Shown here: piece after piece, positions 1 to 64,000 of the stretch
Numbering within the stretch: position 1 is the stretch's first letter
Layout of the letters: every line of letters begins with the position of its first letter
IMG/VR virus record: IMGVR_UViG_3300042319_002138
Coordinates: 62,001 to 126,000 of that record
Length of the DNA stretch: 64,000 nt
Reading direction: 5' to 3' (one strand)
Source of the DNA: a virus
Program-made: the position numbers and the translations under genes
Notes under the pieces: model-generated
Databases searched by the model: none
What the model saw: only the letters and a program-made list of their open reading frames with translations
Told to the model about the DNA's origin: nothing

Positions 1-1480
1 CCCCAACAAAATCTCTTTTTGGTGATACGTCTGGTAAAGCTAAATTATTTTCATAAGACCATGCCATCATTAAAGTTTTCCACATTGTTGCGGTACCCAT
101 TGTAATTGAACGAACAAAGTTAGTCGGAACTAAAGCTGCGGTTAAGAATCCTGCTTGTGCATAAATGTCATCAACTTGTTCAGTTTCCCAAAGGTCATCA
201 TGAAGATATTCTTTAATTAAAAATTGACCGTCAACTATATTCCAAGTGTCTTCATAGGCATCAATAATTTCACCTTCAATTTCTTTCGGGTTTGGTTTAT
301 TTCCGTCTAATGAATACCACTGACCACTAGTCGGGTTATAATGATATTTTTTATTTTCTTTCCAAATCTTACCTAATTGAGCTCCATCAATATAAACACG
401 GTTGGGTCTTTCGATATTAGCCTCCTTAGCAATATATTTCAAACCACCTTCTTGTAAATTTGAATTTAAAGCCATCGCCTGTCTAACTCTGTGGTAAGTG
501 TCCATCACATTATAACCCCATAGTTGGGTTTGTTCATATTCCTCAGTTTCAGCACCCAATTTTAAACTAGCTTTTTTTCTAGATGCTTTAATCATTGGAT
601 GTTTTGTTTTAATAATGTCGTCAGTATTTAAACCTAAAAGTTGAGCACGTCCAGGAATTAATGTTTTCTTAACTTCAATCTTTCTTGTTTTTGGGTGTGT
701 GTATTTTTGTTCTTCTGTTCTGCCTATAAGGTAAGTCCAGTCAAAGTTTTCTGAGTTGTAACCAATAATAACTGTTGGTTCTAGTTCATGTATAATTTCA
801 AAAAATTCTTTTAACATTTTTTTTTCACCCTCTTTAGTATACTCACCGTCATTGTCGTAAGCAGTTAAAAGTTTTTGGAACCCACGATTATCTTTAATCC
901 CAATCATAAAAGCATGCCCTTCTGCTGGGTCAAGACTTGTGGTCTCAATATCGAATGTTAATTTGTGAACTTCTGTGTAATCCTCATAACCTTTAAATAA
1001 TCTTTTACCTGTTTGAATCATGAATTGTTCTACAGGGGGTAAAATTTGTATTAATCTTTTATCTCTATCCCAAGGATTGATTCCACCTTTTTTAAAGAAA
1101 TTAATTAGGTCACGGTAAGTACCTGTTGTTTTAACCAAAAAACTAAAACCATCTTCAAGTCTTTCGTTATCATCAGTATTTAATTTTTGTGTACTTATAC
1201 CATATTTTTTGGCCTCACGTCTAATGACATCTAGGTCATCACCGTAAAAACCACTTCCTCTTAATGATTTGGTCCAACAAAAAGGTGTAAATTTTTGGAC
1301 TTTAATTTTTTTACCCTTATTAGGGTCATCGATAATTAAATAAACTTTGTTGGTTTCGTCAATTGACCAATCGTCTGTTTGGTCTAATTCAATTGAGACA
1401 ATATATTTTTCAGGGTCATGTCCTTCTAAAAATAATTTAATGTCTTCAGGGGTTGCCTGTTTGATTTTTTCTTTTTTCAT
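1..1480 (-). CDS. Family B DNA polymerase, N-terminal part (cut by left edge)
   Basis: The reading frame starts at the ATG at 1480 and stays open to the window edge, giving about 493 residues. It is the N-terminal and 3'-5' exonuclease part of a T4 gp43-like replicative polymerase. The three exonuclease motifs are visible: Exo I DIE at about 177-179, Exo II NSENFD at about 242-247, and Exo III YNVMD at about 323-327. All the acidic metal ligands are kept, so proofreading should be active. The polymerase palm motifs (such as DTD) would lie beyond position 1. The gene is transcribed away from the sulfotransferase gene, with a 106-bp spacer. The family call is firm; the T4-type assignment also rests on the other T4-like genes here. 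Confidence 0.93.
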   Translation of the reverse strand, partial: MKKEKIKQATPEDIKLFLEGHDPEKYIVSIELDQTDDWSIDETNKVYLIIDDPNKGKKIKVQKFTPFCWTKSLRGSGFYGDDLDVIRREAKKYGISTQKLNTDDNERLEDGFSFLVKTTGTYRDLINFFKKGGINPWDRDKRLIQILPPVEQFMIQTGKRLFKGYEDYTEVHKLTFDIETTSLDPAEGHAFMIGIKDNRGFQKLLTAYDNDGEYTKEGEKKMLKEFFEIIHELEPTVIIGYNSENFDWTYLIGRTEEQKYTHPKTRKIEVKKTLIPGRAQLLGLNTDDIIKTKHPMIKASRKKASLKLGAETEEYEQTQLWGYNVMDTYHRVRQAMALNSNLQEGGLKYIAKEANIERPNRVYIDGAQLGKIWKENKKYHYNPTSGQWYSLDGNKPNPKEIEGEIIDAYEDTWNIVDGQFLIKEYLHDDLWETEQVDDIYAQAGFLTAALVPTNFVRSITMGTATMWKTLMMAWSYENNLALPDVSPKRDFVG

Positions 1481-1586
1481 AAACTTTTTTGATTTTTGGT
1501 ACGGGGTAAATCTTAACCTCTCGTTATTTTATTAATTATACTACATTTATAAATAAAAACAAATATATTTATGATAAAAATAAGTT
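1481..1586. promoter_or_regulatory. Divergent intergenic region, polymerase / sulfotransferase
   Basis: This 106-bp AT-rich spacer lies between two divergent genes. On the plus strand it holds ATATTTATGATAAAAA just before the sulfotransferase start, a close match to the late-promoter candidate used elsewhere in the window. On the minus strand a TTTATTTATAAA stretch points towards the polymerase. No Shine-Dalgarno sequence precedes either start. Confidence 0.4.
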
Positions 1587-2366
1587 ATGTTTTTAAATAA
1601 AATAAATGTAAATAAATTAGATAATATAAAATATTTTGTTTTTTGTAGTGGAAAAACAGGGTCTAGAACTTTATTTGGTGGTATGAAAAATAAGTTTGGT
1701 TCTAACTCTGTCATACATTTACACAGTACGGCTCATTTTAAAGGTGGTCACCCAAGACACGGTGATGTAAAAAAATTAATTACTGACAGCTCAAAAAAAT
1801 TTGATAAAATCTATATTATAGATTCTTACAGGGAACCTTTTGAAAGGGGTATTTCCTCTTTTTTTCAGAACATAGACAAACATTGTCCTAATTGGCGCTC
1901 AATGTCAGTTGACGAGATTATCATTTTTTTTAATGAAAATAAATTATACCTTTTGGATATATATCATTCTTATCACGAATCGTGGGGTTATTTTAACATC
2001 CCTGTTGACGTAAGCTTTGATTTTGAAAAAGGTTATATTATTAGGGAACATGAAAATATGGTTTTTGTTAAAACCAGATTAAAAGAATCTCACAGATGGA
2101 ATCAGATATTTTCGGAAGTATTTGGGTCAGATATTAACTTTAATTATGAAAATGATTCTAGTGACAAAGATTATTTTACACTATATTCCGAATTTAAACA
2201 AAAATATAAATTACCACAAGAAATTAAAAATAATTTTTTATCTATTTTAAAGTCTGATTTAAATGACTTAAATAGAACTACCCCTTTTTATTTGACTTGG
2301 TCTGAGATGAAAAAGTTTATGACTAAAACAGAGATAAGTAATTACTTAAAAAAGTGGATTTATTAA
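1587..2366 (+). CDS. PAPS-dependent sulfotransferase-like protein
   Basis: This 259-aa protein is soluble, with no signal peptide. Residues 16-29 (YFVFCSGKTGSRTL) resemble the 5'-phosphosulfate-binding loop of sulfotransferases. Residues 79-93 (DSYREPFERGISSFF) match the 3'-phosphate-binding strand-helix motif, with the usual Arg and Ser. The family moves a sulfo group from PAPS to a sugar, protein or small molecule. The APS kinase gene at 5863-6828 would make that donor, which supports the call. The gene is convergent with the glycosyltransferase operon and ends 30 bp from it. The acceptor cannot be told. Other P-loop-like transferases are possible, but the paired motifs favour a sulfotransferase. 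Confidence 0.72.
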   Translation: MFLNKINVNKLDNIKYFVFCSGKTGSRTLFGGMKNKFGSNSVIHLHSTAHFKGGHPRHGDVKKLITDSSKKFDKIYIIDSYREPFERGISSFFQNIDKHCPNWRSMSVDEIIIFFNENKLYLLDIYHSYHESWGYFNIPVDVSFDFEKGYIIREHENMVFVKTRLKESHRWNQIFSEVFGSDINFNYENDSSDKDYFTLYSEFKQKYKLPQEIKNNFLSILKSDLNDLNRTTPFYLTWSEMKKFMTKTEISNYLKKWIY

Positions 2367-2396
2367 AATTCATTATTAAATATTGGCATTATAAAA

Positions 2397-3260
2397 TTAT
2401 GTGTTTAAAATTATTTTTTTTAAGAATCCTTTAATACTTTCTTTTGAATACGAATTTTTTATTTTATCACCAATTAACCAAGGTTCTTTAAATTTTTTTA
2501 AATATTCCTCATTGTTATTATCCAAATAAATAATATATTCAATCATTTCGTTTTCATTTTTAAAATCATAATAATTTATAAAACTATTTGTGTTAAAGTC
2601 TTCATGTACTAATGGATTTCCCCAATATATAGGAATTGTATTTGCCAACATAGCGTTAGTTAATTTTTCAGAAGTATATCCTAGATATTCAACATTCTCA
2701 AAAGCTAAGGAAAATTTGTATTTTTTTTGGAAATCTAACTTATCAATAACACCTTCATTACCTATGTTATTGAGGAATCTACCACCTGAGTCGACTTTTT
2801 TATATTTACTTAATTTAAGAAAAAAATCATTTCTAAAAGAACATAATGGGTTAGATACAACAAAATTACAAAAATCCCTATTACACGAATCATCAATAAT
2901 ATTTTTATTTTCTAATTGGTAATAACTGTCACCCCATATAACATATAATGGTAACCTAAAATGATTATCACGTTCAATCCAATCATAACTCATCGAATAA
3001 TCACATTCATTATAGTTTGGGTGAACTGGTTCTCCAGAATAAAAAATTTTCTTACAATTATAATCTCTGTGTTTGACACCTCTTTTGTTATTAAAATAAC
3101 AACCGTTTTCATCAAAAACTGAAAAAAATAAAATGTCTGGATTTTCACTTATTGTAACATCAAAATCTTCTTTTAGTAAATTAAAAAATGGATTATTTAA
3201 TTTATCAAATCCTGACCAAAAATCAGAAAAATTTATTTTTAATTTATTGGAATTTGTCAT
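2397..3260 (-). CDS. GT10-family (alpha-1,3-fucosyltransferase-like) glycosyltransferase
   Basis: The 287-aa protein carries the GT10 C-terminal signature at about residues 180-230: FSLAFENV, GYTSEKL, IPIYWGNP, then DFN and SFINY. In known GT10 enzymes this region binds GDP-fucose. The N-terminal half (FSGEPVHPNY-like segment, WIERDNHFRLP) also fits the acceptor-side fold. It has no membrane segment, so it should act in the host cytoplasm. It is the last gene of the minus-strand glycan operon and overlaps the gene before it by 17 bp, which suggests translational coupling. The sugar donor could differ from GDP-fucose. The target, whether host surface glycan, phage DNA or virion protein, is unknown. 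Confidence 0.85.
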   Translation of the reverse strand: MTNSNKLKINFSDFWSGFDKLNNPFFNLLKEDFDVTISENPDILFFSVFDENGCYFNNKRGVKHRDYNCKKIFYSGEPVHPNYNECDYSMSYDWIERDNHFRLPLYVIWGDSYYQLENKNIIDDSCNRDFCNFVVSNPLCSFRNDFFLKLSKYKKVDSGGRFLNNIGNEGVIDKLDFQKKYKFSLAFENVEYLGYTSEKLTNAMLANTIPIYWGNPLVHEDFNTNSFINYYDFKNENEMIEYIIYLDNNNEEYLKKFKEPWLIGDKIKNSYSKESIKGFLKKIILNT

Positions 3261-4953
3261 TTAAATACGTTTTTATTTCATTTTCAAAATATTTAGAGTT
3301 ACCATTTATTCCATGACTTTTAACTAAATATCTAGATAATGATTCATCTATGAATCCTATTTTTTTATTATTGTAACCCAACCTTAACCAAAGTTCCCAA
3401 TCGTCTAAACAATCGCCTAGTTCAAGAATTTTATTGTCATAACACCCTAATTCTATTAAAGTTTTTTTATTAAACATTGCCATAGCATCTATATAGTTAT
3501 TTTTTTTTAAATCATGGTAATTAAATACTTTGTTAGATATATGATATATAAAATTATTTAATTCATCAAAACAATCTATTTTAGAATAAACAGCATCTAA
3601 ATCGTTTGATTTTAAATAATTTAGGTGTTTGATTAGGCAATCTTCATATATCTCATTATCAGCATCTAACATAAAAACATAATCACCTAATGATTCTCTT
3701 ATCGCTATATTTCTAGTATCTACTGTACCAGTATTTTTTTCTTTCTTTATTATAGTAAGGTTTATATCTTTGTTTAAAAAATTTATTATTTTTTTTAATG
3801 AATTGTCCGATGAATTATCATCAATAACTAAAACCTCAATATTTTTTAATTTATTTTTAATTACGGATTTTATTGATTTCTCAATGTATTTCTCATAGTT
3901 ATATGAAGTTATTATTACAGTTATTTCTGACTTTGTTAAATTATGATTTTTTATTATCTCATATTTATTTGTTAACAAGGATATATTTTTAATTTTTTTA
4001 GAAATTAATAATTTTTTTTCATATTTTTTTATAAAAAACTCACCATCAACAAAGTTATAAATTTTATGAAATCCAAATGGGTCGTCATAAAAATTTAAAT
4101 TATCTTTAAAATTGTATGAAGGTTCTATACTAAATTTTTTGGTGTCACCCATATCTTTATAGTAAAGATGGTTATATATTGAATAATAAACATCTTCTGG
4201 TATTTTTTCTAAGTCGTCAAATCCATTGGTAATTATTTTTTTAAAATTTTTATCGTTTAGTGCTTTTTTTATTAAACTAATACTTCTTAGTGATAACCCA
4301 CCGTTTCCTTGTGTCATATTAATAAATGTAATATTTGTTATCATTTTTTGAATTCCTTTAGTATGGTCCAATCCCCAGTTAGCCCCTAAATAGTCAAATT
4401 CTAAAAAGTAATCATCAAAATTTTTATAAATAAAAGTATCTGTTTGGTAAATTAAAACTTTTTCACAATCAATCTCATCCCAAAAGTTAATATCTAGTAA
4501 TAAGTTGTTATAATCGTTTCTATTTAATTCTCTTTTAATTAATCTAATTTCTATTTCTAAACTAATTTGGTTACAAATAGATTTAATTTGTTTGTAATTA
4601 TTTTGGTGACAATAAATAATGTGACCCCAACCGTCACCCAATTTTTGAATGGTGTTTTTTATAACAAATTCATTATGGTCTAAATTTCTGGTTTCAATTA
4701 TTAATGATTTCTTTTTTGATGATTTATCTATTTTTGGAAATTCTTTTGGTAGATGATTTGTTATATTTTTACAAATTTCTATGAATTTGGTAAAATCTAT
4801 TTTATTGCCATAAATAATTCTATTCTCAAATTGTCCATGATTTAAATAATGTGTATTAGCATCATTTTTTGTTTTAAGACCAGCGTTTCTTAAATCTTCA
4901 TAATACCCCAAATAGAATTCCCAATCAAAATCTTCAGGTAATTTATTTTTCAT
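3244..4953 (-). CDS. Two-domain glycosyltransferase (DUF5672-like plus GT2)
   Basis: The protein has 569 residues and two catalytic-type domains. Residues ~70-270 (SLIIETRNLDH, KVLIYQTDTFIYKNFDDYFLEFDYLGANW, GNGGLSLRS) match the DUF5672 type of glycosyltransferase. Residues ~345-560 are a GT2 GT-A domain: VIITSYNYEKYIEKSIKSV, a VIDDNSSD nucleotide-binding segment, and a FMLDADNE DxD metal site. The short N-terminal part (FDWEFYLGYYEDLRNAG) resembles the tags found on many surface-glycan transferases. It overlaps both neighbours by 11-17 bp. It probably adds two different sugars in sequence. Donors and acceptor are not readable from sequence. Confidence 0.82.
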   Translation of the reverse strand: MKNKLPEDFDWEFYLGYYEDLRNAGLKTKNDANTHYLNHGQFENRIIYGNKIDFTKFIEICKNITNHLPKEFPKIDKSSKKKSLIIETRNLDHNEFVIKNTIQKLGDGWGHIIYCHQNNYKQIKSICNQISLEIEIRLIKRELNRNDYNNLLLDINFWDEIDCEKVLIYQTDTFIYKNFDDYFLEFDYLGANWGLDHTKGIQKMITNITFINMTQGNGGLSLRSISLIKKALNDKNFKKIITNGFDDLEKIPEDVYYSIYNHLYYKDMGDTKKFSIEPSYNFKDNLNFYDDPFGFHKIYNFVDGEFFIKKYEKKLLISKKIKNISLLTNKYEIIKNHNLTKSEITVIITSYNYEKYIEKSIKSVIKNKLKNIEVLVIDDNSSDNSLKKIINFLNKDINLTIIKKEKNTGTVDTRNIAIRESLGDYVFMLDADNEIYEDCLIKHLNYLKSNDLDAVYSKIDCFDELNNFIYHISNKVFNYHDLKKNNYIDAMAMFNKKTLIELGCYDNKILELGDCLDDWELWLRLGYNNKKIGFIDESLSRYLVKSHGINGNSKYFENEIKTYLNDKFQ

Positions 4954-5410
4954 TTGTTTTATTTTTAATATCTTTTTTAATTCTTATATATTTATACCAC
5001 AATCTTTCATGACCAAAATATATAAATGGCTTCATAATAAGTTCACCAACACCAAGCAATGTCGAAACCTCAATTGTCGCACCTAACGAATATGCAACGA
5101 CAACTGTAGTTAAGGTTCCTAAAAATCTATAACTAACTGTTTTTAAAATATGTCTAATTAAAACAGATTCTTCTTTTATAGTTTTTATATATGCGACATT
5201 ATTTTCGACACTACAATAACCAACACAACTAACATGCCATTTATAATCATTAATTTCCGGTAACCAATCTTTAGTTGTTTGAGTGTGTCCATCAATAATG
5301 ATGTCTGAAACTAATGTCTCGTTACCGTTTTCAATTAATCTCCATCTTCCATCATCAGTTTTTGAATCTGTGTTAAATCTGATTTGATAAGTTTTACTTT
5401 GTATTTGCAT
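4943..5410 (-). CDS. DUF2061 membrane protein with extra N-terminal domain
   Basis: The 155-aa protein has two parts. Residues 1-78 form a soluble domain (KTYQIRFNTDS, DGRWRLIENGNE, TKDWLPEINDYKWHVSC) that I do not recognise by function. Residues ~82-143 match DUF2061: LIRHILKTVSYRFLGTLTT, a hydrophobic stretch with two short membrane helices, and the closing FGHERLWYKY. From memory, DUF2061 proteins turn up beside sulfate-activation genes in bacteria. Here the gene sits two genes from the APS kinase, so a role in sulfate or PAPS supply is plausible but unproven. It overlaps the genes on both sides, so it is firmly inside the operon. Confidence 0.7.
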   Translation of the reverse strand: MQIQSKTYQIRFNTDSKTDDGRWRLIENGNETLVSDIIIDGHTQTTKDWLPEINDYKWHVSCVGYCSVENNVAYIKTIKEESVLIRHILKTVSYRFLGTLTTVVVAYSLGATIEVSTLLGVGELIMKPFIYFGHERLWYKYIRIKKDIKNKTNEK

Positions 5411-5858
5411 ATGTTAAAAAATTAATTATATAATCTTGTATCGATTCGTCCACCATATCCTTCCATTTGTCGTCTCCTTTAGCGATTGAGTTTCTTATTC
5501 CTGTTGCAGATATGAATCCGATATTATCTGGCGGTGTAAATTCATTTATTTCATACCCAACACCTCTACCGTAATTAACGGATTCAATATCAGGAATAAT
5601 GATAACTTTAACATCATCACCTTTTGAGTTATGATATTCTTCAATCATCTTTACCGTTTGTTTAGTGGTAAATGGATTTTTATCATCAGGTTCAATATCC
5701 CTAACCATTATTAAAGCTGGTATTCCCTCATTTAACTTTTGTTGTATTAGGTTAACATGTCCGTAGTGGTATGGTTGATATCGACCTATAAAAATAGCGT
5801 ATTTTTTATCTTTATTTGTGGTGGGTTGTCCACCGTGGTTTTTCTTTTCCCAACTCAT
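5394..5858 (-). CDS. HxGH-family nucleotidyltransferase
   Basis: The 154-aa protein belongs to the cytidylyl/adenylyltransferase superfamily. The HxGH nucleotide-binding motif is at residues 25-34 (GRYQPYHYGH) and the closing ISxTxIR motif at about 124-132 (ISATGIRNS). These enzymes transfer AMP or CMP from a nucleoside triphosphate to a phosphorylated substrate and release pyrophosphate. NMN adenylyltransferase, phosphopantetheine adenylyltransferase and ATP sulfurylase all share the fold. The gene ends 4 bp before the APS kinase-HAD gene, so an ATP-sulfurylase-like role making APS is attractive, but the sequence alone does not decide. NMN adenylyltransferase (NAD salvage) is the main alternative. 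Confidence 0.75.
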   Translation of the reverse strand: MSWEKKNHGGQPTTNKDKKYAIFIGRYQPYHYGHVNLIQQKLNEGIPALIMVRDIEPDDKNPFTTKQTVKMIEEYHNSKGDDVKVIIIPDIESVNYGRGVGYEINEFTPPDNIGFISATGIRNSIAKGDDKWKDMVDESIQDYIINFLTYANTK

Positions 5859-5862
5859 AGTT

Positions 5863-6828
5863 TTATTTTTTTATTTTAGGGTGTAATTGTAATTCATTTA
5901 AACACTTTTCCCAATTTTCAAACAACATACCTCTATCATCGATATAGACAGTTGCCGGGAATTTATGGTTAGAAACCTCAGTTATGTATTTAGATAAACC
6001 ATATTTTTCTAACCAAGGGTTGATAACCTCTTTTGGTCTTGATGAGAGAATTTTAAGGATATAACCCTCTTCATGTAATTTCTTAAGAGATTCTTCAGTA
6101 CCTTCCATGGGAGGGTCGTAAGCATTGCCTAAACCTTTAAATCCTTTAGAATATTTATGAATAACACCATCAAAATCAATTGCGATGGTATTTCTTTTAT
6201 CTAAGTTGTTTACTTCCTTCAAATTAGATTCAATGATACCTAAGTCTTTTAAGTCTACTATAATCACGTCAGTACATTGTTCTATCGACCATTTATCAGT
6301 GTCTAGTGTTCTAAATGGTTTAATTGGTTCTTCGTATGGTGAGTCTATTCCAGTAAATTGTTTAATTTCACCTGCTCTCGCTTTTTTATATAACCCTTTA
6401 GGGTCACGTTGTTCACAAATATCTAAATCTGCTTTTACATAAACCTCTAAAAAGTTATCTCTACCAATAATATCTTTTGCTTTTTCTCTTTCTTCTCTAA
6501 ATGGTGAAATAAATGCTGTAATAACAATTACACCAGAATCAGATAAAAGTTTAGCTACCTCAGCAATTCTCCTAATATTTTCTTTTCTGTCATCATCAGA
6601 AAAACCTAAATCTTTGTTAAGGCCCATTCTAATATTATCACCATCTAAGATATAAGCTAATTTACCTTCTTTTTGGAGTCTAAGTGCTAATTCATTTGCT
6701 ATTGTTGATTTACCTGACGCTGATAACCCAGTTAACCAAATAACTGGCGATTTTTGTTTAATAAGTTTTTGCCTATCTTCTTTTGTTACCACATGTTTGT
6801 GTTCTATTAAATTTGTATTCATTTTCAT
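5863..6828 (-). CDS. cysC: Adenylylsulfate (APS) kinase fused to HAD-like phosphatase
   Basis: Residues ~25-200 are a full APS kinase: Walker A GLSASGKST at 34-42, the DGDNIR motif at ~62-67, GLNKDLGFSDDDR, and FISPFREER. The enzyme phosphorylates APS to PAPS, the sulfo donor. Residues ~212-315 are a second, HAD-like domain starting IAIDFDGVIHKY (DxDG motif), with LSSRP and YIDDRG further on. It starts at 6828 because that ATG overlaps the TGA of the upstream glycosyltransferase (ATGA). The HAD half could remove the 3'-phosphate of PAP, the by-product of sulfotransfer, or act on a sugar phosphate; this is inference. The kinase call is firm, the HAD substrate is open. Confidence 0.9.
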   Translation of the reverse strand: MKMNTNLIEHKHVVTKEDRQKLIKQKSPVIWLTGLSASGKSTIANELALRLQKEGKLAYILDGDNIRMGLNKDLGFSDDDRKENIRRIAEVAKLLSDSGVIVITAFISPFREEREKAKDIIGRDNFLEVYVKADLDICEQRDPKGLYKKARAGEIKQFTGIDSPYEEPIKPFRTLDTDKWSIEQCTDVIIVDLKDLGIIESNLKEVNNLDKRNTIAIDFDGVIHKYSKGFKGLGNAYDPPMEGTEESLKKLHEEGYILKILSSRPKEVINPWLEKYGLSKYITEVSNHKFPATVYIDDRGMLFENWEKCLNELQLHPKIKK

Positions 6829-8399
6829 ATTTTAATAAATTTATCATTTTTATATATAAAAGTATTTATAACTTTAATCCATTTACTAACCAAATTTTTA
6901 TTTTCCAATATAAAAGGGTGAAGTGTTTCTTTAAAATCTTTTTTAGATTCATCTAAATATTTTTCATCATTTTTTCTGGTATAACTTTCTTTATGGTAAG
7001 CAACAGAATAACCATCGTTATAGTTTTTAAACCCATTAGATAATACTTTTATACCTAACTCAACGTCTTCAAAACAATTATTATAATTTTCATTAAAAAG
7101 TCCCATTTTAATAAATAAATCTTTATTTATTAATAGTAATGCGGCTGTATTACAAAAAACTTCTCTAACAGTGTTATTAAAATTATAGTAGTTATTTAAT
7201 TTTTCGTGGGTTAGATTTATGGATGGATAAAGTTCTTCAAAATTGTTAGCATTTAAAACTTTATCGGAATGAACTATAACTCCATTATGTTGTATGGTGT
7301 TATTTGGGTAATGTAACCTACACCCAACAGAACCACAATCTTTATTTGTTAAAAAAACGTTTAACATAGAACTAAGAACATCATTTTTGATTTCAATATC
7401 ATTATTACAAAATAATAAAAAATCGTGACCGTTACCTACATAGTTTTTAACAACATCGTTATTTATTTTAGCGAAATTATAATAATCATACTCAATTATT
7501 TTTAAATTCTTATAATCTTCAAAACTAATTTTTATTTGGTCCAATTCTTCTTTTGTAGACCCAGTATCAGCAATAAAAATACTAAATATGTCATGGTCAC
7601 AATTACTGTAAAATGAATTAACACAATTTATTAAAAGTTCTAAATTTCCTTTTGTTGGTATTATTATTGCTACTTTTTTTAATTTTTTAAAATTTTTTCT
7701 TTTTATTTTTTCGTAAAATATATTTTTAGGTTTTAAATCTAATGGTAAATATTTTTTATATTTTTCTAAAAAAATTTCTTTTATTTTAAAAAATTCTTCA
7801 TTAGGTTTACCCTCTGAATTGTGTGTAATGTCGAAAGAAAATGTAACACCTAATTTTACACCCTCAATAAAATTACTAACACAAAAAGAATGGTCATAAA
7901 AATGAAACCCATTTATATCCTCGTCAAATAGTTTTTTAATTTTATTTTTATCAACAGAAATAAAGAGTCCATCTAGGGTGACTACTTCAATTAAATCATT
8001 AAATTTAGGTGAGTATTTGGTTAACGTTTTTTTGTTATTATTTCTGTGGTAAACTTGTCCCACCATAGTTTGGTCCCTTTTGCTCCAAAAAATACCTGAT
8101 TCAGACATGAAACAAGAACCGGCTTTACCTATAACACCAAACTCAGGATTTTTTAAAAAATCATTTAACAATTTTACACCCCAATTCTGTGATAAAAAAA
8201 TATCATCATGACAAAAAACTAGAATATCGTATTTAGATTCTTTTAATCCTCTATTGTAAATTTCTGATAAGGAAAACTCATTTTGATTATTATATAATAA
8301 TATTTCATATTCCTTTAAACCAATAGTTTTTTTTATGTGATTTTTAAACTTATCAACACATAAATTGTCTTTATTAGAAGAAACAATAACACTAATCAT
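6825..8399 (-). CDS. Two-domain GT2-like glycosyltransferase
   Basis: The protein has 524 residues with two GT-A-like halves. Residues 1-225 begin MISVIVSSNKDN and contain a CHDDIFLSQNW DxD-like motif. Residues ~238-510 begin VAIIIPTKGNLELLINC, contain IADTGS and a CNNDIEI metal-binding motif, and end in the H-N-G and FCNTAALLL segments seen in rhamnosyltransferase-type GT2 enzymes. It is the first gene of the minus-strand glycan operon, preceded by a late-type motif (8407-8421). No membrane segment is seen. It probably builds a glycan together with the two following transferases. Which sugars it uses is unknown. Confidence 0.83.
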   Translation of the reverse strand: MISVIVSSNKDNLCVDKFKNHIKKTIGLKEYEILLYNNQNEFSLSEIYNRGLKESKYDILVFCHDDIFLSQNWGVKLLNDFLKNPEFGVIGKAGSCFMSESGIFWSKRDQTMVGQVYHRNNNKKTLTKYSPKFNDLIEVVTLDGLFISVDKNKIKKLFDEDINGFHFYDHSFCVSNFIEGVKLGVTFSFDITHNSEGKPNEEFFKIKEIFLEKYKKYLPLDLKPKNIFYEKIKRKNFKKLKKVAIIIPTKGNLELLINCVNSFYSNCDHDIFSIFIADTGSTKEELDQIKISFEDYKNLKIIEYDYYNFAKINNDVVKNYVGNGHDFLLFCNNDIEIKNDVLSSMLNVFLTNKDCGSVGCRLHYPNNTIQHNGVIVHSDKVLNANNFEELYPSINLTHEKLNNYYNFNNTVREVFCNTAALLLINKDLFIKMGLFNENYNNCFEDVELGIKVLSNGFKNYNDGYSVAYHKESYTRKNDEKYLDESKKDFKETLHPFILENKNLVSKWIKVINTFIYKNDKFIKI

Positions 8400-8406
8400 T
8401 ATATAA

Positions 8407-8421
8407 CTTTTTATAAATAAA
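8407..8421 (-). promoter_or_regulatory. Late-type promoter candidate for the glycan operon
   Basis: Read on the minus strand this is TTTATTTATAAAAAG, ending 7 bp before the start of the 524-aa glycosyltransferase. It is a partial match to the recurring ATATTTATnAnnAAA motif. Confidence 0.4.
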
Positions 8422-8438
8422 ACCTTATTTTTTAAAAT

Positions 8439-9476
8439 TTAAACCCTAGAAATTTTAAACATTTCAGATTCTCGTTCTCTTCTAGTTTTTAAACCTGGAT
8501 ATTCGTCAAACATATTACTTGAGATATTTTTTATCTCTTCTTTAGCTTCTTGGAACTCACTTCGTTTAACGTATTGAATAAATTTGCTTGTCCTTAAATT
8601 ACCCACACCATGATTATAGGTTATAGAAACCATAGCATCATACATACCTTGTGTAATTTCAGGTTCTATACCTTTTTTATTCCACCCATCTAATATATTA
8701 TTAACACCTTCAGAAGCTTTTAACATATCATCTTGTAATAATTGTTCAGCCTGTTCTCTAGTAATTCTTGTAATTTTTTTACCAGGGTTACGTTTATTGT
8801 AAGGTATAATATCTTCATGATTTGGTACAAAACTATAATCACCCCCCGTACTACCTCTTTCGGGGTTAGAAAAGACAGCGTGACCATAACCTGTGGTATA
8901 AGCACCATCACCTAAATTATAGAAATATAAAACAGGTTTACCACCAATACCCTCTTCTTTTTTCAAATGTTTAAATAATCTTTGGCTAGGTTTTCTAATT
9001 TTTTGTGTTTTAACTACAGGTGTTTCTTTTTTAAATGAAGGCATTTCAAATCTAATACCACTCTGATAATCATTGCCTTCAATGGTGTTGGTGATACTAG
9101 TTATTTGGTTTACGGTTAAAATACCTAAAAAAGATGCCAAAACATATTTTATTATTTTTTTCCTAAGTTGGTTGGGTAAAGATTTTATTTTTTTCAATAA
9201 AAGATTTAGATACCCAATAACATCTTCTTTTGTTTTAACCCATTTTTTAGATAAATCTAATTCTTTTTTAGTTTCTTGTGGAAAATCCCACACATACTCT
9301 GGACTAGTTTTGTCATTAGAAATAACGTCCCATTCAAATTCGGGGCTGAGAACATCTTTAACTTCATTTAATAATAAAAGTTTATGTAAAAATTTATCTA
9401 AATATTTATTAGATTCTTCTATTTTATTAGAACTTAGACTTTGGATTTCTTCTCTAATAATTTTTCTGATATTCAT
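8439..9476 (-). CDS. GH24 lysozyme (T4 e-like) with N-terminal helix and membrane segment
   Basis: The protein has 345 residues. The C-terminal half (~165-343) is a GH24 muramidase: KKEEG with the catalytic Glu near residue 173, then GDGAYTTGYGHAVF, the YNHGVGNLRTSKF segment, and the closing RRERESEMF. This cleaves peptidoglycan. The N-terminus MNIRKIIREEIQSL is a short charged helix like those on several other proteins here. Residues ~109-125 form one hydrophobic helix. That makes it longer than T4 lysozyme (164 aa). It may be a membrane-tethered endolysin or a virion-carried enzyme. It overlaps the upstream DHH gene by 4 bp, so the two are cotranscribed. No holin could be identified beside it. 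Confidence 0.87.
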   Translation of the reverse strand: MNIRKIIREEIQSLSSNKIEESNKYLDKFLHKLLLLNEVKDVLSPEFEWDVISNDKTSPEYVWDFPQETKKELDLSKKWVKTKEDVIGYLNLLLKKIKSLPNQLRKKIIKYVLASFLGILTVNQITSITNTIEGNDYQSGIRFEMPSFKKETPVVKTQKIRKPSQRLFKHLKKEEGIGGKPVLYFYNLGDGAYTTGYGHAVFSNPERGSTGGDYSFVPNHEDIIPYNKRNPGKKITRITREQAEQLLQDDMLKASEGVNNILDGWNKKGIEPEITQGMYDAMVSITYNHGVGNLRTSKFIQYVKRSEFQEAKEEIKNISSNMFDEYPGLKTRRERESEMFKISRV

Positions 9477-10897
9477 AAAGATTCTGTATCTATTTTAAAT
9501 TTTAATTGTTTAACAAATTCTTCAGAAAATCTCTTTAAAAATGGAACACCGTCTTTACCAAAATACATTAATCCTGATATATTAGTTATACATTTATGGC
9601 CACCAGAATTAGCCTGAACCATATCCCAACCAGTAATTTTTAACATCTTTAAAGCTTTAATTTCTCTATCAGAAAGTGATGTGTAAGGTTTATCCATTAT
9701 TTTTTTAATGGCGTTTTGCCATCTTTCTAATGTATAATCTGGTGAACCACCATTAGGTATTTCATCTAATCCCATAATACCATTCTCAGTATCACCTAAA
9801 ATAGCTACCATATCATTAAAACTAAAACCAACAGATTCTTCCGAAAATTCTTTATTTTTTTCAGCAAAATACTTTACAGTATCAATAGATATAATTTTGT
9901 TTTCTAGTTCAGATTTAAATATACTTAAAACGTCTTGTGCTATTTCACCTAAATTAACACCTTTAAGTTCCCTACCCTTTTTATAAGGATTACAAGAAGC
10001 TTGTAATAAACCTAATGGCCATGTTATAACCAAAAAATTGGCGTTAGGGTATAATTTAAAAGGTACGTATCTATCATAAGAACCTGGTTTAAACATAGAA
10101 CCCCCACCGTATTGTTTTACAATCCCATACTCTTCATCGTATTCTACATTACCACTTTTTGATTGGACCTCAATATAATTGGAAAGGTTAACTTTCATTT
10201 CTTGAGCTGTGGCGTAACCATATTCTTTTGCTAATCTAACTATATTTTGGTAAATGTTTAAAAGTGATGGTGTACATTCCATCACAAGAGTTTCTAAAAA
10301 TTTTGGTTTATTTTTGTAAGCTAATAATAATTTATTAGTTACAAGTGCCATACTAATTTTATTACGTTCTAAATCTTTTCCTTTATCTAGGGTAAAAACA
10401 TAGTTCATAACATCATCTGGTGTAATATCTAATCTAGCATAATCAGCACTATCTACAGTAGATATCATCATAATATCTTTTGATGGGAAAATGTCTGATG
10501 GTGAAAGAACGTTAGAGATAGTCTCAACGTTTGACCTTGAGTGTCTAAAACTTGTTGACGTACTTTTTTCAACACCAACTTGTGAATCGTGGTGGTCAGT
10601 ATGTATAACAAACATTGGTTTACCGTGAGCAAAATCTACCAATACAGGCATTATTTCACCACTAGCGTCAGGTTTTTTAATTGAGAATTCTTTATCACCG
10701 TATTGAATTACTTCAACATCAACAACTTCAATACCGTTGTTTTCTAAATAATTTTTCATGGCAATTGCCGTAGTAACTCCATCTAAATCCTGATGAAAAT
10801 AAATTTTAGCTTTTTGATATCTTTTAGCTAATGTATTTATATTTTGTATACCAGTTTCGACTAACAAAGCCTGTAGTATGTTTTCACTAATAATCAT
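9473..10897 (-). CDS. DHH-family phosphoesterase (RecJ-like)
   Basis: The 474-aa protein has the N-terminal DHH motifs: FHQDLDGVTTA near residue 35, a metal-binding Asp in LVDFAHG, HTDHHDSQ near 100, and a further STVDSADYA. Near the C-terminus NSGGHKCI resembles the GGGH of the DHHA1 domain. The family includes RecJ 5'-3' exonucleases, nano-RNases and cyclic-dinucleotide phosphodiesterases. A phage could use it for end processing, oligonucleotide recycling or removal of signalling nucleotides, and the sequence does not settle which. The N-terminus MIISENILQALLVETG resembles the short helix on other proteins here. Length and the internal ~300 aa spacer differ from standard RecJ. Confidence 0.85.
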   Translation of the reverse strand: MIISENILQALLVETGIQNINTLAKRYQKAKIYFHQDLDGVTTAIAMKNYLENNGIEVVDVEVIQYGDKEFSIKKPDASGEIMPVLVDFAHGKPMFVIHTDHHDSQVGVEKSTSTSFRHSRSNVETISNVLSPSDIFPSKDIMMISTVDSADYARLDITPDDVMNYVFTLDKGKDLERNKISMALVTNKLLLAYKNKPKFLETLVMECTPSLLNIYQNIVRLAKEYGYATAQEMKVNLSNYIEVQSKSGNVEYDEEYGIVKQYGGGSMFKPGSYDRYVPFKLYPNANFLVITWPLGLLQASCNPYKKGRELKGVNLGEIAQDVLSIFKSELENKIISIDTVKYFAEKNKEFSEESVGFSFNDMVAILGDTENGIMGLDEIPNGGSPDYTLERWQNAIKKIMDKPYTSLSDREIKALKMLKITGWDMVQANSGGHKCITNISGLMYFGKDGVPFLKRFSEEFVKQLKFKIDTESL

Positions 10898-10908
10898 TAT
10901 ACTTATTG

Positions 10909-10924
10909 TTTTTCAATAAATATC
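10909..10924 (-). promoter_or_regulatory. Late-type promoter candidate for DHH-lysozyme pair
   Basis: Read on the minus strand this is GATATTTATTGAAAAA, about 12 bp before the DHH phosphoesterase start. It overlaps the stop codon of the DUF3310 gene. It matches the recurring late motif. Confidence 0.5.
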
Positions 10925-11135
10925 ACGACTTTTGGTTCAGTTCAATTAACTTATTTAGATACTGGAGGCATTTTTCTAAATCTTGTAAACCGTTTTTATG
11001 TCTCCATCTAGTAACATACTTAACAATATTGCCTTCAAAAAAGTCTAATTTTTGTGAGTGTGCGTAATCCCACATCTCAATTCCTTGGTTATAATGTGAG
11101 GGATGTTCTATTTGTTCTTTATTTTTATCTTCCAT
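10923..11135 (-). CDS. DUF3310 small phage protein
   Basis: The 70-aa protein contains HPSHYNQGIEMWDYAH near residues 11-26 and FFEGNIVKYVTRWRHKNGLQDLEKC near 33-57. This is the DUF3310 pattern, common in phages of many hosts and sometimes called nucleotide kinase-like, although no P-loop is present and no activity is established. It is an all-helical small protein. It lies between the DHH gene and a divergent conserved phage gene. Its start at 11135 is preceded by an A/T-rich leader without Shine-Dalgarno sequence. The family call is secure, the function unknown. Confidence 0.9.
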   Translation of the reverse strand: MEDKNKEQIEHPSHYNQGIEMWDYAHSQKLDFFEGNIVKYVTRWRHKNGLQDLEKCLQYLNKLIELNQKS

Positions 11136-11139
11136 TATT

Positions 11140-11169
11140 TTTGTTTTTAATTAAAAATAGTTATATTTG
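11140..11169 (+). promoter_or_regulatory. Host-type (Bacteroidota) promoter candidate
   Basis: TTTG ending at 11143, an 18-bp spacer, then TATATTTG at 11162-11169. This is close to the Bacteroidota housekeeping pattern TTTG-N19-TAnnTTTG. It lies 18 bp before the 196-aa gene, so that gene is probably transcribed early by host polymerase. Confidence 0.6.
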
Positions 11170-11187
11170 TAAAAATAAAAAAGTTTT

Positions 11188-11778
11188 ATGGAAAGAAAAA
11201 AATTAAATATATTTGAAAAAGTTGGTCTTTGGTGGAAATTTGAGGGTAGGTATTACCATAAAGATTTTATTAAAGGTGTTAAAAACCTTTGGTCATGGTT
11301 CCCTGTTATATGGAAAGACCGTGATTATGATGACCATTATATATTTGAAGTTTTAAAATTTAAATTAAATAAGCAAGCTGATTATATTGGTGGTAATGAT
11401 AGACATTTAAGTGCTAAAAGAAATACTGAAATAATGCGTCTTGTAACTAAACTAATTAAGTTACAACAAGATGATTTTTACGGTATGGAGTTTATGGATT
11501 ACCATAAAACTAAATATGACTTTATCCCAACAGACGAAAGTAAAAAATGGTATTCCATGGAAGATACTTTAGTGTCTGAAACTTTTGATGAGTATTTTAA
11601 AAAATACCCACGTCAATATAAAAAAGTGGTAAGTGGTGAAATAAATCTATATCAAAGACCTTTTGAAGAAAAAGATAAAAAATTAATTGCTATGGAGATT
11701 GCACATGAAAATCAAGATAGATGTAATAAACTTATTTTTAAACTTCTTGAAAAGAATATACAAAAATGGTGGGATTAA
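11188..11778 (+). CDS. Conserved phage protein of unknown function
   Basis: The 196-aa protein is rich in Trp, Tyr and Lys. The segments NLWSWFPVIWKDRDYDDHYIF and FEVLKFKLNKQADYI (about residues 32-65), followed by a long helical region, look like a hypothetical family I have seen in many unrelated phages. I know no function for it. No catalytic motif, membrane segment or signal is visible. A host-type promoter precedes it, so it may be early. Its stop codon overlaps the stop of the convergent SNF2 helicase gene inside a shared hairpin. Confidence 0.8.
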   Translation: MERKKLNIFEKVGLWWKFEGRYYHKDFIKGVKNLWSWFPVIWKDRDYDDHYIFEVLKFKLNKQADYIGGNDRHLSAKRNTEIMRLVTKLIKLQQDDFYGMEFMDYHKTKYDFIPTDESKKWYSMEDTLVSETFDEYFKKYPRQYKKVVSGEINLYQRPFEEKDKKLIAMEIAHENQDRCNKLIFKLLEKNIQKWWD

Positions 11779-11797
11779 TAACCCACCATTAATTTTT
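11765..11797. terminator. Shared bidirectional terminator inside overlapping gene ends
   Basis: AATGGTGGG at 11765-11773 pairs perfectly with CCCACCATT at 11782-11790 around an 8-base loop, followed by a T run on the plus strand. The loop holds the stop codons of both convergent genes. Confidence 0.65.
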
Positions 11798-13595
11798 TAA
11801 AGAAATCGGTTGAGATGTCAAATTCTTCTTGTTCATCACCGACAACTGTATTAATAACACGTTTTTTCTTTTGTAACATTTCATACATCATTTCATCAAT
11901 AGTACCTTGAGCTATTGGGTAATAAACATTAACAGTTTTTGACTGACCGATGCGAAAGGCCCTATCTTCCGCCTGTGCGTGATTAGCTGGTACAAAATCT
12001 AAATCATTCATAATAACTACCTGTGCCGCTGTAAGTGTAATTGCGGTACCAGCAGATACAAGATTGCCAACAAAGACTTTAATATTTTCATTCTCTTGGA
12101 ACCCGTCAATAGACTTTTGTTTTTGTGTACCACTCAGTTTACCGTTATGACCCACAGCTATTCTACCAAAATGATTCATTAATGCATCAAATGAGTGGGT
12201 GAAGTTTGTAAATATAATTACCTTTTGACCGTTCTCAATTGCTTGTTCAGCTAATTCAATCGTGTGTTTAACTTTTTCTTGTGCTAAATATTTTCTAAGA
12301 ACAACTAATTCAACCATGTGTCTACCTGAACCAAGACGTTTACCTTCACTTTTGGCCCATTCAAGATATTCCTCAAATACATTACCATACCCTTTCATAT
12401 CATCAATCTCAATATAATAAGGTGCCACAATTTTTGGTGGTAGGTCTAGGTGGTCTTCTTTTTTTCTTCTTAAGATAAGTGATTTAGTTCTTTCATGTAA
12501 CTCTTCTAAGTTAGAAGCTCCATCAGTTAACCATATATCTTTGTATTGTCCACTATTTAATTTCTTTTTAAATTTTTTACCATCACAATATCTAAATGCA
12601 AAGTATTTCCAACTAGAAGTTACTGGTGATTCACAGAGATTAAGTAGGTTAAAATAATCCATTGGTCTGTTTGCGATAGGTGTACCCGTTAATAACCACC
12701 TTTTACCAATACTTTCAGCAATCTGGTTAACTATTTTAGTCCTATCAGCTTTAGGATTTTTAACCATGTGAGCTTCATCTAATATAATAATGTCGTAACC
12801 TTCATTAACCAAATGTCTATTTATTTCCCACTCTTCATAATTTTTTCTGTTATCTATTAAAGTATGGAAATTTTTAAGTATGTCATAATTAATGATAGTA
12901 AATTTTTTGGGATTCCAATGACCAGTTTTTAAAATACTAATATCTTCTTCAGGAACAAAATTTGATATCTCACGGTACCAATTAATTTTGGCGTTAGCCG
13001 GACAAACTACTAAAACTTTTTCCGCTCCCGTTTCTAAAGCTGAAACAATGGATTGAAATGTTTTGCCAAGACCCATGTCATCAGCAAGAATACAATTTTT
13101 TTTACTTAAAAGAAATTTAATACCCTTTTCTTGGTGGGGGAAAGCTTTCCACCCTCTTCTATCTAATTTTTGGTATTTTTCAAAATCAACCTCAACATTA
13201 ATTTCGGTATCATATAAGTTCTCAAATACCTGTGTTTTTGGTACATAAAAAAGTGGTGAGTATTTTTGATTTTTAAAAACCTTACCCCTAACATGATAAC
13301 TTTTTTCTGTATCACCTAAAACAGTTTCAACAAATATTTTTTCAGGTACATGATTAAGTTCAAACTTTTCTTGTAACTGTTTACCCAAAAACTCTGTTAT
13401 GGTAATAACTTTATTAACATCAACAGGGTCCTTATCAAAATTATTTTCTACATACTCAGATACACTGGGTGATATAGGAAAAGAACCTTCCTTATCTAAT
13501 CTTTCTTTTAACGATATTAAATACTCATTTTTACCTTCATAGGTCTCTAGTTTTAATAAAGTTTTTCTATTCTTTAATTTACCAATATCTAGCAT
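11775..13595 (-). CDS. SNF2-family helicase/ATPase
   Basis: The 606-aa protein has the superfamily 2 helicase motifs in order: FPHQEKGIKFL, Walker A DDMGLGKT at ~171-178, LDEAH near 270, LLTGTPIANRPMDYFNLL (motif III), and at the C-terminus QAEDRAFRIGQSKTVNVYYP (motif VI, the SNF2 hallmark). SNF2 enzymes move on double-stranded DNA, remodel protein-DNA complexes or reverse forks. It may fill the place of T4 UvsW, though it is a different subfamily. The last residues overlap the convergent gene at 11188-11778. Its start is followed upstream by an 80-bp divergent spacer shared with the neck gene. Confidence 0.9.
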   Translation of the reverse strand: MLDIGKLKNRKTLLKLETYEGKNEYLISLKERLDKEGSFPISPSVSEYVENNFDKDPVDVNKVITITEFLGKQLQEKFELNHVPEKIFVETVLGDTEKSYHVRGKVFKNQKYSPLFYVPKTQVFENLYDTEINVEVDFEKYQKLDRRGWKAFPHQEKGIKFLLSKKNCILADDMGLGKTFQSIVSALETGAEKVLVVCPANAKINWYREISNFVPEEDISILKTGHWNPKKFTIINYDILKNFHTLIDNRKNYEEWEINRHLVNEGYDIIILDEAHMVKNPKADRTKIVNQIAESIGKRWLLTGTPIANRPMDYFNLLNLCESPVTSSWKYFAFRYCDGKKFKKKLNSGQYKDIWLTDGASNLEELHERTKSLILRRKKEDHLDLPPKIVAPYYIEIDDMKGYGNVFEEYLEWAKSEGKRLGSGRHMVELVVLRKYLAQEKVKHTIELAEQAIENGQKVIIFTNFTHSFDALMNHFGRIAVGHNGKLSGTQKQKSIDGFQENENIKVFVGNLVSAGTAITLTAAQVVIMNDLDFVPANHAQAEDRAFRIGQSKTVNVYYPIAQGTIDEMMYEMLQKKKRVINTVVGDEQEEFDISTDFFKKLMVGY

Positions 13596-13651
13596 AACTT
13601 ATTAAATATAGAAACAAATAGAAAAAAATAAATGAAATACGATTCTTCTAA

Positions 13652-13666
13652 ATATTTATAAGAAAA
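13652..13666 (+). promoter_or_regulatory. Late promoter candidate for neck genes
   Basis: ATATTTATAAGAAAA, 10 bp before the start of the 171-aa neck protein. It is a strong match to the recurring motif found before virion genes in this window. Confidence 0.6.
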
Positions 13667-13675
13667 TATACTTAA

Positions 13676-14191
13676 ATGTCAGATAAAAGAAGATTTCCAA
13701 TAACTCGTGTTCATAAATTTTATGATGAGACTGATTTTGGTTTTGATAATGAGTTAGCCAGAGAATTTGTAGAAGGTGATTTAAATTTTGTTGTAATTCT
13801 TTTTAGGGTTGATAGGATTAAAAGTCAAACAGATAGTGTATACGGTGAGTCTGATGTAGAAGAAATTAAATTTCATCCTCCTGTAGAAATTAAAGTTCGA
13901 CCAAATTTGGAAGAATCACAGTCTAAAGCATATTCAGAAGGTTATATGAGATATGAGGATTATGGTAATTTAACTTTTACAGTTTTTACCGACCATTTAA
14001 AAGAGTTAGGTGTTGATATAACATACGGTGATTATATCGGTTACCCTGATAAAGAAGATAATATTAAATATTTTACTGTCACAAATGACGGTAAAATTAA
14101 TTCTGATAACACTAAAACTAGATTAGGTTACAAATCTTACTATAGAAAAGTAGTTTGTACAACGGCTGACCCAGAAGAGTTTATGGGTTAA
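13676..14191 (+). CDS. Neck / head-closure protein, gp14-like candidate
   Basis: The 171-aa protein contains VVILFRVDR, DSVYGESDVEEIKFHPPVEI, then GVDITYGDYIGYPD and YFTVTNDGKI. The order (an R-D segment, an xYGE segment, then a YGDYIGYP loop and a short beta segment) resembles neck proteins of T4-like phages and general head-completion proteins. It is shorter than T4 gp14 (256 aa). It is the first gene of the structural run and is followed by a gp15-like protein, the same order as 14-15 in T4. It probably joins portal and tail. The assignment is by pattern and gene order, so moderate. Confidence 0.5.
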   Translation: MSDKRRFPITRVHKFYDETDFGFDNELAREFVEGDLNFVVILFRVDRIKSQTDSVYGESDVEEIKFHPPVEIKVRPNLEESQSKAYSEGYMRYEDYGNLTFTVFTDHLKELGVDITYGDYIGYPDKEDNIKYFTVTNDGKINSDNTKTRLGYKSYYRKVVCTTADPEEFMG

Positions 14192-14204
14192 TATAAATAA
14201 AATT

Positions 14205-15248
14205 ATGGCATTACCAAAAAAAAGAAAAACTGATTTACAAATTAAAAGTATAGACCCACAAGGTGGTCCTGCTCATTGGGTTGAACAGTTTTTAGAACAA
14301 AATAAACAATTTTTACCTAGGTCAGTTGATTTTGCTGATTTAGATGAGGGTTTTGTTGAATTTGTTGAAAACGACTTAGGTATAGTTTTAAAGGGTGAAA
14401 AAGTACCTGTTAATTTTTTAACATTACAAAGATGGAATGAATTTACAAAAATTTGGCCAAATACAGATAAATATAAAAATGTTAAAATACCTTTTGTTTC
14501 TGTTGTTAGAAAACCTAATCCCGAAAAAGGTACTAACCCAGCCGACTTTAAAATACCCGTAAGAAAAAATTTCCCTTATATGCAAATACCCGTTTGGGAT
14601 GGTAATCGTAAAGGTGCTGACATTTACGGAATACCAAATCCCGTAGGTGTCGACATGATGTATACCGTTAGATTGTTTTGTTACAAAATGAGGGATTTAA
14701 ACAAATTAAATCAAAAAGTATTACAGGCATTTGCTTCAGCTCAAGCTTACGTTAATATTAAAGGACACTACTTCCCAATCATGTTAGAAACCATTGGTGA
14801 TGAAAGTCAAATTGATGATTTAGAAGGAAAAAGATTTTATGTACAAACTTATGAAATGAGGTTAATGGGTTATTTGGTTGATTCGGAAGAATTTGATGTT
14901 AAACCAGCAATCAGTAGAGCTTTAGTTACTTTTGAAACTAGTAGTAGGATACCAAAACCTTTAGCTAGATTTATTAAAGATAATGCTAAAGATGATAAAA
15001 CATTAAAATGTATTATACAGTTTTTACCTGGTTCATCAACTTCTATAAGATTTTCTACCGAAGTTAAAACTAGTTTTAGTTCTGTAGATTTAGATAACAT
15101 AACATCTTATACAATTTATGTAAATGGGGTTTTAACAACCATACCTTTTGTAGTCGAACCTTCTGACGTTATAATTATAAACATAGTAAAGGACGATTCA
15201 ACCATGATTGGTGAAATAACACTTAGAGGATTAATTATTACAGAATGA
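14205..15248 (+). CDS. Tail completion / sheath stabiliser, gp15-like candidate
   Basis: The 347-aa protein has a central segment, about residues 145-235, resembling T4 gp15: PVGVDMMYTVRLFCYKMRDL, then a QKVLQAFASAQAYVN stretch, and KRFYVQTYEMRLMGYLVDS. In T4 this protein caps the tail tube and sheath. Residues 245-347 form an extra C-terminal beta-rich domain (SIRFSTEVKTSFSSVDLDN) missing from T4 gp15. Its stop overlaps the start of the fibre gene (ATGA), so the two are coupled. The position after the neck gene and before the sheath supports the call. Confidence 0.5.
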   Translation: MALPKKRKTDLQIKSIDPQGGPAHWVEQFLEQNKQFLPRSVDFADLDEGFVEFVENDLGIVLKGEKVPVNFLTLQRWNEFTKIWPNTDKYKNVKIPFVSVVRKPNPEKGTNPADFKIPVRKNFPYMQIPVWDGNRKGADIYGIPNPVGVDMMYTVRLFCYKMRDLNKLNQKVLQAFASAQAYVNIKGHYFPIMLETIGDESQIDDLEGKRFYVQTYEMRLMGYLVDSEEFDVKPAISRALVTFETSSRIPKPLARFIKDNAKDDKTLKCIIQFLPGSSTSIRFSTEVKTSFSSVDLDNITSYTIYVNGVLTTIPFVVEPSDVIIINIVKDDSTMIGEITLRGLIITE

Positions 15249-17239
15249 GTAATTGTGGACCAGATATAGTAAAATATTTTATAGTAACACCATTAACAGG
15301 AGATACGTATGTAATTGGGGGGGTAAATACTCCTGCTACAAATAACACAAATAGTGCTTTAATAAACTTAATATACAATCAAGGGATACCTTTTGGGACT
15401 TATTCTTTGCCTTATACGGATGTTTATGTGACTGGTGGTACTTTTTCAAATGATATTTTATCTTTAAGAAGAAATGATGGTATTTCAATACCTATTACAG
15501 GATTTTCTTCATCACCAACAACCGATGTTTATGTAACTGGAGGAACTTTTTCAATTAATACTTTAACTTTAAGAAGAAATGACGGCATTTCAATACCTAT
15601 TACAGGGTTTTCTTCGGTTATACCACCAGATGTTTATGTGACTGGTGGTACTTACTCAAGTGGTAATTTAACTCTTGGTAGAAATGATGGTGTTTTAATT
15701 TCAGTTTCAGGATTTTTTACGGGGTCTACTGATACATACGTAACTGGGGGTACTTATTCAAGTGGTAATTTAACTTTAAATAGTCAAGATAATACTATAA
15801 CAATTACAGGTTTCACTGATTATTATACAACAGGTGTTACTTTAAATGGTAATGTATTAGAGTTTGATAGGAATGATACAAATAATGCTTACTCCGTAGA
15901 CCTATCCTCAATTAAATTCAGTGGTAATACATCGGGTGATTGTATTACCGATATTTATGTGTCTAATTTAAATTCTTGTTCACCATTACATATTCAAAAT
16001 ATAAGTTCAGGTGATGTTTTAATACTTGAGAACGGTAATGGTTTTGTAGGTATAGGTACTTTAACACCAACTGAAAGATTAGATGTTAATGGTAAAACAA
16101 AAACTACAAGATTACAAGTAACTAACGGAGCTGTATCTAATTATGTTTTGACATCAGATTCTTTTGGTAATGCCTCTTGGTCACAGGGTTTAGACAATTA
16201 TGTTACAGGTGGAACCTATTCTAATGGTTCTATTACCCTTAATAGACAAAACGGTTTAGTTACTATTAATGGTTTATCAACAGGTTACACATTAACTTCA
16301 TCAGCTATTAACACAGCCTTAGGTTATACACCACTTTCAGCATCTACAGATACATTTGTCACAGGTGGTACATACTCTAACGGAACTTTAACATTTAACA
16401 GACAAAATGGTACATTTAATGTAACTGGGTTATCTACAGGATACACCTTAACATCTTCAGCTATTAATACGGCTTTAGGTTATACTCCTTTATCAGCATT
16501 TACCGATACTTTTATTACTGGGATTACTTATTCTAATAATAATATTATAGTTGGTAGAAACCAAGGTCAATCATCTTTAACTACAAATATTTCTACAATG
16601 ACAGGTTTAACTGTTAATGGAAATTTAACTGTAACAGGTAACACATCAATGGAAGGTGTAACCGCATCAACATTAAACCTATCAACAACACCAGCAAACG
16701 ACTCAACAAACAATAATGTTTTAGTAAGGGATGTCTTAACAGGTGTTGTTAAACAAAGAGATATTACAAATGCTTTAAATAAAAATTACGCATCTTTTTA
16801 TGATACTGGTAATCAAACAGGTCTTGCTAATACAGTATTAACTATGTCGGCAAACACATCAGATTCTTGGAATACTGGAATTACTTTAAGTGCAAATACA
16901 AGATTTGTAATACAAAATCCTGGTGTTTATAATTTAGCATTTAGCGCTCAAATGGTAAAAACTGGTGGTAATAGTTCTACACACGCACACATATGGCTTT
17001 ATCAAAACGGTCTTGATGTATTATATAGTGCTAGTCAGATTGGATTTCCTTCAAATAGTGTATATGTTGTTCCTGCTTGGAATTTCTTTTTTAGTACTAC
17101 AACACCAAATGAATATGTTGAATTAAAATGGGAAATAAATAGTAATGTAGATAACCAATTGTCAATAAAACATCAACCAGCCGCTGGAAGTGTACCCGCA
17201 ATCCCATCTCTTATTGTTACTATCAACCAAGTAAATTAG
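15245..17239 (+). CDS. Repeat-rich tail/neck fibre with C1q-like tip
   Basis: The 664-aa protein is beta-rich and modular. Residues ~58-195 hold four copies of a ~35-aa unit with VTGGTxSxxxLTLxRNDG and ITGF. Residues ~268-300 carry GIGTLTPTERLDVNGK, a module common in phage fibres and Bacteroidota surface proteins. Two longer repeats follow at ~315-420 (VTGGTYSNG, then TGLSTGYTLTSSAINTALG, GYTPLSA). The last ~150 residues look like a C1q/TNF-type trimeric head (FVIQNPGVYNLAFSAQMV, HIWLYQNG, EYVELKW). It probably forms a trimeric fibre or decoration. It sits between tail-completion and sheath genes, an unusual place for a fibre. Receptor binding is inferred from the tip. Confidence 0.75.
   Translation: MSNCGPDIVKYFIVTPLTGDTYVIGGVNTPATNNTNSALINLIYNQGIPFGTYSLPYTDVYVTGGTFSNDILSLRRNDGISIPITGFSSSPTTDVYVTGGTFSINTLTLRRNDGISIPITGFSSVIPPDVYVTGGTYSSGNLTLGRNDGVLISVSGFFTGSTDTYVTGGTYSSGNLTLNSQDNTITITGFTDYYTTGVTLNGNVLEFDRNDTNNAYSVDLSSIKFSGNTSGDCITDIYVSNLNSCSPLHIQNISSGDVLILENGNGFVGIGTLTPTERLDVNGKTKTTRLQVTNGAVSNYVLTSDSFGNASWSQGLDNYVTGGTYSNGSITLNRQNGLVTINGLSTGYTLTSSAINTALGYTPLSASTDTFVTGGTYSNGTLTFNRQNGTFNVTGLSTGYTLTSSAINTALGYTPLSAFTDTFITGITYSNNNIIVGRNQGQSSLTTNISTMTGLTVNGNLTVTGNTSMEGVTASTLNLSTTPANDSTNNNVLVRDVLTGVVKQRDITNALNKNYASFYDTGNQTGLANTVLTMSANTSDSWNTGITLSANTRFVIQNPGVYNLAFSAQMVKTGGNSSTHAHIWLYQNGLDVLYSASQIGFPSNSVYVVPAWNFFFSTTTPNEYVELKWEINSNVDNQLSIKHQPAAGSVPAIPSLIVTINQVN
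15418..15840 (+). repeat. Tandem ~105-bp coding repeats in fibre gene
   Basis: Four degenerate copies, each encoding a VTGGT..LTL..NDG..ITGF unit. Copies start near 15419, 15524, 15629 and 15734. The first two are the most alike. Confidence 0.8.
16196..16520 (+). repeat. Two ~165-bp coding repeats plus partial copy in fibre gene
   Basis: Each copy encodes VTGGTYSNG through TGLSTGYTLTSSAINTALGYTPLSA. The third copy stops after the first segment, where the sequence becomes FITGITYSNNN. Confidence 0.8.
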
Positions 17240-17297
17240 TTCACTTTAAAGATTTTAACAATATATTTTCAAGAAACTTAACCCTTACTAAAATATT

Positions 17298-17456
17298 TTA
17301 ATTTAAATCTTCACCGTATATATCTGTTTTTGGTCTACATTTTTCTTTGATGAGTTTTTCAACAAAAGCAAACATCTTTAAACCATTTTTTTCACAATAC
17401 TCTTTTAATAGTTTATGTGTTTGTGGTGTAATTTTTAAGTTTTTATCTCTTTTCAT
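17298..17456 (-). CDS. Small ribbon-helix-helix DNA-binding protein candidate
   Basis: This 52-aa gene runs from the ATG at 17456 to the TAA at 17298. The protein reads MKRDKNLKITPQTHKLLKEY, then CEKNGLKMFAFVEKLIKEKC and a short tail. The layout fits the ribbon-helix-helix (Arc/MetJ/CopG) fold: a beta-strand (NLKIT), helix A (PQTHKLLKEYCEKN), a turn (GLKM) and helix B (FAFVEKLIKEKC). Such proteins are dimeric repressors that bind short palindromes. The 140 bp upstream hold two inverted repeats, one overlapping a host-type -7 box. It is transcribed away from the tail sheath gene, so it could control itself and perhaps the sheath. No alignment was run. Confidence 0.68.
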   Translation of the reverse strand: MKRDKNLKITPQTHKLLKEYCEKNGLKMFAFVEKLIKEKCRPKTDIYGEDLN

Positions 17457-17476
17457 CTACTATTTATTGATAAGTA

Positions 17477-17499
17477 TGACAAAAGTATCTTTTTTGTCA
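17477..17499. promoter_or_regulatory. Inverted repeat overlapping a host-type -7 box
   Basis: TGACAAAA (17477-17484) and TTTTGTCA (17492-17499) are perfect inverted arms with a 7-bp spacer. On the minus strand the element contains TACTTTTG, a TAnnTTTG -7 box, placed about 25 bp before the 52-aa gene. A repressor bound here would block that promoter. Confidence 0.6.
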
Positions 17500-17504
17500 C
17501 ACTC

Positions 17505-17528
17505 ATTTTGTTGTTATAACAACAAAAT
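17505..17528. promoter_or_regulatory. Perfect 24-bp palindrome, operator candidate
   Basis: Each half is ATTTTGTTGTTA or its complement, with the centre at 17516/17517 and no mismatch. It lies between the divergent 52-aa regulator and the sheath gene, 23 bp before the sheath late motif. A weak bidirectional hairpin terminator is the alternative, but it has few G/C pairs and no unpaired loop. Confidence 0.55.
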
Positions 17529-17550
17529 AAAATTTTTGGTAAAGTCACCA

Positions 17551-17566
17551 ATATTTATTAATAAAA
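17551..17566 (+). promoter_or_regulatory. Late promoter candidate for tail sheath
   Basis: ATATTTATTAATAAAA, 30 bp before the sheath start. It is followed by an A-rich leader without Shine-Dalgarno sequence. The region 17240-17297 holds nothing I can recognise. Confidence 0.6.
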
Positions 17567-17596
17567 TAACGAAAGAAAAAAAAATAAAATTAAAAA

Positions 17597-20389
17597 ATGG
17601 CATCAGACAAAATATTTGTATCACCAGGTGTATTTACATCAGAAAAAGATTTAAGTTTCGTAGCGCAACAAGTAGGTGTTACAACTTTGGGTGTTGTTGG
17701 TGAAACGACTAAAGGACCAGCTTTTGAACCAATCTTCATTACAAACTATGAAGAGTTCTTAGCTATTTTCGGTGGTCTAAACTCTAAGAAATTTGGGGGA
17801 GAAGATAAAAAACCAATGTATGAATTACCTTACATTGCTAAAAGTTATCTACAACAATCAAACCAAATGTTTGTTACAAGAATTCTTGGTTTAACTGGTT
17901 ATGACGCAGGAGCGGCTTGGTTAATTACAGCAAGTGCTAACTACGACCCAACAACAATTGTATCGGTAACAACTACAGGGTGGACAGCATCTTTTACAGG
18001 AAACACTTTTGGTTCAATTTCTAACGCTAACGTACAAGCGTTATACAATTTAGGATTGTTCCCTAACGGACCAACATTAACAACAACAGAACCAATACCA
18101 AATGATATAGCAACTTACCCTGAAGGTATTGTATTCACAAAAACAGGTCTTTCTTTTATAGGGACATCAGCAAATATAACCCAAACTAGTTATATATCTA
18201 GTGCGAATACTGGTTCTGTTTCTGGTACAGTTACAACTTATTCAGCATCTTCTTATTCTGAATATGAAGGTATGGCATTAGCAATGTTACGTTCTAGAGG
18301 TGATTATGGTGATGTAAATACAGTAACCGATACACTTACATTTAGAACTTTACAAACTTCAAATGGTGTGGTTATGAACCCACTTACAACAGCTACTAAC
18401 GCGGAAGCTAACTTTGTTCTTTCAGCTACAAACGCCACAACAAGTGCAGTAACTGCTTACGAAGTTTCTTTAAACACATCCTCAAGAGATTATATGCCAA
18501 GAGTACTTGGTACTGATTGTTTTGATAGAGACCCTTATATTTTTGTTGAGGAAATTTATCCAAACAAATTAGCTGATTTAGTTTCAGCTGGATATATCTT
18601 AGGATTAAATTCTACCGTAACATACACAAACGATTTTAACAATTATAAACAACAATGGCAAACTCCTGAAACTCCTTGGGTTGTTTCTGAATTACGTGGT
18701 AACCTTGTTGAAAAATTATTCAAATTTATTTCTATCTCTGACGGTAGTTCGGGTAACAAAGAGATTAAAATCTCAATAGCTAACATCAAACCTGATACAA
18801 AACAATTTGATATCCTTGTTAGAGAATTTTATGACAACGATACAAGACCAACAATTATTGAGTCTTTCCGTAAAGTTGTTATGAATCCTGCTGATGATAA
18901 CTATATTGCTAGAAGAATAGGTACCGCTGACGGTGAATTCTCTTTAAAGAGTAGATACATTATGATGGTTATGAACGCTGAAGCACCAATTGACTCATTC
19001 GCAGCGGGTTATGAAGGTTATGTTGTTAGAGATTATCCTGTAGGTGTATTAGCACCACAATTAAACTACAAAACACAATACGATATTGTTAATGATACAA
19101 TTAGAAAAGTTTACTTAGGTATTTCTGATACAGTTGGTATTGACCAAAACATGTTTAATTGGAAAGGTTATACTAATGACGCATCACCTAATCAATGGAC
19201 AGCTACAACAAAAGGTTTCCACATGGATAGTGGAGCTACAGTAGCAGGTACTTTTGAAGTAGGATGTTGTCCGTTTAGAACAATCGCTGGTATTGAAGGT
19301 ACTTCTTATCAGTCTATTCAAGCTAGAAAATTCACATTCGCACCTTATTTAGGATTTGACGGATGGAACTGTTATAGAAATACAAGAACAAATACTGATA
19401 GATATAGAGTTGGTAGAGCTGGTTTTGACGCAGGTTTACTTAACGGTGAATTTGAAAACATTACCGCTACTCAAGGTACTTCTGATTACTACGCATACCA
19501 AGAAGGTATCTACACATTTAGAAATCCTGAAGCAGTAAACATTAACGTATTAGCAACACCTGGTATTGATTACTCAGAAAATAATTCATTGGTTGGTTTA
19601 ACAATTGACATGGTTGAAGAAGAAAGAGCTGATTCAGTTTATATCTTAACTTCTCCTGAAGGTGTTACTTACAACAATGTTGTTCAATTAACTAGTATTG
19701 GGTTCGCAACAATTAGTAATTATACAGCTGATGACATGGTAGGTTTACTTGAAGCAGCAGATATTGACTCTAACTACACAGCCACTTATTGGCCATGGAT
19801 TCAATCAAAAGATACTGAAAATAATGTTAACGTTTGGTTACCACCTACATATGAAGTAGTACGTAACATCGCTTTAACTGATAACGTATCATTCCCTTGG
19901 TTCGCTTCAGCTGGTTACACAAGGGGTCTTACTTCAGCTATTCAAGCTAGAGTTAAATTGACTGAAGCTGATAGAGATACTTTATATGAAGGAAGAATTA
20001 ACCCAATGGCTACATTCTCTGACCAAGGAGTTGTAATTTGGGGTAACAAAAACTTACAAATAGCTGATTCAGCTCTTGATAGATTGAACATCAGAAGATT
20101 GTTACTACAAACAAGAAAGTTGATTTCAGCAGTAGCAGTAAGATTGTTGTTCGAACAAAACGACCAAATCGTAAGAAATCAATTCTTATCACTTGTTAAC
20201 CCAATCTTGGAAAACATTAAGAGAGAAAGAGGTTTGGCTGACTTTAGAGTTCAATTATCAAGTGACCCTGAAGAAATTGACAGAAATGAATTAAGAGGTA
20301 AAATCTTTTTAAAACCTGTACCAGCTTTAGAATTCATAATCTTAGAGTTCAACGTAACTTCAACAGGAGCGTCATTCGACAATCTATAA
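17597..20389 (+). CDS. gp18: Contractile tail sheath protein (gp18-like)
   Basis: The 930-aa protein begins with the typical sheath start (FVSPGVFTSEKDLS, then GVVGETTKGPAFEPIFITNYEEFLAIFGG) and ends with the conserved sheath C-terminal domain (NIRRLLLQTRKLISAVAVRLL, FLSLVNPILENIKRERGLADF, KIFLKPVPALEFIILEFNV). The N- and C-terminal segments make the core domain that links subunits during contraction. It is much longer than T4 gp18 (659 aa); the extra is in the middle, about residues 120-450, which should be surface domains. Codon choice here is less extreme than in neighbouring genes, with more C-ending codons, as expected for a highly expressed structural gene. Confidence 0.95.
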   Translation: MASDKIFVSPGVFTSEKDLSFVAQQVGVTTLGVVGETTKGPAFEPIFITNYEEFLAIFGGLNSKKFGGEDKKPMYELPYIAKSYLQQSNQMFVTRILGLTGYDAGAAWLITASANYDPTTIVSVTTTGWTASFTGNTFGSISNANVQALYNLGLFPNGPTLTTTEPIPNDIATYPEGIVFTKTGLSFIGTSANITQTSYISSANTGSVSGTVTTYSASSYSEYEGMALAMLRSRGDYGDVNTVTDTLTFRTLQTSNGVVMNPLTTATNAEANFVLSATNATTSAVTAYEVSLNTSSRDYMPRVLGTDCFDRDPYIFVEEIYPNKLADLVSAGYILGLNSTVTYTNDFNNYKQQWQTPETPWVVSELRGNLVEKLFKFISISDGSSGNKEIKISIANIKPDTKQFDILVREFYDNDTRPTIIESFRKVVMNPADDNYIARRIGTADGEFSLKSRYIMMVMNAEAPIDSFAAGYEGYVVRDYPVGVLAPQLNYKTQYDIVNDTIRKVYLGISDTVGIDQNMFNWKGYTNDASPNQWTATTKGFHMDSGATVAGTFEVGCCPFRTIAGIEGTSYQSIQARKFTFAPYLGFDGWNCYRNTRTNTDRYRVGRAGFDAGLLNGEFENITATQGTSDYYAYQEGIYTFRNPEAVNINVLATPGIDYSENNSLVGLTIDMVEEERADSVYILTSPEGVTYNNVVQLTSIGFATISNYTADDMVGLLEAADIDSNYTATYWPWIQSKDTENNVNVWLPPTYEVVRNIALTDNVSFPWFASAGYTRGLTSAIQARVKLTEADRDTLYEGRINPMATFSDQGVVIWGNKNLQIADSALDRLNIRRLLLQTRKLISAVAVRLLFEQNDQIVRNQFLSLVNPILENIKRERGLADFRVQLSSDPEEIDRNELRGKIFLKPVPALEFIILEFNVTSTGASFDNL

Positions 20390-20400
20390 AAAATAAAAAA

Positions 20401-20432
20401 GAAAAGGCTTTCGGGCCTTTTCTCTTTTTTTT
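20401..20432 (+). terminator. Rho-independent terminator after sheath gene
   Basis: GAAAAGGC (20401-20408) pairs with GCCTTTTC (20415-20422) around a 6-base loop, followed by a T run to 20432. Confidence 0.9.
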
Positions 20433-20433
20433 A

Positions 20434-20448
20434 ATATTTATAATAAAA
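20434..20448 (+). promoter_or_regulatory. Late promoter candidate
   Basis: ATATTTATAATAAAA, 9 bp before the 184-aa gene and just after the sheath terminator, so a new transcript should begin here. Confidence 0.6.
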
Positions 20449-20456
20449 AAGAAACT

Positions 20457-21011
20457 ATGTCAAAAATTATAACAAAAAGACAATTAAATACCTTAATCGA
20501 ATCTACATTAAAAGAGTATGTTCGAGACGAAGACGCTATTTACGCAATGCCAGGTGGTGAGGAATTTATGAACAAAATGGACCAAGAATACAATCCAAAT
20601 TCACCTTCTGAGTATCATAGAGATATTGATAAAAAGAATCAAGAAGCAGAAAAAAACAAGGCTAATACTAATGAAGACTATATGGAAGATAAAACTTGTT
20701 CTGAGTGTGGTGGAGTAATTAAAGAAGGTCTTTGTGAGTCTGGGTGTGGGTCACAAATGGAAGAAGGTAGTTACATGAAAGAAGACGAACTTGAGGAGGG
20801 TAACGCTTTTTCAGGAGCATTAGAAACAGCTAGAAAAGAAGGTAAAACTGAGTTTGAATTTAATGGTAAAACTTATCCTGTTGAGGGTGAGGATAAGGTT
20901 AAAGAATCAGTTAAAGATTTAGCCGAATCAGTTACAAAAACTTTTAACCCTTCATTCTTAACTGAAAATATGGATAACTTTAATAAGTTAATTAATTACA
21001 GAAACAAATAA
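20457..21011 (+). CDS. Unknown acidic protein with zinc-ribbon-like cysteines
   Basis: The 184-aa protein starts MSKIITKRQLNTLIESTLKE, a short amphipathic helix like those on several neighbours. Residues ~79-100 contain TCSECGGVIKEGLCESGCGS, a cysteine cluster that could bind zinc. The rest is rich in Glu, Lys and Asn and looks largely disordered, ending FLTENMDNFNKLINYRNK. No enzyme motif is seen. It lies between the sheath and other late genes and is probably a virion or assembly protein. I do not recognise the family. Confidence 0.75.
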   Translation: MSKIITKRQLNTLIESTLKEYVRDEDAIYAMPGGEEFMNKMDQEYNPNSPSEYHRDIDKKNQEAEKNKANTNEDYMEDKTCSECGGVIKEGLCESGCGSQMEEGSYMKEDELEEGNAFSGALETARKEGKTEFEFNGKTYPVEGEDKVKESVKDLAESVTKTFNPSFLTENMDNFNKLINYRNK

Positions 21012-21022
21012 AAAAAAATAAA

Positions 21023-21622
21023 ATGAGTAAGATTAGATATAAAATCAGAAAAGAACAACTAGAAAGAGTTGTGGAATCTTTTGTAATGGAATCTACAGAA
21101 GGTAAGATGATAGTTAAAGACGCTGCCAAAAAACATAAAATGAATATGGGAGCTGAACAAAATGATGATATGGGTGATGGAATGAAAAAAGCTCCTGTAT
21201 CTAAAAAACACAAAATGAAACAAGCTCCTGAAGTTAAGAAAAACATTCATGGAAAAGTTTCTGAATCTAGAATGGCAGAAATTAAAAACATAATGGAAAC
21301 TTATGGAATTACTGAAGACGAACTAGAAGAAGGTATGATTTTTAAAACACCAGAAGAACTTATGGCTAGAGGACAAAAAATAATTTCTATGGACTCAAAC
21401 GCTGAAAGAATTTACAACACTATTAAAAGAGATGAAAGTAAGTATGGTGAAAACTCAGCTAATAAATATTTAATATTTATTGGAAAAAGTAAGGGTAGAA
21501 TGCTTTACGCTACTTGGGATAAAGGTCTTATGGCTCCAGATAAAACAATGGGTTATTGGATTGAAAGAGGTAAACCTAGAAGTGGTTATGACAAATCTAC
21601 TGGTAGTGGAACCGAACTATAA
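21023..21622 (+). CDS. Unknown late protein with N-terminal helix tag
   Basis: The 199-aa protein starts MSKIRYKIRKEQLERVVESF, again the short charged-helix type. Residues 30-80 are rich in Met, Lys and Ala (KKHKMNMGAEQNDDMGDGMK and a second HKMKQAPEVKK copy), probably disordered. Residues ~105-199 look folded: MIFKTPEELMARGQKIISMD, YLIFIGKSKGRMLYATWDKG, and MGYWIERGK. I do not recognise the family. It follows the 184-aa gene by 11 bp and ends just before a terminator, so the two form one transcript. Confidence 0.75.
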   Translation: MSKIRYKIRKEQLERVVESFVMESTEGKMIVKDAAKKHKMNMGAEQNDDMGDGMKKAPVSKKHKMKQAPEVKKNIHGKVSESRMAEIKNIMETYGITEDELEEGMIFKTPEELMARGQKIISMDSNAERIYNTIKRDESKYGENSANKYLIFIGKSKGRMLYATWDKGLMAPDKTMGYWIERGKPRSGYDKSTGSGTEL

Positions 21623-21628
21623 AATTAT

Positions 21629-21657
21629 AAAAACCCCTTTTAAAGGGGTTTTTTTAT
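21629..21657. terminator. Bidirectional rho-independent terminator
   Basis: AAAAACCCC (21629-21637) pairs with GGGGTTTTT (21645-21653), with T runs outward on both strands. It serves the 199-aa gene and the convergent membrane-protein gene, whose stop codon it overlaps. Confidence 0.9.
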
Positions 21658-21974
21658 TTATCACCGTTAAGTCCCTCAAAAAATTTATAATGGTCTTCCA
21701 ATGACATGTTATTTACATGTACAATATCTGAGTACAATTGGTACTTGTTATTGAAAAATAAACCTGACAATAAAAAAACAATAAAAAAAGGTAGTGTGAC
21801 GTTCATTGGTGTCATAGTTAACATAGTTAAGGTGACAAAAGACAAACCAAAAGAATGTTTTGTAATTAAACCAAGAATATTTTTTTTACGCAAATTACTT
21901 TCTTTTTGCTTTTTGTACTCAATCTCCTGTTCAGGGGTTAGTCTAAATTGTTCTTTAAAATCTTCTAGTGTCAT
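21654..21974 (-). CDS. Small two-helix membrane protein
   Basis: The 106-aa protein has a charged N-terminus (LEDFKEQFRLTPEQEIEYKK), then two hydrophobic helices at about residues 36-53 and 57-74 (SFGLSFVTLTMLTM and VTLPFFIVFLLSGLFF) separated by a short turn, and a soluble tail. Such a hairpin could be a holin, an exclusion protein or a membrane anchor; nothing decides among them. It stands alone on the minus strand between late genes. A TATATTTG host-type box precedes it, so it may be made at a different time from its neighbours. Confidence 0.75.
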   Translation of the reverse strand: MTLEDFKEQFRLTPEQEIEYKKQKESNLRKKNILGLITKHSFGLSFVTLTMLTMTPMNVTLPFFIVFLLSGLFFNNKYQLYSDIVHVNNMSLEDHYKFFEGLNGDK

Positions 21975-21993
21975 AACTTTATCTATTTTTTAT

Positions 21994-22019
21994 CAAATAT
22001 AACAATATTTATCTATATA
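21994..22019. promoter_or_regulatory. Divergent promoter region
   Basis: On the minus strand TATATTTG (21994-22001) lies about 19 bp before the membrane-protein start, with a poor TTTATG at the -33 place 19 bp further up. On the plus strand ATATTTATCTATA (22005-22017) is a weak late-type motif for the HAD-like gene. Confidence 0.45.
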
Positions 22020-22039
22020 TCATAAATATTTTAAAAAAT

Positions 22040-22900
22040 ATGAAAAAAATTATTTTAACAGAATCACAAAAAATAAAACTACAACAATATCTTAAAGAAG
22101 AAAAAAATATTCGTATGTATGTTTTTGATTGGGATGACAACATTTTAAGGATGCCTACAGAGGTTAAAATGGAGAAGAATGAAAACGGTAAGTGGGTCCC
22201 ATTAAGAGTTTCCACAGAAGATTTTGCTCATTTTAGAACTGACCCTAATTATAGAACAACCCCTGATTCATTTTCCGATTTTACAAATAATGAGGCTTTT
22301 TTAATTGACGCAAAAAAAGCTATTAATAATAAAAGTTTTGCACCAAGTTACAAAAAATTTATTGAATCATTAATATACGCAAACCCATTCGCAATTAATA
22401 CTGCTAGGGGTCATAGTCCAAACACATTAAAAGAGGGGGTAAAACTTTTCATTCAAACGGTATTAAGTGATGATGAAAAAATGATGATGATTAATAATAT
22501 CAAAAAAGAATTACCACAAAGTTTAGTAAAAGGATTAAACAATAAACAATTAATAGATTTATATTTAGATGAGATGGGTGAGTTTTACCCTGTTACTTCT
22601 GAAGAGTTTGGTGATAGGTTTGGCCTTAATGTAAAAGGTGGGGCTTCAAATCCTGAAAATTCTAAAAAAGTGGCTATTGCTCACTTTGTAGAAAAGGTGT
22701 TTAAAAACGTAGAAAAATTAATCCAAAGTGGTGAATATACAAAAGTATCTTTTGGTTTTTCTGATGATGATGTTAGAAATGTTAAAGCTACGGTTGAGTT
22801 ACTGGAAGATGAATTATCTAAAATGTATCCTGAAATACACTTTGTTATATATGATACATCTGACGGTGGGAATAAAAAAATAGTTATTGAGAAAGAATGA
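22040..22900 (+). CDS. HAD-like phosphatase family protein with helix tag
   Basis: The 286-aa protein starts MKKIILTESQKIKLQQYLKE, a tag-like helix. It then has HAD motifs: I at residues 28-35 (VFDWDDNI, with D30 and D32), II in NTARGHSPN, a Lys in NSKKVAIAHF, and IV in FGFSDDDVRNVKA. HAD enzymes hydrolyse phosphate esters, or phosphonates, on small molecules or nucleic-acid ends. The usual Thr after the second Asp is Asn here, which is tolerated in some members. A large helical cap sits between motifs I and II. The substrate is unknown. The TGA overlaps the ATG of a small lipoprotein gene (ATGA). Confidence 0.78.
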   Translation: MKKIILTESQKIKLQQYLKEEKNIRMYVFDWDDNILRMPTEVKMEKNENGKWVPLRVSTEDFAHFRTDPNYRTTPDSFSDFTNNEAFLIDAKKAINNKSFAPSYKKFIESLIYANPFAINTARGHSPNTLKEGVKLFIQTVLSDDEKMMMINNIKKELPQSLVKGLNNKQLIDLYLDEMGEFYPVTSEEFGDRFGLNVKGGASNPENSKKVAIAHFVEKVFKNVEKLIQSGEYTKVSFGFSDDDVRNVKATVELLEDELSKMYPEIHFVIYDTSDGGNKKIVIEKE

Positions 22901-23016
22901 GGTTAATTTTAATAATATTAGGTGTCACTATTTTATTTTCTTGTAAAAGTACAAGAAATGGTGATTGTGATGCTTACAGTAAAAATGAAGTAAAAAGTGA
23001 AGTTAATCAGATGTAA
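22897..23016 (+). CDS. Small lipoprotein (39 aa)
   Basis: A 39-aa reading frame begins at the ATG that overlaps the previous stop (ATGA) and ends at the TAA at 23016, 20 bp inside the next gene. It reads MRLILIILGVTILFSCKSTR, then a short polar tail. The first 15 residues are a lipoprotein signal peptide with lipobox LFSC (Cys16), like the many small Bacteroidota lipoproteins. The residues after the Cys (KSTRNGD) lack the usual acidic surface-export signal, so it should stay on the periplasmic side of the outer membrane. Phage lipoproteins of this size often block superinfection or help lysis; that role is inference. Confidence 0.7.
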   Translation: MRLILIILGVTILFSCKSTRNGDCDAYSKNEVKSEVNQM

Positions 23017-23941
23017 TACTTGTGAAGATGTTGTTAGATTAGTACATACTAAGTGGAAGACTTGTGAATGTGGTAAATCTGGTGGTCAATACAATGACGA
23101 TTTAATTAGTGCTACTATCGGTGGTGACTGTGAAGTTATAGGTTTAAGAAATGATTTTTTTAAAGAACAACCATTTTCTAAAAAAAGAAATGGTAAAGAC
23201 GTAATCATACAAGGTGAATACTTGGGTGATAATCAGATACACAGAATCAAATCAGGAAAAGGACCAAAATTAAAAATGGAAATTAAAGATAATGGTGATG
23301 GAACACATGATATTATCTTTAAAGATAAACGAGATTATACTGTAAATGTAAAAGGTAGTGATAAAAAGCCCAAAGAACTAAAGGGGGTAACATCTAATAC
23401 CGAACCAAGTTTTAAAGATAAAAAGGTTAAAAAAGAATCTTTTATTTCTATTAAAAAAATAATTAAAGAAGAGATGGAAGATTTTGAATGGACAAATCAA
23501 ATAGACCCATTAGAAAACTTTAAGGAATTCTTTTACGGTACTGGTGAATACGAATCTAATAGAAAAAATTCTCCAGGTATTTATATTGCTCGTGATATTA
23601 AATGGTGGTACAATTGGATTCATGAGATTGAAATGTCTCACGCCAGTTTTTTAGAAGATATTGAAGACTTAAATAACATGGTACATGACTTAGTTAATCC
23701 AATAGATGGTTCAGAAAAATATCGAATCTTAGCTATAGACGTATATTCTTACCTTTCACCCACAAGACATTTAGGTGGTAAAAATTATTTACAAGATTCA
23801 GCTAGAACAATAGTTGATGGTTATGAAACATTAGGTCTTTTTGCTAAAAAAAATAATTTAACTCTTTTAGAAACTTTATTTATTTTTGAACAGTTCTTGG
23901 ATAAAATGCGTCATGAAGGTAAACCTTTACACAAAAATTAA
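22997..23941 (+). CDS. Unknown protein with N-terminal zinc ribbon and internal helix tag
   Basis: The 314-aa protein starts at a GTG, since no suitable ATG keeps the N-terminal cysteines. Residues 4-28 hold RCNTCEDVVRLVHTKWKTCE followed by CG, a two-CxxC-like zinc ribbon. Residues ~60-140 are beta-rich and charged. Residues ~148-160 (FISIKKIIKEEMEDF) repeat the charged-helix motif seen at the N-termini of neighbours, which suggests a fusion of two genes. The C-terminal half (~165-314) is helical (WWYNWIHEIEMSHASFLEDIE, DSARTIVDGYETLGLFAKK). I do not recognise a function. It overlaps the lipoprotein by 20 bp and ends at a terminator. Confidence 0.72.
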   Translation: MKLIRCNTCEDVVRLVHTKWKTCECGKSGGQYNDDLISATIGGDCEVIGLRNDFFKEQPFSKKRNGKDVIIQGEYLGDNQIHRIKSGKGPKLKMEIKDNGDGTHDIIFKDKRDYTVNVKGSDKKPKELKGVTSNTEPSFKDKKVKKESFISIKKIIKEEMEDFEWTNQIDPLENFKEFFYGTGEYESNRKNSPGIYIARDIKWWYNWIHEIEMSHASFLEDIEDLNNMVHDLVNPIDGSEKYRILAIDVYSYLSPTRHLGGKNYLQDSARTIVDGYETLGLFAKKNNLTLLETLFIFEQFLDKMRHEGKPLHKN

Positions 23942-23950
23942 TAGAATATA

Positions 23951-23980
23951 AAAAAAGGGTCCGAAGACCCTTTTTTATTT
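23951..23980. terminator. Bidirectional rho-independent terminator
   Basis: AAAAAAGGGTC (23951-23961) and GACCCTTTTTT (23966-23976) pair around a CGAA tetraloop. It sits between the convergent 314-aa gene and clpP. Confidence 0.92.
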
Positions 23981-24664
23981 TTTCTTGACTTTACCAATTA
24001 CCTCATCAATAATACCATATTCCAAAGCTTCATCAGAGCTTAACCATAAATCACGTTGAGCGTCTTTTTCAACTTGTGAAGGTTTTTTACCACAATACTC
24101 ACCCAAAAGTTCAAACAACAATTTGTTTGTTTTTTCCCATTCAATCATAGTAATACGTGCGTCTTGGATATTACCCCCAGCACCACCACTAGATTGGTGT
24201 AACATTGTTTTTGAAAAACGTAGAGAACTTCTCATACCTTTTGTACCCGCTCCTAAAAGGACTGAACCCATTGAAGCTGCCATACCCGTGTTAATTGTTT
24301 GGATTTTTGTGTCAATATAGTTCATTACGTCAACCATAGAGAGACCTGATTTAACAGAACCACCTGGACTATCAATGTGCATTGTGATTGTTTTCTTTGG
24401 GTCTTGTTGTGACAAGAAAAGAAGTTGTGCCTGTACCGTGATAGCCATTCTATCATCAACAGGACCAGCACACCAAATAATTCTATCCATCATCAATCTA
24501 TCGAATACTGACATTGCTGCAACGTTCATCTGACGTTCTTCAATAATTGTTGGGGTAACTGAACCAATCACGTTTGGTATTGCTGATTGAAAATTTTGGT
24601 AGTCGTGTAGGGTTTGTGAGCCAATACCCATATGCTTTATTGCATATTTATCAAATTCTGTCAT
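23975..24664 (-). CDS. clpP: ClpP-like serine protease
   Basis: The 229-aa protein has the full ClpP triad: Ser131 in TGMAASMGS, His156 in TMLHQSSGG and Asp204 in QRDLWLSS, with spacing close to bacterial ClpP (25 and 48 residues). HIDSPGGSV forms the oxyanion strand. An N-terminal extension of about 40 residues precedes the family start. ClpP forms a tetradecameric chamber and needs an unfoldase partner; none is seen here, so it might use host ClpX or act as a prohead maturation protease. It stands alone on the minus strand, with a terminator behind it and a divergent promoter region in front. Confidence 0.95.
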   Translation of the reverse strand: MTEFDKYAIKHMGIGSQTLHDYQNFQSAIPNVIGSVTPTIIEERQMNVAAMSVFDRLMMDRIIWCAGPVDDRMAITVQAQLLFLSQQDPKKTITMHIDSPGGSVKSGLSMVDVMNYIDTKIQTINTGMAASMGSVLLGAGTKGMRSSLRFSKTMLHQSSGGAGGNIQDARITMIEWEKTNKLLFELLGEYCGKKPSQVEKDAQRDLWLSSDEALEYGIIDEVIGKVKKK

Positions 24665-24699
24665 ATTTTATCTTTTATTATTTTTTTCTTAAAACAAGA

Positions 24700-24714
24700 A
24701 TATTTATAATAAAA
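24700..24714 (+). promoter_or_regulatory. Late promoter candidate
   Basis: ATATTTATAATAAAA, 11 bp before the 806-aa gene and 36 bp beyond the divergent clpP start. Confidence 0.6.
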
Positions 24715-24725
24715 CAATTTGTCAA

Positions 24726-27146
24726 ATGAAAAAACCTAATTACGATAATGCTTTAACTCTTTTGTTTGAAAATAAAGAAAGCAATGAATTAGAATACAAC
24801 ATACTTACCCTTGAGGGTGAAGACTTATATAGAGAACTAGCTTTTATTTTAACAGAACTTTCATTAATTGATAGGAATAGTGGTAAAAAAATTATTTCTG
24901 AAGGTGAAAGAAGATTAATGGAAGAAAGTTTCATGTCTAGTTTAAGAGATTCATGGAAAAATTTATGGGGAACTGCTAATAAACAAGCTCAACAAAATAC
25001 AGGGAAAAATTTAACAGCACAACAACAACAAGCAATACAACAATCTCAAAAAGCTGTAGCTGATGCTACTCAAATATGTATCGAAAGAAAAGAAGCTGAT
25101 TGGGAAGTTTATGGTACCGATAAAACCGACAAGAGTGAGGAAGCTAAAAAGGTTTGGATGCAGAAACAAATTAAATCTTGTGTTGAGGAAGTTCTTAGAG
25201 GTAGTAAAGGACAATCTATTATTGGTAAATTGGGAGATTTTTTACGTGATACTGTAGTTGGTAAAGTTTTAGTTGGTGTTATTGCTATAGGTGCTATGGC
25301 TTATGTAACAGGAGCTATTGGTTCACATACTAAAACTACTACAAAACAAGTTGATGACGGTAATGTAGATGTTTCTGATAGTGTAGTTAAAAACGCTTCT
25401 GATAGTACTTTAGATAATCAAGTACATGTTAAGGTTAATCCTGATGGTGGTATAGTTAAAGTTAAGGTTGGTTCCGATGGTAGTACCGTTGGTGTAATAG
25501 AAAGGGACCACGGAGTTACCGATTTAAAACCTGACCAAGTACAACAAGTTGCTGACAATATTATTAAAACAATAAAAGATGTTAACAAAGACCCAGACTT
25601 AGGTGGGAAACAAGTTAAATCTATCACATTAAAATTCCATTCTGATAAATCTAATACTGATGGTAATGCTGATTCTGACAATGATGGTGTTCCTGACAGT
25701 AATGATTGTAAGGGAGGACCTTGTGCTGAAACACATAATCAGAAAACTATTGACTCTGTTTTGAAATTAGTAAAACAAGGTTTAGAAAAAGATGGTATTA
25801 CAACAAAAGTTAAAGTTAAATCAGAAATTGGTGGTTTAGCTAAAGACCAAGTAAGTAAAAATAGTACTGACGCGAAAGCGGAACAAGGAACTACTGTAAG
25901 TGTCGATGGTATAGATGCCCCTATTAAAACTGTTAAAGATACTAGTTTTCAACAAGGACCTTATGGACCATTAGTGGATAACCCACCAGCACCAGTTCCT
26001 AAAGCTTGTTATTTAGTTTTAAATGGTAAAAAAGTTACTTTAGGTAATGGTGATTACATTTATTTCTACGGTAAGTTAGTAAATAAAAAAATACAAACAA
26101 AAAAAGACGGTCAGACATTTGAAGGTATGATTATTAAAGGTAGTGAAGCTGCTGGAGATACTGATTATGATTTAAAAGTATTGGGTGGATTCACACTTGA
26201 GGAAAATGCTTCTGGAATAAATAAAGGTAGATATCTATCTGTACAAGTTAATAAACCTGAAGGTATTAAAGGTATGTATTTAATTGCATGTGGTACTGAA
26301 GGTGAAGGTGGTCAAGGTGGAGAAGACGTTGGCAGAGGTGAGGACAAACCTATTAAAGGTGGTGATGAACCAATACAAGGTGACGAACCAATTGTAGAAC
26401 CTATGGTACCAACTGATTTCTTACAAGGTAACAGAAATATGCAATTAGCTTATTTGGCTAGTAACTTCTTACCTGAAGGAAAAGATTTTTGGTCAAACAT
26501 GTACATTAAAAAAGGAACAGTAATCCCTAGTGGGTTTTTAGATGCCGCTCTAAACCAAGGTAAATATGACCCTGAAAAATATTTAACAGCTTTTTATAAT
26601 AAACTTAAAAAAGATAATTCACTTACTAGAGATATTAATCTTGGTGCGTGGTTAGCTAAAGTACGTAGTACAGAAAATTTAGGTTTAATAAAATGGGTTA
26701 GGAATACAAGAAAAGGTATTGGTAGTTTTATTAAAAATTTACAAAAATCATTCCCTGAGTTTGGTATTGGTAAAAGACAAAAAGCTAAATCTGTTAGACC
26801 AGGTGCTGAAGGACAAGCTATGGGATTGGCAGGTGAATCTTTAAATGGTAGAGTTGATTTAATTAATGAATTAAGTGGTTCCGCTGAACAAGCTGGTTTT
26901 GACCAAAATCAGTTTATGAAAAATTTACCACAATTTATGGCTATGTTAAGTGCAATGTATTACAGCGTTGGGGGTACTAAATTACCGTACGACAAGGAAG
27001 CTGTATTACAAAAATGTAAAAAATATGGATGTAAAACAGGTGGTGGTACCAAATATAAGAAAACAAAGTCAGATGACTATAAATTTTTAGAATCTAATTC
27101 ACCTTTAAAAGAAGAATTAAATAGAATAAAAAAGTTGATGAAATAA
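24726..27146 (+). CDS. Large virion-type protein with TSP3-like calcium repeat
   Basis: The 806-aa protein is mosaic. Residues 1-160 are helical and Gln-rich. One membrane-like helix lies at ~180-200 (VGKVLVGVIAIGAMAYVTGA). Residues ~210-300 are a repetitive Asp/Val/Lys region. Residues ~313-330 contain DSDNDGVPDSNDC, a thrombospondin type 3 calcium-binding motif common in Bacteroidota outer-membrane proteins. A beta domain follows at ~425-530, then a Gly/Glu/Pro linker, and a helical C-terminal domain ending PLKEELNRIKKLMK, similar to the helix tags of other proteins here. The late motif before it and its size suggest a virion or injected protein. I do not recognise the family. Confidence 0.7.
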   Translation: MKKPNYDNALTLLFENKESNELEYNILTLEGEDLYRELAFILTELSLIDRNSGKKIISEGERRLMEESFMSSLRDSWKNLWGTANKQAQQNTGKNLTAQQQQAIQQSQKAVADATQICIERKEADWEVYGTDKTDKSEEAKKVWMQKQIKSCVEEVLRGSKGQSIIGKLGDFLRDTVVGKVLVGVIAIGAMAYVTGAIGSHTKTTTKQVDDGNVDVSDSVVKNASDSTLDNQVHVKVNPDGGIVKVKVGSDGSTVGVIERDHGVTDLKPDQVQQVADNIIKTIKDVNKDPDLGGKQVKSITLKFHSDKSNTDGNADSDNDGVPDSNDCKGGPCAETHNQKTIDSVLKLVKQGLEKDGITTKVKVKSEIGGLAKDQVSKNSTDAKAEQGTTVSVDGIDAPIKTVKDTSFQQGPYGPLVDNPPAPVPKACYLVLNGKKVTLGNGDYIYFYGKLVNKKIQTKKDGQTFEGMIIKGSEAAGDTDYDLKVLGGFTLEENASGINKGRYLSVQVNKPEGIKGMYLIACGTEGEGGQGGEDVGRGEDKPIKGGDEPIQGDEPIVEPMVPTDFLQGNRNMQLAYLASNFLPEGKDFWSNMYIKKGTVIPSGFLDAALNQGKYDPEKYLTAFYNKLKKDNSLTRDINLGAWLAKVRSTENLGLIKWVRNTRKGIGSFIKNLQKSFPEFGIGKRQKAKSVRPGAEGQAMGLAGESLNGRVDLINELSGSAEQAGFDQNQFMKNLPQFMAMLSAMYYSVGGTKLPYDKEAVLQKCKKYGCKTGGGTKYKKTKSDDYKFLESNSPLKEELNRIKKLMK

Positions 27147-27166
27147 AAATAAAATATTTTATCAGC

Positions 27167-27181
27167 ATATTTATAATTAAA
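27167..27181 (+). promoter_or_regulatory. Late promoter candidate for tail tube
   Basis: ATATTTATAATTAAA, 30 bp before the tail tube start, followed by an A-rich leader. Confidence 0.6.
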
Positions 27182-27211
27182 CATAACAAAAAATTAAAAA
27201 AAAATTAAACT

Positions 27212-27700
27212 ATGGCAGATTTGTTAATGAGAATGCCTGTTCCTTACGAACCAAAGAAAAAGAATAGGTTTATATTTAGATTCCCTACACCATTGGGTAT
27301 CCAAGAATGGTTTGTATCAACAGGTGCTAGACCGACTTATACAGCAGAAGAAACTGAGATTCAATTCTTAAATACTTCTACTTTTGTAATTGGTAGATTT
27401 ACTTGGGAAACAATCGATGTTACTTTCCGTGACCCAATCGGTCCTTCAGCTACTCAAGCACTTATGGAGTGGGTTCGCCTTCACTCTGAATCTGTTACAG
27501 GTAGACAAGGTTACGCAGCTGGTTACAAGAAAGATGTAGAGTTGGAGTTGTTAGACCCAACAGGAGTTGTTATCGAAAAGTGGATTCTACAAGGTACAAT
27601 GATTACTTCAGCTAACTTTGGTGATTTGGATTACTCTTCATCAGATATCGCTGATATCTCTGTTACTTTAAGATTTGACAGAGCAATTAGTGTATTCTGA
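27212..27700 (+). CDS. gp19: Tail tube protein (gp19-like)
   Basis: The 162-aa protein matches the T4 gp19 type in length (163 aa) and layout: an N-terminal beta-strand (KKKNRFIFRFP), GIQEWFVSTGARPTYTAEET, a WETIDVTFRDPIGPSATQAL loop, a WVRLHSESVTGRQGYAAGYK helix and a closing beta segment (ISVTLRFDRAI). It makes stacked hexamer rings that form the inner tube. It has its own late motif and terminator, as expected for a very abundant protein, and its codons are more C-rich than its neighbours'. It lies about 7 kb after the sheath gene, whereas 18 and 19 are adjacent in T4. Confidence 0.93.
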   Translation: MADLLMRMPVPYEPKKKNRFIFRFPTPLGIQEWFVSTGARPTYTAEETEIQFLNTSTFVIGRFTWETIDVTFRDPIGPSATQALMEWVRLHSESVTGRQGYAAGYKKDVELELLDPTGVVIEKWILQGTMITSANFGDLDYSSSDIADISVTLRFDRAISVF

Positions 27701-27723
27701 TATTTCTTTATTGAACATAAATT

Positions 27724-27765
27724 ATACCCCTTTTATAAATTTTTATATGAAAGGGGTATTTTTAT
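27724..27765. terminator. Bidirectional terminator after tail tube
   Basis: ATACCCCTTT (27724-27733) pairs with AAAGGGGTAT (27750-27759), followed by a T run. It is shared with the convergent oxygenase gene. Confidence 0.88.
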
Positions 27766-28211
27766 TTACTTATTATCCTAAAACCAATTAATTTTTTATT
27801 AAAAGTATTATCTCCTACTAAAAAATTTTGACTTTTATGATATAAACCTATATTGAATATTACTAAACGGTTTAATTTATTTTCAACTAATTGTTCATCA
27901 GCACCATCAAAGAAAATAGTACCTCCATTTGGTACTTCATTTAAATAAATAAACATTTTATATTTTTCATTACGTATTTTTTTATCTAAATGTTTATTTA
28001 CCGGTTCTGAGTTATTTGTCTTTGTTACATTATTATATAGACCAATCCAATCAGAATTTATATTTTGTATTTTTTCTTTATTTTCTTCCCAAAAATTATT
28101 AACAAAATTTTTATCACCAATAATACCTTGTCCATAAAAATTATCAATGTAGTCTTGGCAAGTTTTTAAAACTTCATCAGATAAAAAATTGTCTATATAA
28201 ATAACGTCCAT
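27762..28211 (-). CDS. 2OG-Fe(II) oxygenase (prolyl hydroxylase-like)
   Basis: The 149-aa protein has the complete iron and 2-oxoglutarate site: HxD at H74-D76 (NKHLDKK), distal His125 (LYHKSQ) and Arg145 (IGFRI) for the co-substrate, on a double-stranded beta-helix (MFIYLNEVPNGGTIFFDGAD). The family hydroxylates proteins, nucleic acids or small molecules with 2-oxoglutarate and O2, so the host should live at least partly with oxygen. Related genes are common in marine T4-like phages. The substrate cannot be told. It sits alone on the minus strand between the tube gene and an M20 peptidase, with terminators on both sides. Confidence 0.88.
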   Translation of the reverse strand: MDVIYIDNFLSDEVLKTCQDYIDNFYGQGIIGDKNFVNNFWEENKEKIQNINSDWIGLYNNVTKTNNSEPVNKHLDKKIRNEKYKMFIYLNEVPNGGTIFFDGADEQLVENKLNRLVIFNIGLYHKSQNFLVGDNTFNKKLIGFRIISK

Positions 28212-28223
28212 ATTTATAAATAT
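28212..28223 (-). promoter_or_regulatory. Late-type motif directly before the oxygenase start
   Basis: Read on the minus strand this is ATATTTATAAAT, running straight into the ATG at 28211. With no space for a leader it may be fortuitous, or the true start may be further in. Confidence 0.3.
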
Positions 28224-28231
28224 TTAATGAT

Positions 28232-28260
28232 AAAAAAAAAGACCCTTTTGGGTCCCTTTT
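28232..28260 (-). terminator. Terminator of the M20-type peptidase gene
   Basis: On the minus strand GGGACCC is followed by AAAA, then GGGTC and a run of nine T. The stem is GACCC (28241-28245) with GGGTC (28250-28254). Confidence 0.85.
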
Positions 28261-28262
28261 TT

Positions 28263-29279
28263 TTAATAATCATATCTGAAATACTCTTCATTATCTGTTC
28301 CGTAATTTACGATTGAATAACCTCCATTAAATTCATCATAATCCCATAGGTCAGAAAAATCTTCATCATCCTTGTAATGATAATCTAAGTCATTGTCATC
28401 ATTATCCTCATCGTAAAACAAGTCTTCTTTTTCTGTTAGAATAGTTTTAGTATTTTCTTTCTTCACAGGAGCCCAAGAAGTTGATACGTAACTAACAATT
28501 GGGTCTTCAACTCTTTCGTAGAAGTTTTCACCAAGAGTTTTATGAAGTTTAAGACCTAATTCAAAACCATTTTGAACCTCGTCAATAACAACATACTCAT
28601 TTGCTGTGTGGTAACGGTGATAACCTGCTGCCAAGTTCAAACACGAGAAACCAAACTTCTCCATCAAAGGCCAAATATCAGTATAAGGGTGACGTTCCCA
28701 ATGTGTGATACCGTGTTCAGTGATAAGACCACCTACTTTTGAGCCAAATTCAGATTTTTTACCAAAAAGTTGTTTACCCATAAGTGTCATACTCATTGAG
28801 TCTCCTTCAGGTGAATCATACTGAATAGCGTAACCAACATTTTTAAAGAACTCAGGGTCAGCTTGGCGTGAACCAACACAACCTACTTCTTCCGATACAA
28901 AGAATGCTGCTTTAACGTTGTCCAATGTATCCAACATTTCAAGACAAAGATAAACACCACACTTATCATCACCACCAATACCGGATGGTTTCATAGTTTC
29001 TTTATCGATACCAGTAAGAATAACTCTACCGTTTTCTTCTAATTGAACTACTTTAAAGTTTGGGTTAACTTTGTGGACAGTATCCGTGTGTGATACAAAA
29101 CAAGGGTACCATTCAGCTTTACCTTTAGTAACATAGATATTACCGATTTTATCTGTGTAATGCTCAAAACCTTTTTCTGTCAAGACATTTTGTAAGTAAG
29201 TAATCATCAACTCCTCATCACCTGAGTATGTAGGTACTGATAATACTTCTTTTAATCTTTGTAATTTTCTATCTTCCAT
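28263..29279 (-). CDS. M20-type zinc peptidase (PepT-like)
   Basis: The 338-aa protein has metal-ligand motifs of the M20 family: H64-x-D66 (SHTDTVH), D104/D105 (GIGGDDKCG), E130-E131 (SEEVGC), D155 (QYDSPEGD) and H224 (YHRYHTANEYV). This fits a di-zinc aminopeptidase or tripeptidase. The last ~65 residues are an acidic tail (YDEDNDDNDLDYHYKDDEDF) not part of the family. A peptidase of this kind is unusual in a phage; it could recycle peptides for amino acids or act on a cell-wall peptide. A perfect host-type promoter precedes it, so it is probably expressed early, unlike the structural genes around it. Confidence 0.85.
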   Translation of the reverse strand: MEDRKLQRLKEVLSVPTYSGDEELMITYLQNVLTEKGFEHYTDKIGNIYVTKGKAEWYPCFVSHTDTVHKVNPNFKVVQLEENGRVILTGIDKETMKPSGIGGDDKCGVYLCLEMLDTLDNVKAAFFVSEEVGCVGSRQADPEFFKNVGYAIQYDSPEGDSMSMTLMGKQLFGKKSEFGSKVGGLITEHGITHWERHPYTDIWPLMEKFGFSCLNLAAGYHRYHTANEYVVIDEVQNGFELGLKLHKTLGENFYERVEDPIVSYVSTSWAPVKKENTKTILTEKEDLFYDEDNDDNDLDYHYKDDEDFSDLWDYDEFNGGYSIVNYGTDNEEYFRYDY

Positions 29280-29301
29280 AGTGTGTTTTTTAATTATAAA
29301 G

Positions 29302-29333
29302 CAAATATACGTTATGTTTTTACTTTGGCAAAA
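29302..29333 (-). promoter_or_regulatory. Bacteroidota-type promoter (TTTG-N19-TATATTTG)
   Basis: On the minus strand TTTTG (29333-29329), a 19-bp spacer and TATATTTG (29309-29302) lie 22 bp before the peptidase start. This matches the Bacteroidota primary-sigma consensus exactly in both boxes and spacing. Confidence 0.8.
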
Positions 29334-29457
29334 TTTTTGTTGAAAAAAAATTAAAACTTTTTCTATTTATAGAGAAATGAATAAATCTTTACTTTGTTAA
29401 TAAAGGGTTTAAGATTAAAATATAAAATAATATAAAATATAAAAAAAAGTTTTTAAA

Positions 29458-30219
29458 ATGTCAAATCAAGAAAACGAATTTAATTTTGATGCTCCATTCG
29501 ATGTACTAGAGTTACCATCAAAAGGATTATTGTACCCAGGTAGACCATCTACGGTTAGGGTAGAATATCTTACTGCTTCCGATGAGAATATTTTAACTTC
29601 ACCAAACTTAATTAAAAGTGGTAAAGTTTTAGATATTCTTCTACAAAAGAAAATTAAAAGTACAGAAATCTCTTTAGACCAAATGTTAGTTGGTGATAGA
29701 AACTCCATTATGATTTGGTTAAGAGCCACAGGATATGGTGAAATGTATCCAGTTAAAATGATGGACCCTGAAACAGGTGATGAATTTGAAACAGAAATTG
29801 ATTTGTCTGCTTTAGGTACAAAAGAATTAACTGCTGAACCAGATGAAAATGGTGAGTTTGACTTTTTCTTACCTAGAAGTAAAAAGAAAATTAAATTTAA
29901 ATTGTTAACTGTTTCTGATGAATCTTCTATCAGTAAAAAAACAGACCAAAGAAACAAAGCAACAAAATCTTTAATTAGTAACGCTTTAACATATAGATTA
30001 CAGGCACAAATTAAAGAAATTGACGGTAACAGAGACCCTGCTTTCCTTGCTAAGTTTATTGAAGTTATGCCAGCTTTTGATTCTCTAAAGTTTAGAGAAT
30101 ATTCAGACGAAATTGAGCCAGGAATAGAACTGGAGGTGGACGTGGAGGGACCATCTGGTCCATTTCGTAGTCCCTTTAACATTGGACTCAACTTTTTTTG
30201 GCCTAACGCTAGAGTATAG
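29458..30219 (+). CDS. gp26: gp26-like baseplate / tape-measure chaperone
   Basis: The 253-aa protein fits the T4 gp26-type family in its conserved start (FDVLELPSKGLLYPG), the VEYLTASDENIL segment, LLVGDRNSI-like DQMLVGDRNSIMIWLRATGYG, and the later FLTVSDESSI-like region. In T4 gp26 acts in hub assembly. Here it lies two genes before the tape measure, where other phages carry tail-assembly chaperones. The gene ends in GLNFFWPNARV, read through a run of seven T that overlaps a second frame (see the next entry). The 178-bp spacer before it holds the peptidase promoter and an A/T-rich leader. Confidence 0.8.
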   Translation: MSNQENEFNFDAPFDVLELPSKGLLYPGRPSTVRVEYLTASDENILTSPNLIKSGKVLDILLQKKIKSTEISLDQMLVGDRNSIMIWLRATGYGEMYPVKMMDPETGDEFETEIDLSALGTKELTAEPDENGEFDFFLPRSKKKIKFKLLTVSDESSISKKTDQRNKATKSLISNALTYRLQAQIKEIDGNRDPAFLAKFIEVMPAFDSLKFREYSDEIEPGIELEVDVEGPSGPFRSPFNIGLNFFWPNARV

Positions 30220-30388
30220 AAAAAACCTAATAGAGGTAATCTATTATATGGTTAAACATATGCGTTTTAGTTATTCAGAAATTTTAAAAATGCCTGTTTG
30301 GGAAAGGAGAATCTATGTTGACCTTTGGCAAAAAGAAATGGAAGAACAACAAAAACAGTATAAAAATGCTCAAAGCAAAAAAAGATAA
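30182..30388 (+). CDS. Short overlapping frame, tail-assembly chaperone extension candidate
   Basis: This frame is open from about 30182 and runs in the +1 frame relative to gp26. It encodes RKNLIEVIYYMVKHMRFSYS, then EILKMPVWERRIYVDLWQKE and a basic tail. The MPVWERR part is typical of the second element of tail-assembly chaperone pairs. Two ways of expression are possible: a +1 or -2 ribosomal slip on the T7 run at 30193-30199, giving a gp26 fusion, or independent initiation at the ATG at 30250 or 30262. A weak GAGG lies before 30250. I favour a real gene but cannot decide the start. Confidence 0.65.
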   Translation: MDSTFFGLTLEYRKNLIEVIYYMVKHMRFSYSEILKMPVWERRIYVDLWQKEMEEQQKQYKNAQSKKR

Positions 30389-30402
30389 AACAAAATTAAG
30401 GC

Positions 30403-30418
30403 ATATTTATCAATAAAA
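30403..30418 (+). promoter_or_regulatory. Late promoter candidate
   Basis: ATATTTATCAATAAAA, 10 bp before the 590-aa gene, in the 40-bp gap after the chaperone-like frame. Confidence 0.6.
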
Positions 30419-30428
30419 AGAAATCAAA

Positions 30429-32201
30429 ATGCCTAGAAGTATAAAAGAAATACTTGAAGATTATAAACAAGAGGTAAATTCAGGCTCAAAAGGCCTGAAT
30501 TTTAGTGCATATAAAAATGAAATGATTACCGAAAAAAGAGTAAAGGTACCTGGTATTGAAAAAAACGTTGCTACAAGTGCTGGTGAAGGGTACTCAAACA
30601 TGGATGTTGTTAAACAAAATCTAAGGTCTTTAGGTTTTGACGTTGATGATTTGGGTAAACAAAAAACTGTTGCTCAATTAATGGCAGCACCTTTTGGTTT
30701 TAAATTTTCACTTCTTTGGCCTAAAGAAAATAAATGGGGTGAAAAAAGTTATGTTACTCTATCAATAAATGATAAAGCAGTAGAAGCCGATAGAATTGAT
30801 ACTAGAGCAAAAGTTTCTAACCCAAATAGTAATGGTAAATTAATATTAGAAACAAAATTAGGTCCGGCAATTATTTTTATAGACCCTAAAGAAATAGAAA
30901 GAACTTTAGGTGGTGATGCCGGTAAGTTACCACCAGGTAAAAAAGGTGAAAACTATAAAAGAATGTTAGAAGAAGGTGTTACTTATAAAGTACAAGTAGA
31001 TTCAGACGTTATTTTATCAGGAGAAGGTAATGAAGAAACAGAGGGGGAGGAAACAGAAAAAGAAATTCCAATTCCAGAAGAAATCGCTTCAGGTAAAAAT
31101 AGAAATGAAATTTTTAGATTATTACTAAAAGGTTTTGGTAAATACGATGGAGCTGTTGTTTATGGTGATGGTTTTAAAGACCCTGAAATGGCTAAAGAAT
31201 ATTCTAAACTACAAAGAGAAGTACAAAAGGGTAATGCTAGTAAAGAAGATTTAAAAGAGTTTAGGGAAAAGTCTGGTAGGGATTCTTACAGTATGATGGT
31301 TTCTAATTTAAGAAAGTCATTTCCAAATAACTTTTTAAAAAACTTATCAAAAGTTTTCCCTGAATTTAATATTCAATTTACAAAACAAAATGTCGAAGAA
31401 AATTATACTTTATCTGAAGATGAAAAAAACAAAGACAAATATAAAAGATGGAATTTAGTTTTTCCTGGTAAAGTTGTGGGGGGTCAGACCTTAGACAATT
31501 TAGATAAGAACGTTAGAGAATTTATGGTGGCAGTTAAAAAATGGTTTGCTGTACCTGTAAAGGGGCCTGATGGTAAAAAACGTTCTTATAGTATTTCTTA
31601 TGATGAAGACAAGGTAAATCAGTACTGGAATAATTTTTACGGTACTAAAACTGAATCTAAGTTAACACTTTCAAATATTTTAATGGAAATGTTAAAAGAA
31701 GAAGATGATACAAATGGTGGTAAAACAGTTAAACCCGATTATCTTTTATTAAAAATATTACCTGGTGGATTACAAACTATTGATGAAGGTCAAGAAGACG
31801 TTGAATCTCGTGAGGTGGGGGGTTCAAAAGGTTCTAAAAAACAACTTATTGATGCTGTTTTAGTTGAAGCGTCAGCTTTCTTTAAAGAAGGGGAGGACGG
31901 TAAAATAAATCAAAATGATTTAAATGTATTACCTGGTTATTCTAACGATAAAACTTATAGTGATAAAAAAGGTAAGTCCAATTTAAACATCGAATACACT
32001 AAGGACGGTAAAGTAACTAAAGGTGTTATAACCATTAAAAATAATACTAAATTAACTAATTTATTAACAGAAGTTATTAGGGGTGGTGATATGAAAATCA
32101 AAAAATCTAAAACAGATAGTAAATTTATTATCTTATATTATCCTTCACAAACAGAAGTTTCAAATAAAATTAATAACACTTGGAGTGAAATTTTAAAATA
32201 A
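30429..32201 (+). CDS. Unknown tail-region protein
   Basis: The 590-aa protein starts MPRSIKEILEDYKQEVNSGS, again a charged helix at the N-terminus. Residues 40-180 are mixed alpha/beta. Residues ~195-220 are an acidic linker (GNEETEGEETEKEIPIPEE). Residues ~275-310 include MMVSNLRKSFPNNFLKNLSKVFPEF, which resembles a helix near the end of the 806-aa protein (FIKNLQKSFPEFGIG). A further helix tag-like stretch, LTLSNILMEMLKEEDD, lies near 415-430. I see no enzyme motif and do not recognise the family. It lies just before the tape measure (8 bp gap), so it is probably a tail or virion component. Confidence 0.7.
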   Translation: MPRSIKEILEDYKQEVNSGSKGLNFSAYKNEMITEKRVKVPGIEKNVATSAGEGYSNMDVVKQNLRSLGFDVDDLGKQKTVAQLMAAPFGFKFSLLWPKENKWGEKSYVTLSINDKAVEADRIDTRAKVSNPNSNGKLILETKLGPAIIFIDPKEIERTLGGDAGKLPPGKKGENYKRMLEEGVTYKVQVDSDVILSGEGNEETEGEETEKEIPIPEEIASGKNRNEIFRLLLKGFGKYDGAVVYGDGFKDPEMAKEYSKLQREVQKGNASKEDLKEFREKSGRDSYSMMVSNLRKSFPNNFLKNLSKVFPEFNIQFTKQNVEENYTLSEDEKNKDKYKRWNLVFPGKVVGGQTLDNLDKNVREFMVAVKKWFAVPVKGPDGKKRSYSISYDEDKVNQYWNNFYGTKTESKLTLSNILMEMLKEEDDTNGGKTVKPDYLLLKILPGGLQTIDEGQEDVESREVGGSKGSKKQLIDAVLVEASAFFKEGEDGKINQNDLNVLPGYSNDKTYSDKKGKSNLNIEYTKDGKVTKGVITIKNNTKLTNLLTEVIRGGDMKIKKSKTDSKFIILYYPSQTEVSNKINNTWSEILK

Positions 32202-32208
32202 GTTTTAA

Positions 32209-35004
32209 ATGGCTGACGAAAATTTTGGGCAAAATAAAAAAGACGCCAAAGAATACTACGATACCCAAAGGCAAATAGCCAAGGTTATTAAACAACAAAC
32301 CGAAAGTTGGTCAACATATGGTGATGCTCAAAAAACTGTTTCTGAAAATGCTAAACAGATACGAGATACACAGAAAAGAATTAATGAGTTATTAGCTGAA
32401 GGTTCTAAGGAAGCTAAAGCTGAAGCAGCTGAACTACAAAAACAAGTTGATTATACTAGAGAATTAAACAAAGAATTAGCTAAAACTAGTGTCCTATTAA
32501 AAGCTGGTGGTAAAGCCATTGGTAAATGGGGTATGGACAAATTGTCAAAAGGTTTTGACAATATTCTAGATAGGTACAACAGAATGGATAGGTCTTCTAG
32601 AGAAGCAGCTATCAACATCGGTATGTCCACCACTAGAATGAACCAGTTTAGAATGGTTGTGGCAAAATCACAGTCTAGTTTAACCGCGATGGGTGTTGAA
32701 CTTGAGAAAGCTGGTCAAATGCAAGAATCTTTTGCTGACGCTACAGGTAGACAAGTGATGTTAACCGAAAAGACATTGGTACAAATGGCTGCTTTAGCTA
32801 AGACAACTGGAATGGCTGAAGAAGAAATGGCTGGTTTAGTTGGTCAGATGGATTCTTTCGGTATGGGGGCACAAGCCTCGTCACAAGCAATAAGTAATAT
32901 TGTACAAAGAACAAATAAGTTAGGACTTAATACCAAAAACGTGATGAAAAAGATTACACAGAATGTGGGTCTTTTAAATAAACTTAGTTTTAAAAATGGT
33001 ATTAATGGTTTAGCTAAAATGGCTAGATATTCAGAAAAATATAAATTGTCGTTAGAAGCTGCAGCTGGTTTCGCTGAAAAGGTAATGAGACCTGAAGGTG
33101 CTATTGATGCGGCAGCTAATTTACAGGTGTTAGGTGGTAGTATGGCTCAAATGGGTGATGCTTTTCAGTTAATGGGTCAGGCAAGAAATAACCCTGAAGA
33201 ATTTATAAAGACTATCACAAAAGGTGCTGCGGAAGCTGCACAATGGGACGATGTTTCCAAAAGTTTTAAAGTTAGTGCTTATCAAATGGATAGGTTAAGA
33301 GAGGCGTCTGAAGCAACAGGTATCTCTGTGGAAGAATTAGCTGGGACTGCTAAACAAACAGCTAAGATGAATATGTTTGGTAACCTAATTAAAATTTCTG
33401 GTGATGATAAGGAATTCTTGTCGGGGATAATGGAACTTGACAGTAAAGGTCAGGCTTTCCTTTTTGATGAGAAGGGTCATAAACAATATTTAAAAGATTT
33501 AAGTGCAACAGACCAACAAGCTATAGCGGATAAATTAACCGCGGAAAAAGAAACTGAAAAAGAAAGAGCAATATCAAGACAAACTTCACAAGATTTATTA
33601 GTGAATAATTTAAATGCATTGTTAGATAAATTAATGCCAGCAATAGTTAAATTTGACGATAGTCTTAGACCTATGTTGGAATCTTTGTTAAAGAAACTTG
33701 GTTCATGGGTTGATTCTTTAATTAAAAACCCTTGGTTACTTAAACTAGCTTTAGGTCTATTGGTATTTGCTAAAGTGGCACCAATATTATCAGCAATTCT
33801 TTCCCCATTAGCTTGGTTGTTGAAGGGTAGAATGTTAGCTCGTGGTTTTAATGCAGGTGTTGCTAAAGGACCTTTAGGTGCCGCGGGTGCAGCTAAAAGT
33901 GGTGCACAAAGTGGTGCTGGTGGTAATATGGTTAAAGCTAAATCAGGTAAAATGTACAACGCTGATAGCCCACAAGGAAAAATGATTAGTACTAAAGGTG
34001 GGACTCAACCATTAGGTGGAGGTCAGTCTGGTCAAGCAGGTAAGGCTAGTCAAATGGGTGATTCAACGGGAAAATCGGCAACAAACATGTTAAAAGGAGC
34101 CGCAGCTATATTAATCTTATCAGCAGCTTTATTTGTATTCGCTAAAGCGTTACAGGAGTTTGAAAAGTTACAAAATGGGTGGCAAACATTAGCTTTAGCC
34201 GCAGTTAGTCTACTTGTTTTATCTGGAGCTTTATACGTTGTCGGTCAGATAATGAGTAAAGCAAGTACAAATATATTATTGGGGTCTGTAGCTATATTAG
34301 CCTTAGGTATTGCGTTGATACCGTTTGCTTACGCGATGTCATTACTCGCTGGTGTGGGTGTGGGTACTATGTTAGGTGCCGCATTAGCCCTTGGTGCTTT
34401 TGCGTTAGCAGCATTTTTAATGGGTGTGGCTCTTGTACCTATTTTATTAGGTGCTGTAGCAATTGCCGTTTTGAGTTTAGCTTTGATGTTATTCGGGACA
34501 GCTCTACAAATGGTAGCACCTGGAATGGAAATGTTCTTATCTTCACTTTCACAATTACCTTCATTAATTGGTCCGTTATTTATGTTTGGTCCGGCCTTAA
34601 TGTTAGCGTCTGTTGGTATATTTGCTTTATCAGTTTCTTTATTCGCGTTAGGTGCCGCTTGGTGGTTTGGTGGGAGTGCCTTTAAAGATTTAACACATAG
34701 TCTTGCAGCACTTAAAGGATTAGACCTTTCTGGTATGTCATCTTCCATAAGGGCAATAAATCGTGTTGATTTGGATAAGATTGAGGCTATTAAAGATTTG
34801 GCTTCAATGCTTTCTTTAGTTAGTTTGTTTGGTGGTATTAAAATTGAATTTGGTGATATCGATGTTAAAGGTACTATTAATCTTAAAGGAGGGAGTGGGG
34901 TTAGTAGAGGTACTGATTGGGTTAACGACCCTGTATTTGTTTCCAAACTTAAAAACCTTATTTGGGAATCTACCGGTAAAGGTAAAAAGGGCGGCAAATC
35001 CTAA
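32209..35004 (+). CDS. Tail tape measure protein
   Basis: The 931-aa protein has the usual tape-measure layout: a long coiled-coil N-terminal half (RQIAKVIKQQTESWSTYGDA, many Glu/Lys/Gln heptads; AELQKQVDYTRELNKELAKT), then a Gly/Ala/Ser-rich linker (~545-620), and several hydrophobic helices at ~500-540 and ~625-830 (LLGAVAIAVLSLALMLFG and others). The hydrophobic segments may enter the host membrane during DNA delivery. By the usual relation of about 0.15 nm per residue, the tail would be roughly 140 nm long. It follows the chaperone candidates and precedes baseplate genes, as in most tailed phages. Confidence 0.88.
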   Translation: MADENFGQNKKDAKEYYDTQRQIAKVIKQQTESWSTYGDAQKTVSENAKQIRDTQKRINELLAEGSKEAKAEAAELQKQVDYTRELNKELAKTSVLLKAGGKAIGKWGMDKLSKGFDNILDRYNRMDRSSREAAINIGMSTTRMNQFRMVVAKSQSSLTAMGVELEKAGQMQESFADATGRQVMLTEKTLVQMAALAKTTGMAEEEMAGLVGQMDSFGMGAQASSQAISNIVQRTNKLGLNTKNVMKKITQNVGLLNKLSFKNGINGLAKMARYSEKYKLSLEAAAGFAEKVMRPEGAIDAAANLQVLGGSMAQMGDAFQLMGQARNNPEEFIKTITKGAAEAAQWDDVSKSFKVSAYQMDRLREASEATGISVEELAGTAKQTAKMNMFGNLIKISGDDKEFLSGIMELDSKGQAFLFDEKGHKQYLKDLSATDQQAIADKLTAEKETEKERAISRQTSQDLLVNNLNALLDKLMPAIVKFDDSLRPMLESLLKKLGSWVDSLIKNPWLLKLALGLLVFAKVAPILSAILSPLAWLLKGRMLARGFNAGVAKGPLGAAGAAKSGAQSGAGGNMVKAKSGKMYNADSPQGKMISTKGGTQPLGGGQSGQAGKASQMGDSTGKSATNMLKGAAAILILSAALFVFAKALQEFEKLQNGWQTLALAAVSLLVLSGALYVVGQIMSKASTNILLGSVAILALGIALIPFAYAMSLLAGVGVGTMLGAALALGAFALAAFLMGVALVPILLGAVAIAVLSLALMLFGTALQMVAPGMEMFLSSLSQLPSLIGPLFMFGPALMLASVGIFALSVSLFALGAAWWFGGSAFKDLTHSLAALKGLDLSGMSSSIRAINRVDLDKIEAIKDLASMLSLVSLFGGIKIEFGDIDVKGTINLKGGSGVSRGTDWVNDPVFVSKLKNLIWESTGKGKKGGKS

Positions 35005-35096
35005 TTAATATATAAGCATTTATTATTTATTATTAATACTTATTTTTAATTAAAGCTGATATGCGCTAAAATTAGTAAGTAAATTTAAATATGTAA

Positions 35097-35111
35097 ATAT
35101 TTATATAAAAA
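35097..35111 (+). promoter_or_regulatory. Late promoter candidate for baseplate genes
   Basis: ATATTTATATAAAAA, 11 bp before the 1457-aa gene. The rest of the 118-bp spacer after the tape measure is A/T-rich with nothing else recognised. Confidence 0.55.
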
Positions 35112-35122
35112 AGTTTAAAGGT

Positions 35123-38100
35123 ATGCCAAACGCGATAAACCCAAATGATTATAATATAGATTTTTTCGCCACCGATTTTATTGGTGTTACGACAGCAGAA
35201 AGTTTTAGAGATTATCTTTTTAGTAAAAATTTACCTGACTTACCACCTGAATTAATTAACGGTGCGGCAGGTAACTTTAGTAGTGACTATGCTGAAAAAG
35301 GTTTGGAGAAATCCATTAATTATACAAGTATATCGAATCCCGGTGATATTGATGAGTGGTTGGTGGAGGGTAATTTTTCCACTTCACTTCACGAAGTTAG
35401 AGATATTAATTTATTATCAGGTAATAACTATGGGCCACCGACAATCGAGGCCTATAATGAACCAGGTTTAATACCTGAAAACACAGGTTTCTTACAATAC
35501 CCTACTTCTTCAGGTGGAGACGACCTTAAATCAATTTTATTAAGTGACCAATTAGCAGGTTTAGGACCTGGAGCGGCAATTAATTTTCCTTCAGACTTAA
35601 ATGATATTGCGAAAGATAGAAGAAAAGAAGAAGCTATTAATAGACTTAAACTTAAAGCTCAAGATAATATTTTAGGTAAATTAAATTTAGACCCTTTTGG
35701 ATTATTAGCGGGAGAAGATTTAATCCTTAGAGATTATAAAATCACAACAAGACCGACAGTTTTAGGTAAGGTATTTGAATTTTTTAGTGATGCAGCAGAT
35801 GTAACAATACCGAATAGTCCAATACCGTCAGGTGCCTTTGGTTCCTACGGAGATTTAGATAACCCAGTTTCGTATTCCGATTTAATGGACTCTACTGGTT
35901 CTGGTACAAAAACTTTAATCTATAACGCTGTAGCTAGAAATAAATACGGACCTACATTAAGTGAACCAAAAGGTTTCTTAGCAAATACTTTTGGAGCAGG
36001 ACAAGCTGCACAAAAAAATAATTATTTATCACCCGCTAGTACAACATTAGGACAAGCGTTAGGAATTCCTTTAATAGATAAAATAAATCAGGCTGTAGGA
36101 AAAGCGGTTGACGCTTTAAATGGTGGGGTTAATAACGGGGTTGGTATAGAAGGAAATACACCACCCACAGAAACAGAAAACCCATCAATCACATTAGACA
36201 ATATCCAAGAAAACGCACAGGCTGAATTTGATACATTATGGAATGGTCAAAATATAGATACTTGGCAAACACAGGGACCCATAACTAAAATAGAGATACC
36301 TGGTATTGGATTAAGTCTAACTATTCCTGATAATGGACCCGATGGACCTATAGGTACAAAAATACCTATGAATGTTGGTGATGAATTTTACCCAGGAGAA
36401 ATAAATGGTTCTAAAAATAGTGGTATATCTTATGATAGGGGAATGTATTGGGGTAGTCACACCAACAACCCATTTAAAAAAGGTATTTTAAAATACACAC
36501 AAGATTTAATTAATAATTCTAGAAATACAAAAGATTATAAAGATAAAGCAAGATTTGTCGGTGCAACAAACGACGCCTCAAATTTTGATGCAAAAAGTGG
36601 TAGACATAATAATTACTCTATGGGTAACACCGTTACTGATGCAGAAAACAATTTTTATTGTCGTTCTTGGTCTGTAAGAAATCCATACAGAAAAGTTAGT
36701 GATTTAATTAGACACGGAGGTGGTGTTGATTCTTCTGGTAATACAAGAAGTTTAACAAGAGAAGATTTAAATTTAAGTGTATTAGATAATAATGGTTTTG
36801 TTAAAATAGCACCATATGTTGGGGATTTTAAATCTAGAAGTTTCAGCACTGATGGTAGTGAAAATAATTTAGAATCTGGTGTATTAAAATTAGGAAATCC
36901 ACAAATTCAAAAATACATGTTGTCTATTGAAAATTTAGCTTGGCAAAATAGTGAACATATATTACATGTTGCTCCTTGTGAGGTAGGACCTAACGGTGGA
37001 CGTATAATGTGGTTCCCACCCTATGATATTAGTTTTACCGATAACTCTAGTGCCAATTGGGAAGCAACAAGTTTTATTGGTAGAGGTGAACCTGTGTACA
37101 CTTACAATAATACCGAAAGAAGTGGTACCCTTAGTTTTACCTTGATTATTGACCACTCAATGGCAATGACTGAAATAAAACAAAAGGGGGAAGAAGCTTT
37201 ATTTAGATATTTCGCTGGATGTGAAAATCCAATAGAAGCCTTTACGTCAATTGTACCTAAAGCAGTTGAAGATGAAACAAAGGTACAACAAGTTACAGAA
37301 ACAACAACAACTAAAACTGATGTAACTAAAGATAACCCTGAAGTTTGTGACCCTGAACCACCACCAGTAACTAAGTTACAATTTTATTTTAGGAATGCTA
37401 GAAGATTTGAATTAGATTCTGTTGGTACAAACTTAACAACTGAATTAGGTTCTAATGCTGATGAAAAACCACCCAATTATTTATCTCAATATACTAAACT
37501 TTGGCCTAATGGTTATTTAAGAGGTAGTTCAGGTACACCACCACCTACCATACCTAACCCGAATAATCCTGGTCAGTTTATACCTAACCCTGCTTTTACA
37601 TCTAGTACACAAACTGATATAGAAACTTTAAACCAACAAGCTTTAGACAATTTAAATACTTTAGTTGATTTCTTATTAACACCTGACGGTAAAAGATATA
37701 AAATTAAAATTATTGGTAAAACAAGTGATGCAGGACCAACTTCAGGTGGTAAAAGTAATGAAAAATTAGCTCAAAAACGTGCTAATTCAACAAAAGATTA
37801 TTTATTAAACACACTTTACGCTGTAGAAACAGCTGTTGGTGTTGTTAAAGCAGAAAATTTAGGTTCACAAAAAACATACCCAACGGAAAAAGAATGGCGA
37901 GATAGTAATTTAAGATGGGAAGTTTTAGCTGTTGGTGAAACCGATTCTAGTTTATCAGTATCTTATGATGATGGTACTGGACAAAAAACGGAACAAAAAG
38001 ATGATAATAGAACTTTTGGTGATTCACAAACAAGTGTACCACAAGCTATAAGAAATAGAACAACACTAGTTACTTTAGAATATAATAAAGAAATTGATGA

Positions 38101-39496
38101 TACTTTAATTGGTGCGGCACAACCACCAATAACAGAGCAAACAGAACAAACAGTAGTTACTGTTAGAGATGTTGAAACCACAATACCCGCTAGTAAAGAA
38201 AAAATAGAAAGACAACGTGAAGCTGAATTAGCTGCAGCGTTAGCAGCGAAAGCTTCTAGATACATGGCTTGGGAATGTTCTTATTTTGAAAAAATGAAAC
38301 AAGATGATTCATTTATTTATGAAACATTAACACAGAAATTAAAATATTTCCACCCAGCATTTCACTCAATGACACCTGAAGGTTTTAATGCTAGATTAAC
38401 ATTCTTAAAACAATGTACAAGACAAGGACCTAACATTGCTGTAGGTGAACCTAGTAATTTAGCATTTGGTAAACCACCTGTTTGTGTTTTAAGAATTGGT
38501 GATTTTTATCATACCAAAATTATTATAGATTCAGTTAATTTAACTTTTGACCCATTACAATGGGATTTAAATCCTGAAGGTATTGGTGTACAACCAATGT
38601 TATGTAAAGCTGATTTAAGTTTTAAATTTATTGGTGGTTCTTCACTAGGTGGACCTATATCACAATTACAAAATGCAGTAGGATTTAACTTCTTTGCTAA
38701 TACGGCCTTATATAACCCAAGAGTAATTTCTAAATCGGTTGGTAAATATGTAACAAAAAGGGTTGACCCACTTACAGGACAAGAAACTGAATTTACAGTA
38801 CAAACACCTGCAGGAGCTAATGGTTCTATTGAATACGGTGCTTTCATGACACCTAGACAATCAACATCAACAAGTTTATCTAATAATGACTCTAATGGGT
38901 CTACATCAAATTCTAGTACAGATACGGTACCAAATGATAAAGCAAAAGCTACAGCTGATGCACAACAAGCGGACCAACAAGTAGCTGGTAAAGAGGCACA
39001 ATCAACAGTTGCTGAACAAACTAAAGTTGACCAAGAGTTCACTAAAAAAGAAGAAGAAATAGCTGATAGCTCAACAGCAGAAAATGATGGTGTGAAAGGA
39101 AATACATTCCCTGGATTTGATAAAAAGACTGGTGTATATACAATGCAATATACACAAATATTAACATGGAAAAAAGGTGGTGGAACAAATGCCGCACCTG
39201 CCGGTGTTAATAAGTTAAAGGTAGAAAAAGGACAAAAAGTTTATTTACAAACTACCACAAACGGAAAAGAAATTTTTATTGGTGGTTCATTTAAAAACCC
39301 TGATAATAATAAAGTATATAGTACAATAAACAACCCTCTTAGGGTATACTGTAACGGGGATAACGGTTTCAATTTCTTCTTTGTAGAATCATCTGGAAAT
39401 AGTGGTTTTTATACAAACACAGGATTCTATAATGTGGTAAAAAAAGTATTCTGTAAAGGTACTGTACCTAAAACATGGGCTGAATTAACAGCATAA
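35123..39496 (+). CDS. Large baseplate protein with OmpA-like domain
   Basis: The 1457-aa protein contains, at about residues 610-690, a segment common in contractile-tail proteins: ENLAWQNSEHILHVAPCEVG, then GRIMWFPPYDISF, and FIGRGEPVYTYNNTERSGTL. Residues ~815-950 are OmpA-like: IKIIGKTSDAG and SNEKLAQKRANSTKDYLLNT, the peptidoglycan-binding pattern. Residues ~1070-1220 (KYFHPAFHSMTPEGFNARLT, VCVLRIGDFYHTKIIIDSVN) resemble proteins that sit next to the hub in other phages. The end (~1320-1457) is a Cys-containing beta domain. It starts a cotranscribed run with gp53-like, Hint-bearing and hub genes. Its exact T4 counterpart is not clear. Confidence 0.78.
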   Translation: MPNAINPNDYNIDFFATDFIGVTTAESFRDYLFSKNLPDLPPELINGAAGNFSSDYAEKGLEKSINYTSISNPGDIDEWLVEGNFSTSLHEVRDINLLSGNNYGPPTIEAYNEPGLIPENTGFLQYPTSSGGDDLKSILLSDQLAGLGPGAAINFPSDLNDIAKDRRKEEAINRLKLKAQDNILGKLNLDPFGLLAGEDLILRDYKITTRPTVLGKVFEFFSDAADVTIPNSPIPSGAFGSYGDLDNPVSYSDLMDSTGSGTKTLIYNAVARNKYGPTLSEPKGFLANTFGAGQAAQKNNYLSPASTTLGQALGIPLIDKINQAVGKAVDALNGGVNNGVGIEGNTPPTETENPSITLDNIQENAQAEFDTLWNGQNIDTWQTQGPITKIEIPGIGLSLTIPDNGPDGPIGTKIPMNVGDEFYPGEINGSKNSGISYDRGMYWGSHTNNPFKKGILKYTQDLINNSRNTKDYKDKARFVGATNDASNFDAKSGRHNNYSMGNTVTDAENNFYCRSWSVRNPYRKVSDLIRHGGGVDSSGNTRSLTREDLNLSVLDNNGFVKIAPYVGDFKSRSFSTDGSENNLESGVLKLGNPQIQKYMLSIENLAWQNSEHILHVAPCEVGPNGGRIMWFPPYDISFTDNSSANWEATSFIGRGEPVYTYNNTERSGTLSFTLIIDHSMAMTEIKQKGEEALFRYFAGCENPIEAFTSIVPKAVEDETKVQQVTETTTTKTDVTKDNPEVCDPEPPPVTKLQFYFRNARRFELDSVGTNLTTELGSNADEKPPNYLSQYTKLWPNGYLRGSSGTPPPTIPNPNNPGQFIPNPAFTSSTQTDIETLNQQALDNLNTLVDFLLTPDGKRYKIKIIGKTSDAGPTSGGKSNEKLAQKRANSTKDYLLNTLYAVETAVGVVKAENLGSQKTYPTEKEWRDSNLRWEVLAVGETDSSLSVSYDDGTGQKTEQKDDNRTFGDSQTSVPQAIRNRTTLVTLEYNKEIDDTLIGAAQPPITEQTEQTVVTVRDVETTIPASKEKIERQREAELAAALAAKASRYMAWECSYFEKMKQDDSFIYETLTQKLKYFHPAFHSMTPEGFNARLTFLKQCTRQGPNIAVGEPSNLAFGKPPVCVLRIGDFYHTKIIIDSVNLTFDPLQWDLNPEGIGVQPMLCKADLSFKFIGGSSLGGPISQLQNAVGFNFFANTALYNPRVISKSVGKYVTKRVDPLTGQETEFTVQTPAGANGSIEYGAFMTPRQSTSTSLSNNDSNGSTSNSSTDTVPNDKAKATADAQQADQQVAGKEAQSTVAEQTKVDQEFTKKEEEIADSSTAENDGVKGNTFPGFDKKTGVYTMQYTQILTWKKGGGTNAAPAGVNKLKVEKGQKVYLQTTTNGKEIFIGGSFKNPDNNKVYSTINNPLRVYCNGDNGFNFFFVESSGNSGFYTNTGFYNVVKKVFCKGTVPKTWAELTA

Positions 39497-39507
39497 AATT
39501 TTAAAAT

Positions 39508-39822
39508 ATGGCAATATACTACGATAGATATAGAGATTTCAGGAAAGACGGTATGGTAACAACCTTACCGTTTATAAAAATACCTGTAAAACCATCAGAC
39601 AAAAGAATTGTTACGGATAATAAAACAAGATTTGATAAAATAAGTCAAACTTATTATGGGAATCCCTTCCATGGTTGGTTGATATTACAAGCTAATCCAG
39701 AATTCGGTGGTTTAGAGTTTGACATTCCTGAAAATACAGTTATAATAGTACCATTTCCTTTAAACAAATCATTAGAGGAATACCAATCTCAAGTAGAGAG
39801 ATATAAAAGATTATACGGATAA
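39508..39822 (+). CDS. gp53: gp53-like baseplate protein with LysM-like fold
   Basis: The 104-aa protein contains RFDKISQTYYGNPFHGWLIL, QANPEFGGLEFDIPENTVII and VPFPL at residues ~45-93, a LysM-like arrangement (D-x-I, YYGNP, a WxxIxxxNP segment and a Pro-rich end) as in T4 gp53 and tail protein X. In T4, gp53 completes the baseplate wedge and joins it to the hub. It is shorter than T4 gp53 (196 aa). It is spaced 11 and 14 bp from its large neighbours, so all three are in one operon. Confidence 0.7.
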   Translation: MAIYYDRYRDFRKDGMVTTLPFIKIPVKPSDKRIVTDNKTRFDKISQTYYGNPFHGWLILQANPEFGGLEFDIPENTVIIVPFPLNKSLEEYQSQVERYKRLYG

Positions 39823-39836
39823 ATAATAAGTTTTTT

Positions 39837-42800
39837 ATGGCACTTAATCAAGGACCACAACCAAAAGTTCAAGATATGGGTAACGGAATTAGATACGTTG
39901 ACCCAAACCCAACAGATGAAATAGTTAATCACGAAGACTTGGTGATGTATGTAAAACTAGTTGCTAGGTCTAAAGGTAGAAGTATCTTAACATTTGATGA
40001 CGCTAATGACCAAGTTACTAATATTGTAGAACAAAGAAATGTAAAATCAGAAACTAACTTCACATACCCAACAGGTAAAGATAGTATTGATACTAGTTGG
40101 ACTAACATTGGGGGTGGTAACTTAAACTTTGGTGAAGATTTAGGTTCATTTGGTATCACAAATATTAATATAGAATTTAAATCTAGTTTCATGCCACAAA
40201 TTGTAATTGATTTTGTGGATGTTCGTGGAGCAGCTTTATTTGAACAAGGACCCTGTTCACCTTACGCAGTCTTTTTTCACTTACCTTACCCTGTTTTTGA
40301 ATTAACAGTAAAAGGATATTATGGTAGACCAGTTACATACACATTAGCTTTAACTAAATTTAATACAAAATTTAATTCGGACACAGGTAACTTTGAATCG
40401 AAAGCAGAATTTGTGGGTTATACTTATGCATTCTTAGCGGATATCCCTATGGGATATGTTATGGCAGCTGGATTTATGGAAAAACCACATAATGGTAAAG
40501 ATATTTTGGCTGAAAAATGGAAATTATTAATGGATAAAAAAGTTTTGGTTAATAATGTAGAAACACCATTAATAGACCAAACGTCATTCACTGATGCTAC
40601 AAAACCTATAAACGTTTATGATTTAATTAAATCCTCTAAAAAACTAGAATCAAGAACAAGTGAATTAAAAAATTCTACACAAGTAACCAATTTAGGTAAA
40701 ATTAATAAAACCAAAAATGAGTTAAAGGGGTTACGAGAATCAGTTTTAGAATTTAGACAAAAATTTTTAGAAAAAATAGCTAATTCCCCCAATGGTGGGT
40801 ATAGAATTAGTCCCAATACTACAAACCAAAAAAACACATTATATTTAAAATTACCCAACGTTAGTGCATCAGATGATAATCCAGTATTAGTTGAACTTAA
40901 AAAAGTAGTTGAAACTTATTTTGGTACAGGGGAAAACTCTCAATTAGGTGGTACTATAGGTGCAAAATATAATTCCGTAAATAGTTATTACACAAATAAT
41001 GCTATTGATGGACCACCAATACTTTCTTGGGATACAATTAAAACTAATGCTTCTGGATTTTTCGGTACACCAATAAATATAGTTGATGGTTTAAGAGATT
41101 ATTATATTGATATATATGAAAGTTTATTAAAACCTATTGATGTTGCTAGTGTAGAACTTAATAAAAAATATATAATTGAAAAAGATAATACTAAAAATTT
41201 CTTAAACAAAGAAGTTGTGACCACGTTAGGTTTTTTACCTACAATTAGTAATGTTTTTGCTATAATTCTAACAAACGTTGAGGTATTTCTAGAATTACTA
41301 TTAAGAACTTCTCGTGACGCAGAAAAATATCACCAAGAAAATAATGTGAATATTGGCCTAGATAAAACTGGGCTCCAACAAATTTTAGATTTAAAAGGTA
41401 CCCAAAATAATGGTGCTGAATTATCTGATGAAGAGAACGATAAACAAAAAAACAAAGTATATCCTTGGCCAACATATTATGAAAAGAAACAAGGTTCTGA
41501 TAGTGAAGTTGGGGATAAAGAAACATACCCAGGGGAAAATCCCGAATTTGTTAGTTGGCCTGAAGTAATATTTGTTGAATCGTTTATTAAAGCTTTAACA
41601 AAATTAAAAGGTGAATTAGCTGTTTTAGAATTACAATTAGAAAATTTACCTGGTTATGATAATTTTGCCCCAATCACACCCTACGAAACTCACGCATTTG
41701 GTGTAGTAGAATCACCAAATAGATGGTTAAAAATACAAAACGGTAGTAGTGACCAAGCTTCTTGGGCTGATTCAATCTATAAAGTAATGGGTGAAAATGC
41801 TTTTATTATTGGTGACTACACTATGATTAATAGTTTAAGTGTTTGGAAATCACAATTAGGTTTTAAAAATGGTTGGGGTGTAGAAACATTAACTAATGGT
41901 AATGGGGCTAGTAATGGATATTCTAACACTGGTAATAAGTATTCTATTAAACCACAAAGATTAGCAGAAAACCCAAAAGTATTACAAAATATTGCTGCAA
42001 ATAACCAATTAGGTAGATATGGTGGTGAAGGATTTACCTACGGTTCACAAGGGAAAGATACAGATTCTTTTAAAAGAAAAATAGTTCCCGCTACCACAAA
42101 AAGAATGAAAGATTGGGGTTATGTTGATGCTTTAAATTTGATGACAACCCTTAAATTAGATGGCGGGGTAAATACGACCCTAGAATGGTTACAAAATGAT
42201 ATTACAACAGCAAAGAAAGATTTTATTATAACAGAAATAAAAAGAGTTTTAACCAATAAACTTAAAACACAAAAATTTGATGAGTGGAAAGTTTCGGCTA
42301 CCGCGGCTATTGGTGGTACACCAGCTCTTGTAGATAAACAATCACAAATATGGAATAGCTATTTCCAATACGTTACAGCTAAAAATGTATTAACACTAAC
42401 AGGCCCAATTTATTTAAATGATAGGGTTGATAGTGCTAAAGATATAAAAATATCAGCAAACCCACATAATAATGACGGAAGTGGAGCTGTTTTAGTAAAA
42501 GACACTGATTTAACAGCAAGAGAAATAGATTTTAGTAGTGATTCATTAATAGAAGAAATTAAAAATGGTTATAAAAAATATTATGCTAGTACTGAAGAAA
42601 CTGATAGTGGTATAGCCGAAAATCTTTTAGAAGTTGGTTCTTTAGCGTATAGATTATTAAAATTCAGGCCAAAAACACCTAGGGACAAACCAACTACCGC
42701 TTATGATACAAAAAAAGTGATAGAGACAGAGGCTGACATAAATTTAAGTAGAGATAAAAATACAAATATGCTTACTTTAGGTGATTATTTTGCACCTAAT

Positions 42801-45014
42801 TTTTATCATACATATGAAAACCTAAAAGACCTACCACAAGAGGGACCAATATTAGATTTAAGTTCATCGAGAACAATTTATGACAGTTATTCTCCAAAAT
42901 ATATATTTTGGTCTAATTTTATGGGTGCCTCAAATACTAATACTTCTGTTGGTTCCGCGGATTCAATAATAAACACACCACTATGGTTACTTAATTATCC
43001 TTTATGGAAAAATTCTTGGCAATACGCTGAGTCTGGTGGTGATAACGGTACCGTGGCTCTTGATGAAGTAGTTTCAATAGTGGCTGGTAAAACTTCTGGT
43101 GAATTTGCTACTTACCTTGGAGAAGATATTGGTACATACCCATCTTACCATAATAAAGCTGATTCAAACCAAAGAAGAAATTGGTCTACTTGGTGGGGAT
43201 TAAATCAGTGGGGTGTAGATAATACTAATAATATATACAAACCATTGGCTTATATGGCGGTAATGTCATTTGGTTTTGATAATTTAAAATCTGAATTTAG
43301 AACAGGACATTTTCCACCTTGGGATGGCAATAGTGATACAGATTTATCATCATTTTCTAATTTCACAACTTCAGCTATTATGGCATATCCACCTAAAGCT
43401 TATATATTATTAATTGGAGCCATTTTATGGAGAATGAAAGAAACTAATTTATTATTATGGGACGAAATAAAACCTACAAAAGACCCTTTTCCTTATGACG
43501 CTAGTATAAATTCAGGGTGGAATAGATTAAATAAATCATACCTTTCTGACAATTCAAATATAGGTATAGATGACATAAACGACCCTGTATGGTTTTTCCA
43601 TACATCTACGTCTAGACCTTGGTTTAAAGGTGGTTCTGTATACGCAATAAAACCAGAACAAAATGCTTTATCTTTTGGTGGTACAAATTCTAGTTATCAA
43701 AGAAGATGGTTAGGTGCCCAAGGGGGTGTAGATAGATGGACCAATGGTGGAGCATCCATAAGTAAAAATTTTGGAACTCAAAAACCAGTAATTATCGGAC
43801 CTAATAACAGTATTAATTTTCCTCCTGGTTTATCTGCTTCTGATTTTAACTTTACAAATTCATTATATCGAGCCGGATGGACTAAATCAAGTTCTATTTT
43901 TGGTAAAAATGATGATAAAGTCCCTAGTAATGGTATATTTAGAAGTGCTGTAGGTAATATTACCAAAGGATGGTTTGACCAATGTAGACCCGACCAAATG
44001 CCTTTTATTTTAAGTGATAGTGGTAGAGGTATTGATTTTACAAGTCCTAAAACATTGGTTATTACTAATCTAAGTACTGAAACAAATAAGAATATCAATT
44101 ACAGTGATAAGACACCTAATTTATTAAATAATAAATACCCTATTTTAAAAGAAGAATGTAAAGAATTAATGTTTATACCAAAAAGTTTAAAAATACAATT
44201 TATTGATGCTTTTGAATCTTGGGCAACAGGTGAAAATGCTAGATGGTTATTAGGCTTAGACCCATTAAATTGGAATGATAATGGTAGTTTAGATAATTGG
44301 TCAACAACAAGTGGTGGTTTTGATAATTCATATGTTTTAAATGGGTATAAAGGATTTTTAACTCAGACTGTTAGAAAAGATAGACAGTATTTAACATACA
44401 CCAAAGAAGATAAGAAAAATTACTATACACAACGTTTTACTTTTCTTGATGAGGGTGAATTATCTGGCACAAAACCAAAACCAAAAAAACAAAAGAAAAG
44501 TAATAGTAATACTGATTACGAACCAGCATCACCTACTTATGATGTTTCATGTTTTGTGGCTGGTTCTAAAATTAAGTTAAGTAGTGGTAAAAATATTAAT
44601 ATTGAAGATTTAGTAGTTGGTGATATTGTATTAAGTTATAATGTAAATACAAATATTTTTGAAGAAAGTAGTATTGAAAACGTTACAATAAATTATAAAG
44701 ATAATCTTGTAATTTACAATTTTGATAACGGAATTAAAATAACTTGTACCGATACCCACCCTATTTGGGTTGTTGGTAAAGGTTGGTCTTCTTATAGACA
44801 AACTGATGTAAATGATTCTGAACATATAGGACCCACAAAACAAATTAGTAGTGGTGATGAATGTTTTTATTATTCTAACAATAAATTTAATAAAGTTAAA
44901 ATTTCTAAAATAATTGAAAAACAAAATAAAATGGTTAGGGTTTGGAACGTTAAAAACGTTACTGGTAACCATAACTTCATCATAAATAATGTTTTAGTAC
45001 ATAACGTTACATAA
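39837..45014 (+). CDS. 1725-aa baseplate protein with C-terminal Hint domain
   Basis: Residues ~1-230 are a beta-rich start (NIEFKSSFMPQIVIDFVDVR, VFELTVKGYYGRPVTYTLAL) of a type seen in baseplate proteins of related phages. Residues ~230-1540 are long and mostly unrecognised, rich in Asn, Tyr and Trp. A basic linker (KPKPKKQKKSNSNTDYEPAS) leads to a Hint domain at 1572-1723. The catalytic blocks look intact: Cys1572, TDTH in block B, and the closing VLVHN. Only Val-Thr remain after the His-Asn, then the TAA, whose last A is the first base of the next ATG. The protein may cut itself after assembly. It has no clear T4 counterpart. Confidence 0.78.
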   Translation: MALNQGPQPKVQDMGNGIRYVDPNPTDEIVNHEDLVMYVKLVARSKGRSILTFDDANDQVTNIVEQRNVKSETNFTYPTGKDSIDTSWTNIGGGNLNFGEDLGSFGITNINIEFKSSFMPQIVIDFVDVRGAALFEQGPCSPYAVFFHLPYPVFELTVKGYYGRPVTYTLALTKFNTKFNSDTGNFESKAEFVGYTYAFLADIPMGYVMAAGFMEKPHNGKDILAEKWKLLMDKKVLVNNVETPLIDQTSFTDATKPINVYDLIKSSKKLESRTSELKNSTQVTNLGKINKTKNELKGLRESVLEFRQKFLEKIANSPNGGYRISPNTTNQKNTLYLKLPNVSASDDNPVLVELKKVVETYFGTGENSQLGGTIGAKYNSVNSYYTNNAIDGPPILSWDTIKTNASGFFGTPINIVDGLRDYYIDIYESLLKPIDVASVELNKKYIIEKDNTKNFLNKEVVTTLGFLPTISNVFAIILTNVEVFLELLLRTSRDAEKYHQENNVNIGLDKTGLQQILDLKGTQNNGAELSDEENDKQKNKVYPWPTYYEKKQGSDSEVGDKETYPGENPEFVSWPEVIFVESFIKALTKLKGELAVLELQLENLPGYDNFAPITPYETHAFGVVESPNRWLKIQNGSSDQASWADSIYKVMGENAFIIGDYTMINSLSVWKSQLGFKNGWGVETLTNGNGASNGYSNTGNKYSIKPQRLAENPKVLQNIAANNQLGRYGGEGFTYGSQGKDTDSFKRKIVPATTKRMKDWGYVDALNLMTTLKLDGGVNTTLEWLQNDITTAKKDFIITEIKRVLTNKLKTQKFDEWKVSATAAIGGTPALVDKQSQIWNSYFQYVTAKNVLTLTGPIYLNDRVDSAKDIKISANPHNNDGSGAVLVKDTDLTAREIDFSSDSLIEEIKNGYKKYYASTEETDSGIAENLLEVGSLAYRLLKFRPKTPRDKPTTAYDTKKVIETEADINLSRDKNTNMLTLGDYFAPNFYHTYENLKDLPQEGPILDLSSSRTIYDSYSPKYIFWSNFMGASNTNTSVGSADSIINTPLWLLNYPLWKNSWQYAESGGDNGTVALDEVVSIVAGKTSGEFATYLGEDIGTYPSYHNKADSNQRRNWSTWWGLNQWGVDNTNNIYKPLAYMAVMSFGFDNLKSEFRTGHFPPWDGNSDTDLSSFSNFTTSAIMAYPPKAYILLIGAILWRMKETNLLLWDEIKPTKDPFPYDASINSGWNRLNKSYLSDNSNIGIDDINDPVWFFHTSTSRPWFKGGSVYAIKPEQNALSFGGTNSSYQRRWLGAQGGVDRWTNGGASISKNFGTQKPVIIGPNNSINFPPGLSASDFNFTNSLYRAGWTKSSSIFGKNDDKVPSNGIFRSAVGNITKGWFDQCRPDQMPFILSDSGRGIDFTSPKTLVITNLSTETNKNINYSDKTPNLLNNKYPILKEECKELMFIPKSLKIQFIDAFESWATGENARWLLGLDPLNWNDNGSLDNWSTTSGGFDNSYVLNGYKGFLTQTVRKDRQYLTYTKEDKKNYYTQRFTFLDEGELSGTKPKPKKQKKSNSNTDYEPASPTYDVSCFVAGSKIKLSSGKNINIEDLVVGDIVLSYNVNTNIFEESSIENVTINYKDNLVIYNFDNGIKITCTDTHPIWVVGKGWSSYRQTDVNDSEHIGPTKQISSGDECFYYSNNKFNKVKISKIIEKQNKMVRVWNVKNVTGNHNFIINNVLVHNVT
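44550..45005 (+). other. Hint (intein-like autoprocessing) domain
   Basis: Region of the 1725-aa protein, 152 residues. Block A: CFVAGSKIKLSSG with EDLVVGDIVLSYN. Block B: CTDTHPIWV. Block F: RVWNVKNVTGNHNFI. Block G: NVLVHN. No endonuclease domain is inserted. The residue after HN is Val, not Cys/Ser/Thr, so normal protein splicing is not expected. Cleavage as in bacterial intein-like domains or hedgehog-like ester formation are the options. Confidence 0.85.
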
Positions 45015-46942
45015 TGAGTGATAACACAAGATTAGTAGGATTAAAAAAAGATAAAAACAAAGAACTGTATGAAGAATTATTTGTAACTGATTCTAAATAC
45101 CGTTTAATTTCTTCATCACCTAAAGTTTTTTCTGCCATACATCCTGATGATTTTAATGAAGAATTTTATATATCTGAGGATGAATTAAGTTCATACGTCG
45201 ACGGATTTATTCAAGCGGTGTCAGACAATTCCAAAAAAATTATTGAGTCAATTACACAAAATACGGATAATAACGATAATATAGCTGATTCCGCTTTAAA
45301 TGACACAGACCTAAAACTTTCTTTATATCGTTCATTTAAATCACTTTACGATAAATGGATTTCTTGTTCTGTAATTGGTTCAGATAGTACTTCGGGTAAT
45401 ACTTCAGGTTATTTCTATAATAACTATGGTAGTAGTAGTCCATCTGAAACAAGGATGTTATATGAACATTTTAGTTTTGTTAATAGAGGTAATGGTGATG
45501 TGGGTAAAAAAGCAGTTATAGATTTTTCATACCTTTCTAATTTAGCTAGTACCAAAAACGGACAAGGGCCAACACAATCCCTATACGAATCTATAACTAA
45601 TTTATTAACAAAAAACAATTTTGAATTTTTTGCAATGCCAAACGTAATTGGGTATTCTACAGGGGGCAATGAAGTTCTTGAAAATATTTTTAGAGCTTTC
45701 GATAGTCCTATAGATAGAATACCCGCTAAACCTGGATTTGTGTGTATGTTTATTGGGGGTAATTCTAGGACATTAGATATACCAAAAACTTCATGTAGTA
45801 ATAATGGTATTAATTTTGATTATGTAGACGATACCTTTGATATAGATAAACCCACTACATACCCAGAAGATTTTATTAAAAATGGTGGTATAACAGCTTT
45901 TAAAGTTAGATACGGACAACAAACCCAAAATCATTTTAAATCTTTAGAACTAGACCAATCCGAATTTAAAGAAACTCAAGAATCACTTTTGGTAATTGAT
46001 GCCTTAACAAATCCTAGTAGTGGCTCAGACCCAACACAAATTGGTAAGGGTAATAATATTTATGATATGTATTTGACAAGAAACTATTCTTGTACTGTTA
46101 ACACATTTGGTAACATGCAAATACAACCAATGATGGTCTTTAAATTAGAGAACGTCCCAATGTATAAAGGAACTTATTTAATTACAAACGTCAGTCATTC
46201 CATAAAACCACACAATGTAGAAACAACATTTAAAGGTGTGAGACAACCAATAGTCACCGTACCTATTGTAACAGAAGCTTTGAGTTTGATTGACCTAGCT
46301 CTAGCTGAAACACTACAAGGAGATGCTGCTTTAGGTAACACTGGTGGGGGAGGTGGAGGAACCACAACTACAACTACAATATTACCAGCCAACCAAATAT
46401 TCATAGACGATACTGTTTATGGAGATAGTTCAAATGAACAATGCCCTAAAATAGACGGTATAACAGATGGTGGTGTTGGTGACGCTTATACCGGTGGTAA
46501 ATTATTTAAAATTAGGTTATGTAAGGTAAAAGGTGCACTTATAAACGTCAAAATGGCGGAAAATTTAAATAATATGGTTAATGCCGCACAAGCGGATGGT
46601 GTACCATTAACTTGTGGTAGTAACTTTAGAACAATGGAAGACCAAATAAATACGGCTAAAGCTAATGGGTGTTATAAAACAGGTGTTTATGTAAAAGGTA
46701 ATTGTGACCCTGATACTGCCACACCAGGGAGGTCAAGACACCAAAGTGGATTTGCAATAGATTTTGGTTGTAATGGGTCGACAATTTGTTATAAACACGA
46801 TTCAGCTTGGTGTGCCGCAAATGGTGCTTCTAAAAAACCAAACGAATATGTTTGTTTTAATTGGTTGGTTAATAACGCCTCAAAATACGGATTTATTAAT
46901 TACAACGGTGAGGCTTGGCACTGGTCAATAGATGGTACATAA
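45014..46942 (+). CDS. Hub paralogue 1 with M15 peptidase cargo
   Basis: The 642-aa protein has the shared hub scaffold at residues 1-440 and a Gly/Thr linker (TGGGGGGTTTTTTI) at ~442-455. The last ~130 residues are an M15 (VanY-type D-Ala-D-Ala carboxypeptidase-like) domain with SRHQSGFAIDFG (H576, D583) and GEAWHWS (E633, H636), the full zinc site. The scaffold end (CTVNTFGNMQIQPMMVFKLE, GTYLITNVSHSI) looks like the hub fold of gp27/gpD proteins. It would place a peptidoglycan-cutting head at the tail tip. The ATG overlaps the TAA of the Hint-bearing gene, so translation is coupled. Cys pairs in the cargo suggest it is stable outside the cytoplasm. Confidence 0.82.
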   Translation: MSDNTRLVGLKKDKNKELYEELFVTDSKYRLISSSPKVFSAIHPDDFNEEFYISEDELSSYVDGFIQAVSDNSKKIIESITQNTDNNDNIADSALNDTDLKLSLYRSFKSLYDKWISCSVIGSDSTSGNTSGYFYNNYGSSSPSETRMLYEHFSFVNRGNGDVGKKAVIDFSYLSNLASTKNGQGPTQSLYESITNLLTKNNFEFFAMPNVIGYSTGGNEVLENIFRAFDSPIDRIPAKPGFVCMFIGGNSRTLDIPKTSCSNNGINFDYVDDTFDIDKPTTYPEDFIKNGGITAFKVRYGQQTQNHFKSLELDQSEFKETQESLLVIDALTNPSSGSDPTQIGKGNNIYDMYLTRNYSCTVNTFGNMQIQPMMVFKLENVPMYKGTYLITNVSHSIKPHNVETTFKGVRQPIVTVPIVTEALSLIDLALAETLQGDAALGNTGGGGGGTTTTTTILPANQIFIDDTVYGDSSNEQCPKIDGITDGGVGDAYTGGKLFKIRLCKVKGALINVKMAENLNNMVNAAQADGVPLTCGSNFRTMEDQINTAKANGCYKTGVYVKGNCDPDTATPGRSRHQSGFAIDFGCNGSTICYKHDSAWCAANGASKKPNEYVCFNWLVNNASKYGFINYNGEAWHWSIDGT

Positions 46943-46948
46943 AATATT

Positions 46949-46995
46949 ATGGGTGATAAAAAAAATTAATAGGATTAAAAAAATAAGATAAAAAT
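46949..46995 (+). pseudogene. Relic of a fourth hub-paralogue start
   Basis: The gap between paralogues 1 and 2 begins ATGGGTGATAAAAA and matches the first ~45 bp of the paralogues with a few substitutions and one 2-bp insertion. It keeps TAGGATTAAAAAAA and AGATAAAAAT. It reads MGDKKN and then stops. It looks like the stump of a lost or partly duplicated copy. Confidence 0.7.
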
Positions 46996-46996
46996 A

Positions 46997-48982
46997 ATGA
47001 GTGATAACACAAGATTAGTAGGATTAAAAAAAGATAAAAATGATGAACTGTACAAAGAATTATTTGTAACTGATTCTAAATACCGTTTAATTTCTTCATC
47101 ACCTAAAGTTTTTAGTGCAATTCACCCTGAAGATTTTGGAGAAGATTTTTATATTTCAGAGGATGAACTAGGTTCTTATATTGATGGATTTATTCAAGCG
47201 GTGACCGATAACTCTCAAAAAATCATTGATTCCATCACACAAAATACAGATAATAACGATAATATAGCTGATTCTGCTTTAAATGACACAGACCTAAAAC
47301 TTTCTTTATATCGCTCATTTAAATCTCTTTACGATAAATGGATTTCTAGTTCAGAATATAACCAACAACAAACATCTAATTATTTTTATAATGCATATTC
47401 AGCAGAAAAAACTGACGAAAGAATGTTATACGAACATTTTAATTTTGTTAATAGATGTGGTACTGACATAGGTAAAAAGGCTGTTATAGATTTTGCTTAC
47501 CTTTCTAATTTAGCTAGTACCAAAAATGGGCAAGGACCTACACAATCACTATACGAATCTATAACTGGAGTTTTAAGTAAAAATAATTTTAATTTCTTAC
47601 CATTACCTGGGTATATTAAATATTCAGACGCAAATACAAGTGAATTAGAAGATATGTTTAGAGCTTTTGATGGTCCACTAACTAAAATGAGAGCAAACCC
47701 TAAATTTGTGTGTATGTTTATTGGTGGTAGTTCTAGAAGTTTAGATATACCTAGGTCTTATTGTGGTACTAACGGAACTAATTTTGAATATAAAGATGAT
47801 TCTTTTGACATATTTGACCCAACCACTTACCCCCAAGATTTTAATAACGATAAAACAAGTGGTATTGTGGCTTTTAAAGTTAGATACGGACAAGAAACCC
47901 AAAACCACTTTATTAAAGTGGAGTTAGACCAAGCTGAGTTTAGGGAAACACAAGATTCACTTTTGGTAATTGACGCTTTGGTAAACCCAAGTAGTGGTTC
48001 GGACCCAACACAAATTGGTAAGGGTAATAATTTATATGATGTTAACTTAACTAGAGGTTACACTTGTAAGGTTGAGACTTTGGGTAACATGCAAATACAA
48101 CCCACAATGTTTTTTAAATTAGAAAATATCCCAATGTTTAGAGGTACTTATCTAATTACAGATGTATCACACACAATCGTACCACATAACGCTAAAACAA
48201 CTTTTACAGCAACAAGACAACCAATAATTACGGTACCAATTGTGACCGAAGCTTTGAGTATATTAGATTTATCTTTAGTTGAAACAGTACAAGGAGACAC
48301 GAATTTAAATAACACTGGAGGTGGAGGAACCACAACAACCACAACAACTGATAATAATTATGACGAATCTACAGTAACAACATTCAGTGGAATTGATGAT
48401 TGTGTAACAACTTCTTTAAATAGTGTTAAAAATGATGGGTCCTTCCCAGTAATCATAAAAGGATGTTATACGGCTAAAGATTTAGGTGGAGACGCCTTAC
48501 ACTCTTTTAATACTAGAAAAAGTGATAATTTTGGTGGTTATATGTTTACTGAATCAGCAGTACCAGCTAATTTTAGTAATAGAGTTAAAGTTGGTACACA
48601 GGGTGGAGTTTATGCTGGAAAAGGTGTTAACACTGTAATAAAAGAAATAAATAGTAAGGGTGTTAAAGTAAAAGTTTCAAAAATAGAAATTAATATAGAT
48701 TGGACTAATTATTTTGTTAGTTGGGCAGTTACAATAGAAAAAAGTACTGACGAAAAATCTTACATTGGAGTAGCTACTAGAGGTTCAATAGGTAGTATAT
48801 CTTCTGGAAACTATTCAGACAGAGCAGATTCACAAATACCGACATTAAAAAGCCAAAACCCAGAATACGCAAATTGGGTTTCACCAAAAATTATTTATAA
48901 TAAAAATATAATGGCAACTGGTTATTTAGAAGACCCTAAAAAACAATTAAGACAATATTTTTTAGCTTATACAAAAGCTTAA
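46997..48982 (+). CDS. Hub paralogue 2 with unknown cargo domain
   Basis: The 661-aa protein starts with the same 44 nucleotides as the other two copies and keeps the hub scaffold to about residue 436. A Gly/Thr linker (TGGGGTTTTTTDNN) at ~438-452 joins it to a ~205-aa C-terminal domain that I do not recognise. This part is beta-rich with a few aromatic turns (FGGYMFTESAVPANFSNRVK, TQGGVYAGKGVNTVIKEINS, VSKIEINIDWTNYFVSWAVT, IGVATRGSIGS). No zinc, Glu or Ser-His catalytic site stands out. By position it should act on the cell envelope as the other two cargos do, either as an enzyme or as a binding domain. Confidence 0.78.
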   Translation: MSDNTRLVGLKKDKNDELYKELFVTDSKYRLISSSPKVFSAIHPEDFGEDFYISEDELGSYIDGFIQAVTDNSQKIIDSITQNTDNNDNIADSALNDTDLKLSLYRSFKSLYDKWISSSEYNQQQTSNYFYNAYSAEKTDERMLYEHFNFVNRCGTDIGKKAVIDFAYLSNLASTKNGQGPTQSLYESITGVLSKNNFNFLPLPGYIKYSDANTSELEDMFRAFDGPLTKMRANPKFVCMFIGGSSRSLDIPRSYCGTNGTNFEYKDDSFDIFDPTTYPQDFNNDKTSGIVAFKVRYGQETQNHFIKVELDQAEFRETQDSLLVIDALVNPSSGSDPTQIGKGNNLYDVNLTRGYTCKVETLGNMQIQPTMFFKLENIPMFRGTYLITDVSHTIVPHNAKTTFTATRQPIITVPIVTEALSILDLSLVETVQGDTNLNNTGGGGTTTTTTTDNNYDESTVTTFSGIDDCVTTSLNSVKNDGSFPVIIKGCYTAKDLGGDALHSFNTRKSDNFGGYMFTESAVPANFSNRVKVGTQGGVYAGKGVNTVIKEINSKGVKVKVSKIEINIDWTNYFVSWAVTIEKSTDEKSYIGVATRGSIGSISSGNYSDRADSQIPTLKSQNPEYANWVSPKIIYNKNIMATGYLEDPKKQLRQYFLAYTKA

Positions 48983-49021
48983 TTATACTATCTGTTTTAG
49001 TTAAAAAAATAATAAAGTAAT

Positions 49022-51559
49022 ATGAGTGATAACACAAGATTAGTAGGATTAAAAAAAGATAAAAACAAAGAACTGTATGAAGAATTATTTGTAACTGATT
49101 CTAAATATAGGCTCATATCTTCTTCACCTAAAGTTTTTTCTGCTATTCACCCCGAAGATTTTGGTGAAGATTTTTATATATCTGAGGATGAATTAAGTTC
49201 TTATGTTGATGGGTTTATTCAAGCGGTGACAGACAATTCCAAAAAAATTATTGAATCAATTACACAAAATACAAATAATAACTCTATTGAGGATAACATG
49301 TCAAGTGACCCAGATGTTAAACTTTCATTATATCGTTCATTTAAATCATTTTATGATAAATGGGTATCTAATTCTTATGATAGTGTAAATAAATCTTCTG
49401 GTTATTTCTTTAATAATTACGGTGAAGAAGATGATAGAATGTTATATGAACATTTTAAATTTATTAATAGAGCAAATCAAGACGTGGGTAAAAAAGCAGT
49501 TATAGACTTTTCATACCTTTCTAATTTAGCTAGTACCAAAAACGGACAAGGGCCAACACAATCACTATATGAGTCATTGACAAGTTTATTAAGTAAAAAC
49601 AATTTTGATTTTTGGCCATTACCAGCAAACATTGATTTATCAACAGTATCATTAACAAATGAACAAGTAAAAGATATTTTTAGACCATTAACATTTATAG
49701 ATAAGGTACATCCAGGACCATCATTTGTTTGTGTTCATATTGGGGGTAGTTCTAGGTCTCTAGCTGATTTAAAAGACAATAGTAATACTTGTAGTGTTAA
49801 TGGTGGTAATTTTGAATATGTTGATGACTCTTTTGATATTACAAATACAGTAGATTTACCGGTTGAATACACTAAAGAAGGTGAGGGTTTAGTTGTTTTT
49901 AAAGTTAGATATGGGCAAGAAGCACAAAATCATTTTAACTCAATAGAGTTAGACCAAACAGAATTTAAAGAAACACAAGAATCTTTACAAATAATAGATG
50001 CCTTAACAAATCCTAATAGTGGCTCAAACCCATCACAAATTGGTAAAGGTAATAACATGTATGATGTTTATTTAACAAGGGCTTATAATTGTACGGTTTC
50101 AGGTTTGGGTAATATGTCAATACAACCTTTAATGTATTTTAAATTAGAAAACGTACCAATGTTTAGAGGTACTTATCTAATTAATGCCGTTAGCCATACA
50201 ATAACAAATAATAAAATTACTACTGAATTTACTGGTATGAGACAACCCAAAGTAACCGTACCTGTTGTAACTGAAGCTTTGAGTTTAATTGATTTAGCTT
50301 TAGTTGAAGTAGTACAAACTGATACAACTACCACTAATACTAATGGTAATGGAAGTACTACTGATAGTGGTGATTATAGTGGTGGTGATATTTCAGTATT
50401 TAATAGTGTTGATACAAACGCTAAAGGTTGTGAGATTATAGGAAGACTTAAGGGTGATTTGGGTATAACTGATGCACAGGCCGCTGGTATTATTGGTAAT
50501 TTAATTGCTGAATCAGGTTTAATACCTGATAGAATACAAGATAGAAAAGGGAGAAAACCAAGGGGACTTATAACAGAATCTGGTGGATGGAATGGAACTA
50601 CATTTTCTAAAGGTGGGGAAGATGAAGAAGGTTATGGTTGGGCACAATGGACTTTCTATACATTAAAAAATGATTTTATAGAATATGCAAGTACTAAAGG
50701 TTTTGATTTAAAAACAAAACCAGCAACAGATGAAATTAATTATGGTTATTTAATATATTGGTTAACTGTATCAGAAGGTGGTAAAAAATTTGAAAAATTT
50801 AAAAGTGAAGATACAGTTTATAAAGCAGCAAAATATGTTGCTCAAAAATGGGAAAGATGTGAATTTTGTCAAACAGAGGCTGAATGGAAAAAAAGAAGTG
50901 CTTTTGCACAAAACGTGTTTGATAGTTGTGGTAAAACACCAACTGGTGGGGGTGGTACAGGAAAACCACCAGAACCAAAAAATTGTAGTAGTTCTGTTAA
51001 ATTTGGTCTTAATGGTGGTGGTACTTTAGCTAACGCTAAAAACGCTATTGTTGGTTCTTCAAGTGTTGGGACCCTTAATGGTATGAGTAAATCTAGTACT
51101 TACGGTAACTTAACTAGTAATAATATATACGTATACTATAACTGTGGTGGTAAAACACTCTCTTGGTTAAAACAACAAATTAATGGAGACGGTAATGTTT
51201 ACACAAGTGTAGAATCATTCTTCCAAGTAGGTATTGGTACTAATGACGGGTATCCAACAAAGGATAGTACCAAGAAAGATATTAAAGCATATACTGATTT
51301 GGTTAGAAAAAAATTCCCTAACGCTACATTATATATTTTACCTGGTACTCGTGGTTGGGGAAGTGTTTCTAATACTACACTTAGTCAAATGAAATCTTAT
51401 TATAAACAATATACAGATTTAGGTTGGACTTTATTGTGGCCTTTAAATAGTTCTAGTAATGAAATAGACCCTTATTTTGACACACAAACAAAAGCTCACA
51501 ACAGTAATGATGAATGGTTTAAAAAACAAATGAAAAGAATCAAAGATAATAAGAGTTAA
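49022..51559 (+). CDS. Hub paralogue 3 with lysozyme and SGNH-like cargo
   Basis: The 845-aa protein has the hub scaffold to about residue 433 and a Thr/Asn/Gly linker (TTTTNTNGNGSTTDSGDYSG). Residues ~465-640 match the tail lysozyme family (Phage_lysozyme2 type): AAGIIGNLIAESGLIPDRIQ with the catalytic-type Glu, and GYGWAQWT. A GGGGTGKPPEPKN linker leads to residues ~655-845, an SGNH-hydrolase-like domain: AIVGSSSVGT (block I), VGIGTND (block III) and a late DPYFDTQTKAHNS (block V-like). SGNH domains can remove acetyl groups from peptidoglycan or glycans, which would help the lysozyme; this is inference. The block I Ser context is not standard, so the SGNH call is weaker. Confidence 0.8.
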   Translation: MSDNTRLVGLKKDKNKELYEELFVTDSKYRLISSSPKVFSAIHPEDFGEDFYISEDELSSYVDGFIQAVTDNSKKIIESITQNTNNNSIEDNMSSDPDVKLSLYRSFKSFYDKWVSNSYDSVNKSSGYFFNNYGEEDDRMLYEHFKFINRANQDVGKKAVIDFSYLSNLASTKNGQGPTQSLYESLTSLLSKNNFDFWPLPANIDLSTVSLTNEQVKDIFRPLTFIDKVHPGPSFVCVHIGGSSRSLADLKDNSNTCSVNGGNFEYVDDSFDITNTVDLPVEYTKEGEGLVVFKVRYGQEAQNHFNSIELDQTEFKETQESLQIIDALTNPNSGSNPSQIGKGNNMYDVYLTRAYNCTVSGLGNMSIQPLMYFKLENVPMFRGTYLINAVSHTITNNKITTEFTGMRQPKVTVPVVTEALSLIDLALVEVVQTDTTTTNTNGNGSTTDSGDYSGGDISVFNSVDTNAKGCEIIGRLKGDLGITDAQAAGIIGNLIAESGLIPDRIQDRKGRKPRGLITESGGWNGTTFSKGGEDEEGYGWAQWTFYTLKNDFIEYASTKGFDLKTKPATDEINYGYLIYWLTVSEGGKKFEKFKSEDTVYKAAKYVAQKWERCEFCQTEAEWKKRSAFAQNVFDSCGKTPTGGGGTGKPPEPKNCSSSVKFGLNGGGTLANAKNAIVGSSSVGTLNGMSKSSTYGNLTSNNIYVYYNCGGKTLSWLKQQINGDGNVYTSVESFFQVGIGTNDGYPTKDSTKKDIKAYTDLVRKKFPNATLYILPGTRGWGSVSNTTLSQMKSYYKQYTDLGWTLLWPLNSSSNEIDPYFDTQTKAHNSNDEWFKKQMKRIKDNKS

Positions 51560-51599
51560 AATAGTTTATTCTTAGTTATTTTTTTGGTATAATTGTTTT

Positions 51600-52166
51600 A
51601 TGAACATCATTAAAATTACAACAGACGATATAGATTTGGTTAAACCATATATGAACGATATCATGTCTTTTGATAATGGTTTGATTGAGATAATTGTTGG
51701 TTGGGATTTAGCTAAATCTAAGGGTGCTTCTATTTTAAATCATATAATTAATGATACTACTTACTGGACTTTTTCACCTAGAGAAAAGAGAAAAATTTTT
51801 GAAGAACATTTAAAAACTTTTTTAGAAGATTCACTAGAAAATATGACTAGTAAAATCAAAATAAATAATTTAAATCCATTAGATTTTAATACGGAAAAGG
51901 ATTATTTAAATTATGTAAAAGAGAACGTTGCGGGATGTGACGGATATTTATATTCGAATAGACTTTATATTTATTGTGGTAAAACAATTCATCACATAGA
52001 TATGGGTCTTTTGTCTTTTATTTCTTGGGATTTAAAGGATAAAATTACAGAATTAATAACATTAAAAAAATACGAAGAATTACCTAAAAATTTAGGTAAA
52101 ATCGATATAAAATATATCCCGTACTTAAATGCAAAAGAAGATATTATTAGTCGCGACATTTATTAA
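51600..52166 (+). CDS. Unknown phage protein
   Basis: The 188-aa protein is mixed alpha/beta with no recognisable motif. Segments include DNGLIEIIVGWDLAKSKGAS, ILNHIINDTTYWTFSPREKR, and GCDGYLYSNRLYIYCGKTIH. It overlaps the next gene by 38 bp, so the two are probably coupled. It follows the hub genes after a 40-bp A/T-rich gap and may belong to the same transcript. It is a soluble protein with no signal. I cannot suggest a function. Confidence 0.65.
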   Translation: MNIIKITTDDIDLVKPYMNDIMSFDNGLIEIIVGWDLAKSKGASILNHIINDTTYWTFSPREKRKIFEEHLKTFLEDSLENMTSKIKINNLNPLDFNTEKDYLNYVKENVAGCDGYLYSNRLYIYCGKTIHHIDMGLLSFISWDLKDKITELITLKKYEELPKNLGKIDIKYIPYLNAKEDIISRDIY

Positions 52167-52533
52167 TTCGTCATCTCTAGATAAATTCCTATATAAAATA
52201 TACAAATCCTTTGGTGTTAAAAAAAATTCAGTTTTTGTTTTTGAAACAGACACAGAAGATTTATTATTAACTTATAAAATATTTTTAGAATTCGACCAAA
52301 AAATAGACATTAGAAAAGAATTACCTAAGACAATACAAATACATAAAAAAGGTACAACATTTTTTACCATAAATGCTCTAAATAAATTAATCGAAAAAGA
52401 ATTCAACCTAAATTCCGGCAATGTAAACTATTCTGAATATAATTTAGAATGGTCAAAATACGAAAACTCTATTATTTTAATTAAAAATAATGAATTAGAT
52501 ATTTTACAACTAAAGAAGAAGATTACTGAATAA
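52129..52533 (+). CDS. Unknown small phage protein
   Basis: The 134-aa protein begins KKILLVATFINSSSLDKFLY and continues KSVFVFETDTEDLLLTYKIF-like beta-alpha segments, then TTFFTINALNKLIEKEFNLN and a Lys/Leu-rich tail. It could be an RNA-binding or regulatory alpha/beta fold, but no motif supports that. It overlaps the previous gene by 38 bp in another frame. The start at 52129 gives the long N-terminal strand; a shorter start is possible. It ends 5 bp before a late motif. Confidence 0.6.
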   Translation: MQKKILLVATFINSSSLDKFLYKIYKSFGVKKNSVFVFETDTEDLLLTYKIFLEFDQKIDIRKELPKTIQIHKKGTTFFTINALNKLIEKEFNLNSGNVNYSEYNLEWSKYENSIILIKNNELDILQLKKKITE

Positions 52534-52537
52534 GAGC

Positions 52538-52552
52538 ATATTTATAAGAAAA
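52538..52552 (+). promoter_or_regulatory. Late promoter candidate
   Basis: ATATTTATAAGAAAA, 7 bp before the 62-aa gene. It matches the motif before the neck gene at 13652 exactly. Confidence 0.6.
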
Positions 52553-52559
52553 AAGGGTT

Positions 52560-52748
52560 ATGGAAGATAATAGAAAAAAAGAAAAACAACTTCAGGATAA
52601 ACTGAATAACTTCCTAAAGAATAATGATAATGATTGTGACGGTGAGGAATGTTTAATTAAAGACCCACAAGAAATAGTTCAAAGAGAACAGAAAAAAATT
52701 ATCACTAATGATGGAAGACAATTACTTAGTGAATATACAAGATATTAA
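52560..52748 (+). CDS. Small charged protein of unknown function
   Basis: The 62-aa protein is highly charged: RKKEKQLQDKLNNFLKNNDN, a CDGEECLIKD pair of cysteines, and IVQREQKKIITNDGRQLLSE. It is probably helical and partly disordered. It lies 3 bp before the acidic coiled-coil gene under the same late motif. It may be a head or scaffold component, judged only by its partner. No family recognised. Confidence 0.65.
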   Translation: MEDNRKKEKQLQDKLNNFLKNNDNDCDGEECLIKDPQEIVQREQKKIITNDGRQLLSEYTRY

Positions 52749-52751
52749 GAA

Positions 52752-53696
52752 ATGGCAAAAACTAAAATCAACGAAGACTTAGAAAGGTTTAAAAAACTTT
52801 TTGGTTACAACCCGTCTAAGGGTAACGAATTAAATGAAGTTAGAAGACACACATATTCTATAAATGAATATGGTGATTATGCTGATGACGATGAAGAAGG
52901 TACTGATACTGAAGAAGATGCTGGTACTGAAGAAGAAAACACTGATTTTGATTTTGGTGATGAAGGCAATCCTGAAGATACCGAAGGGACTGATGATTTT
53001 GGTACGGAAGAACCAACTGAAGAACCTGAAGAAGAAACTGATGAGTTTGGTACCGCAGATGAATTTAGTGCTGTTGATGAATTAGAAGATGAAGATTCTG
53101 ATGTTGAAGAAGTAGATGTTACAGACATCATCAAAAAATCTGACGAAGCAACAGAATTTGCTAGACAAGCTTTAACTGTTGGACAAGAGAATGGTCAGTT
53201 CTTACAATCTTTAACTGATAAACTATCTAATCTTGAGTCACAAATAATGAAGATGGACACAATAGCTTCTAAAATTTCTAAATTGGAACAAGATATTAAA
53301 ACTCCTGAAGAAAAGTTAGAACTTCGTTCATTAGATAGTTATCCATTTAATTTGAAACTTACTGACTATTGGTCAGAAAAGGCGGCACAAAATAAACATT
53401 ATGATATTTCTGGTGGTGAATCAAATGTTAATGGTAAAGAAGTTGAATATAAATTAACACCAGAAGATATTGACGATTTTGATGATGTGAATGTTAAAAA
53501 TTCTTTTGTACCTGAATCTTACAATCGAAAAAAAAGAGTTTTAAAAGAAGGTGAAGAAGAACAAAATATTGCTAAAAGTAAAATTGAATCAATTTTCAGG
53601 AATTTATCAAAAGAAGATAAAGAAGAAGTTATAAAATCACTGTCTCGTAAAGAAATTACTAGAGATGAGGTTTTGAAAAATTTTAAAAAAAAGTAA
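52752..53696 (+). CDS. Acidic coiled-coil protein, scaffold-like
   Basis: The 314-aa protein starts KINEDLERFKKLFGYNPSKG, similar to the terminal helix of the 806-aa protein. Residues ~42-125 are almost all Asp, Glu, Thr and Gly (EEPTEEPEEETDEFGTADEF). Residues ~128-185 form a coiled coil (KLSNLESQIMKMDTIASKIS). The C-terminal part has VPESYNRKKRVLKEGEEE and a helical end (LSKEDKEEVIKSLSRKEITR). Such an acidic, coiled protein could be a capsid scaffold (gp22-like), an internal head protein, or an assembly factor. The sequence does not decide. A terminator follows. Confidence 0.7.
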   Translation: MAKTKINEDLERFKKLFGYNPSKGNELNEVRRHTYSINEYGDYADDDEEGTDTEEDAGTEEENTDFDFGDEGNPEDTEGTDDFGTEEPTEEPEEETDEFGTADEFSAVDELEDEDSDVEEVDVTDIIKKSDEATEFARQALTVGQENGQFLQSLTDKLSNLESQIMKMDTIASKISKLEQDIKTPEEKLELRSLDSYPFNLKLTDYWSEKAAQNKHYDISGGESNVNGKEVEYKLTPEDIDDFDDVNVKNSFVPESYNRKKRVLKEGEEEQNIAKSKIESIFRNLSKEDKEEVIKSLSRKEITRDEVLKNFKKK

Positions 53697-53720
53697 TAAA
53701 ATAAAAAAAAGTAATAAAAT
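53685..53720 (+). repeat. Perfect 18-bp tandem duplication at a gene end
   Basis: AAAAAAAAGTAATAAAAT occurs twice head to tail (53685-53702 and 53703-53720). The first copy holds the stop codon of the 314-aa gene. Confidence 0.9.
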
Positions 53721-53750
53721 AAAAGAGGTTTAAAAGACCTCTTTTTTGTT
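53721..53750 (+). terminator. Rho-independent terminator
   Basis: AAAAGAGGT (53721-53729) pairs with ACCTCTTTT (53737-53745), followed by T-rich sequence. It separates the late unit from the replication genes. Confidence 0.9.
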
Positions 53751-53820
53751 TACTAATGGTAATGTTTTACCTATAATTAACACATAACATAATTTATTAA
53801 TTAACTAAAAAAAAAGTAAC

Positions 53821-54705
53821 ATGGGTGTACTAGACGCAATTGCGAAACAGTATGAAAAAAACAAAACTGGAAACAGTGGAGGGAGTACTTCATACGAACA
53901 AGACTTCAGTAAATATTTTGCTGTTAGACTTGAAGACGGACATGATAGTGGAGAGTCTACTATCAGAATTATGCCACCTAAGAATGGTGTTCATCCCGTT
54001 AATAAAGACGGTGATACTCCTTTTGATGAAGGGCATTGGCACAGTGTTAAAGTCGGTGGTAAGTGGAGAAAAATCTACTGTAGAAAACACAACGACGGAG
54101 AACAATGTCCACTTTGTGATGTTTCTGATGATTTGTTTAAATCATGGAAAGAAACTGGTAACAAAACAGACAAAGAGTTGGCAACTCAGTATTCAGCTAA
54201 AAAATTCTATTTAGCTAGAATCATTGATAGAGCTAACGAAAAAGATGGGATTAAATTTTGGAGATTCCCACACAACTACAAAGGTGAAGGTGCCTTAGAT
54301 AAAATCATCCCTCTTTTCACTAAGAAAGGTGATATTACTGACCCTAGAGAAGGTAGAGATTTAACTATTATTATCGGTAAAGATAATAAAGGTTATGCTA
54401 AGATTACTTCTATTATGTCAGAGGACCCATCAGTATTGACTGACCCCAAATCTCCAAACGCTAAAGAATGGATGGGTGATACATTGACATGGAAAGAGAT
54501 TTATAAAGCTCAACCATTGGATTATGTACAACTTATTGCAGATGGTGAAACACCTATGTGGGATAAAAATCTTGAGAAGTTTATCGCTAAAGGTGATGAC
54601 AGTGAAACTGAATCTTCTTTCAAGACACAACCATCAGCACCAGTACAAAAAGCAAAAACATCATCAGCTAAAGATGATGATTACGATGAAGAAGAACCGT
54701 TTTAA
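53821..54705 (+). CDS. gp32: gp32-like single-stranded DNA-binding protein
   Basis: The 294-aa protein (T4 gp32: 301 aa) has the zinc site of that family, here C87, H90, C96 and C99 (YCRKHNDGEQCPLC), set in an OB-type core (FYLARIIDRANEKDG, GRDLTIIIGKD, YAKITSIMSE). The N-terminal segment (VLDAIAKQYEKNK) would mediate cooperative binding and the acidic C-terminus (KDDDYDEEEPF) would contact other replication proteins. It coats ssDNA at the fork and loads recombinase and helicase. It opens the replication block, with UvsX 10 bp downstream. No late motif precedes it. Confidence 0.9.
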   Translation: MGVLDAIAKQYEKNKTGNSGGSTSYEQDFSKYFAVRLEDGHDSGESTIRIMPPKNGVHPVNKDGDTPFDEGHWHSVKVGGKWRKIYCRKHNDGEQCPLCDVSDDLFKSWKETGNKTDKELATQYSAKKFYLARIIDRANEKDGIKFWRFPHNYKGEGALDKIIPLFTKKGDITDPREGRDLTIIIGKDNKGYAKITSIMSEDPSVLTDPKSPNAKEWMGDTLTWKEIYKAQPLDYVQLIADGETPMWDKNLEKFIAKGDDSETESSFKTQPSAPVQKAKTSSAKDDDYDEEEPF

Positions 54706-54715
54706 TTAAATTTAC

Positions 54716-55774
54716 ATGGCTAAGAAAACAATATCAAAAAAAGAGTTTTCTTTGGATTCTATTTCAGATAGATTCTCATCGAAAACCAAATATAAACCCG
54801 ATACTTTTATCGATTTAGGTAAAGTGTTCCAACAAGCGACAGGAGTTCCTGGTCCCGCTATTGGACACTTAAATGTATTCTTAGGACATTCTGATACAGG
54901 TAAGACCACGGCACTCATTAAGAGTGCCATTTGGTGTCAGAAGAACGGAATTTTACCAATCTTTATTATCACTGAAAAGAAATGGAGTTTTAAACACGCC
55001 CAATTGATGGGGTTTGATTGTACTGAGACTGCACCAGGTGATTGGGGTGGGTTCTTTATTTTTAAAGATGACTTTGAATATATCGAACAAATTACTGATT
55101 ACATGAATGAAATTCTTGAAGCTCAAGCTAAAGAGAAATGGGAAAAAGATGGTAAACCATTAGACATTTGTTTCTTTTGGGATTCAGTTGGTTCTATTCC
55201 ATGTAAGATGACTTTTGACGGTAAGGGTGGTAAGATGCATAACGCTTCAGTATTAGCTGATAAAATCGGTATGGGTCTTAATGGTAGAATTACGGGTTCT
55301 AGAAAAGAAACTAGTATGCATACTAACACTTTAGTCATTGTTAACCAGCCTTGGGTAGAGTTACCTGATTCACCAATGGGTCAACCAAGAATTAAAATGA
55401 AAGGTGGTGAAGCTATTTATCTTAACAGTACTCTAATTTTCTTGTTCGGTAGTCAAAAAAATGCTGGAACAAACAAATTGAAAGCTACTAAAAACGGTAG
55501 AAGTATTAATTACGGAACTCGTTCCAAAATTTCAATCCTTAAAAATCACGTTAATGGAATTGGGTATCAGGATGGTAAAGTAATTGTAACACCTCATGAT
55601 TTTATTGAGGATACTAAAGAGGCAGAAAAAGACTACAAAGATGAACACGCTGATTATTGGATTAGCATGTTTATTAAAAGTGGACTTGGAGAAGTTGATG
55701 AAAACGATTTGGATTTTGCTATTGAAGAATCTGAAAACGATTTTGAAAACGAAGAAATTGACGGACTTATTTAA
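54716..55774 (+). CDS. uvsX: UvsX/RecA-like recombinase
   Basis: The 352-aa protein has the RecA-type core: Walker A GHSDTGKTT at residues 57-65, a FFWDSVGSIP Walker B near 160, and a KMKGGEAIYLNS segment followed by the L2-like region. It lacks the long RecA C-terminal domain but has an acidic tail (EESENDFENEEIDG). In T4, UvsX drives strand invasion for recombination-dependent replication, helped by UvsY and gp32; the gp32-like gene is adjacent. It is followed by a small 82-aa gene. No separate UvsY could be recognised. Confidence 0.93.
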   Translation: MAKKTISKKEFSLDSISDRFSSKTKYKPDTFIDLGKVFQQATGVPGPAIGHLNVFLGHSDTGKTTALIKSAIWCQKNGILPIFIITEKKWSFKHAQLMGFDCTETAPGDWGGFFIFKDDFEYIEQITDYMNEILEAQAKEKWEKDGKPLDICFFWDSVGSIPCKMTFDGKGGKMHNASVLADKIGMGLNGRITGSRKETSMHTNTLVIVNQPWVELPDSPMGQPRIKMKGGEAIYLNSTLIFLFGSQKNAGTNKLKATKNGRSINYGTRSKISILKNHVNGIGYQDGKVIVTPHDFIEDTKEAEKDYKDEHADYWISMFIKSGLGEVDENDLDFAIEESENDFENEEIDGLI

Positions 55775-55786
55775 AGAATACCAAAG

Positions 55787-56035
55787 ATGAAAATTAATTA
55801 TAATGTATTGAAAGTACTTAACGAACAAGCTTTGACATCATCAGGTGACCAAATGACTTGTTTTTGGACAATCCAAAGTGGAGTTGAAAAATTACTACAT
55901 GGGGAAACAATTACTGATATGCAAAAAAAATTATTATTTGAGGTAGGTGTTCTTGAAGAATCCGAAGATGAATTAAATAGAAGAAATATTGTAGGACCTT
56001 TTAAATTCTCGGAAGATGGGTCTACGAACTCCTAA
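55787..56035 (+). CDS. Small unknown protein in the replication block
   Basis: The 82-aa protein (NVLKVLNEQALTSSGDQMTC, FWTIQSGVEKLLHGETITDM, QKKLLFEVGVLEESEDELNR) is helical, with no enzyme motif. It overlaps the next gene by 20 bp and lies 12 bp after uvsX. Its place suggests a helper of recombination or replication (for example a mediator like UvsY), but the sequence gives no support for a named function. Confidence 0.65.
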   Translation: MKINYNVLKVLNEQALTSSGDQMTCFWTIQSGVEKLLHGETITDMQKKLLFEVGVLEESEDELNRRNIVGPFKFSEDGSTNS

Positions 56036-57044
56036 GAGTAAACCTAAAAAAACAAAAACACTAATTGTCGATGGTAACGTTCTTATGAAACGTTCTTATA
56101 ACGGAGCTAAGAACGTTTACCATAAAGACAAACACATTGGTGGTATATCTGCTTTTTATAGTACTTTACGAAAATTAATCTCTGAACATAAGATTGATAA
56201 AGCTGTAATCACTTGGGACGGTGAAAGAGGTGGTACTTTGCGTTTAGATTATTATCCTGAATACAAAGAAAACAGACCTAGATTTTTTGACCAAGATTAC
56301 GAAATCCAAAAACTCAGAGTTAAACAATACGCTGAGGACCTTTTCATTAGACAATATGAACATCCCGATGTTGAATCAGATGATTTAATAGCTTTCTATT
56401 GCCAAAACAGAAAGAAGATGGAGGAGGTTATGATTTACACTAATGATAGAGACCTTTGCCAATTGATTAATGAAAACGTTACAATATTCTTAGCAGATAA
56501 AAGAATGGAGGTTGGTATAGGTAATTACCAATGGTTCTTTGAACACCATTATTCAAATGCTGGGTTAATAAAGATGATTGAGGGATGTAAAAGTGATAAC
56601 GTTAAGGGTATTGATGGTGTAACTGAAAATACACTCTTAACACACTTCCCACAACTAAAAGAACGTAACGTAACATTAGAAGAAATATTCGAATCAAGTA
56701 AACTTATACAAGAAGAAAGAACGACACCACTAAAAGCATTAGATAACATCTTAAACGGTGTATCTAGAGGAGTCCATAAAGGACCATTCTATGAAATAAA
56801 TAAAAAAATAATTGATTTAAATAACCCTTTATTACCTGAAGAGGCTAGAGAATCAATTAGAAATTTAGTAGAATTACCATTAGACCCCGAAGGTAGAGAT
56901 TACAAAAACGTTTTAAAAATGATGATAGAAGACGGAGTAATGTATGTAATACCTGGAGGTGAAAACGGTTACCTAAATTTCATGGAACCATTTATTAATT
57001 TATTAAAAAAAGAAAAGTTAAACTTTAAAAACCAAAAAAAATGA
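56016..57044 (+). CDS. rnh: 5'-3' exonuclease / RNase H (T4 rnh-like)
   Basis: The 342-aa protein is a FEN-1/PIN-type nuclease: TLIVDGNVLMKRSYNG with Asp19, then a VITWDGERGGTLR segment, YPEYKENRP, DVESDDLIAFYC (paired acids), MIYTNDRDLCQLI, and the helix-hairpin part GCKSDNVKGIDGVTENT. T4 RNase H has 305 aa and the same order of motifs. It removes RNA primers from lagging-strand fragments, stimulated by gp32. It overlaps the 82-aa gene by 20 bp and the next gene by 4 bp (ATGA). Confidence 0.9.
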   Translation: MGLRTPKSKPKKTKTLIVDGNVLMKRSYNGAKNVYHKDKHIGGISAFYSTLRKLISEHKIDKAVITWDGERGGTLRLDYYPEYKENRPRFFDQDYEIQKLRVKQYAEDLFIRQYEHPDVESDDLIAFYCQNRKKMEEVMIYTNDRDLCQLINENVTIFLADKRMEVGIGNYQWFFEHHYSNAGLIKMIEGCKSDNVKGIDGVTENTLLTHFPQLKERNVTLEEIFESSKLIQEERTTPLKALDNILNGVSRGVHKGPFYEINKKIIDLNNPLLPEEARESIRNLVELPLDPEGRDYKNVLKMMIEDGVMYVIPGGENGYLNFMEPFINLLKKEKLNFKNQKK

Positions 57045-57478
57045 AAAAATTTGAATTTGTATTGTACATTAATGGGAACATTATCTGTCAAAGATTTTTC
57101 GCAATCAAAAATTTTAATAACAAAATTTTAAATTCTTTAGAATTAACTGATTGTGTAAATGATTGTGTAAAACTTATTGAGGACGACCTCAAAGAAAAAA
57201 CCTATGAATACTTGTACAAAAATTACAACCCTTACAAAGAACAAACCAAAGAAGAAATCCTAGTTGAAAACATTTATGATAATGAAGACATTTTTGATTT
57301 TGAAATTAAGATTGATGAGAAATGTGTGGTTAAAAAGAGGTTCTCTGGTAACGTTTATCCACAACGTGTAAGATACTCTGTGGATGTTCGTAAAATTATT
57401 CCTGCCTTAATCAAAGAAATACAAGAAGTATTTTCTTTAGAAAATTTTAGTGTGGAATATAGTGGAATTGCACTGTAA
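57041..57478 (+). CDS. Conserved unknown protein in the replication block
   Basis: The 145-aa protein reads KFEFVLYINGNIICQRFFAI, LTDCVNDCVKLIEDDLKEKT, then CVVKKRFSGNVYPQRVRYSV, and ends with FSVEYSGIAL. It is mixed alpha/beta, with no catalytic motif. It starts 4 bp inside the RNase H gene (ATGA) and precedes the helicase gene by 20 bp, so it is cotranscribed with both. A helicase or primase accessory role is possible but only by position. Confidence 0.65.
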   Translation: MKKFEFVLYINGNIICQRFFAIKNFNNKILNSLELTDCVNDCVKLIEDDLKEKTYEYLYKNYNPYKEQTKEEILVENIYDNEDIFDFEIKIDEKCVVKKRFSGNVYPQRVRYSVDVRKIIPALIKEIQEVFSLENFSVEYSGIAL

Positions 57479-57498
57479 ATATATACTTATTATTATAA

Positions 57499-58914
57499 AT
57501 GTTGGGTATGAGTAAAGAAGTTACATTAGGTTATTTAGGATATAAGTTTCAAACAGAGTTTATTAATCAAATTCTACATCCAGCAAATAAAAAATTCTCA
57601 GATAGAATTATCGATATTGTTCACGCGAAATATTTTGATAATGAGTATTTCAGGTTGATTATTGCCACAATAAAAGATTATTTTGAAAGATTTGAAAAAG
57701 TTCCTGCTTGGGATACATTAGAAACTATTCTAAAAGTAGAAATTAAGGATAAGATAACCCAAGATTATGTGTTTGAAATCACAAAAGAAATAAGAAATCT
57801 AGGTGTTGAGGATTGGGAATTTGTTCAGGATAAAGCCTTAAATTTCTGTAGACAACAAGAACTTAAAAAAGCCAACGATAAGATATCAAAAATTATTGAT
57901 GACGGTGATTTTGATAAGTATGAAGAGTGTGCAGATATAATGAAAGAAGCTCTTTCCATCGGAGCTGAAAAAGATGATGGGACATCAATTACCGAAGGTT
58001 GGGATACAGTGTTACAAGAGGATTTTAGACATCCAGTTCCTACGGGAATAAGTGGTATCGACGAATTAACTGACGGTGGTTTATCACGGGGAGAATTAGG
58101 GGTTATTCTAGCACCTTATGGTGTTGGTAAAACAACAATTCTAACCAAAATAGCAAATACCGCATATAATGTGGGGTATAATGTTTTACAAATTGTTTTT
58201 GAAGACATACCTGATGTTATCAAAAGAAAACATGCCGCTTGTTGGAGTGGGATAGAACTTAACTCTCTATCTGACGAAGAAGAAAGAGTCATGGAAGTAA
58301 TTAAAGAAAGAACAAATGGTAAAGAAAACGATTTAGTTATTCGAAAGTTTTCGTCTGAAGGAGTTACGGTTAATCACCTTAAAACCTACGTAAGACATTT
58401 AATTTCAGTTGGGTTTAAACCTGACATGATTGTATTAGATTACATTGACTGTGTTGAATCGGCAAGAAGATATAACGATGAATGGTCAGGTGAGGGTAAC
58501 GTCATGAGAGGTTTTGAATCCATGTTAGCTGAATATGGTATGGTGGGATGGACAGCGGTTCAAGGTAACAGGGCGTCAATCTCAGCTGATGTAGTAACAG
58601 GGGACCAAATGGGTGGGTCAATTAAAAAGGCTCAGATTGGTCACTTTATAATGTCTATCGCAAGAACTCTAACACAAAAAGAAAACAATAGAGCAACGAT
58701 AGCGGTTTTAAAATCTAGATTCGGTAAAGATGGTGTTATCTTTGAGGATTGTACGTTTGATAATGGTCGAGTATTCATTGATACAGAAACTTCAGACACT
58801 TTCTTAGGTTATGAGAGAAAGGTTGAGGAAAGAAAAGATGAGAATGTTCGTGAAAGATTGAAGATGGCAAAACTCAGAAAAAAACAAAAAGATACTGAAG
58901 AAAGTATTAATTAA
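57499..58914 (+). CDS. gp41: gp41-like replicative helicase (DnaB family)
   Basis: The 471-aa protein has a small helical N-terminal domain (~1-155) and a RecA-fold helicase domain: Walker A APYGVGKTT near 205-213, MIVLDYIDCVES (Walker B), a MVGWTAVQGNRAS motif, and an SRFGKDG near the end with an Arg finger-like residue. It matches T4 gp41 (475 aa) in length. It unwinds DNA 5'-3' on the lagging strand as a hexamer and binds a primase. The start could also be the ATG at 57508 (MSKEVTLGYLG). It ends in a charged tail. A primase gene is not in the window. Confidence 0.92.
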   Translation: MLGMSKEVTLGYLGYKFQTEFINQILHPANKKFSDRIIDIVHAKYFDNEYFRLIIATIKDYFERFEKVPAWDTLETILKVEIKDKITQDYVFEITKEIRNLGVEDWEFVQDKALNFCRQQELKKANDKISKIIDDGDFDKYEECADIMKEALSIGAEKDDGTSITEGWDTVLQEDFRHPVPTGISGIDELTDGGLSRGELGVILAPYGVGKTTILTKIANTAYNVGYNVLQIVFEDIPDVIKRKHAACWSGIELNSLSDEEERVMEVIKERTNGKENDLVIRKFSSEGVTVNHLKTYVRHLISVGFKPDMIVLDYIDCVESARRYNDEWSGEGNVMRGFESMLAEYGMVGWTAVQGNRASISADVVTGDQMGGSIKKAQIGHFIMSIARTLTQKENNRATIAVLKSRFGKDGVIFEDCTFDNGRVFIDTETSDTFLGYERKVEERKDENVRERLKMAKLRKKQKDTEESIN

Positions 58915-58943
58915 TAATTAAAAGTTTATAAAAAATTTAAAAA

Positions 58944-60806
58944 ATGGAATTATCAAATCAGATTCTATCAGACATTACTGTCTACATGAAATACGCTAAG
59001 TATTTACCAGAAAAACAAAGAAGAGAAACTTGGGAAGAGTTGGTGACAAGAAACAAAGAAATGCACCAAAAAAAATATTCTCATTTAAAAGAAGAAATTG
59101 AAACCGTTTATAAAATGGTTTATGACCGTAAAGTTTTACCATCCATGCGTTCATTACAGTTTGGGGGGAGACCAATTGAAATCTCACCAAACAGAGTTTA
59201 TAACTGTGCTTTCTTACCGATTGACCACATTGATGCATTTCCAGAAACAATGTTCTTATTGTTAGGGGGTACAGGTGTAGGTTATTCAGTACAAAAACAC
59301 CACGTTGATAAGTTACCTGAAATTAGAAAACCAGACCCAAACAGAACTAGACGATATGTAGTTAGTGATTCAATTGAAGGATGGGCTGACGCAATCAAAG
59401 TTTTGATGAAATCTTATTTTGGGGTTAATTCATCAACACCTATCTTTGATTTCTCAGACATCAGACCAAAAGGAGCTTTATTGGTTACATCAGGTGGTAA
59501 AGCACCAGGTCCACAACCACTTAAAGATTGTGTTCACAATATTAAAAAAGTGTTGGATGCTAAGGTAGATAGAGAAAAACTAACAACACTAGAAACACAT
59601 GATATTGTATGTCACATTGCTGACGCAGTATTAGCTGGTGGTATCAGAAGAGCAGCACTTATCTCATTATTTTCAGCTGACGATGATGAAATGATTTCGT
59701 GTAAATCAGGACCTTGGTGGGAACTTAATCCACAAAGAGGTAGAGCTAATAACTCAGCAGTTCTATTAAGAAACAAAATCACTAAAGAATTCTTTATGGA
59801 TTTGTGGAAAAGAGTCGAGTTATCTGGAGCTGGTGAACCTGGAATTTATTTTTCTTACGACAAAGATTGGGGAACTAACCCTTGTTGTGAAATTGCTCTT
59901 AGACCTTATCAGTTCTGTAATCTTTGTGAGGTTAACGTATCAAACATTGAATCACAAGAAGACTTGAATGAGAGAGTTAAAGCGGCAGCATTTATTGGTA
60001 CGTTACAAGCTGGTTACACAGATTTTCATTACCTAAGAGATGTATGGAAACGAACTACCGAGAAAGACGCCTTAATCGGGGTATCAATGACAGGAATTGG
60101 TTCAGGTGTTGTATTGGGTTATAATATGACTGAAGCTGCTGAAATGGTTAACGCTGAAAATGAAAGAGTAGCTAATTTAATTAATATTAATCCTGCAGCA
60201 AGAACAACAACTGTTAAACCAGCTGGTACAACATCATTAACACTTGGAACTTCTTCAGGTATTCACGCTTGGCATAACGATTATTATGTTAGAAGAGTTA
60301 GAGTTGGTAAAAATGAGGCTATTTACACATACCTTTCTATCTACCACCCTGAACTAGTTGAGGACGAAGTATTTAGACCACACGATACAGCAGTTATTTC
60401 TGTACCACAAAAATCACCACTAGGCTCAATCCTTAGACATGAGTCACCTTTTGAACTTTTGGAAAGAGTTAAAAAAGTATCACAAGAATGGATTAAACCT
60501 GGACATAGAACAGGACAAAATACACATAACGTTTCAGCAACAATTTCATTGAAGGATGAAGATTGGGATTTGGCAGGTGAATGGATGTGGACTAATCGTA
60601 AATTCTATAACGGATTGTCAGTTTTACCTTATAATGGAGGTACCTACCAACAAGCTCCTTTTGAAGATTGTGATGAGGAAACTTACCATAGAATGATGAA
60701 ATCTCTATCTAACATAGATTTATCTAAAGTAGTAGAACTTTCTGATAATACTGACCTTAGTGGTGAGTTGGCTTGTAGTGGTGGAGCAGGATGTGAAGTG
60801 AAGTAA
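58944..60806 (+). CDS. nrdJ: Class II (B12-dependent) ribonucleotide triphosphate reductase
   Basis: The 620-aa protein is a monomeric class II reductase like that of Lactobacillus leichmannii: PSMRSLQFGGRPIE, YNCAFLP (C88), GGTGVGYSVQ, then N312-P-C314-x-E316 (TNPCCEIAL), C325 and FCNLCEVN, and a C-terminal Cys pair C611/C617. The spacing of C314 and C325 is 11, as in the known enzyme. It makes dNTPs from NTPs using adenosylcobalamin and needs no oxygen or iron. It is shorter than the 739-aa prototype. It is the last gene of the replication block and ends at a terminator. The host must take up or make B12. Confidence 0.93.
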   Translation: MELSNQILSDITVYMKYAKYLPEKQRRETWEELVTRNKEMHQKKYSHLKEEIETVYKMVYDRKVLPSMRSLQFGGRPIEISPNRVYNCAFLPIDHIDAFPETMFLLLGGTGVGYSVQKHHVDKLPEIRKPDPNRTRRYVVSDSIEGWADAIKVLMKSYFGVNSSTPIFDFSDIRPKGALLVTSGGKAPGPQPLKDCVHNIKKVLDAKVDREKLTTLETHDIVCHIADAVLAGGIRRAALISLFSADDDEMISCKSGPWWELNPQRGRANNSAVLLRNKITKEFFMDLWKRVELSGAGEPGIYFSYDKDWGTNPCCEIALRPYQFCNLCEVNVSNIESQEDLNERVKAAAFIGTLQAGYTDFHYLRDVWKRTTEKDALIGVSMTGIGSGVVLGYNMTEAAEMVNAENERVANLININPAARTTTVKPAGTTSLTLGTSSGIHAWHNDYYVRRVRVGKNEAIYTYLSIYHPELVEDEVFRPHDTAVISVPQKSPLGSILRHESPFELLERVKKVSQEWIKPGHRTGQNTHNVSATISLKDEDWDLAGEWMWTNRKFYNGLSVLPYNGGTYQQAPFEDCDEETYHRMMKSLSNIDLSKVVELSDNTDLSGELACSGGAGCEVK

Positions 60807-60852
60807 TATTCATAACTTTATATAACATCATAAAAAGTAATGGTTAAAAATT

Positions 60853-60881
60853 AAACCCCTCACACGAGGGGTTTTTTATGC
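60853..60881 (+). terminator. Rho-independent terminator after the reductase gene
   Basis: AAACCCCTC (60853-60861) pairs with GAGGGGTTT (60866-60874) around an ACAC loop, followed by a T run. Confidence 0.92.
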
Positions 60882-60925
60882 TTAAAATTTACATTTCATA
60901 TTTATGGTATAAATTGTATAATTGA

Positions 60926-60941
60926 ATATTTATAAATAAAA
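60926..60941 (+). promoter_or_regulatory. Late promoter candidate for wedge genes
   Basis: ATATTTATAAATAAAA, 4 bp before the gp25-like gene. It opens the baseplate wedge unit. Confidence 0.6.
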
Positions 60942-60945
60942 AGAA

Positions 60946-61350
60946 ATGGCAGAAAGGTTTATAAACATAGCATTCCCATTTAGGGATGACGATACGAAAA
61001 ACTATTTTCTTAAAATGAATAAGAATAGTTATGATGCTATTAAATCTGATTTATTACATCTTTTATTAACAACACCAGGGGATAGATTATATCTACCCGA
61101 CTTTGGTACAAATCTAAAACAATTTCTATTTGAACCAAACGACAATCAAGTTAGAGATGACATTAGGAACGAAGTTCAAAACGCAGTTAGTAAATACATA
61201 CCAAATTTAACAATAACAACATTAACTGTAGATAGACCCGATAGTAGTGAATACAATGGTAAGGGAGACCATTCCGCGGTAGTAAGGATAGATTATATTG
61301 TAACAGAAGGGGCATTAAATAAAGTAGATTTTGTAACTATCACAGTTTAA
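60946..61350 (+). CDS. gp25: gp25-like baseplate wedge protein
   Basis: The 134-aa protein matches T4 gp25 in length (132 aa) and pattern: an N-terminal FPFRDDDTKNYFLKMN, then LLHLLLTTPGDRLYLPDFGT, NLKQFLFEPND and a beta end. Gp25 nucleates sheath polymerisation and joins the wedge to the sheath start. It is followed by gp6, the same order as in many contractile-tail phages. It has its own late motif. Confidence 0.9.
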   Translation: MAERFINIAFPFRDDDTKNYFLKMNKNSYDAIKSDLLHLLLTTPGDRLYLPDFGTNLKQFLFEPNDNQVRDDIRNEVQNAVSKYIPNLTITTLTVDRPDSSEYNGKGDHSAVVRIDYIVTEGALNKVDFVTITV

Positions 61351-61362
61351 ATAAAAAAAAAT

Positions 61363-63234
61363 ATGGCAACACAAAGTAAAAAAATAAATTATTTTGCGAG
61401 GAACTTCGCTGATGTAAGAACCGAACTAGTTAATTTCATTAAATTATATTACCCAGAAGTATTTTCTGATTTTAATGACGCATCAGTAGGGATGATGTTA
61501 TTAGAGTTAAATGCGGCTGTTGGAGATATGTTATCCAATCACACAGACCGAATGTTTAACGAAACTTTTTTGGATTATGCACAAGAAAGAAAAAATGTTT
61601 TAGCTATAGCAAGAACATTGGGGTTAAAAGTACCAGGTCTAAGACCTAGTATTACTTTAGTAGATTACTCCGTTGTAGTACCTGTATACGGTGATACATG
61701 GGATATTAGATACGCACCAACGATTAGATACGGTTCACAAGTTTTAGGTGGTGGACAAGTATTTGAAAATTTAGAGGATATAGACTTTTCTTCACCTTAT
61801 ACTGTAGGTGGTACACCTAATAGATTAATTCTACCTAACATAGATGATAATGGTACATTACAAAATTATACTATAGTTAAAAGAGAGTTAGTAATTAATG
61901 GTTTAACGAAAATCTTTAAAAAGAGTATCTCACAAAGTGAGTCAGTACCTTTCTTTGAAATATTTTTACCTGATACAAACGTACTTTCAATTGAAAGTAT
62001 AATAAATCTTGAAGGTACAAATTATAGTAATAACCCAACAATAGACCAGTTCATTGACCCAGATTTAAGATGGTATGAAATGGATTCGTTAGCTGAAGAT
62101 AAAGTTTTTATTGAAGACACTAGTAGAACTACTGATAATGAAGCGGTTAAACCTGGTAAGTATGTTCACACAACAAGAAAATTTGTTAGAGAATTTACTG
62201 ATAATAATTACTGTAAATTAACTTTTGGTAGTGGTGTTAGTACAGACGATGAACAATTACAAAACATATCTACAACTGGTATAAAAATAGGTGACTTTAT
62301 AAATACTACAGCTTTAGGTGAAATAATTAAACCAAACACAACCTTATTTATTAGATATAGAGTTGGTGGTGGACCTAGTAGTAATATAGGACCTAATGCT
62401 ATAAACGCAATTGGTAATGTTACTTTAAATGTAAATGGACCCAACACACCAACAAATCAATCGGTAATAAGGTCGTTAAGAGTTAATAACCCAATTCCAG
62501 CAATAGGTGGAGCTGGGGTACCTTCAGTTGACCAAATAAGACAATATACAAAGTATAATTTTGCCTCACAAAATAGAGCGGTTACTATTAAAGATTATGA
62601 AGCTATTTTAGCTAAAATACCTGGTAGATACGGCTCACCTTATAGACATAAAATAGCTGAGGAACAAAATAAAGTAATTATTTATACACTAGGTTTAGAT
62701 GCTTCAGGTAAGTTAACAAACCAATCTACTAATACTCTAAAAGAAAATATAGCAACTTGGTTATCAGATTATAGAATGATAAATGATTACGTATTAGTTG
62801 GTGATGGTAAAGTAGTTAACCTAGGATTTGAAATAGACTTATTTATAGATAAACAGATTAATCAATCAGAATTAATTAATAACGTTATTACTAGTGTTAA
62901 AAATTATTTTGATGTTAAGAAGTGGGAAATGGGTGATAATATTTATATCGCTCAATTGGTTGAAAACATTAATAATGTTGGTGGTGTACTAAATGTTATT
63001 GATATAAGAGCTTACAATTTAATAAGTTCTCCTTATTCATTAAACCAAACATCACAAAATTTCATACCAGAATCTTTAGTAAATGGTGTTATACCATTTA
63101 ATAATGGTAAACTAATTGATTTAGGTTCTGATTACGCTTTATTTGGTGATATAGACTCTATGTTTGAAATTAAGTTCCCTGAAAGGGATATAAAAGTAAG
63201 GATTAAGAGAAGTTCGACTGTAACTGAAGGGTAA
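61363..63234 (+). CDS. gp6: gp6-like baseplate wedge protein
   Basis: The 623-aa protein fits gp6 (T4: 660 aa), the baseplate J-like family: an N-terminal SDFNDASVGMMLLELNAAVG, NETFLDYAQERKNVLAIART, a central beta region with FGSGVSTDDEQ, then RAVTIKDYEAILAKIPGRYG, and a closing LNVIDIRAYNLI. Gp6 forms the ring that ties the wedges together. It lies 12 bp after gp25 and is followed by a partial gene only 2 bp downstream. Confidence 0.9.
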   Translation: MATQSKKINYFARNFADVRTELVNFIKLYYPEVFSDFNDASVGMMLLELNAAVGDMLSNHTDRMFNETFLDYAQERKNVLAIARTLGLKVPGLRPSITLVDYSVVVPVYGDTWDIRYAPTIRYGSQVLGGGQVFENLEDIDFSSPYTVGGTPNRLILPNIDDNGTLQNYTIVKRELVINGLTKIFKKSISQSESVPFFEIFLPDTNVLSIESIINLEGTNYSNNPTIDQFIDPDLRWYEMDSLAEDKVFIEDTSRTTDNEAVKPGKYVHTTRKFVREFTDNNYCKLTFGSGVSTDDEQLQNISTTGIKIGDFINTTALGEIIKPNTTLFIRYRVGGGPSSNIGPNAINAIGNVTLNVNGPNTPTNQSVIRSLRVNNPIPAIGGAGVPSVDQIRQYTKYNFASQNRAVTIKDYEAILAKIPGRYGSPYRHKIAEEQNKVIIYTLGLDASGKLTNQSTNTLKENIATWLSDYRMINDYVLVGDGKVVNLGFEIDLFIDKQINQSELINNVITSVKNYFDVKKWEMGDNIYIAQLVENINNVGGVLNVIDIRAYNLISSPYSLNQTSQNFIPESLVNGVIPFNNGKLIDLGSDYALFGDIDSMFEIKFPERDIKVRIKRSSTVTEG

Positions 63235-63236
63235 CA

Positions 63237-64000
63237 ATGGAAAGAATTGAACAACTATTGGGTAGGGCTAGATATAAAATGGCCCCTGACACTAATTTTA
63301 ACTATAAATTAAATTTAGATAGCAGCCTTAGTCCGTTAAAAAATAATTTTAATAAAATTATTTCAATCCTTAGTGCAGACCAAGTTTTTCAAGATGAAAG
63401 AGACAATTCTACAAAATATAGAATTCTAGGTAGATTAAACATTATTACCGACAATTCAATTAATTACACAGCAACAACAGTTACAACAGGGGCTAACCCA
63501 CAAACTATTGGTATAACAAGACCAAACAATTCTGATTGGACCCCACTTTTTGGTTCTGGTAATGTAATAACTAATCAAAACCCACCTATACCAAATAATT
63601 GGGTTTTACAAATACTGTACCCTAGTAAAATTGATAAATACACTAAAGTAGGAGACAATCAGGCTTATAAAGGTATTACTATAAAAAATTTAATTTCTAC
63701 TGACCCTTCTGGCACTAAAGAACAAGTTTTATTGGAGACCCAACAAAAAAATAAATTGGTTGAGGGTGATTTTTGTTACATATACAGTAACACACATAAT
63801 AGTATTTATACTGGTTTTCATGATGTAGATTTTTTAGGTGTTAACGGACAGTATTCGGAAACAAAATTTAGGTTAACAACTAAATATATTGGTCCCGATA
63901 ATGAATTGATTTTAAAAAGAGTGATAAATGTTTCTGATAACGACATAAATTTTCTTAACACACAGAACATTATAAAAGTAGTATCTACAGATTTAAGTGG
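63237..64000 (+). CDS. Baseplate wedge-region protein, N-terminal part (cut by right edge)
   Basis: An open frame starts at the ATG at 63237, 2 bp after the gp6 stop, and stays open to the edge (about 254 residues). It begins MERIEQLLGRARYKMAPDTN and continues with beta-rich sequence (IITDNSINYTATTVTTGANP, FRLTTKYIGPDNELILKRVI). By position it should be the next wedge protein (gp7- or gp8-like) but I do not recognise a signature. The C-terminal part is missing, so length cannot be compared. Confidence 0.72.
   Translation, partial: MERIEQLLGRARYKMAPDTNFNYKLNLDSSLSPLKNNFNKIISILSADQVFQDERDNSTKYRILGRLNIITDNSINYTATTVTTGANPQTIGITRPNNSDWTPLFGSGNVITNQNPPIPNNWVLQILYPSKIDKYTKVGDNQAYKGITIKNLISTDPSGTKEQVLLETQQKNKLVEGDFCYIYSNTHNSIYTGFHDVDFLGVNGQYSETKFRLTTKYIGPDNELILKRVINVSDNDINFLNTQNIIKVVSTDLS

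Follow-up and report, generated by a model that had tools for sequence, protein, structure and literature searches.

The hubs of contractile-tailed phages are usually treated as symmetric homotrimers with one enzyme. The initial annotation of the DNA analyzed here took as its background that T4-like hubs carry a single lysozyme on gp27. This background is incomplete, since enzyme-fused hubs are known, such as gp147 of phage 0305phi8-36, a gp27-type hub with one or more wall-degrading domains fused to it (PMC2147016). It was also described that hub-attached domains changed between relatives of this phage (PMC2147016). The hub candidate of Flavobacterium phage immuto, which carries a VanY domain, is a further case beyond this background. 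In the T6SS, a bacterial secretion system, functional mixing of VgrG paralogues or a requirement for multiple effectors was found in V. cholerae and A. dhakensis (PMC8668125).

Here we looked at a window of 64,000 nt, positions 62,001 to 126,000 of the IMG/VR record IMGVR_UViG_3300042319_002138. The fusion of an enzyme to a hub is already known; an ancient and co-maintained set of hub paralogues, as suggested below, appears to be new, and in a limited search of the open-access literature no description of a phage with several co-maintained, enzyme-fused hubs was found.

Three adjacent genes and their genomic setting

The full 226-kb record has exactly three copies of the scaffold, in the adjacent genes A, B and C. 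All three ORFs are intact and have a common start peptide, MSDNTRLVGLKKDKN. Over ~440 residues the scaffold amino acid identity is 73% between A and B, 69% between A and C and 67% between B and C (BLAST E = 0.0); it ends within a linker rich in Gly, Thr and Asn, beyond which the heads diverge completely. The ORFs and the alignment thus bear out the arrangement described initially, i.e., three neighbouring genes with a scaffold of ~435 residues, the same start, a linker and differing heads. The features are:

45014-46942, plus strand: gene A, 642 aa; probably hub-like scaffold and M15/VanY D-Ala-D-Ala carboxypeptidase-type head; A-type clade
45014-45298, plus strand: residues 1-95 of A, uniform among the paralogues (identity, trees, AU tests, dN/dS); equivalents at 46997-47281 in B and 49022-49306 in C
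46091-46231, plus strand: gp27 domain 3-like strands, residues 360-406 of A (hhalign); ~48065-48205 in B and ~50090-50230 in C
46319-46395, plus strand: Gly/Thr-rich linker of A, approximate (alignment); starts near 48293 in B and 50318 in C
46541-46924, plus strand: head of A, VanY (PF02557), with the HX6D...EXXH zinc and catalytic motif intact
46997-48982, plus strand: gene B, 661 aa; probably hub-like scaffold, a duplicate of the A-type, and orphan head
48299-48979, plus strand: head of B, orphan domain of ~210 aa; no relatives found outside this phage
49022-51559, plus strand: gene C, 845 aa; probably hub-like scaffold, phage tail lysozyme and SGNH-like domain
50441-50923, plus strand: first head of C, Phage_lysozyme2 (PF18013; Pfam)
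51014-51556, plus strand: second head of C, SGNH/GDSL-like, from motifs

The head of A passes the Pfam cut-off for VanY (E=2e-13, aa 510-637; HX6D at 576 and EXXH at 633), and the first head of C passes that for Phage_lysozyme2 (E=2.4e-20, aa 474-634). The second head of C passes no family cut-off (GDSL_2, E=0.15, 13.0 bits against a cut-off of 32.9) and contains the SGNH-like motifs G-S-S, GTND and H-N-S-N-D. No significant Pfam, PHROG or NCBIfam match was found for the head of B. The M15/VanY peptidase of A, the lysozyme of C and the matchless head of B therefore stand as first described, and the SGNH-like domain of C is weak and below cut-off. Three further IMG/VR contigs contain the A-B-C block without a mismatch and one more has the first part of A, also without a mismatch, which argues that the block is not an assembly artefact. 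Among these identical contigs no head variation was seen.

Family searches found contractile-tail genes in the record, from which it can be determined that this is a contractile-tailed phage. The following features surround the three genes:

17597-20389: sheath
27212-27700: tube
29458-30219: phrog_150 protein, hub-associated
39508-39822, plus strand: gp25-like baseplate wedge protein (phrog_7145, E=4e-4), used as synteny anchor
39837-45014, plus strand: 1725-aa protein directly upstream of A, with a C-terminal Hint/intein-like domain
61363-63234: wedge-like protein

The order in the window is sheath, tube, phrog_150, tape measure, a large protein, gp25-like protein and the hub slot, followed by SSB, RecA, exonuclease, DnaB and RNR, the same order as in immuto and in part common to Microcystis phage Mel-JY01 and LR756508. 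Behind its gp25-like gene, immuto encodes just one protein, of 938 aa, in which VanY (E=6.6e-10) is the C-terminal domain. In the window this single-hub slot is filled by the 1725-aa protein, with A, B and C directly behind it; the three genes are thus located near the gp25-like gene, as a hub-gene block would be, with the 1725-aa gene intervening.

Some side observations concern other parts of the genome. A 1457-aa protein of the tail block (35123-39496) has an OmpA-like, peptidoglycan-binding domain (aa 834-898, PF00691, E=9e-7). A single tRNA-Tyr (gta) is predicted at 7351-7446 on the minus strand, inside a predicted ORF (6825-8399) with a weak galactosyltransferase PHROG match, and either the ORF or the tRNA prediction may be spurious. 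DnaB-like helicase genes of two related contigs (L038:7729-10224 and L024:16112-17212) have an apparent intein at the same ATPase-loop position; the helicase of the window (57499-58914) is short enough to be without one. As a host clue, the Bacteroidota-type promoter pattern was not significant, with 8 occurrences observed and 5.9 expected.

Relation of the scaffold to gp27-type hubs

The scaffold matches no curated family, and its comparison with hubs is based on a profile of its C-terminal ~145 residues built from 12 relatives. Against four syntenic or related hub candidates, which were chosen by synteny, mutual tblastn links and a C-terminal motif and not by curated annotation, hhalign gave a score of 39.9 (E=8e-5), compared to 26.6 for the best of 200 column shuffles and 18.0 for the reversed control. 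Against 11 members of the T4-type gp27 family the score was 32.6 (E=4.6e-4; best of 150 shuffles, 24.2), at gp27 positions ~308-355, which we take to be the second part of domain 3 in the T4 gp27 structure. Strands of the domain 3 type are thus found near the C-terminus of the hub core, with moderate significance and above every shuffle; the hub match spans only ~50 residues, with hhalign probabilities of 33-61%.

Neither HMMER nor hhalign detected the tube-like barrel of gp27 domain 1 within the scaffold, PF05954 and PF04717 are absent from it, and searches of the scaffold with Pfam Phage_GPD and PDB sequence profiles gave nothing relevant. Between the profile of the four reference hubs and the gp27 family taken in full there was no match, and the ORFs neighbouring in Mel-JY01 gave no significant single-sequence match to the scaffold. 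AlphaFold models of the full B protein and of the C-terminus of the A scaffold (12 rows) reached a pLDDT of 32 and 41, and a PDB fold search returned nothing at E<0.001, with baseplate entries among the matches at E>1. An OB domain, by which, together with a triple beta-helix, a spike-lysozyme of the T4 gp5 type is recognized, was found in none of the three proteins. Because of the profile match to gp27 domain 3 and the gene order, we consider it likely that the scaffold is hub-like, in support of the initial annotation.

One other option is that the scaffold is an anchor at the baseplate periphery, which holds A, B and C as accessory lysins at several equivalent sites, with the 1725-aa protein as the hub. 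This protein directly follows the gp25-like gene, i.e., it occupies the single-hub slot of immuto and Mel-JY01, and in 0305phi8-36 repeated paralogue domains were proposed as virion anchors for other domains (PMC2147016); the short extent of the gp27 match also leaves room for such an anchor. Yet the domain 3-type match sits on the scaffold, and its C-terminal position is the same for both hub families; no match to the hub profiles was obtained with the N-terminus of the 1725-aa protein, and VanY, the same type of head, is fused to the syntenic hub candidate of a relative, immuto. A peripheral anchor is therefore, in our estimate, rather unlikely.

The 1725-aa protein can be suggested as a candidate partner of the hub. 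A split hub, with domain 1 on this protein and domain 3 on A, B and C, was also considered and rejected: by eye their patterns seem similar, but hhalign was unsupportive. Its Hint/intein-like domain (Pfam AXH/Intein_splicing/Hint, TIGR01445; aa 1573-1723, 44553-45005) runs to the stop codon, which the ATG of A overlaps. A similar domain is found in L004, where the protein ends in ...VYN, and apparently in L014, and is absent from the L024 relative; such a C-terminus makes self-cleavage of a virion protein possible.

Outside the window, a gene on the minus strand (G000:C1:36664-38013, L029:2665-4014) encodes a 449-aa protein with a weak match to the gp5/base_V OB domain and without a lysozyme, which makes it a candidate spike; immediately upstream, on the same strand, is a 148-aa ORF. 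Such a separate gp5-OB-like gene elsewhere in the genome fits a hub that is apart from its spike.

Scaffold classes, matched N-termini and replaced heads

Of the collections searched, only IMG/VR gave related contigs; a scan of GTDB genomes and a tblastn search of cultured phages returned no scaffold relative. Contigs L004 and L006, with 3 mismatches in their overlap of 3265 bases, jointly give A, B and C. In the tree of residues 206-432, C-type copies are separated from A/B-type copies with support of 99/99, and B is a duplicate of the A-type in the window and L004 lineages. In the tree of residues 1-95 the copies cluster by genome instead. The AU test rejects a grouping of the three window copies for residues 206-432 (p=2e-77) and a C-type clade for residues 1-95 (p=4e-8). 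Identity over residues 61-95 is 65-97% within genomes, compared to 15-47% between orthologues. Based on these trees, A and C separated before the four compared lineages did, and the N-terminal ~95 residues are kept matched within each phage, while the remainder is class-specific. The shared start noted initially is therefore present, but recent duplication is not a sufficient account of it: A and C separated long ago, and uniformity within a genome is limited to the N-terminal part.

Two processes can account for the matched N-termini. Parts of this region in L014 and L024 are 91-96% identical at third codon positions, which indicates recent gene conversion. In L004/L006 the region has a dS of 0.8-1.2 with a dN of only 0.08-0.13, which indicates that selection also keeps the N-termini equal. 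The simplest reading of N-termini that follow the genome is that all paralogues dock to the same partner, or to each other, through this segment. The position-specific orthologues of L004/L006 further show purifying selection on the scaffold and the retained heads.

The heads follow a different course. In L004/L006, A carries VanY, B carries Phage_lysozyme2 (E=4.8e-12) and C carries Phage_lysozyme2 with an SGNH-like domain, so that the B orthologue has a lysozyme in L004 versus the orphan head in the window. L014 has two copies, an A-type with Amidase_2 (7e-7) and a C-type with Phage_lysozyme2 and an unrelated second domain, which the NCBIfam comparison left out. In L024 a headless A-type copy is followed by a separate TIGR02594/CHAP-like ORF, which also matches phrog_1259 (baseplate hub subunit and tail lysozyme), and then by a C-type copy with a phrog_90 endolysin head. 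The copy of L038 is nearest to the A-type (49% to that of L014) and has an amidase head, 60% identical to the L014 amidase; A-type heads are thus VanY in the window versus amidase in these two lineages. In L013 there is a headless C-type copy, and the gap behind it (L013:1212-1424) contains a possible coding remnant in another frame; this head may have been lost recently. Headless, split and differing heads on orthologous scaffolds indicate that heads were replaced, split off or lost, and the head exchange proposed initially is thus supported over evolutionary time among the related IMG/VR contigs.

All identified A-type heads belong to families that cut amide or peptide bonds, apart from B, the A-type duplicate, with its lysozyme in L004, and all identified C-type heads are lysozyme-like and look glycan-cutting, a rule that is based on few lineages and on family names. 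Since just two copies were seen in two lineages, a strict A:B:C heterotrimer is not the general rule.

A proposed set of hub paralogues compared with known systems

The mechanism that we favour, with somewhat better than even confidence, is an ancient set of gp27-type hub paralogues, in which a docking scaffold with matched N-termini bears envelope-attacking heads on a linker and the heads are replaced. Each of A, B and C would use the common scaffold to dock into the baseplate, and the flexible linker would hold out each protein's own head. The N-terminal ~95 residues would point to a partner in common or to one another, and for this reason would be kept matched within a phage by recombination and selection; the rest of the scaffold would keep its class and the heads would be replaced behind the linker over evolutionary time. 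We infer the head activities and their order of action as follows: on contact, and as the tail contracts, the heads presented at its tip would open the wall by cutting different bonds, the A-type at stem-peptide or amide bonds and the C-type at the glycan, and with such complementary heads a particle would have two or more kinds of cutter for its attack on the wall.

The paralogues would probably come together in one hub, similar to trimeric VgrG spikes that contain several VgrGs; such a mixed hub, one of the two options raised in the initial annotation, is plausible. A stricter version, which we hold only tentatively and with some doubt, is an obligate mixed hub: an A-type and a C-type copy, with B in some lineages, would share one symmetry-breaking trimer that gives every particle an amide/peptide cutter and a glycan cutter, with the N-terminal segment kept identical by gene conversion and selection and the heads exchanged behind the linker.

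Another hypothesis is that each particle has one kind of homotrimeric hub and the virion population is mixed, as bet-hedging on the wall type of the host. Near-identical N-termini would allow each paralogue to dock equally well, and Serratia VgrG1 and VgrG2 apparently form no heterotrimers but distinct versions of the machine (PMC4924876). However, findings on V. cholerae and A. dhakensis speak for spikes with mixed VgrGs or multiple effectors (PMC8668125), so that the T6SS precedents run both ways. Moreover, A-type and C-type copies were already together before the lineages sampled here diverged and have been retained jointly, their heads seem to complement and not to substitute for each other, and the identical contigs vary in no head; alternative homotrimers are therefore improbable. 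Simple redundancy, in which a recent duplication left one working copy and others that drift, would fit the highly identical 5' ends of A, B and C, but is largely refuted already by the deep and old A/C split in the scaffold trees, by the selection on the L004/L006 scaffolds and retained heads and by the intact ORFs, and we give it hardly any weight.

A hub paralogue set of the favoured kind suggests, from the sequences, that one docking part brings several different tools to the bacterial wall. The same docking part with different heads is a natural experiment; the set allows a clear test for heteromeric phage hubs, and the matched N-terminus with its class-specific remainder points to where the interface would be located.

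Compared with the family of T4 gp27 (with gp5) and P2 gpD, the likeness is found in the ~50 C-terminal scaffold residues that align to gp27 ~308-355, in the location of the genes within a contractile-tail block and in the separate, lysozyme-free gp5-OB-like gene. The window phage and its relatives differ in having three or two paralogues, where T4 and P2 have one; in T4 the lysozyme is part of gp5, whereas here the heads are fused to the hub-like scaffold, in which domain 1 is undetected. The hub candidate KNV73_gp033 of immuto resembles A, B and C in its fused wall-degrading domain, yet both immuto and 0305phi8-36, with gp147, have one hub gene per genome and no paralogue set. Rhodothermus phage RM378 p069 shares a hub-like C-terminal motif, by which it was identified, and its lysozyme-like segment matches phrog_90, as does the L024 C-type head; unlike the genes of the window, it is a single gene, in which the enzyme segment precedes the C-terminal hub domain as an insertion. 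The T6SS VgrG sets (V. cholerae VgrG1/2/3 and A. dhakensis) belong to a bacterial machine, VgrG joins the gp27 and gp5 parts in one protein and there is no sequence match to the scaffold (PF05954, PF04717), but they too consist of co-maintained paralogues with different C-terminal effector parts. If the favoured mechanism is true, this phage solves multi-bond wall penetration within one hub type, in parallel to these VgrG sets.

Follow-up and report, generated by a model that had tools for sequence, protein, structure and literature searches.

The window analyzed here, a stretch of 64,000 nucleotides (positions 62,001 to 126,000) of the 226-kb IMG/VR record IMGVR_UViG_3300042319_002138, derives from an uncultured virus of bacteria. 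It contains a contractile-tailed phage locus with genes for a tail sheath, a baseplate hub (phrog_150), a small wedge-like protein, a baseplate wedge, UvsX and DnaB, and the small wedge-like protein, ORF1 and the three hub ORFs described next lie on its + strand. The small baseplate wedge-like protein (39508–39822; phrog_7145, E = 4e-4) is encoded just upstream of ORF1 (39837–45014), a 1725-residue tail or baseplate “arm” protein that carries a C-terminal Hint domain and is homologous to the N-terminal ~1400–1750 residues of fused chains in other viruses. The stop codon of ORF1 overlaps the start codon of ORF2 in the sequence TAATG (45012–45016). ORF2 (45014–46942), which bears a VanY carboxypeptidase domain and is fused to ORF1 in wider relatives, is the first of three hub-module paralogs; the second is ORF3 (46997–48982), recognized by hub homology, and the third is ORF4 (49022–51559), in which Pfam identifies a tail lysozyme domain (PF18013). 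Across this tandem array (45014–51559) the N-termini are near-identical (MSDNTRLVGLKKDKN) and the C-terminal domains differ, and it is possible that ORF2–ORF4 form a hetero-oligomeric tail tip with several hydrolases. With an AlphaFold2 hub model of pLDDT 38, the label “hub” is based on the presence of hydrolase domains, on synteny and on the location among tail genes. A further tail-locus protein, of 1457 residues, is encoded at 35123–39496 and contains an OmpA-type domain (PF00691, residues 834–898).

The Hint domain extends from Cys1572 to Asn1723 (44550–45005) and is preceded by a disordered, partly lysine-rich linker at about residues 1513–1565 (44373–44531; pLDDT <50). The domain is complete. 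Its first residue, Cys1 (C1572, 44550–44552), is the predicted nucleophile of an N-S acyl shift, and it is followed by the TxxH motif of block B, here TDTH (T1638–H1641, 44748–44759), by the block-F His and by a closing His-Asn pair in block G (His1722-Asn1723; 45000–45011 with the Val-Thr tail), such that the domain ends ...NHNFIINNVLVHN and only Val, Thr and the stop codon remain. Pfam searches with the whole of ORF1 returned PF14890 Intein_splicing at residues 1583–1723 (E = 1.4e-6), at 28.7 bits and hence below the curated cut-off of 35.8, as well as PF01079 Hint (E = 2.9e-5). When the C-terminal piece of ORF1 was searched alone, TIGR01445 intein_Nterm scored 27.4 bits and so exceeded its cut-off (24.5). 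Phmmer against the PDB matched Tetrahymena BIL2 (3.4e-6) and also the DnaB intein. The Hint signal in ORF1 lies well beyond chance. AlphaFold2 modeled the domain with block-mean pLDDT values of mostly 87–98, and Foldseek with this model placed BIL2 (6y75) at the top (E = 9e-12, TM-score 0.87 to the target), with TM-scores of 0.86 for the DnaB intein, 0.86 for the C. thermocellum BIL and 0.72 for Hedgehog. The initial annotation had read 44550–45014 as a Hint domain with a starting Cys, TDTH, a closing HN and Val-Thr-stop at the end of a baseplate protein, and both parts hold: position 44550 opens the codon of Cys1572, profiles and fold agree, and the sheath and baseplate genes place the protein in a contractile-tail locus. 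These results support a Hint domain that is complete and without a usable C-extein. No second Hint match was found in the whole 226-kb record.

What does the counterpart of ORF1 look like in other viruses? A scan with the conserved N-terminal segment of ORF1 returned 124 stretches, the best 80 of which were kept. Among these best 80 of 124, 73 loci lie outside the close clade of the window, and in them ORF1 is longer (~2000–2650 residues where complete) and runs on into the hub module of ORF2. A hub profile located the hub inside the same ORF in 66 of the 73, the other seven being contigs that end before the hub, such that every sufficiently complete wider relative among the best 80 of 124 (66/66) encodes a fused chain. 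Neither a Hint domain nor a separate hub copy nearby was found in the 73 wider loci of this same best 80 of 124. A hub-based scan added five more fused loci; some of the 73 loci are near-duplicates, and 50 distinct fused rows were used in tree building. The Hint of ORF1 is therefore located where the chain, continuous and Hint-free in these relatives, is interrupted. Searches by tblastn with the arm N-terminus or the fused chain found no cultured relatives, the matches in cultured phages being Hints of other proteins, and no relatives were found in the cellular genomes searched. In one wider relative, L103, the part shared with the window reaches the hydrolase end of the hub, and its fused 2629-residue arm-hub chain (L103:8587–16476) aligns with two of the window's hub paralogs, the one with the lysozyme and the one with VanY.

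The split clade comprises five lineages, namely the window, L006, L007, L183 and L014. Hub copies occur in tandem in this clade (2–3 or more), with three in the window (VanY on ORF2, tail lysozyme on ORF4), two in L014, two in L183 (amidase and lysozyme) and two in L006 before the contig ends, another being present in the similar lineage L180. A Hint lies exactly at the arm/hub break in four of the five lineages. The exception, L014, encodes this protein with an unchanged gene order but no Hint, and its stop codon is equivalent to a position just before the linker; L014 shows that split proteins can do without the domain. All four Hint-bearing lineages retain Cys1 and the block-B His. The block-B Thr is present in the window, L006 and L007 and is replaced by Glu in L183. 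L006 is 58% identical to the window overall and 56% in the Hint, and L007 43% overall and 38% in the Hint; both keep Cys1 and TxxH though the Hint diverges about as fast as the rest of the protein. The closing HN is present in this virus only: L006 ends in VLVYN-stop with zero residues past the Asn (YN), L007 ends in THQGTKN-stop (HQ), and in L183 the pair is absent. The ORF1 stop codon falls 0–4 residues past the last Hint residue in three lineages. The ORF1 of L183, partial at its 5′ end, carries a C-terminal Vint-type Hint (PF14623, 36.5 bits against a cut-off of 27) with Cys1 and His and without HN. In this family, then, the residues of a putative N-terminal half-reaction (Cys1, the block-B His, and Thr in three of four) are conserved while the splicing-specific C-terminal residues decay. 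By the initial annotation's own criterion, its reading would be refuted if close relatives had lost the catalytic residues, and it had proposed looking for this Hint in related tails; the C-terminal pair is indeed altered or absent, while Cys1 and the block-B His are not, and the domain recurs in the split lineages (4/5) and is missing from the complete fused relatives (66/66 among the best 80 of 124).

Two other positions vary within the clade. Residue F:4 is often Asp and is involved at the N-terminal splice site; read off the alignment, the window has Asn at this position, L006 has Arg and L007 has Asp. The hub N-termini read MSDN in the window (all three paralogs), MSER and MSNER in L006 and MTYQ in L007, and a Ser/Thr N-terminal nucleophile on ORF2 common to all Hint-bearing lineages was considered and rejected on account of L183, which has MADR and MGDR; the Hint-less L014 has Ala. 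The Hint of L183 (L183:2238–2696) occupies the corresponding place in this protein family but is of the Vint type and not of the intein type, which suggests that one domain replaced another at the split site or that such domains were acquired there repeatedly.

Phylogenetic trees recover the split clade as one group, with support of 100/99 for the arm N-terminus, 100/100 for the arm C-terminal half and 99/99 for the hubs. L014 is nested within it, grouping with the window and L006 against L007 in the arm N-terminus tree and with L183 at 89/97 in the tree of the arm C-terminal half. For this reason, either L014 has lost its Hint or the domain was acquired on more than one occasion. In the tree of the Hints themselves, the window and L006 are sisters (99/99), L007 has no resolved place and L183 lies on a very long branch, and a common origin of the four Hints is not proven by this tree. 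The trees are unrooted; under midpoint rooting the fused state comes out as ancestral, which is likely to be correct.

How could a Hint domain at the very end of a chain be of use? In Hint chemistry, Cys1 undergoes an N-S acyl shift with the block-B Thr and His assisting (PMC4031507). Type A BILs, which have no +1 nucleophile, mostly cleave, and they can ligate through attack of a free amino group on the thioester (PMC4031507). In BIL2, the N-extein is passed to a lysine in an ATP-independent reaction (PMC8616854). We consider it probable that ORF1 ends in a BIL-type autoprocessing domain that activates the C-terminal end of the chain a single time, by autoprocessing of one kind or another. 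Cys1572, aided by Thr1638 and His1641, would take over the peptide bond before it in an N-to-S acyl shift, which would convert the 1571-residue arm into a thioester. The thioester would then be broken and the Hint shed, leaving an arm that ends at Ser1571 and whose C-terminus would be either free, after hydrolysis, or in a new amide bond to a nearby amine on a neighbor. The C-terminal His-Asn would have nothing useful to release and would not be needed by the family. We infer that the acyl shift occurs and that the Hint leaves, and a mature form of ORF1 without the Hint is plausible because the Hint-less relative L014 ends naturally just before the position of the Hint. Counted in favor of autoprocessing are the complete domain with its confidently modeled fold, the retention of Cys1 and TxxH at 58% and 43% identity, the Vint-type Hint of L183 with Cys1 and His, the BIL precedents and the occurrence of the domain in split lineages only; counted against it are Asn at F:4, Glu for Thr in L183, the Hint-less L014, the variable N-terminal residue of ORF2 and an origin of the Hints that is not proven to be single.

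In virus assembly, the Hint may thus trim the end of a giant chain or join the chain to a partner. The reading of the initial annotation, self-cleavage or joining to another molecule during baseplate assembly, is partly supported. As possible partners it had listed a lipid, a glycan or a neighboring protein; a neighboring protein would be the more natural acceptor, with the hub paralogs as candidates, because the Hint is found precisely where wider relatives have an unbroken chain, a context that the initial annotation had not noted. A narrower form of autoprocessing, which we hold only tentatively and regard as rather unlikely, is that an amine of a hub paralog (its N-terminal alpha-amine or a lysine) resolves the thioester and so rebuilds the arm-hub chain post-translationally. 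The hub is multiplied only in the split clade, where the Hint marks the break; ORF1 and ORF2 adjoin in all five split lineages, with the TAATG overlap in the window; and BIL domains are known to ligate via an alpha-amine (PMC4031507) and via lysine (PMC8616854). However, the hub N-terminus has no conserved nucleophile once L183 is counted, and L014 is split yet Hint-less. Ligation to hub chains is an attractive but unproven proposal. If it is true, a connection that relatives encode in one gene would be restored, and one arm gene would serve several hubs. Slightly more doubtful again is the extension in which several alternative hub paralogs, each with a different C-terminal (mostly cell-wall hydrolase) domain, would become covalently attached to one arm protein without ATP, which would amount to combinatorial assembly of a tail tip at the protein level.

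An alternative hypothesis is that the arm-hub junction once held an intein or BIL, which was deprived of its C-extein by the gene split and persists as a harmless, possibly inactive tail. Such a history would fit the stop codon 0–4 residues past the last Hint residue in three lineages, the decay of the C-terminal catalytic residues and the Hint-less L014, but neither Cys1 nor the block-B His varies in an open domain whose identity falls to 38%, a different Hint subfamily occupies the same place in L183, and no fused relative among the best 80 of 124 has a Hint at the junction; we judge it improbable. Quite unlikely, in our estimation, is that the Hint stays in place and serves only to bind the split hub chains and keep them together: it is appended only where the covalent link was lost, but this gives no reason for the kept Cys1 and TxxH, and a flexible disordered linker of ~50 residues precedes the domain. 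Active intein splicing of ORF1 to ORF2 via frameshifting or stop read-through, for which L006 offers a stop, one codon and then an ATG in the same frame, is highly improbable given that the other frame in the window reads HN-Arg-Tyr-Ile-Met without a +1 nucleophile or an obvious slippery site, that stop position and frame vary among lineages and that HN is not conserved. A hidden +1 Cys in the −1 frame, displaced by a recent frameshift, was likewise rejected, since the codons read CAT AAC GTT ACA TAA, with Arg in the other frame.

Terminal Hints are not confined to this family. A Hint profile scan of viral contigs yielded 205 stretches, and many of these Hints are terminal, typically ending HN-Lys-stop, on unrelated proteins and often with at least two Hints in tandem; most of the terminal viral Hint proteins tested match phrog_21587. 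That virus proteins repeatedly end in a Hint speaks for a function of a domain that has no C-extein. It also makes a terminal Hint by itself less new, and the novelty is the split-hub context. One group (L020, L030, L034, L037, L066 and relatives) consists of ~620–925-residue proteins, mostly phrog_21587, that have two or possibly three tandem Hints, a next Cys 2–3 residues after the HN, and mostly an HN-Lys-stop end. In L076–L078, L080 and L081, the tail protein phrog_2048 has a terminal Hint ending FVVHN-Lys-stop and is another virion protein so built. In Vibrio phage PS65A.1 (MW824434.1) and relatives, and in L095, a Hint lies within a large protein, annotated in cultured vibriophages as hypothetical or as a DNA helicase, and is probably an ordinary intein. 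In the literature searched, no description of a phage baseplate protein with a terminal Hint was found. Chains that are fused, split with a Hint and split without one offer a natural comparison, which makes the role of the Hint directly testable. If the Hint ligates, phages build a tail tip by protein ligation.

Proteolytic maturation of tail proteins is known from the maturation cut of T4 gp5 and from the S74 chaperone autoprotease, whose folds and chemistry are unrelated to Hint. If the Hint of ORF1 only cleaves, it would make a maturation cut by chemistry unlike that of gp5 and of S74 (PMC7824862). With its Hint fold, Cys at position 1 and block-B His, the domain belongs to the Hint superfamily, and its assignment within that superfamily is as follows. 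Class 1 mini-inteins (DnaB, gp41-1) share the fold and blocks A, B, F and G, but the Hint here has neither a +1 Cys/Ser/Thr nor a C-extein, Val-Thr-stop being all that follows, and is not inside a conserved protein; the fused relatives are continuous and Hint-free as inteinless alleles would be, but the gene here is already split. With type B BILs and the Hedgehog Hog domain it would share an activity whose conserved part is N-terminal cleavage or transfer only. Unlike type B BILs, which have no intein-like block G, the window Hint still has HN, this type B feature being seen instead in L007 (HQ) and L183 (none), and the two residues after the domain leave no place for the sterol- or adduct-recognition region that follows the Hint in Hog. 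The signature of type A BILs (C. thermocellum, 2lwy) is found in the window, with Cys1, TxxH, a C-terminal HN and a non-nucleophilic Val at +1, whereas only two residues follow here, HN is not kept in the relatives and the host is a phage tail protein. Although Tetrahymena BIL2 (BUBL1 locus, PDB 6y75/6tmm) lies between two ubiquitin-like domains and the Hint of ORF1 forms the end of a virion protein and lacks a C-extein, BIL2 is the closest solved counterpart in both sequence and fold and shares Cys1 and the block-B His.
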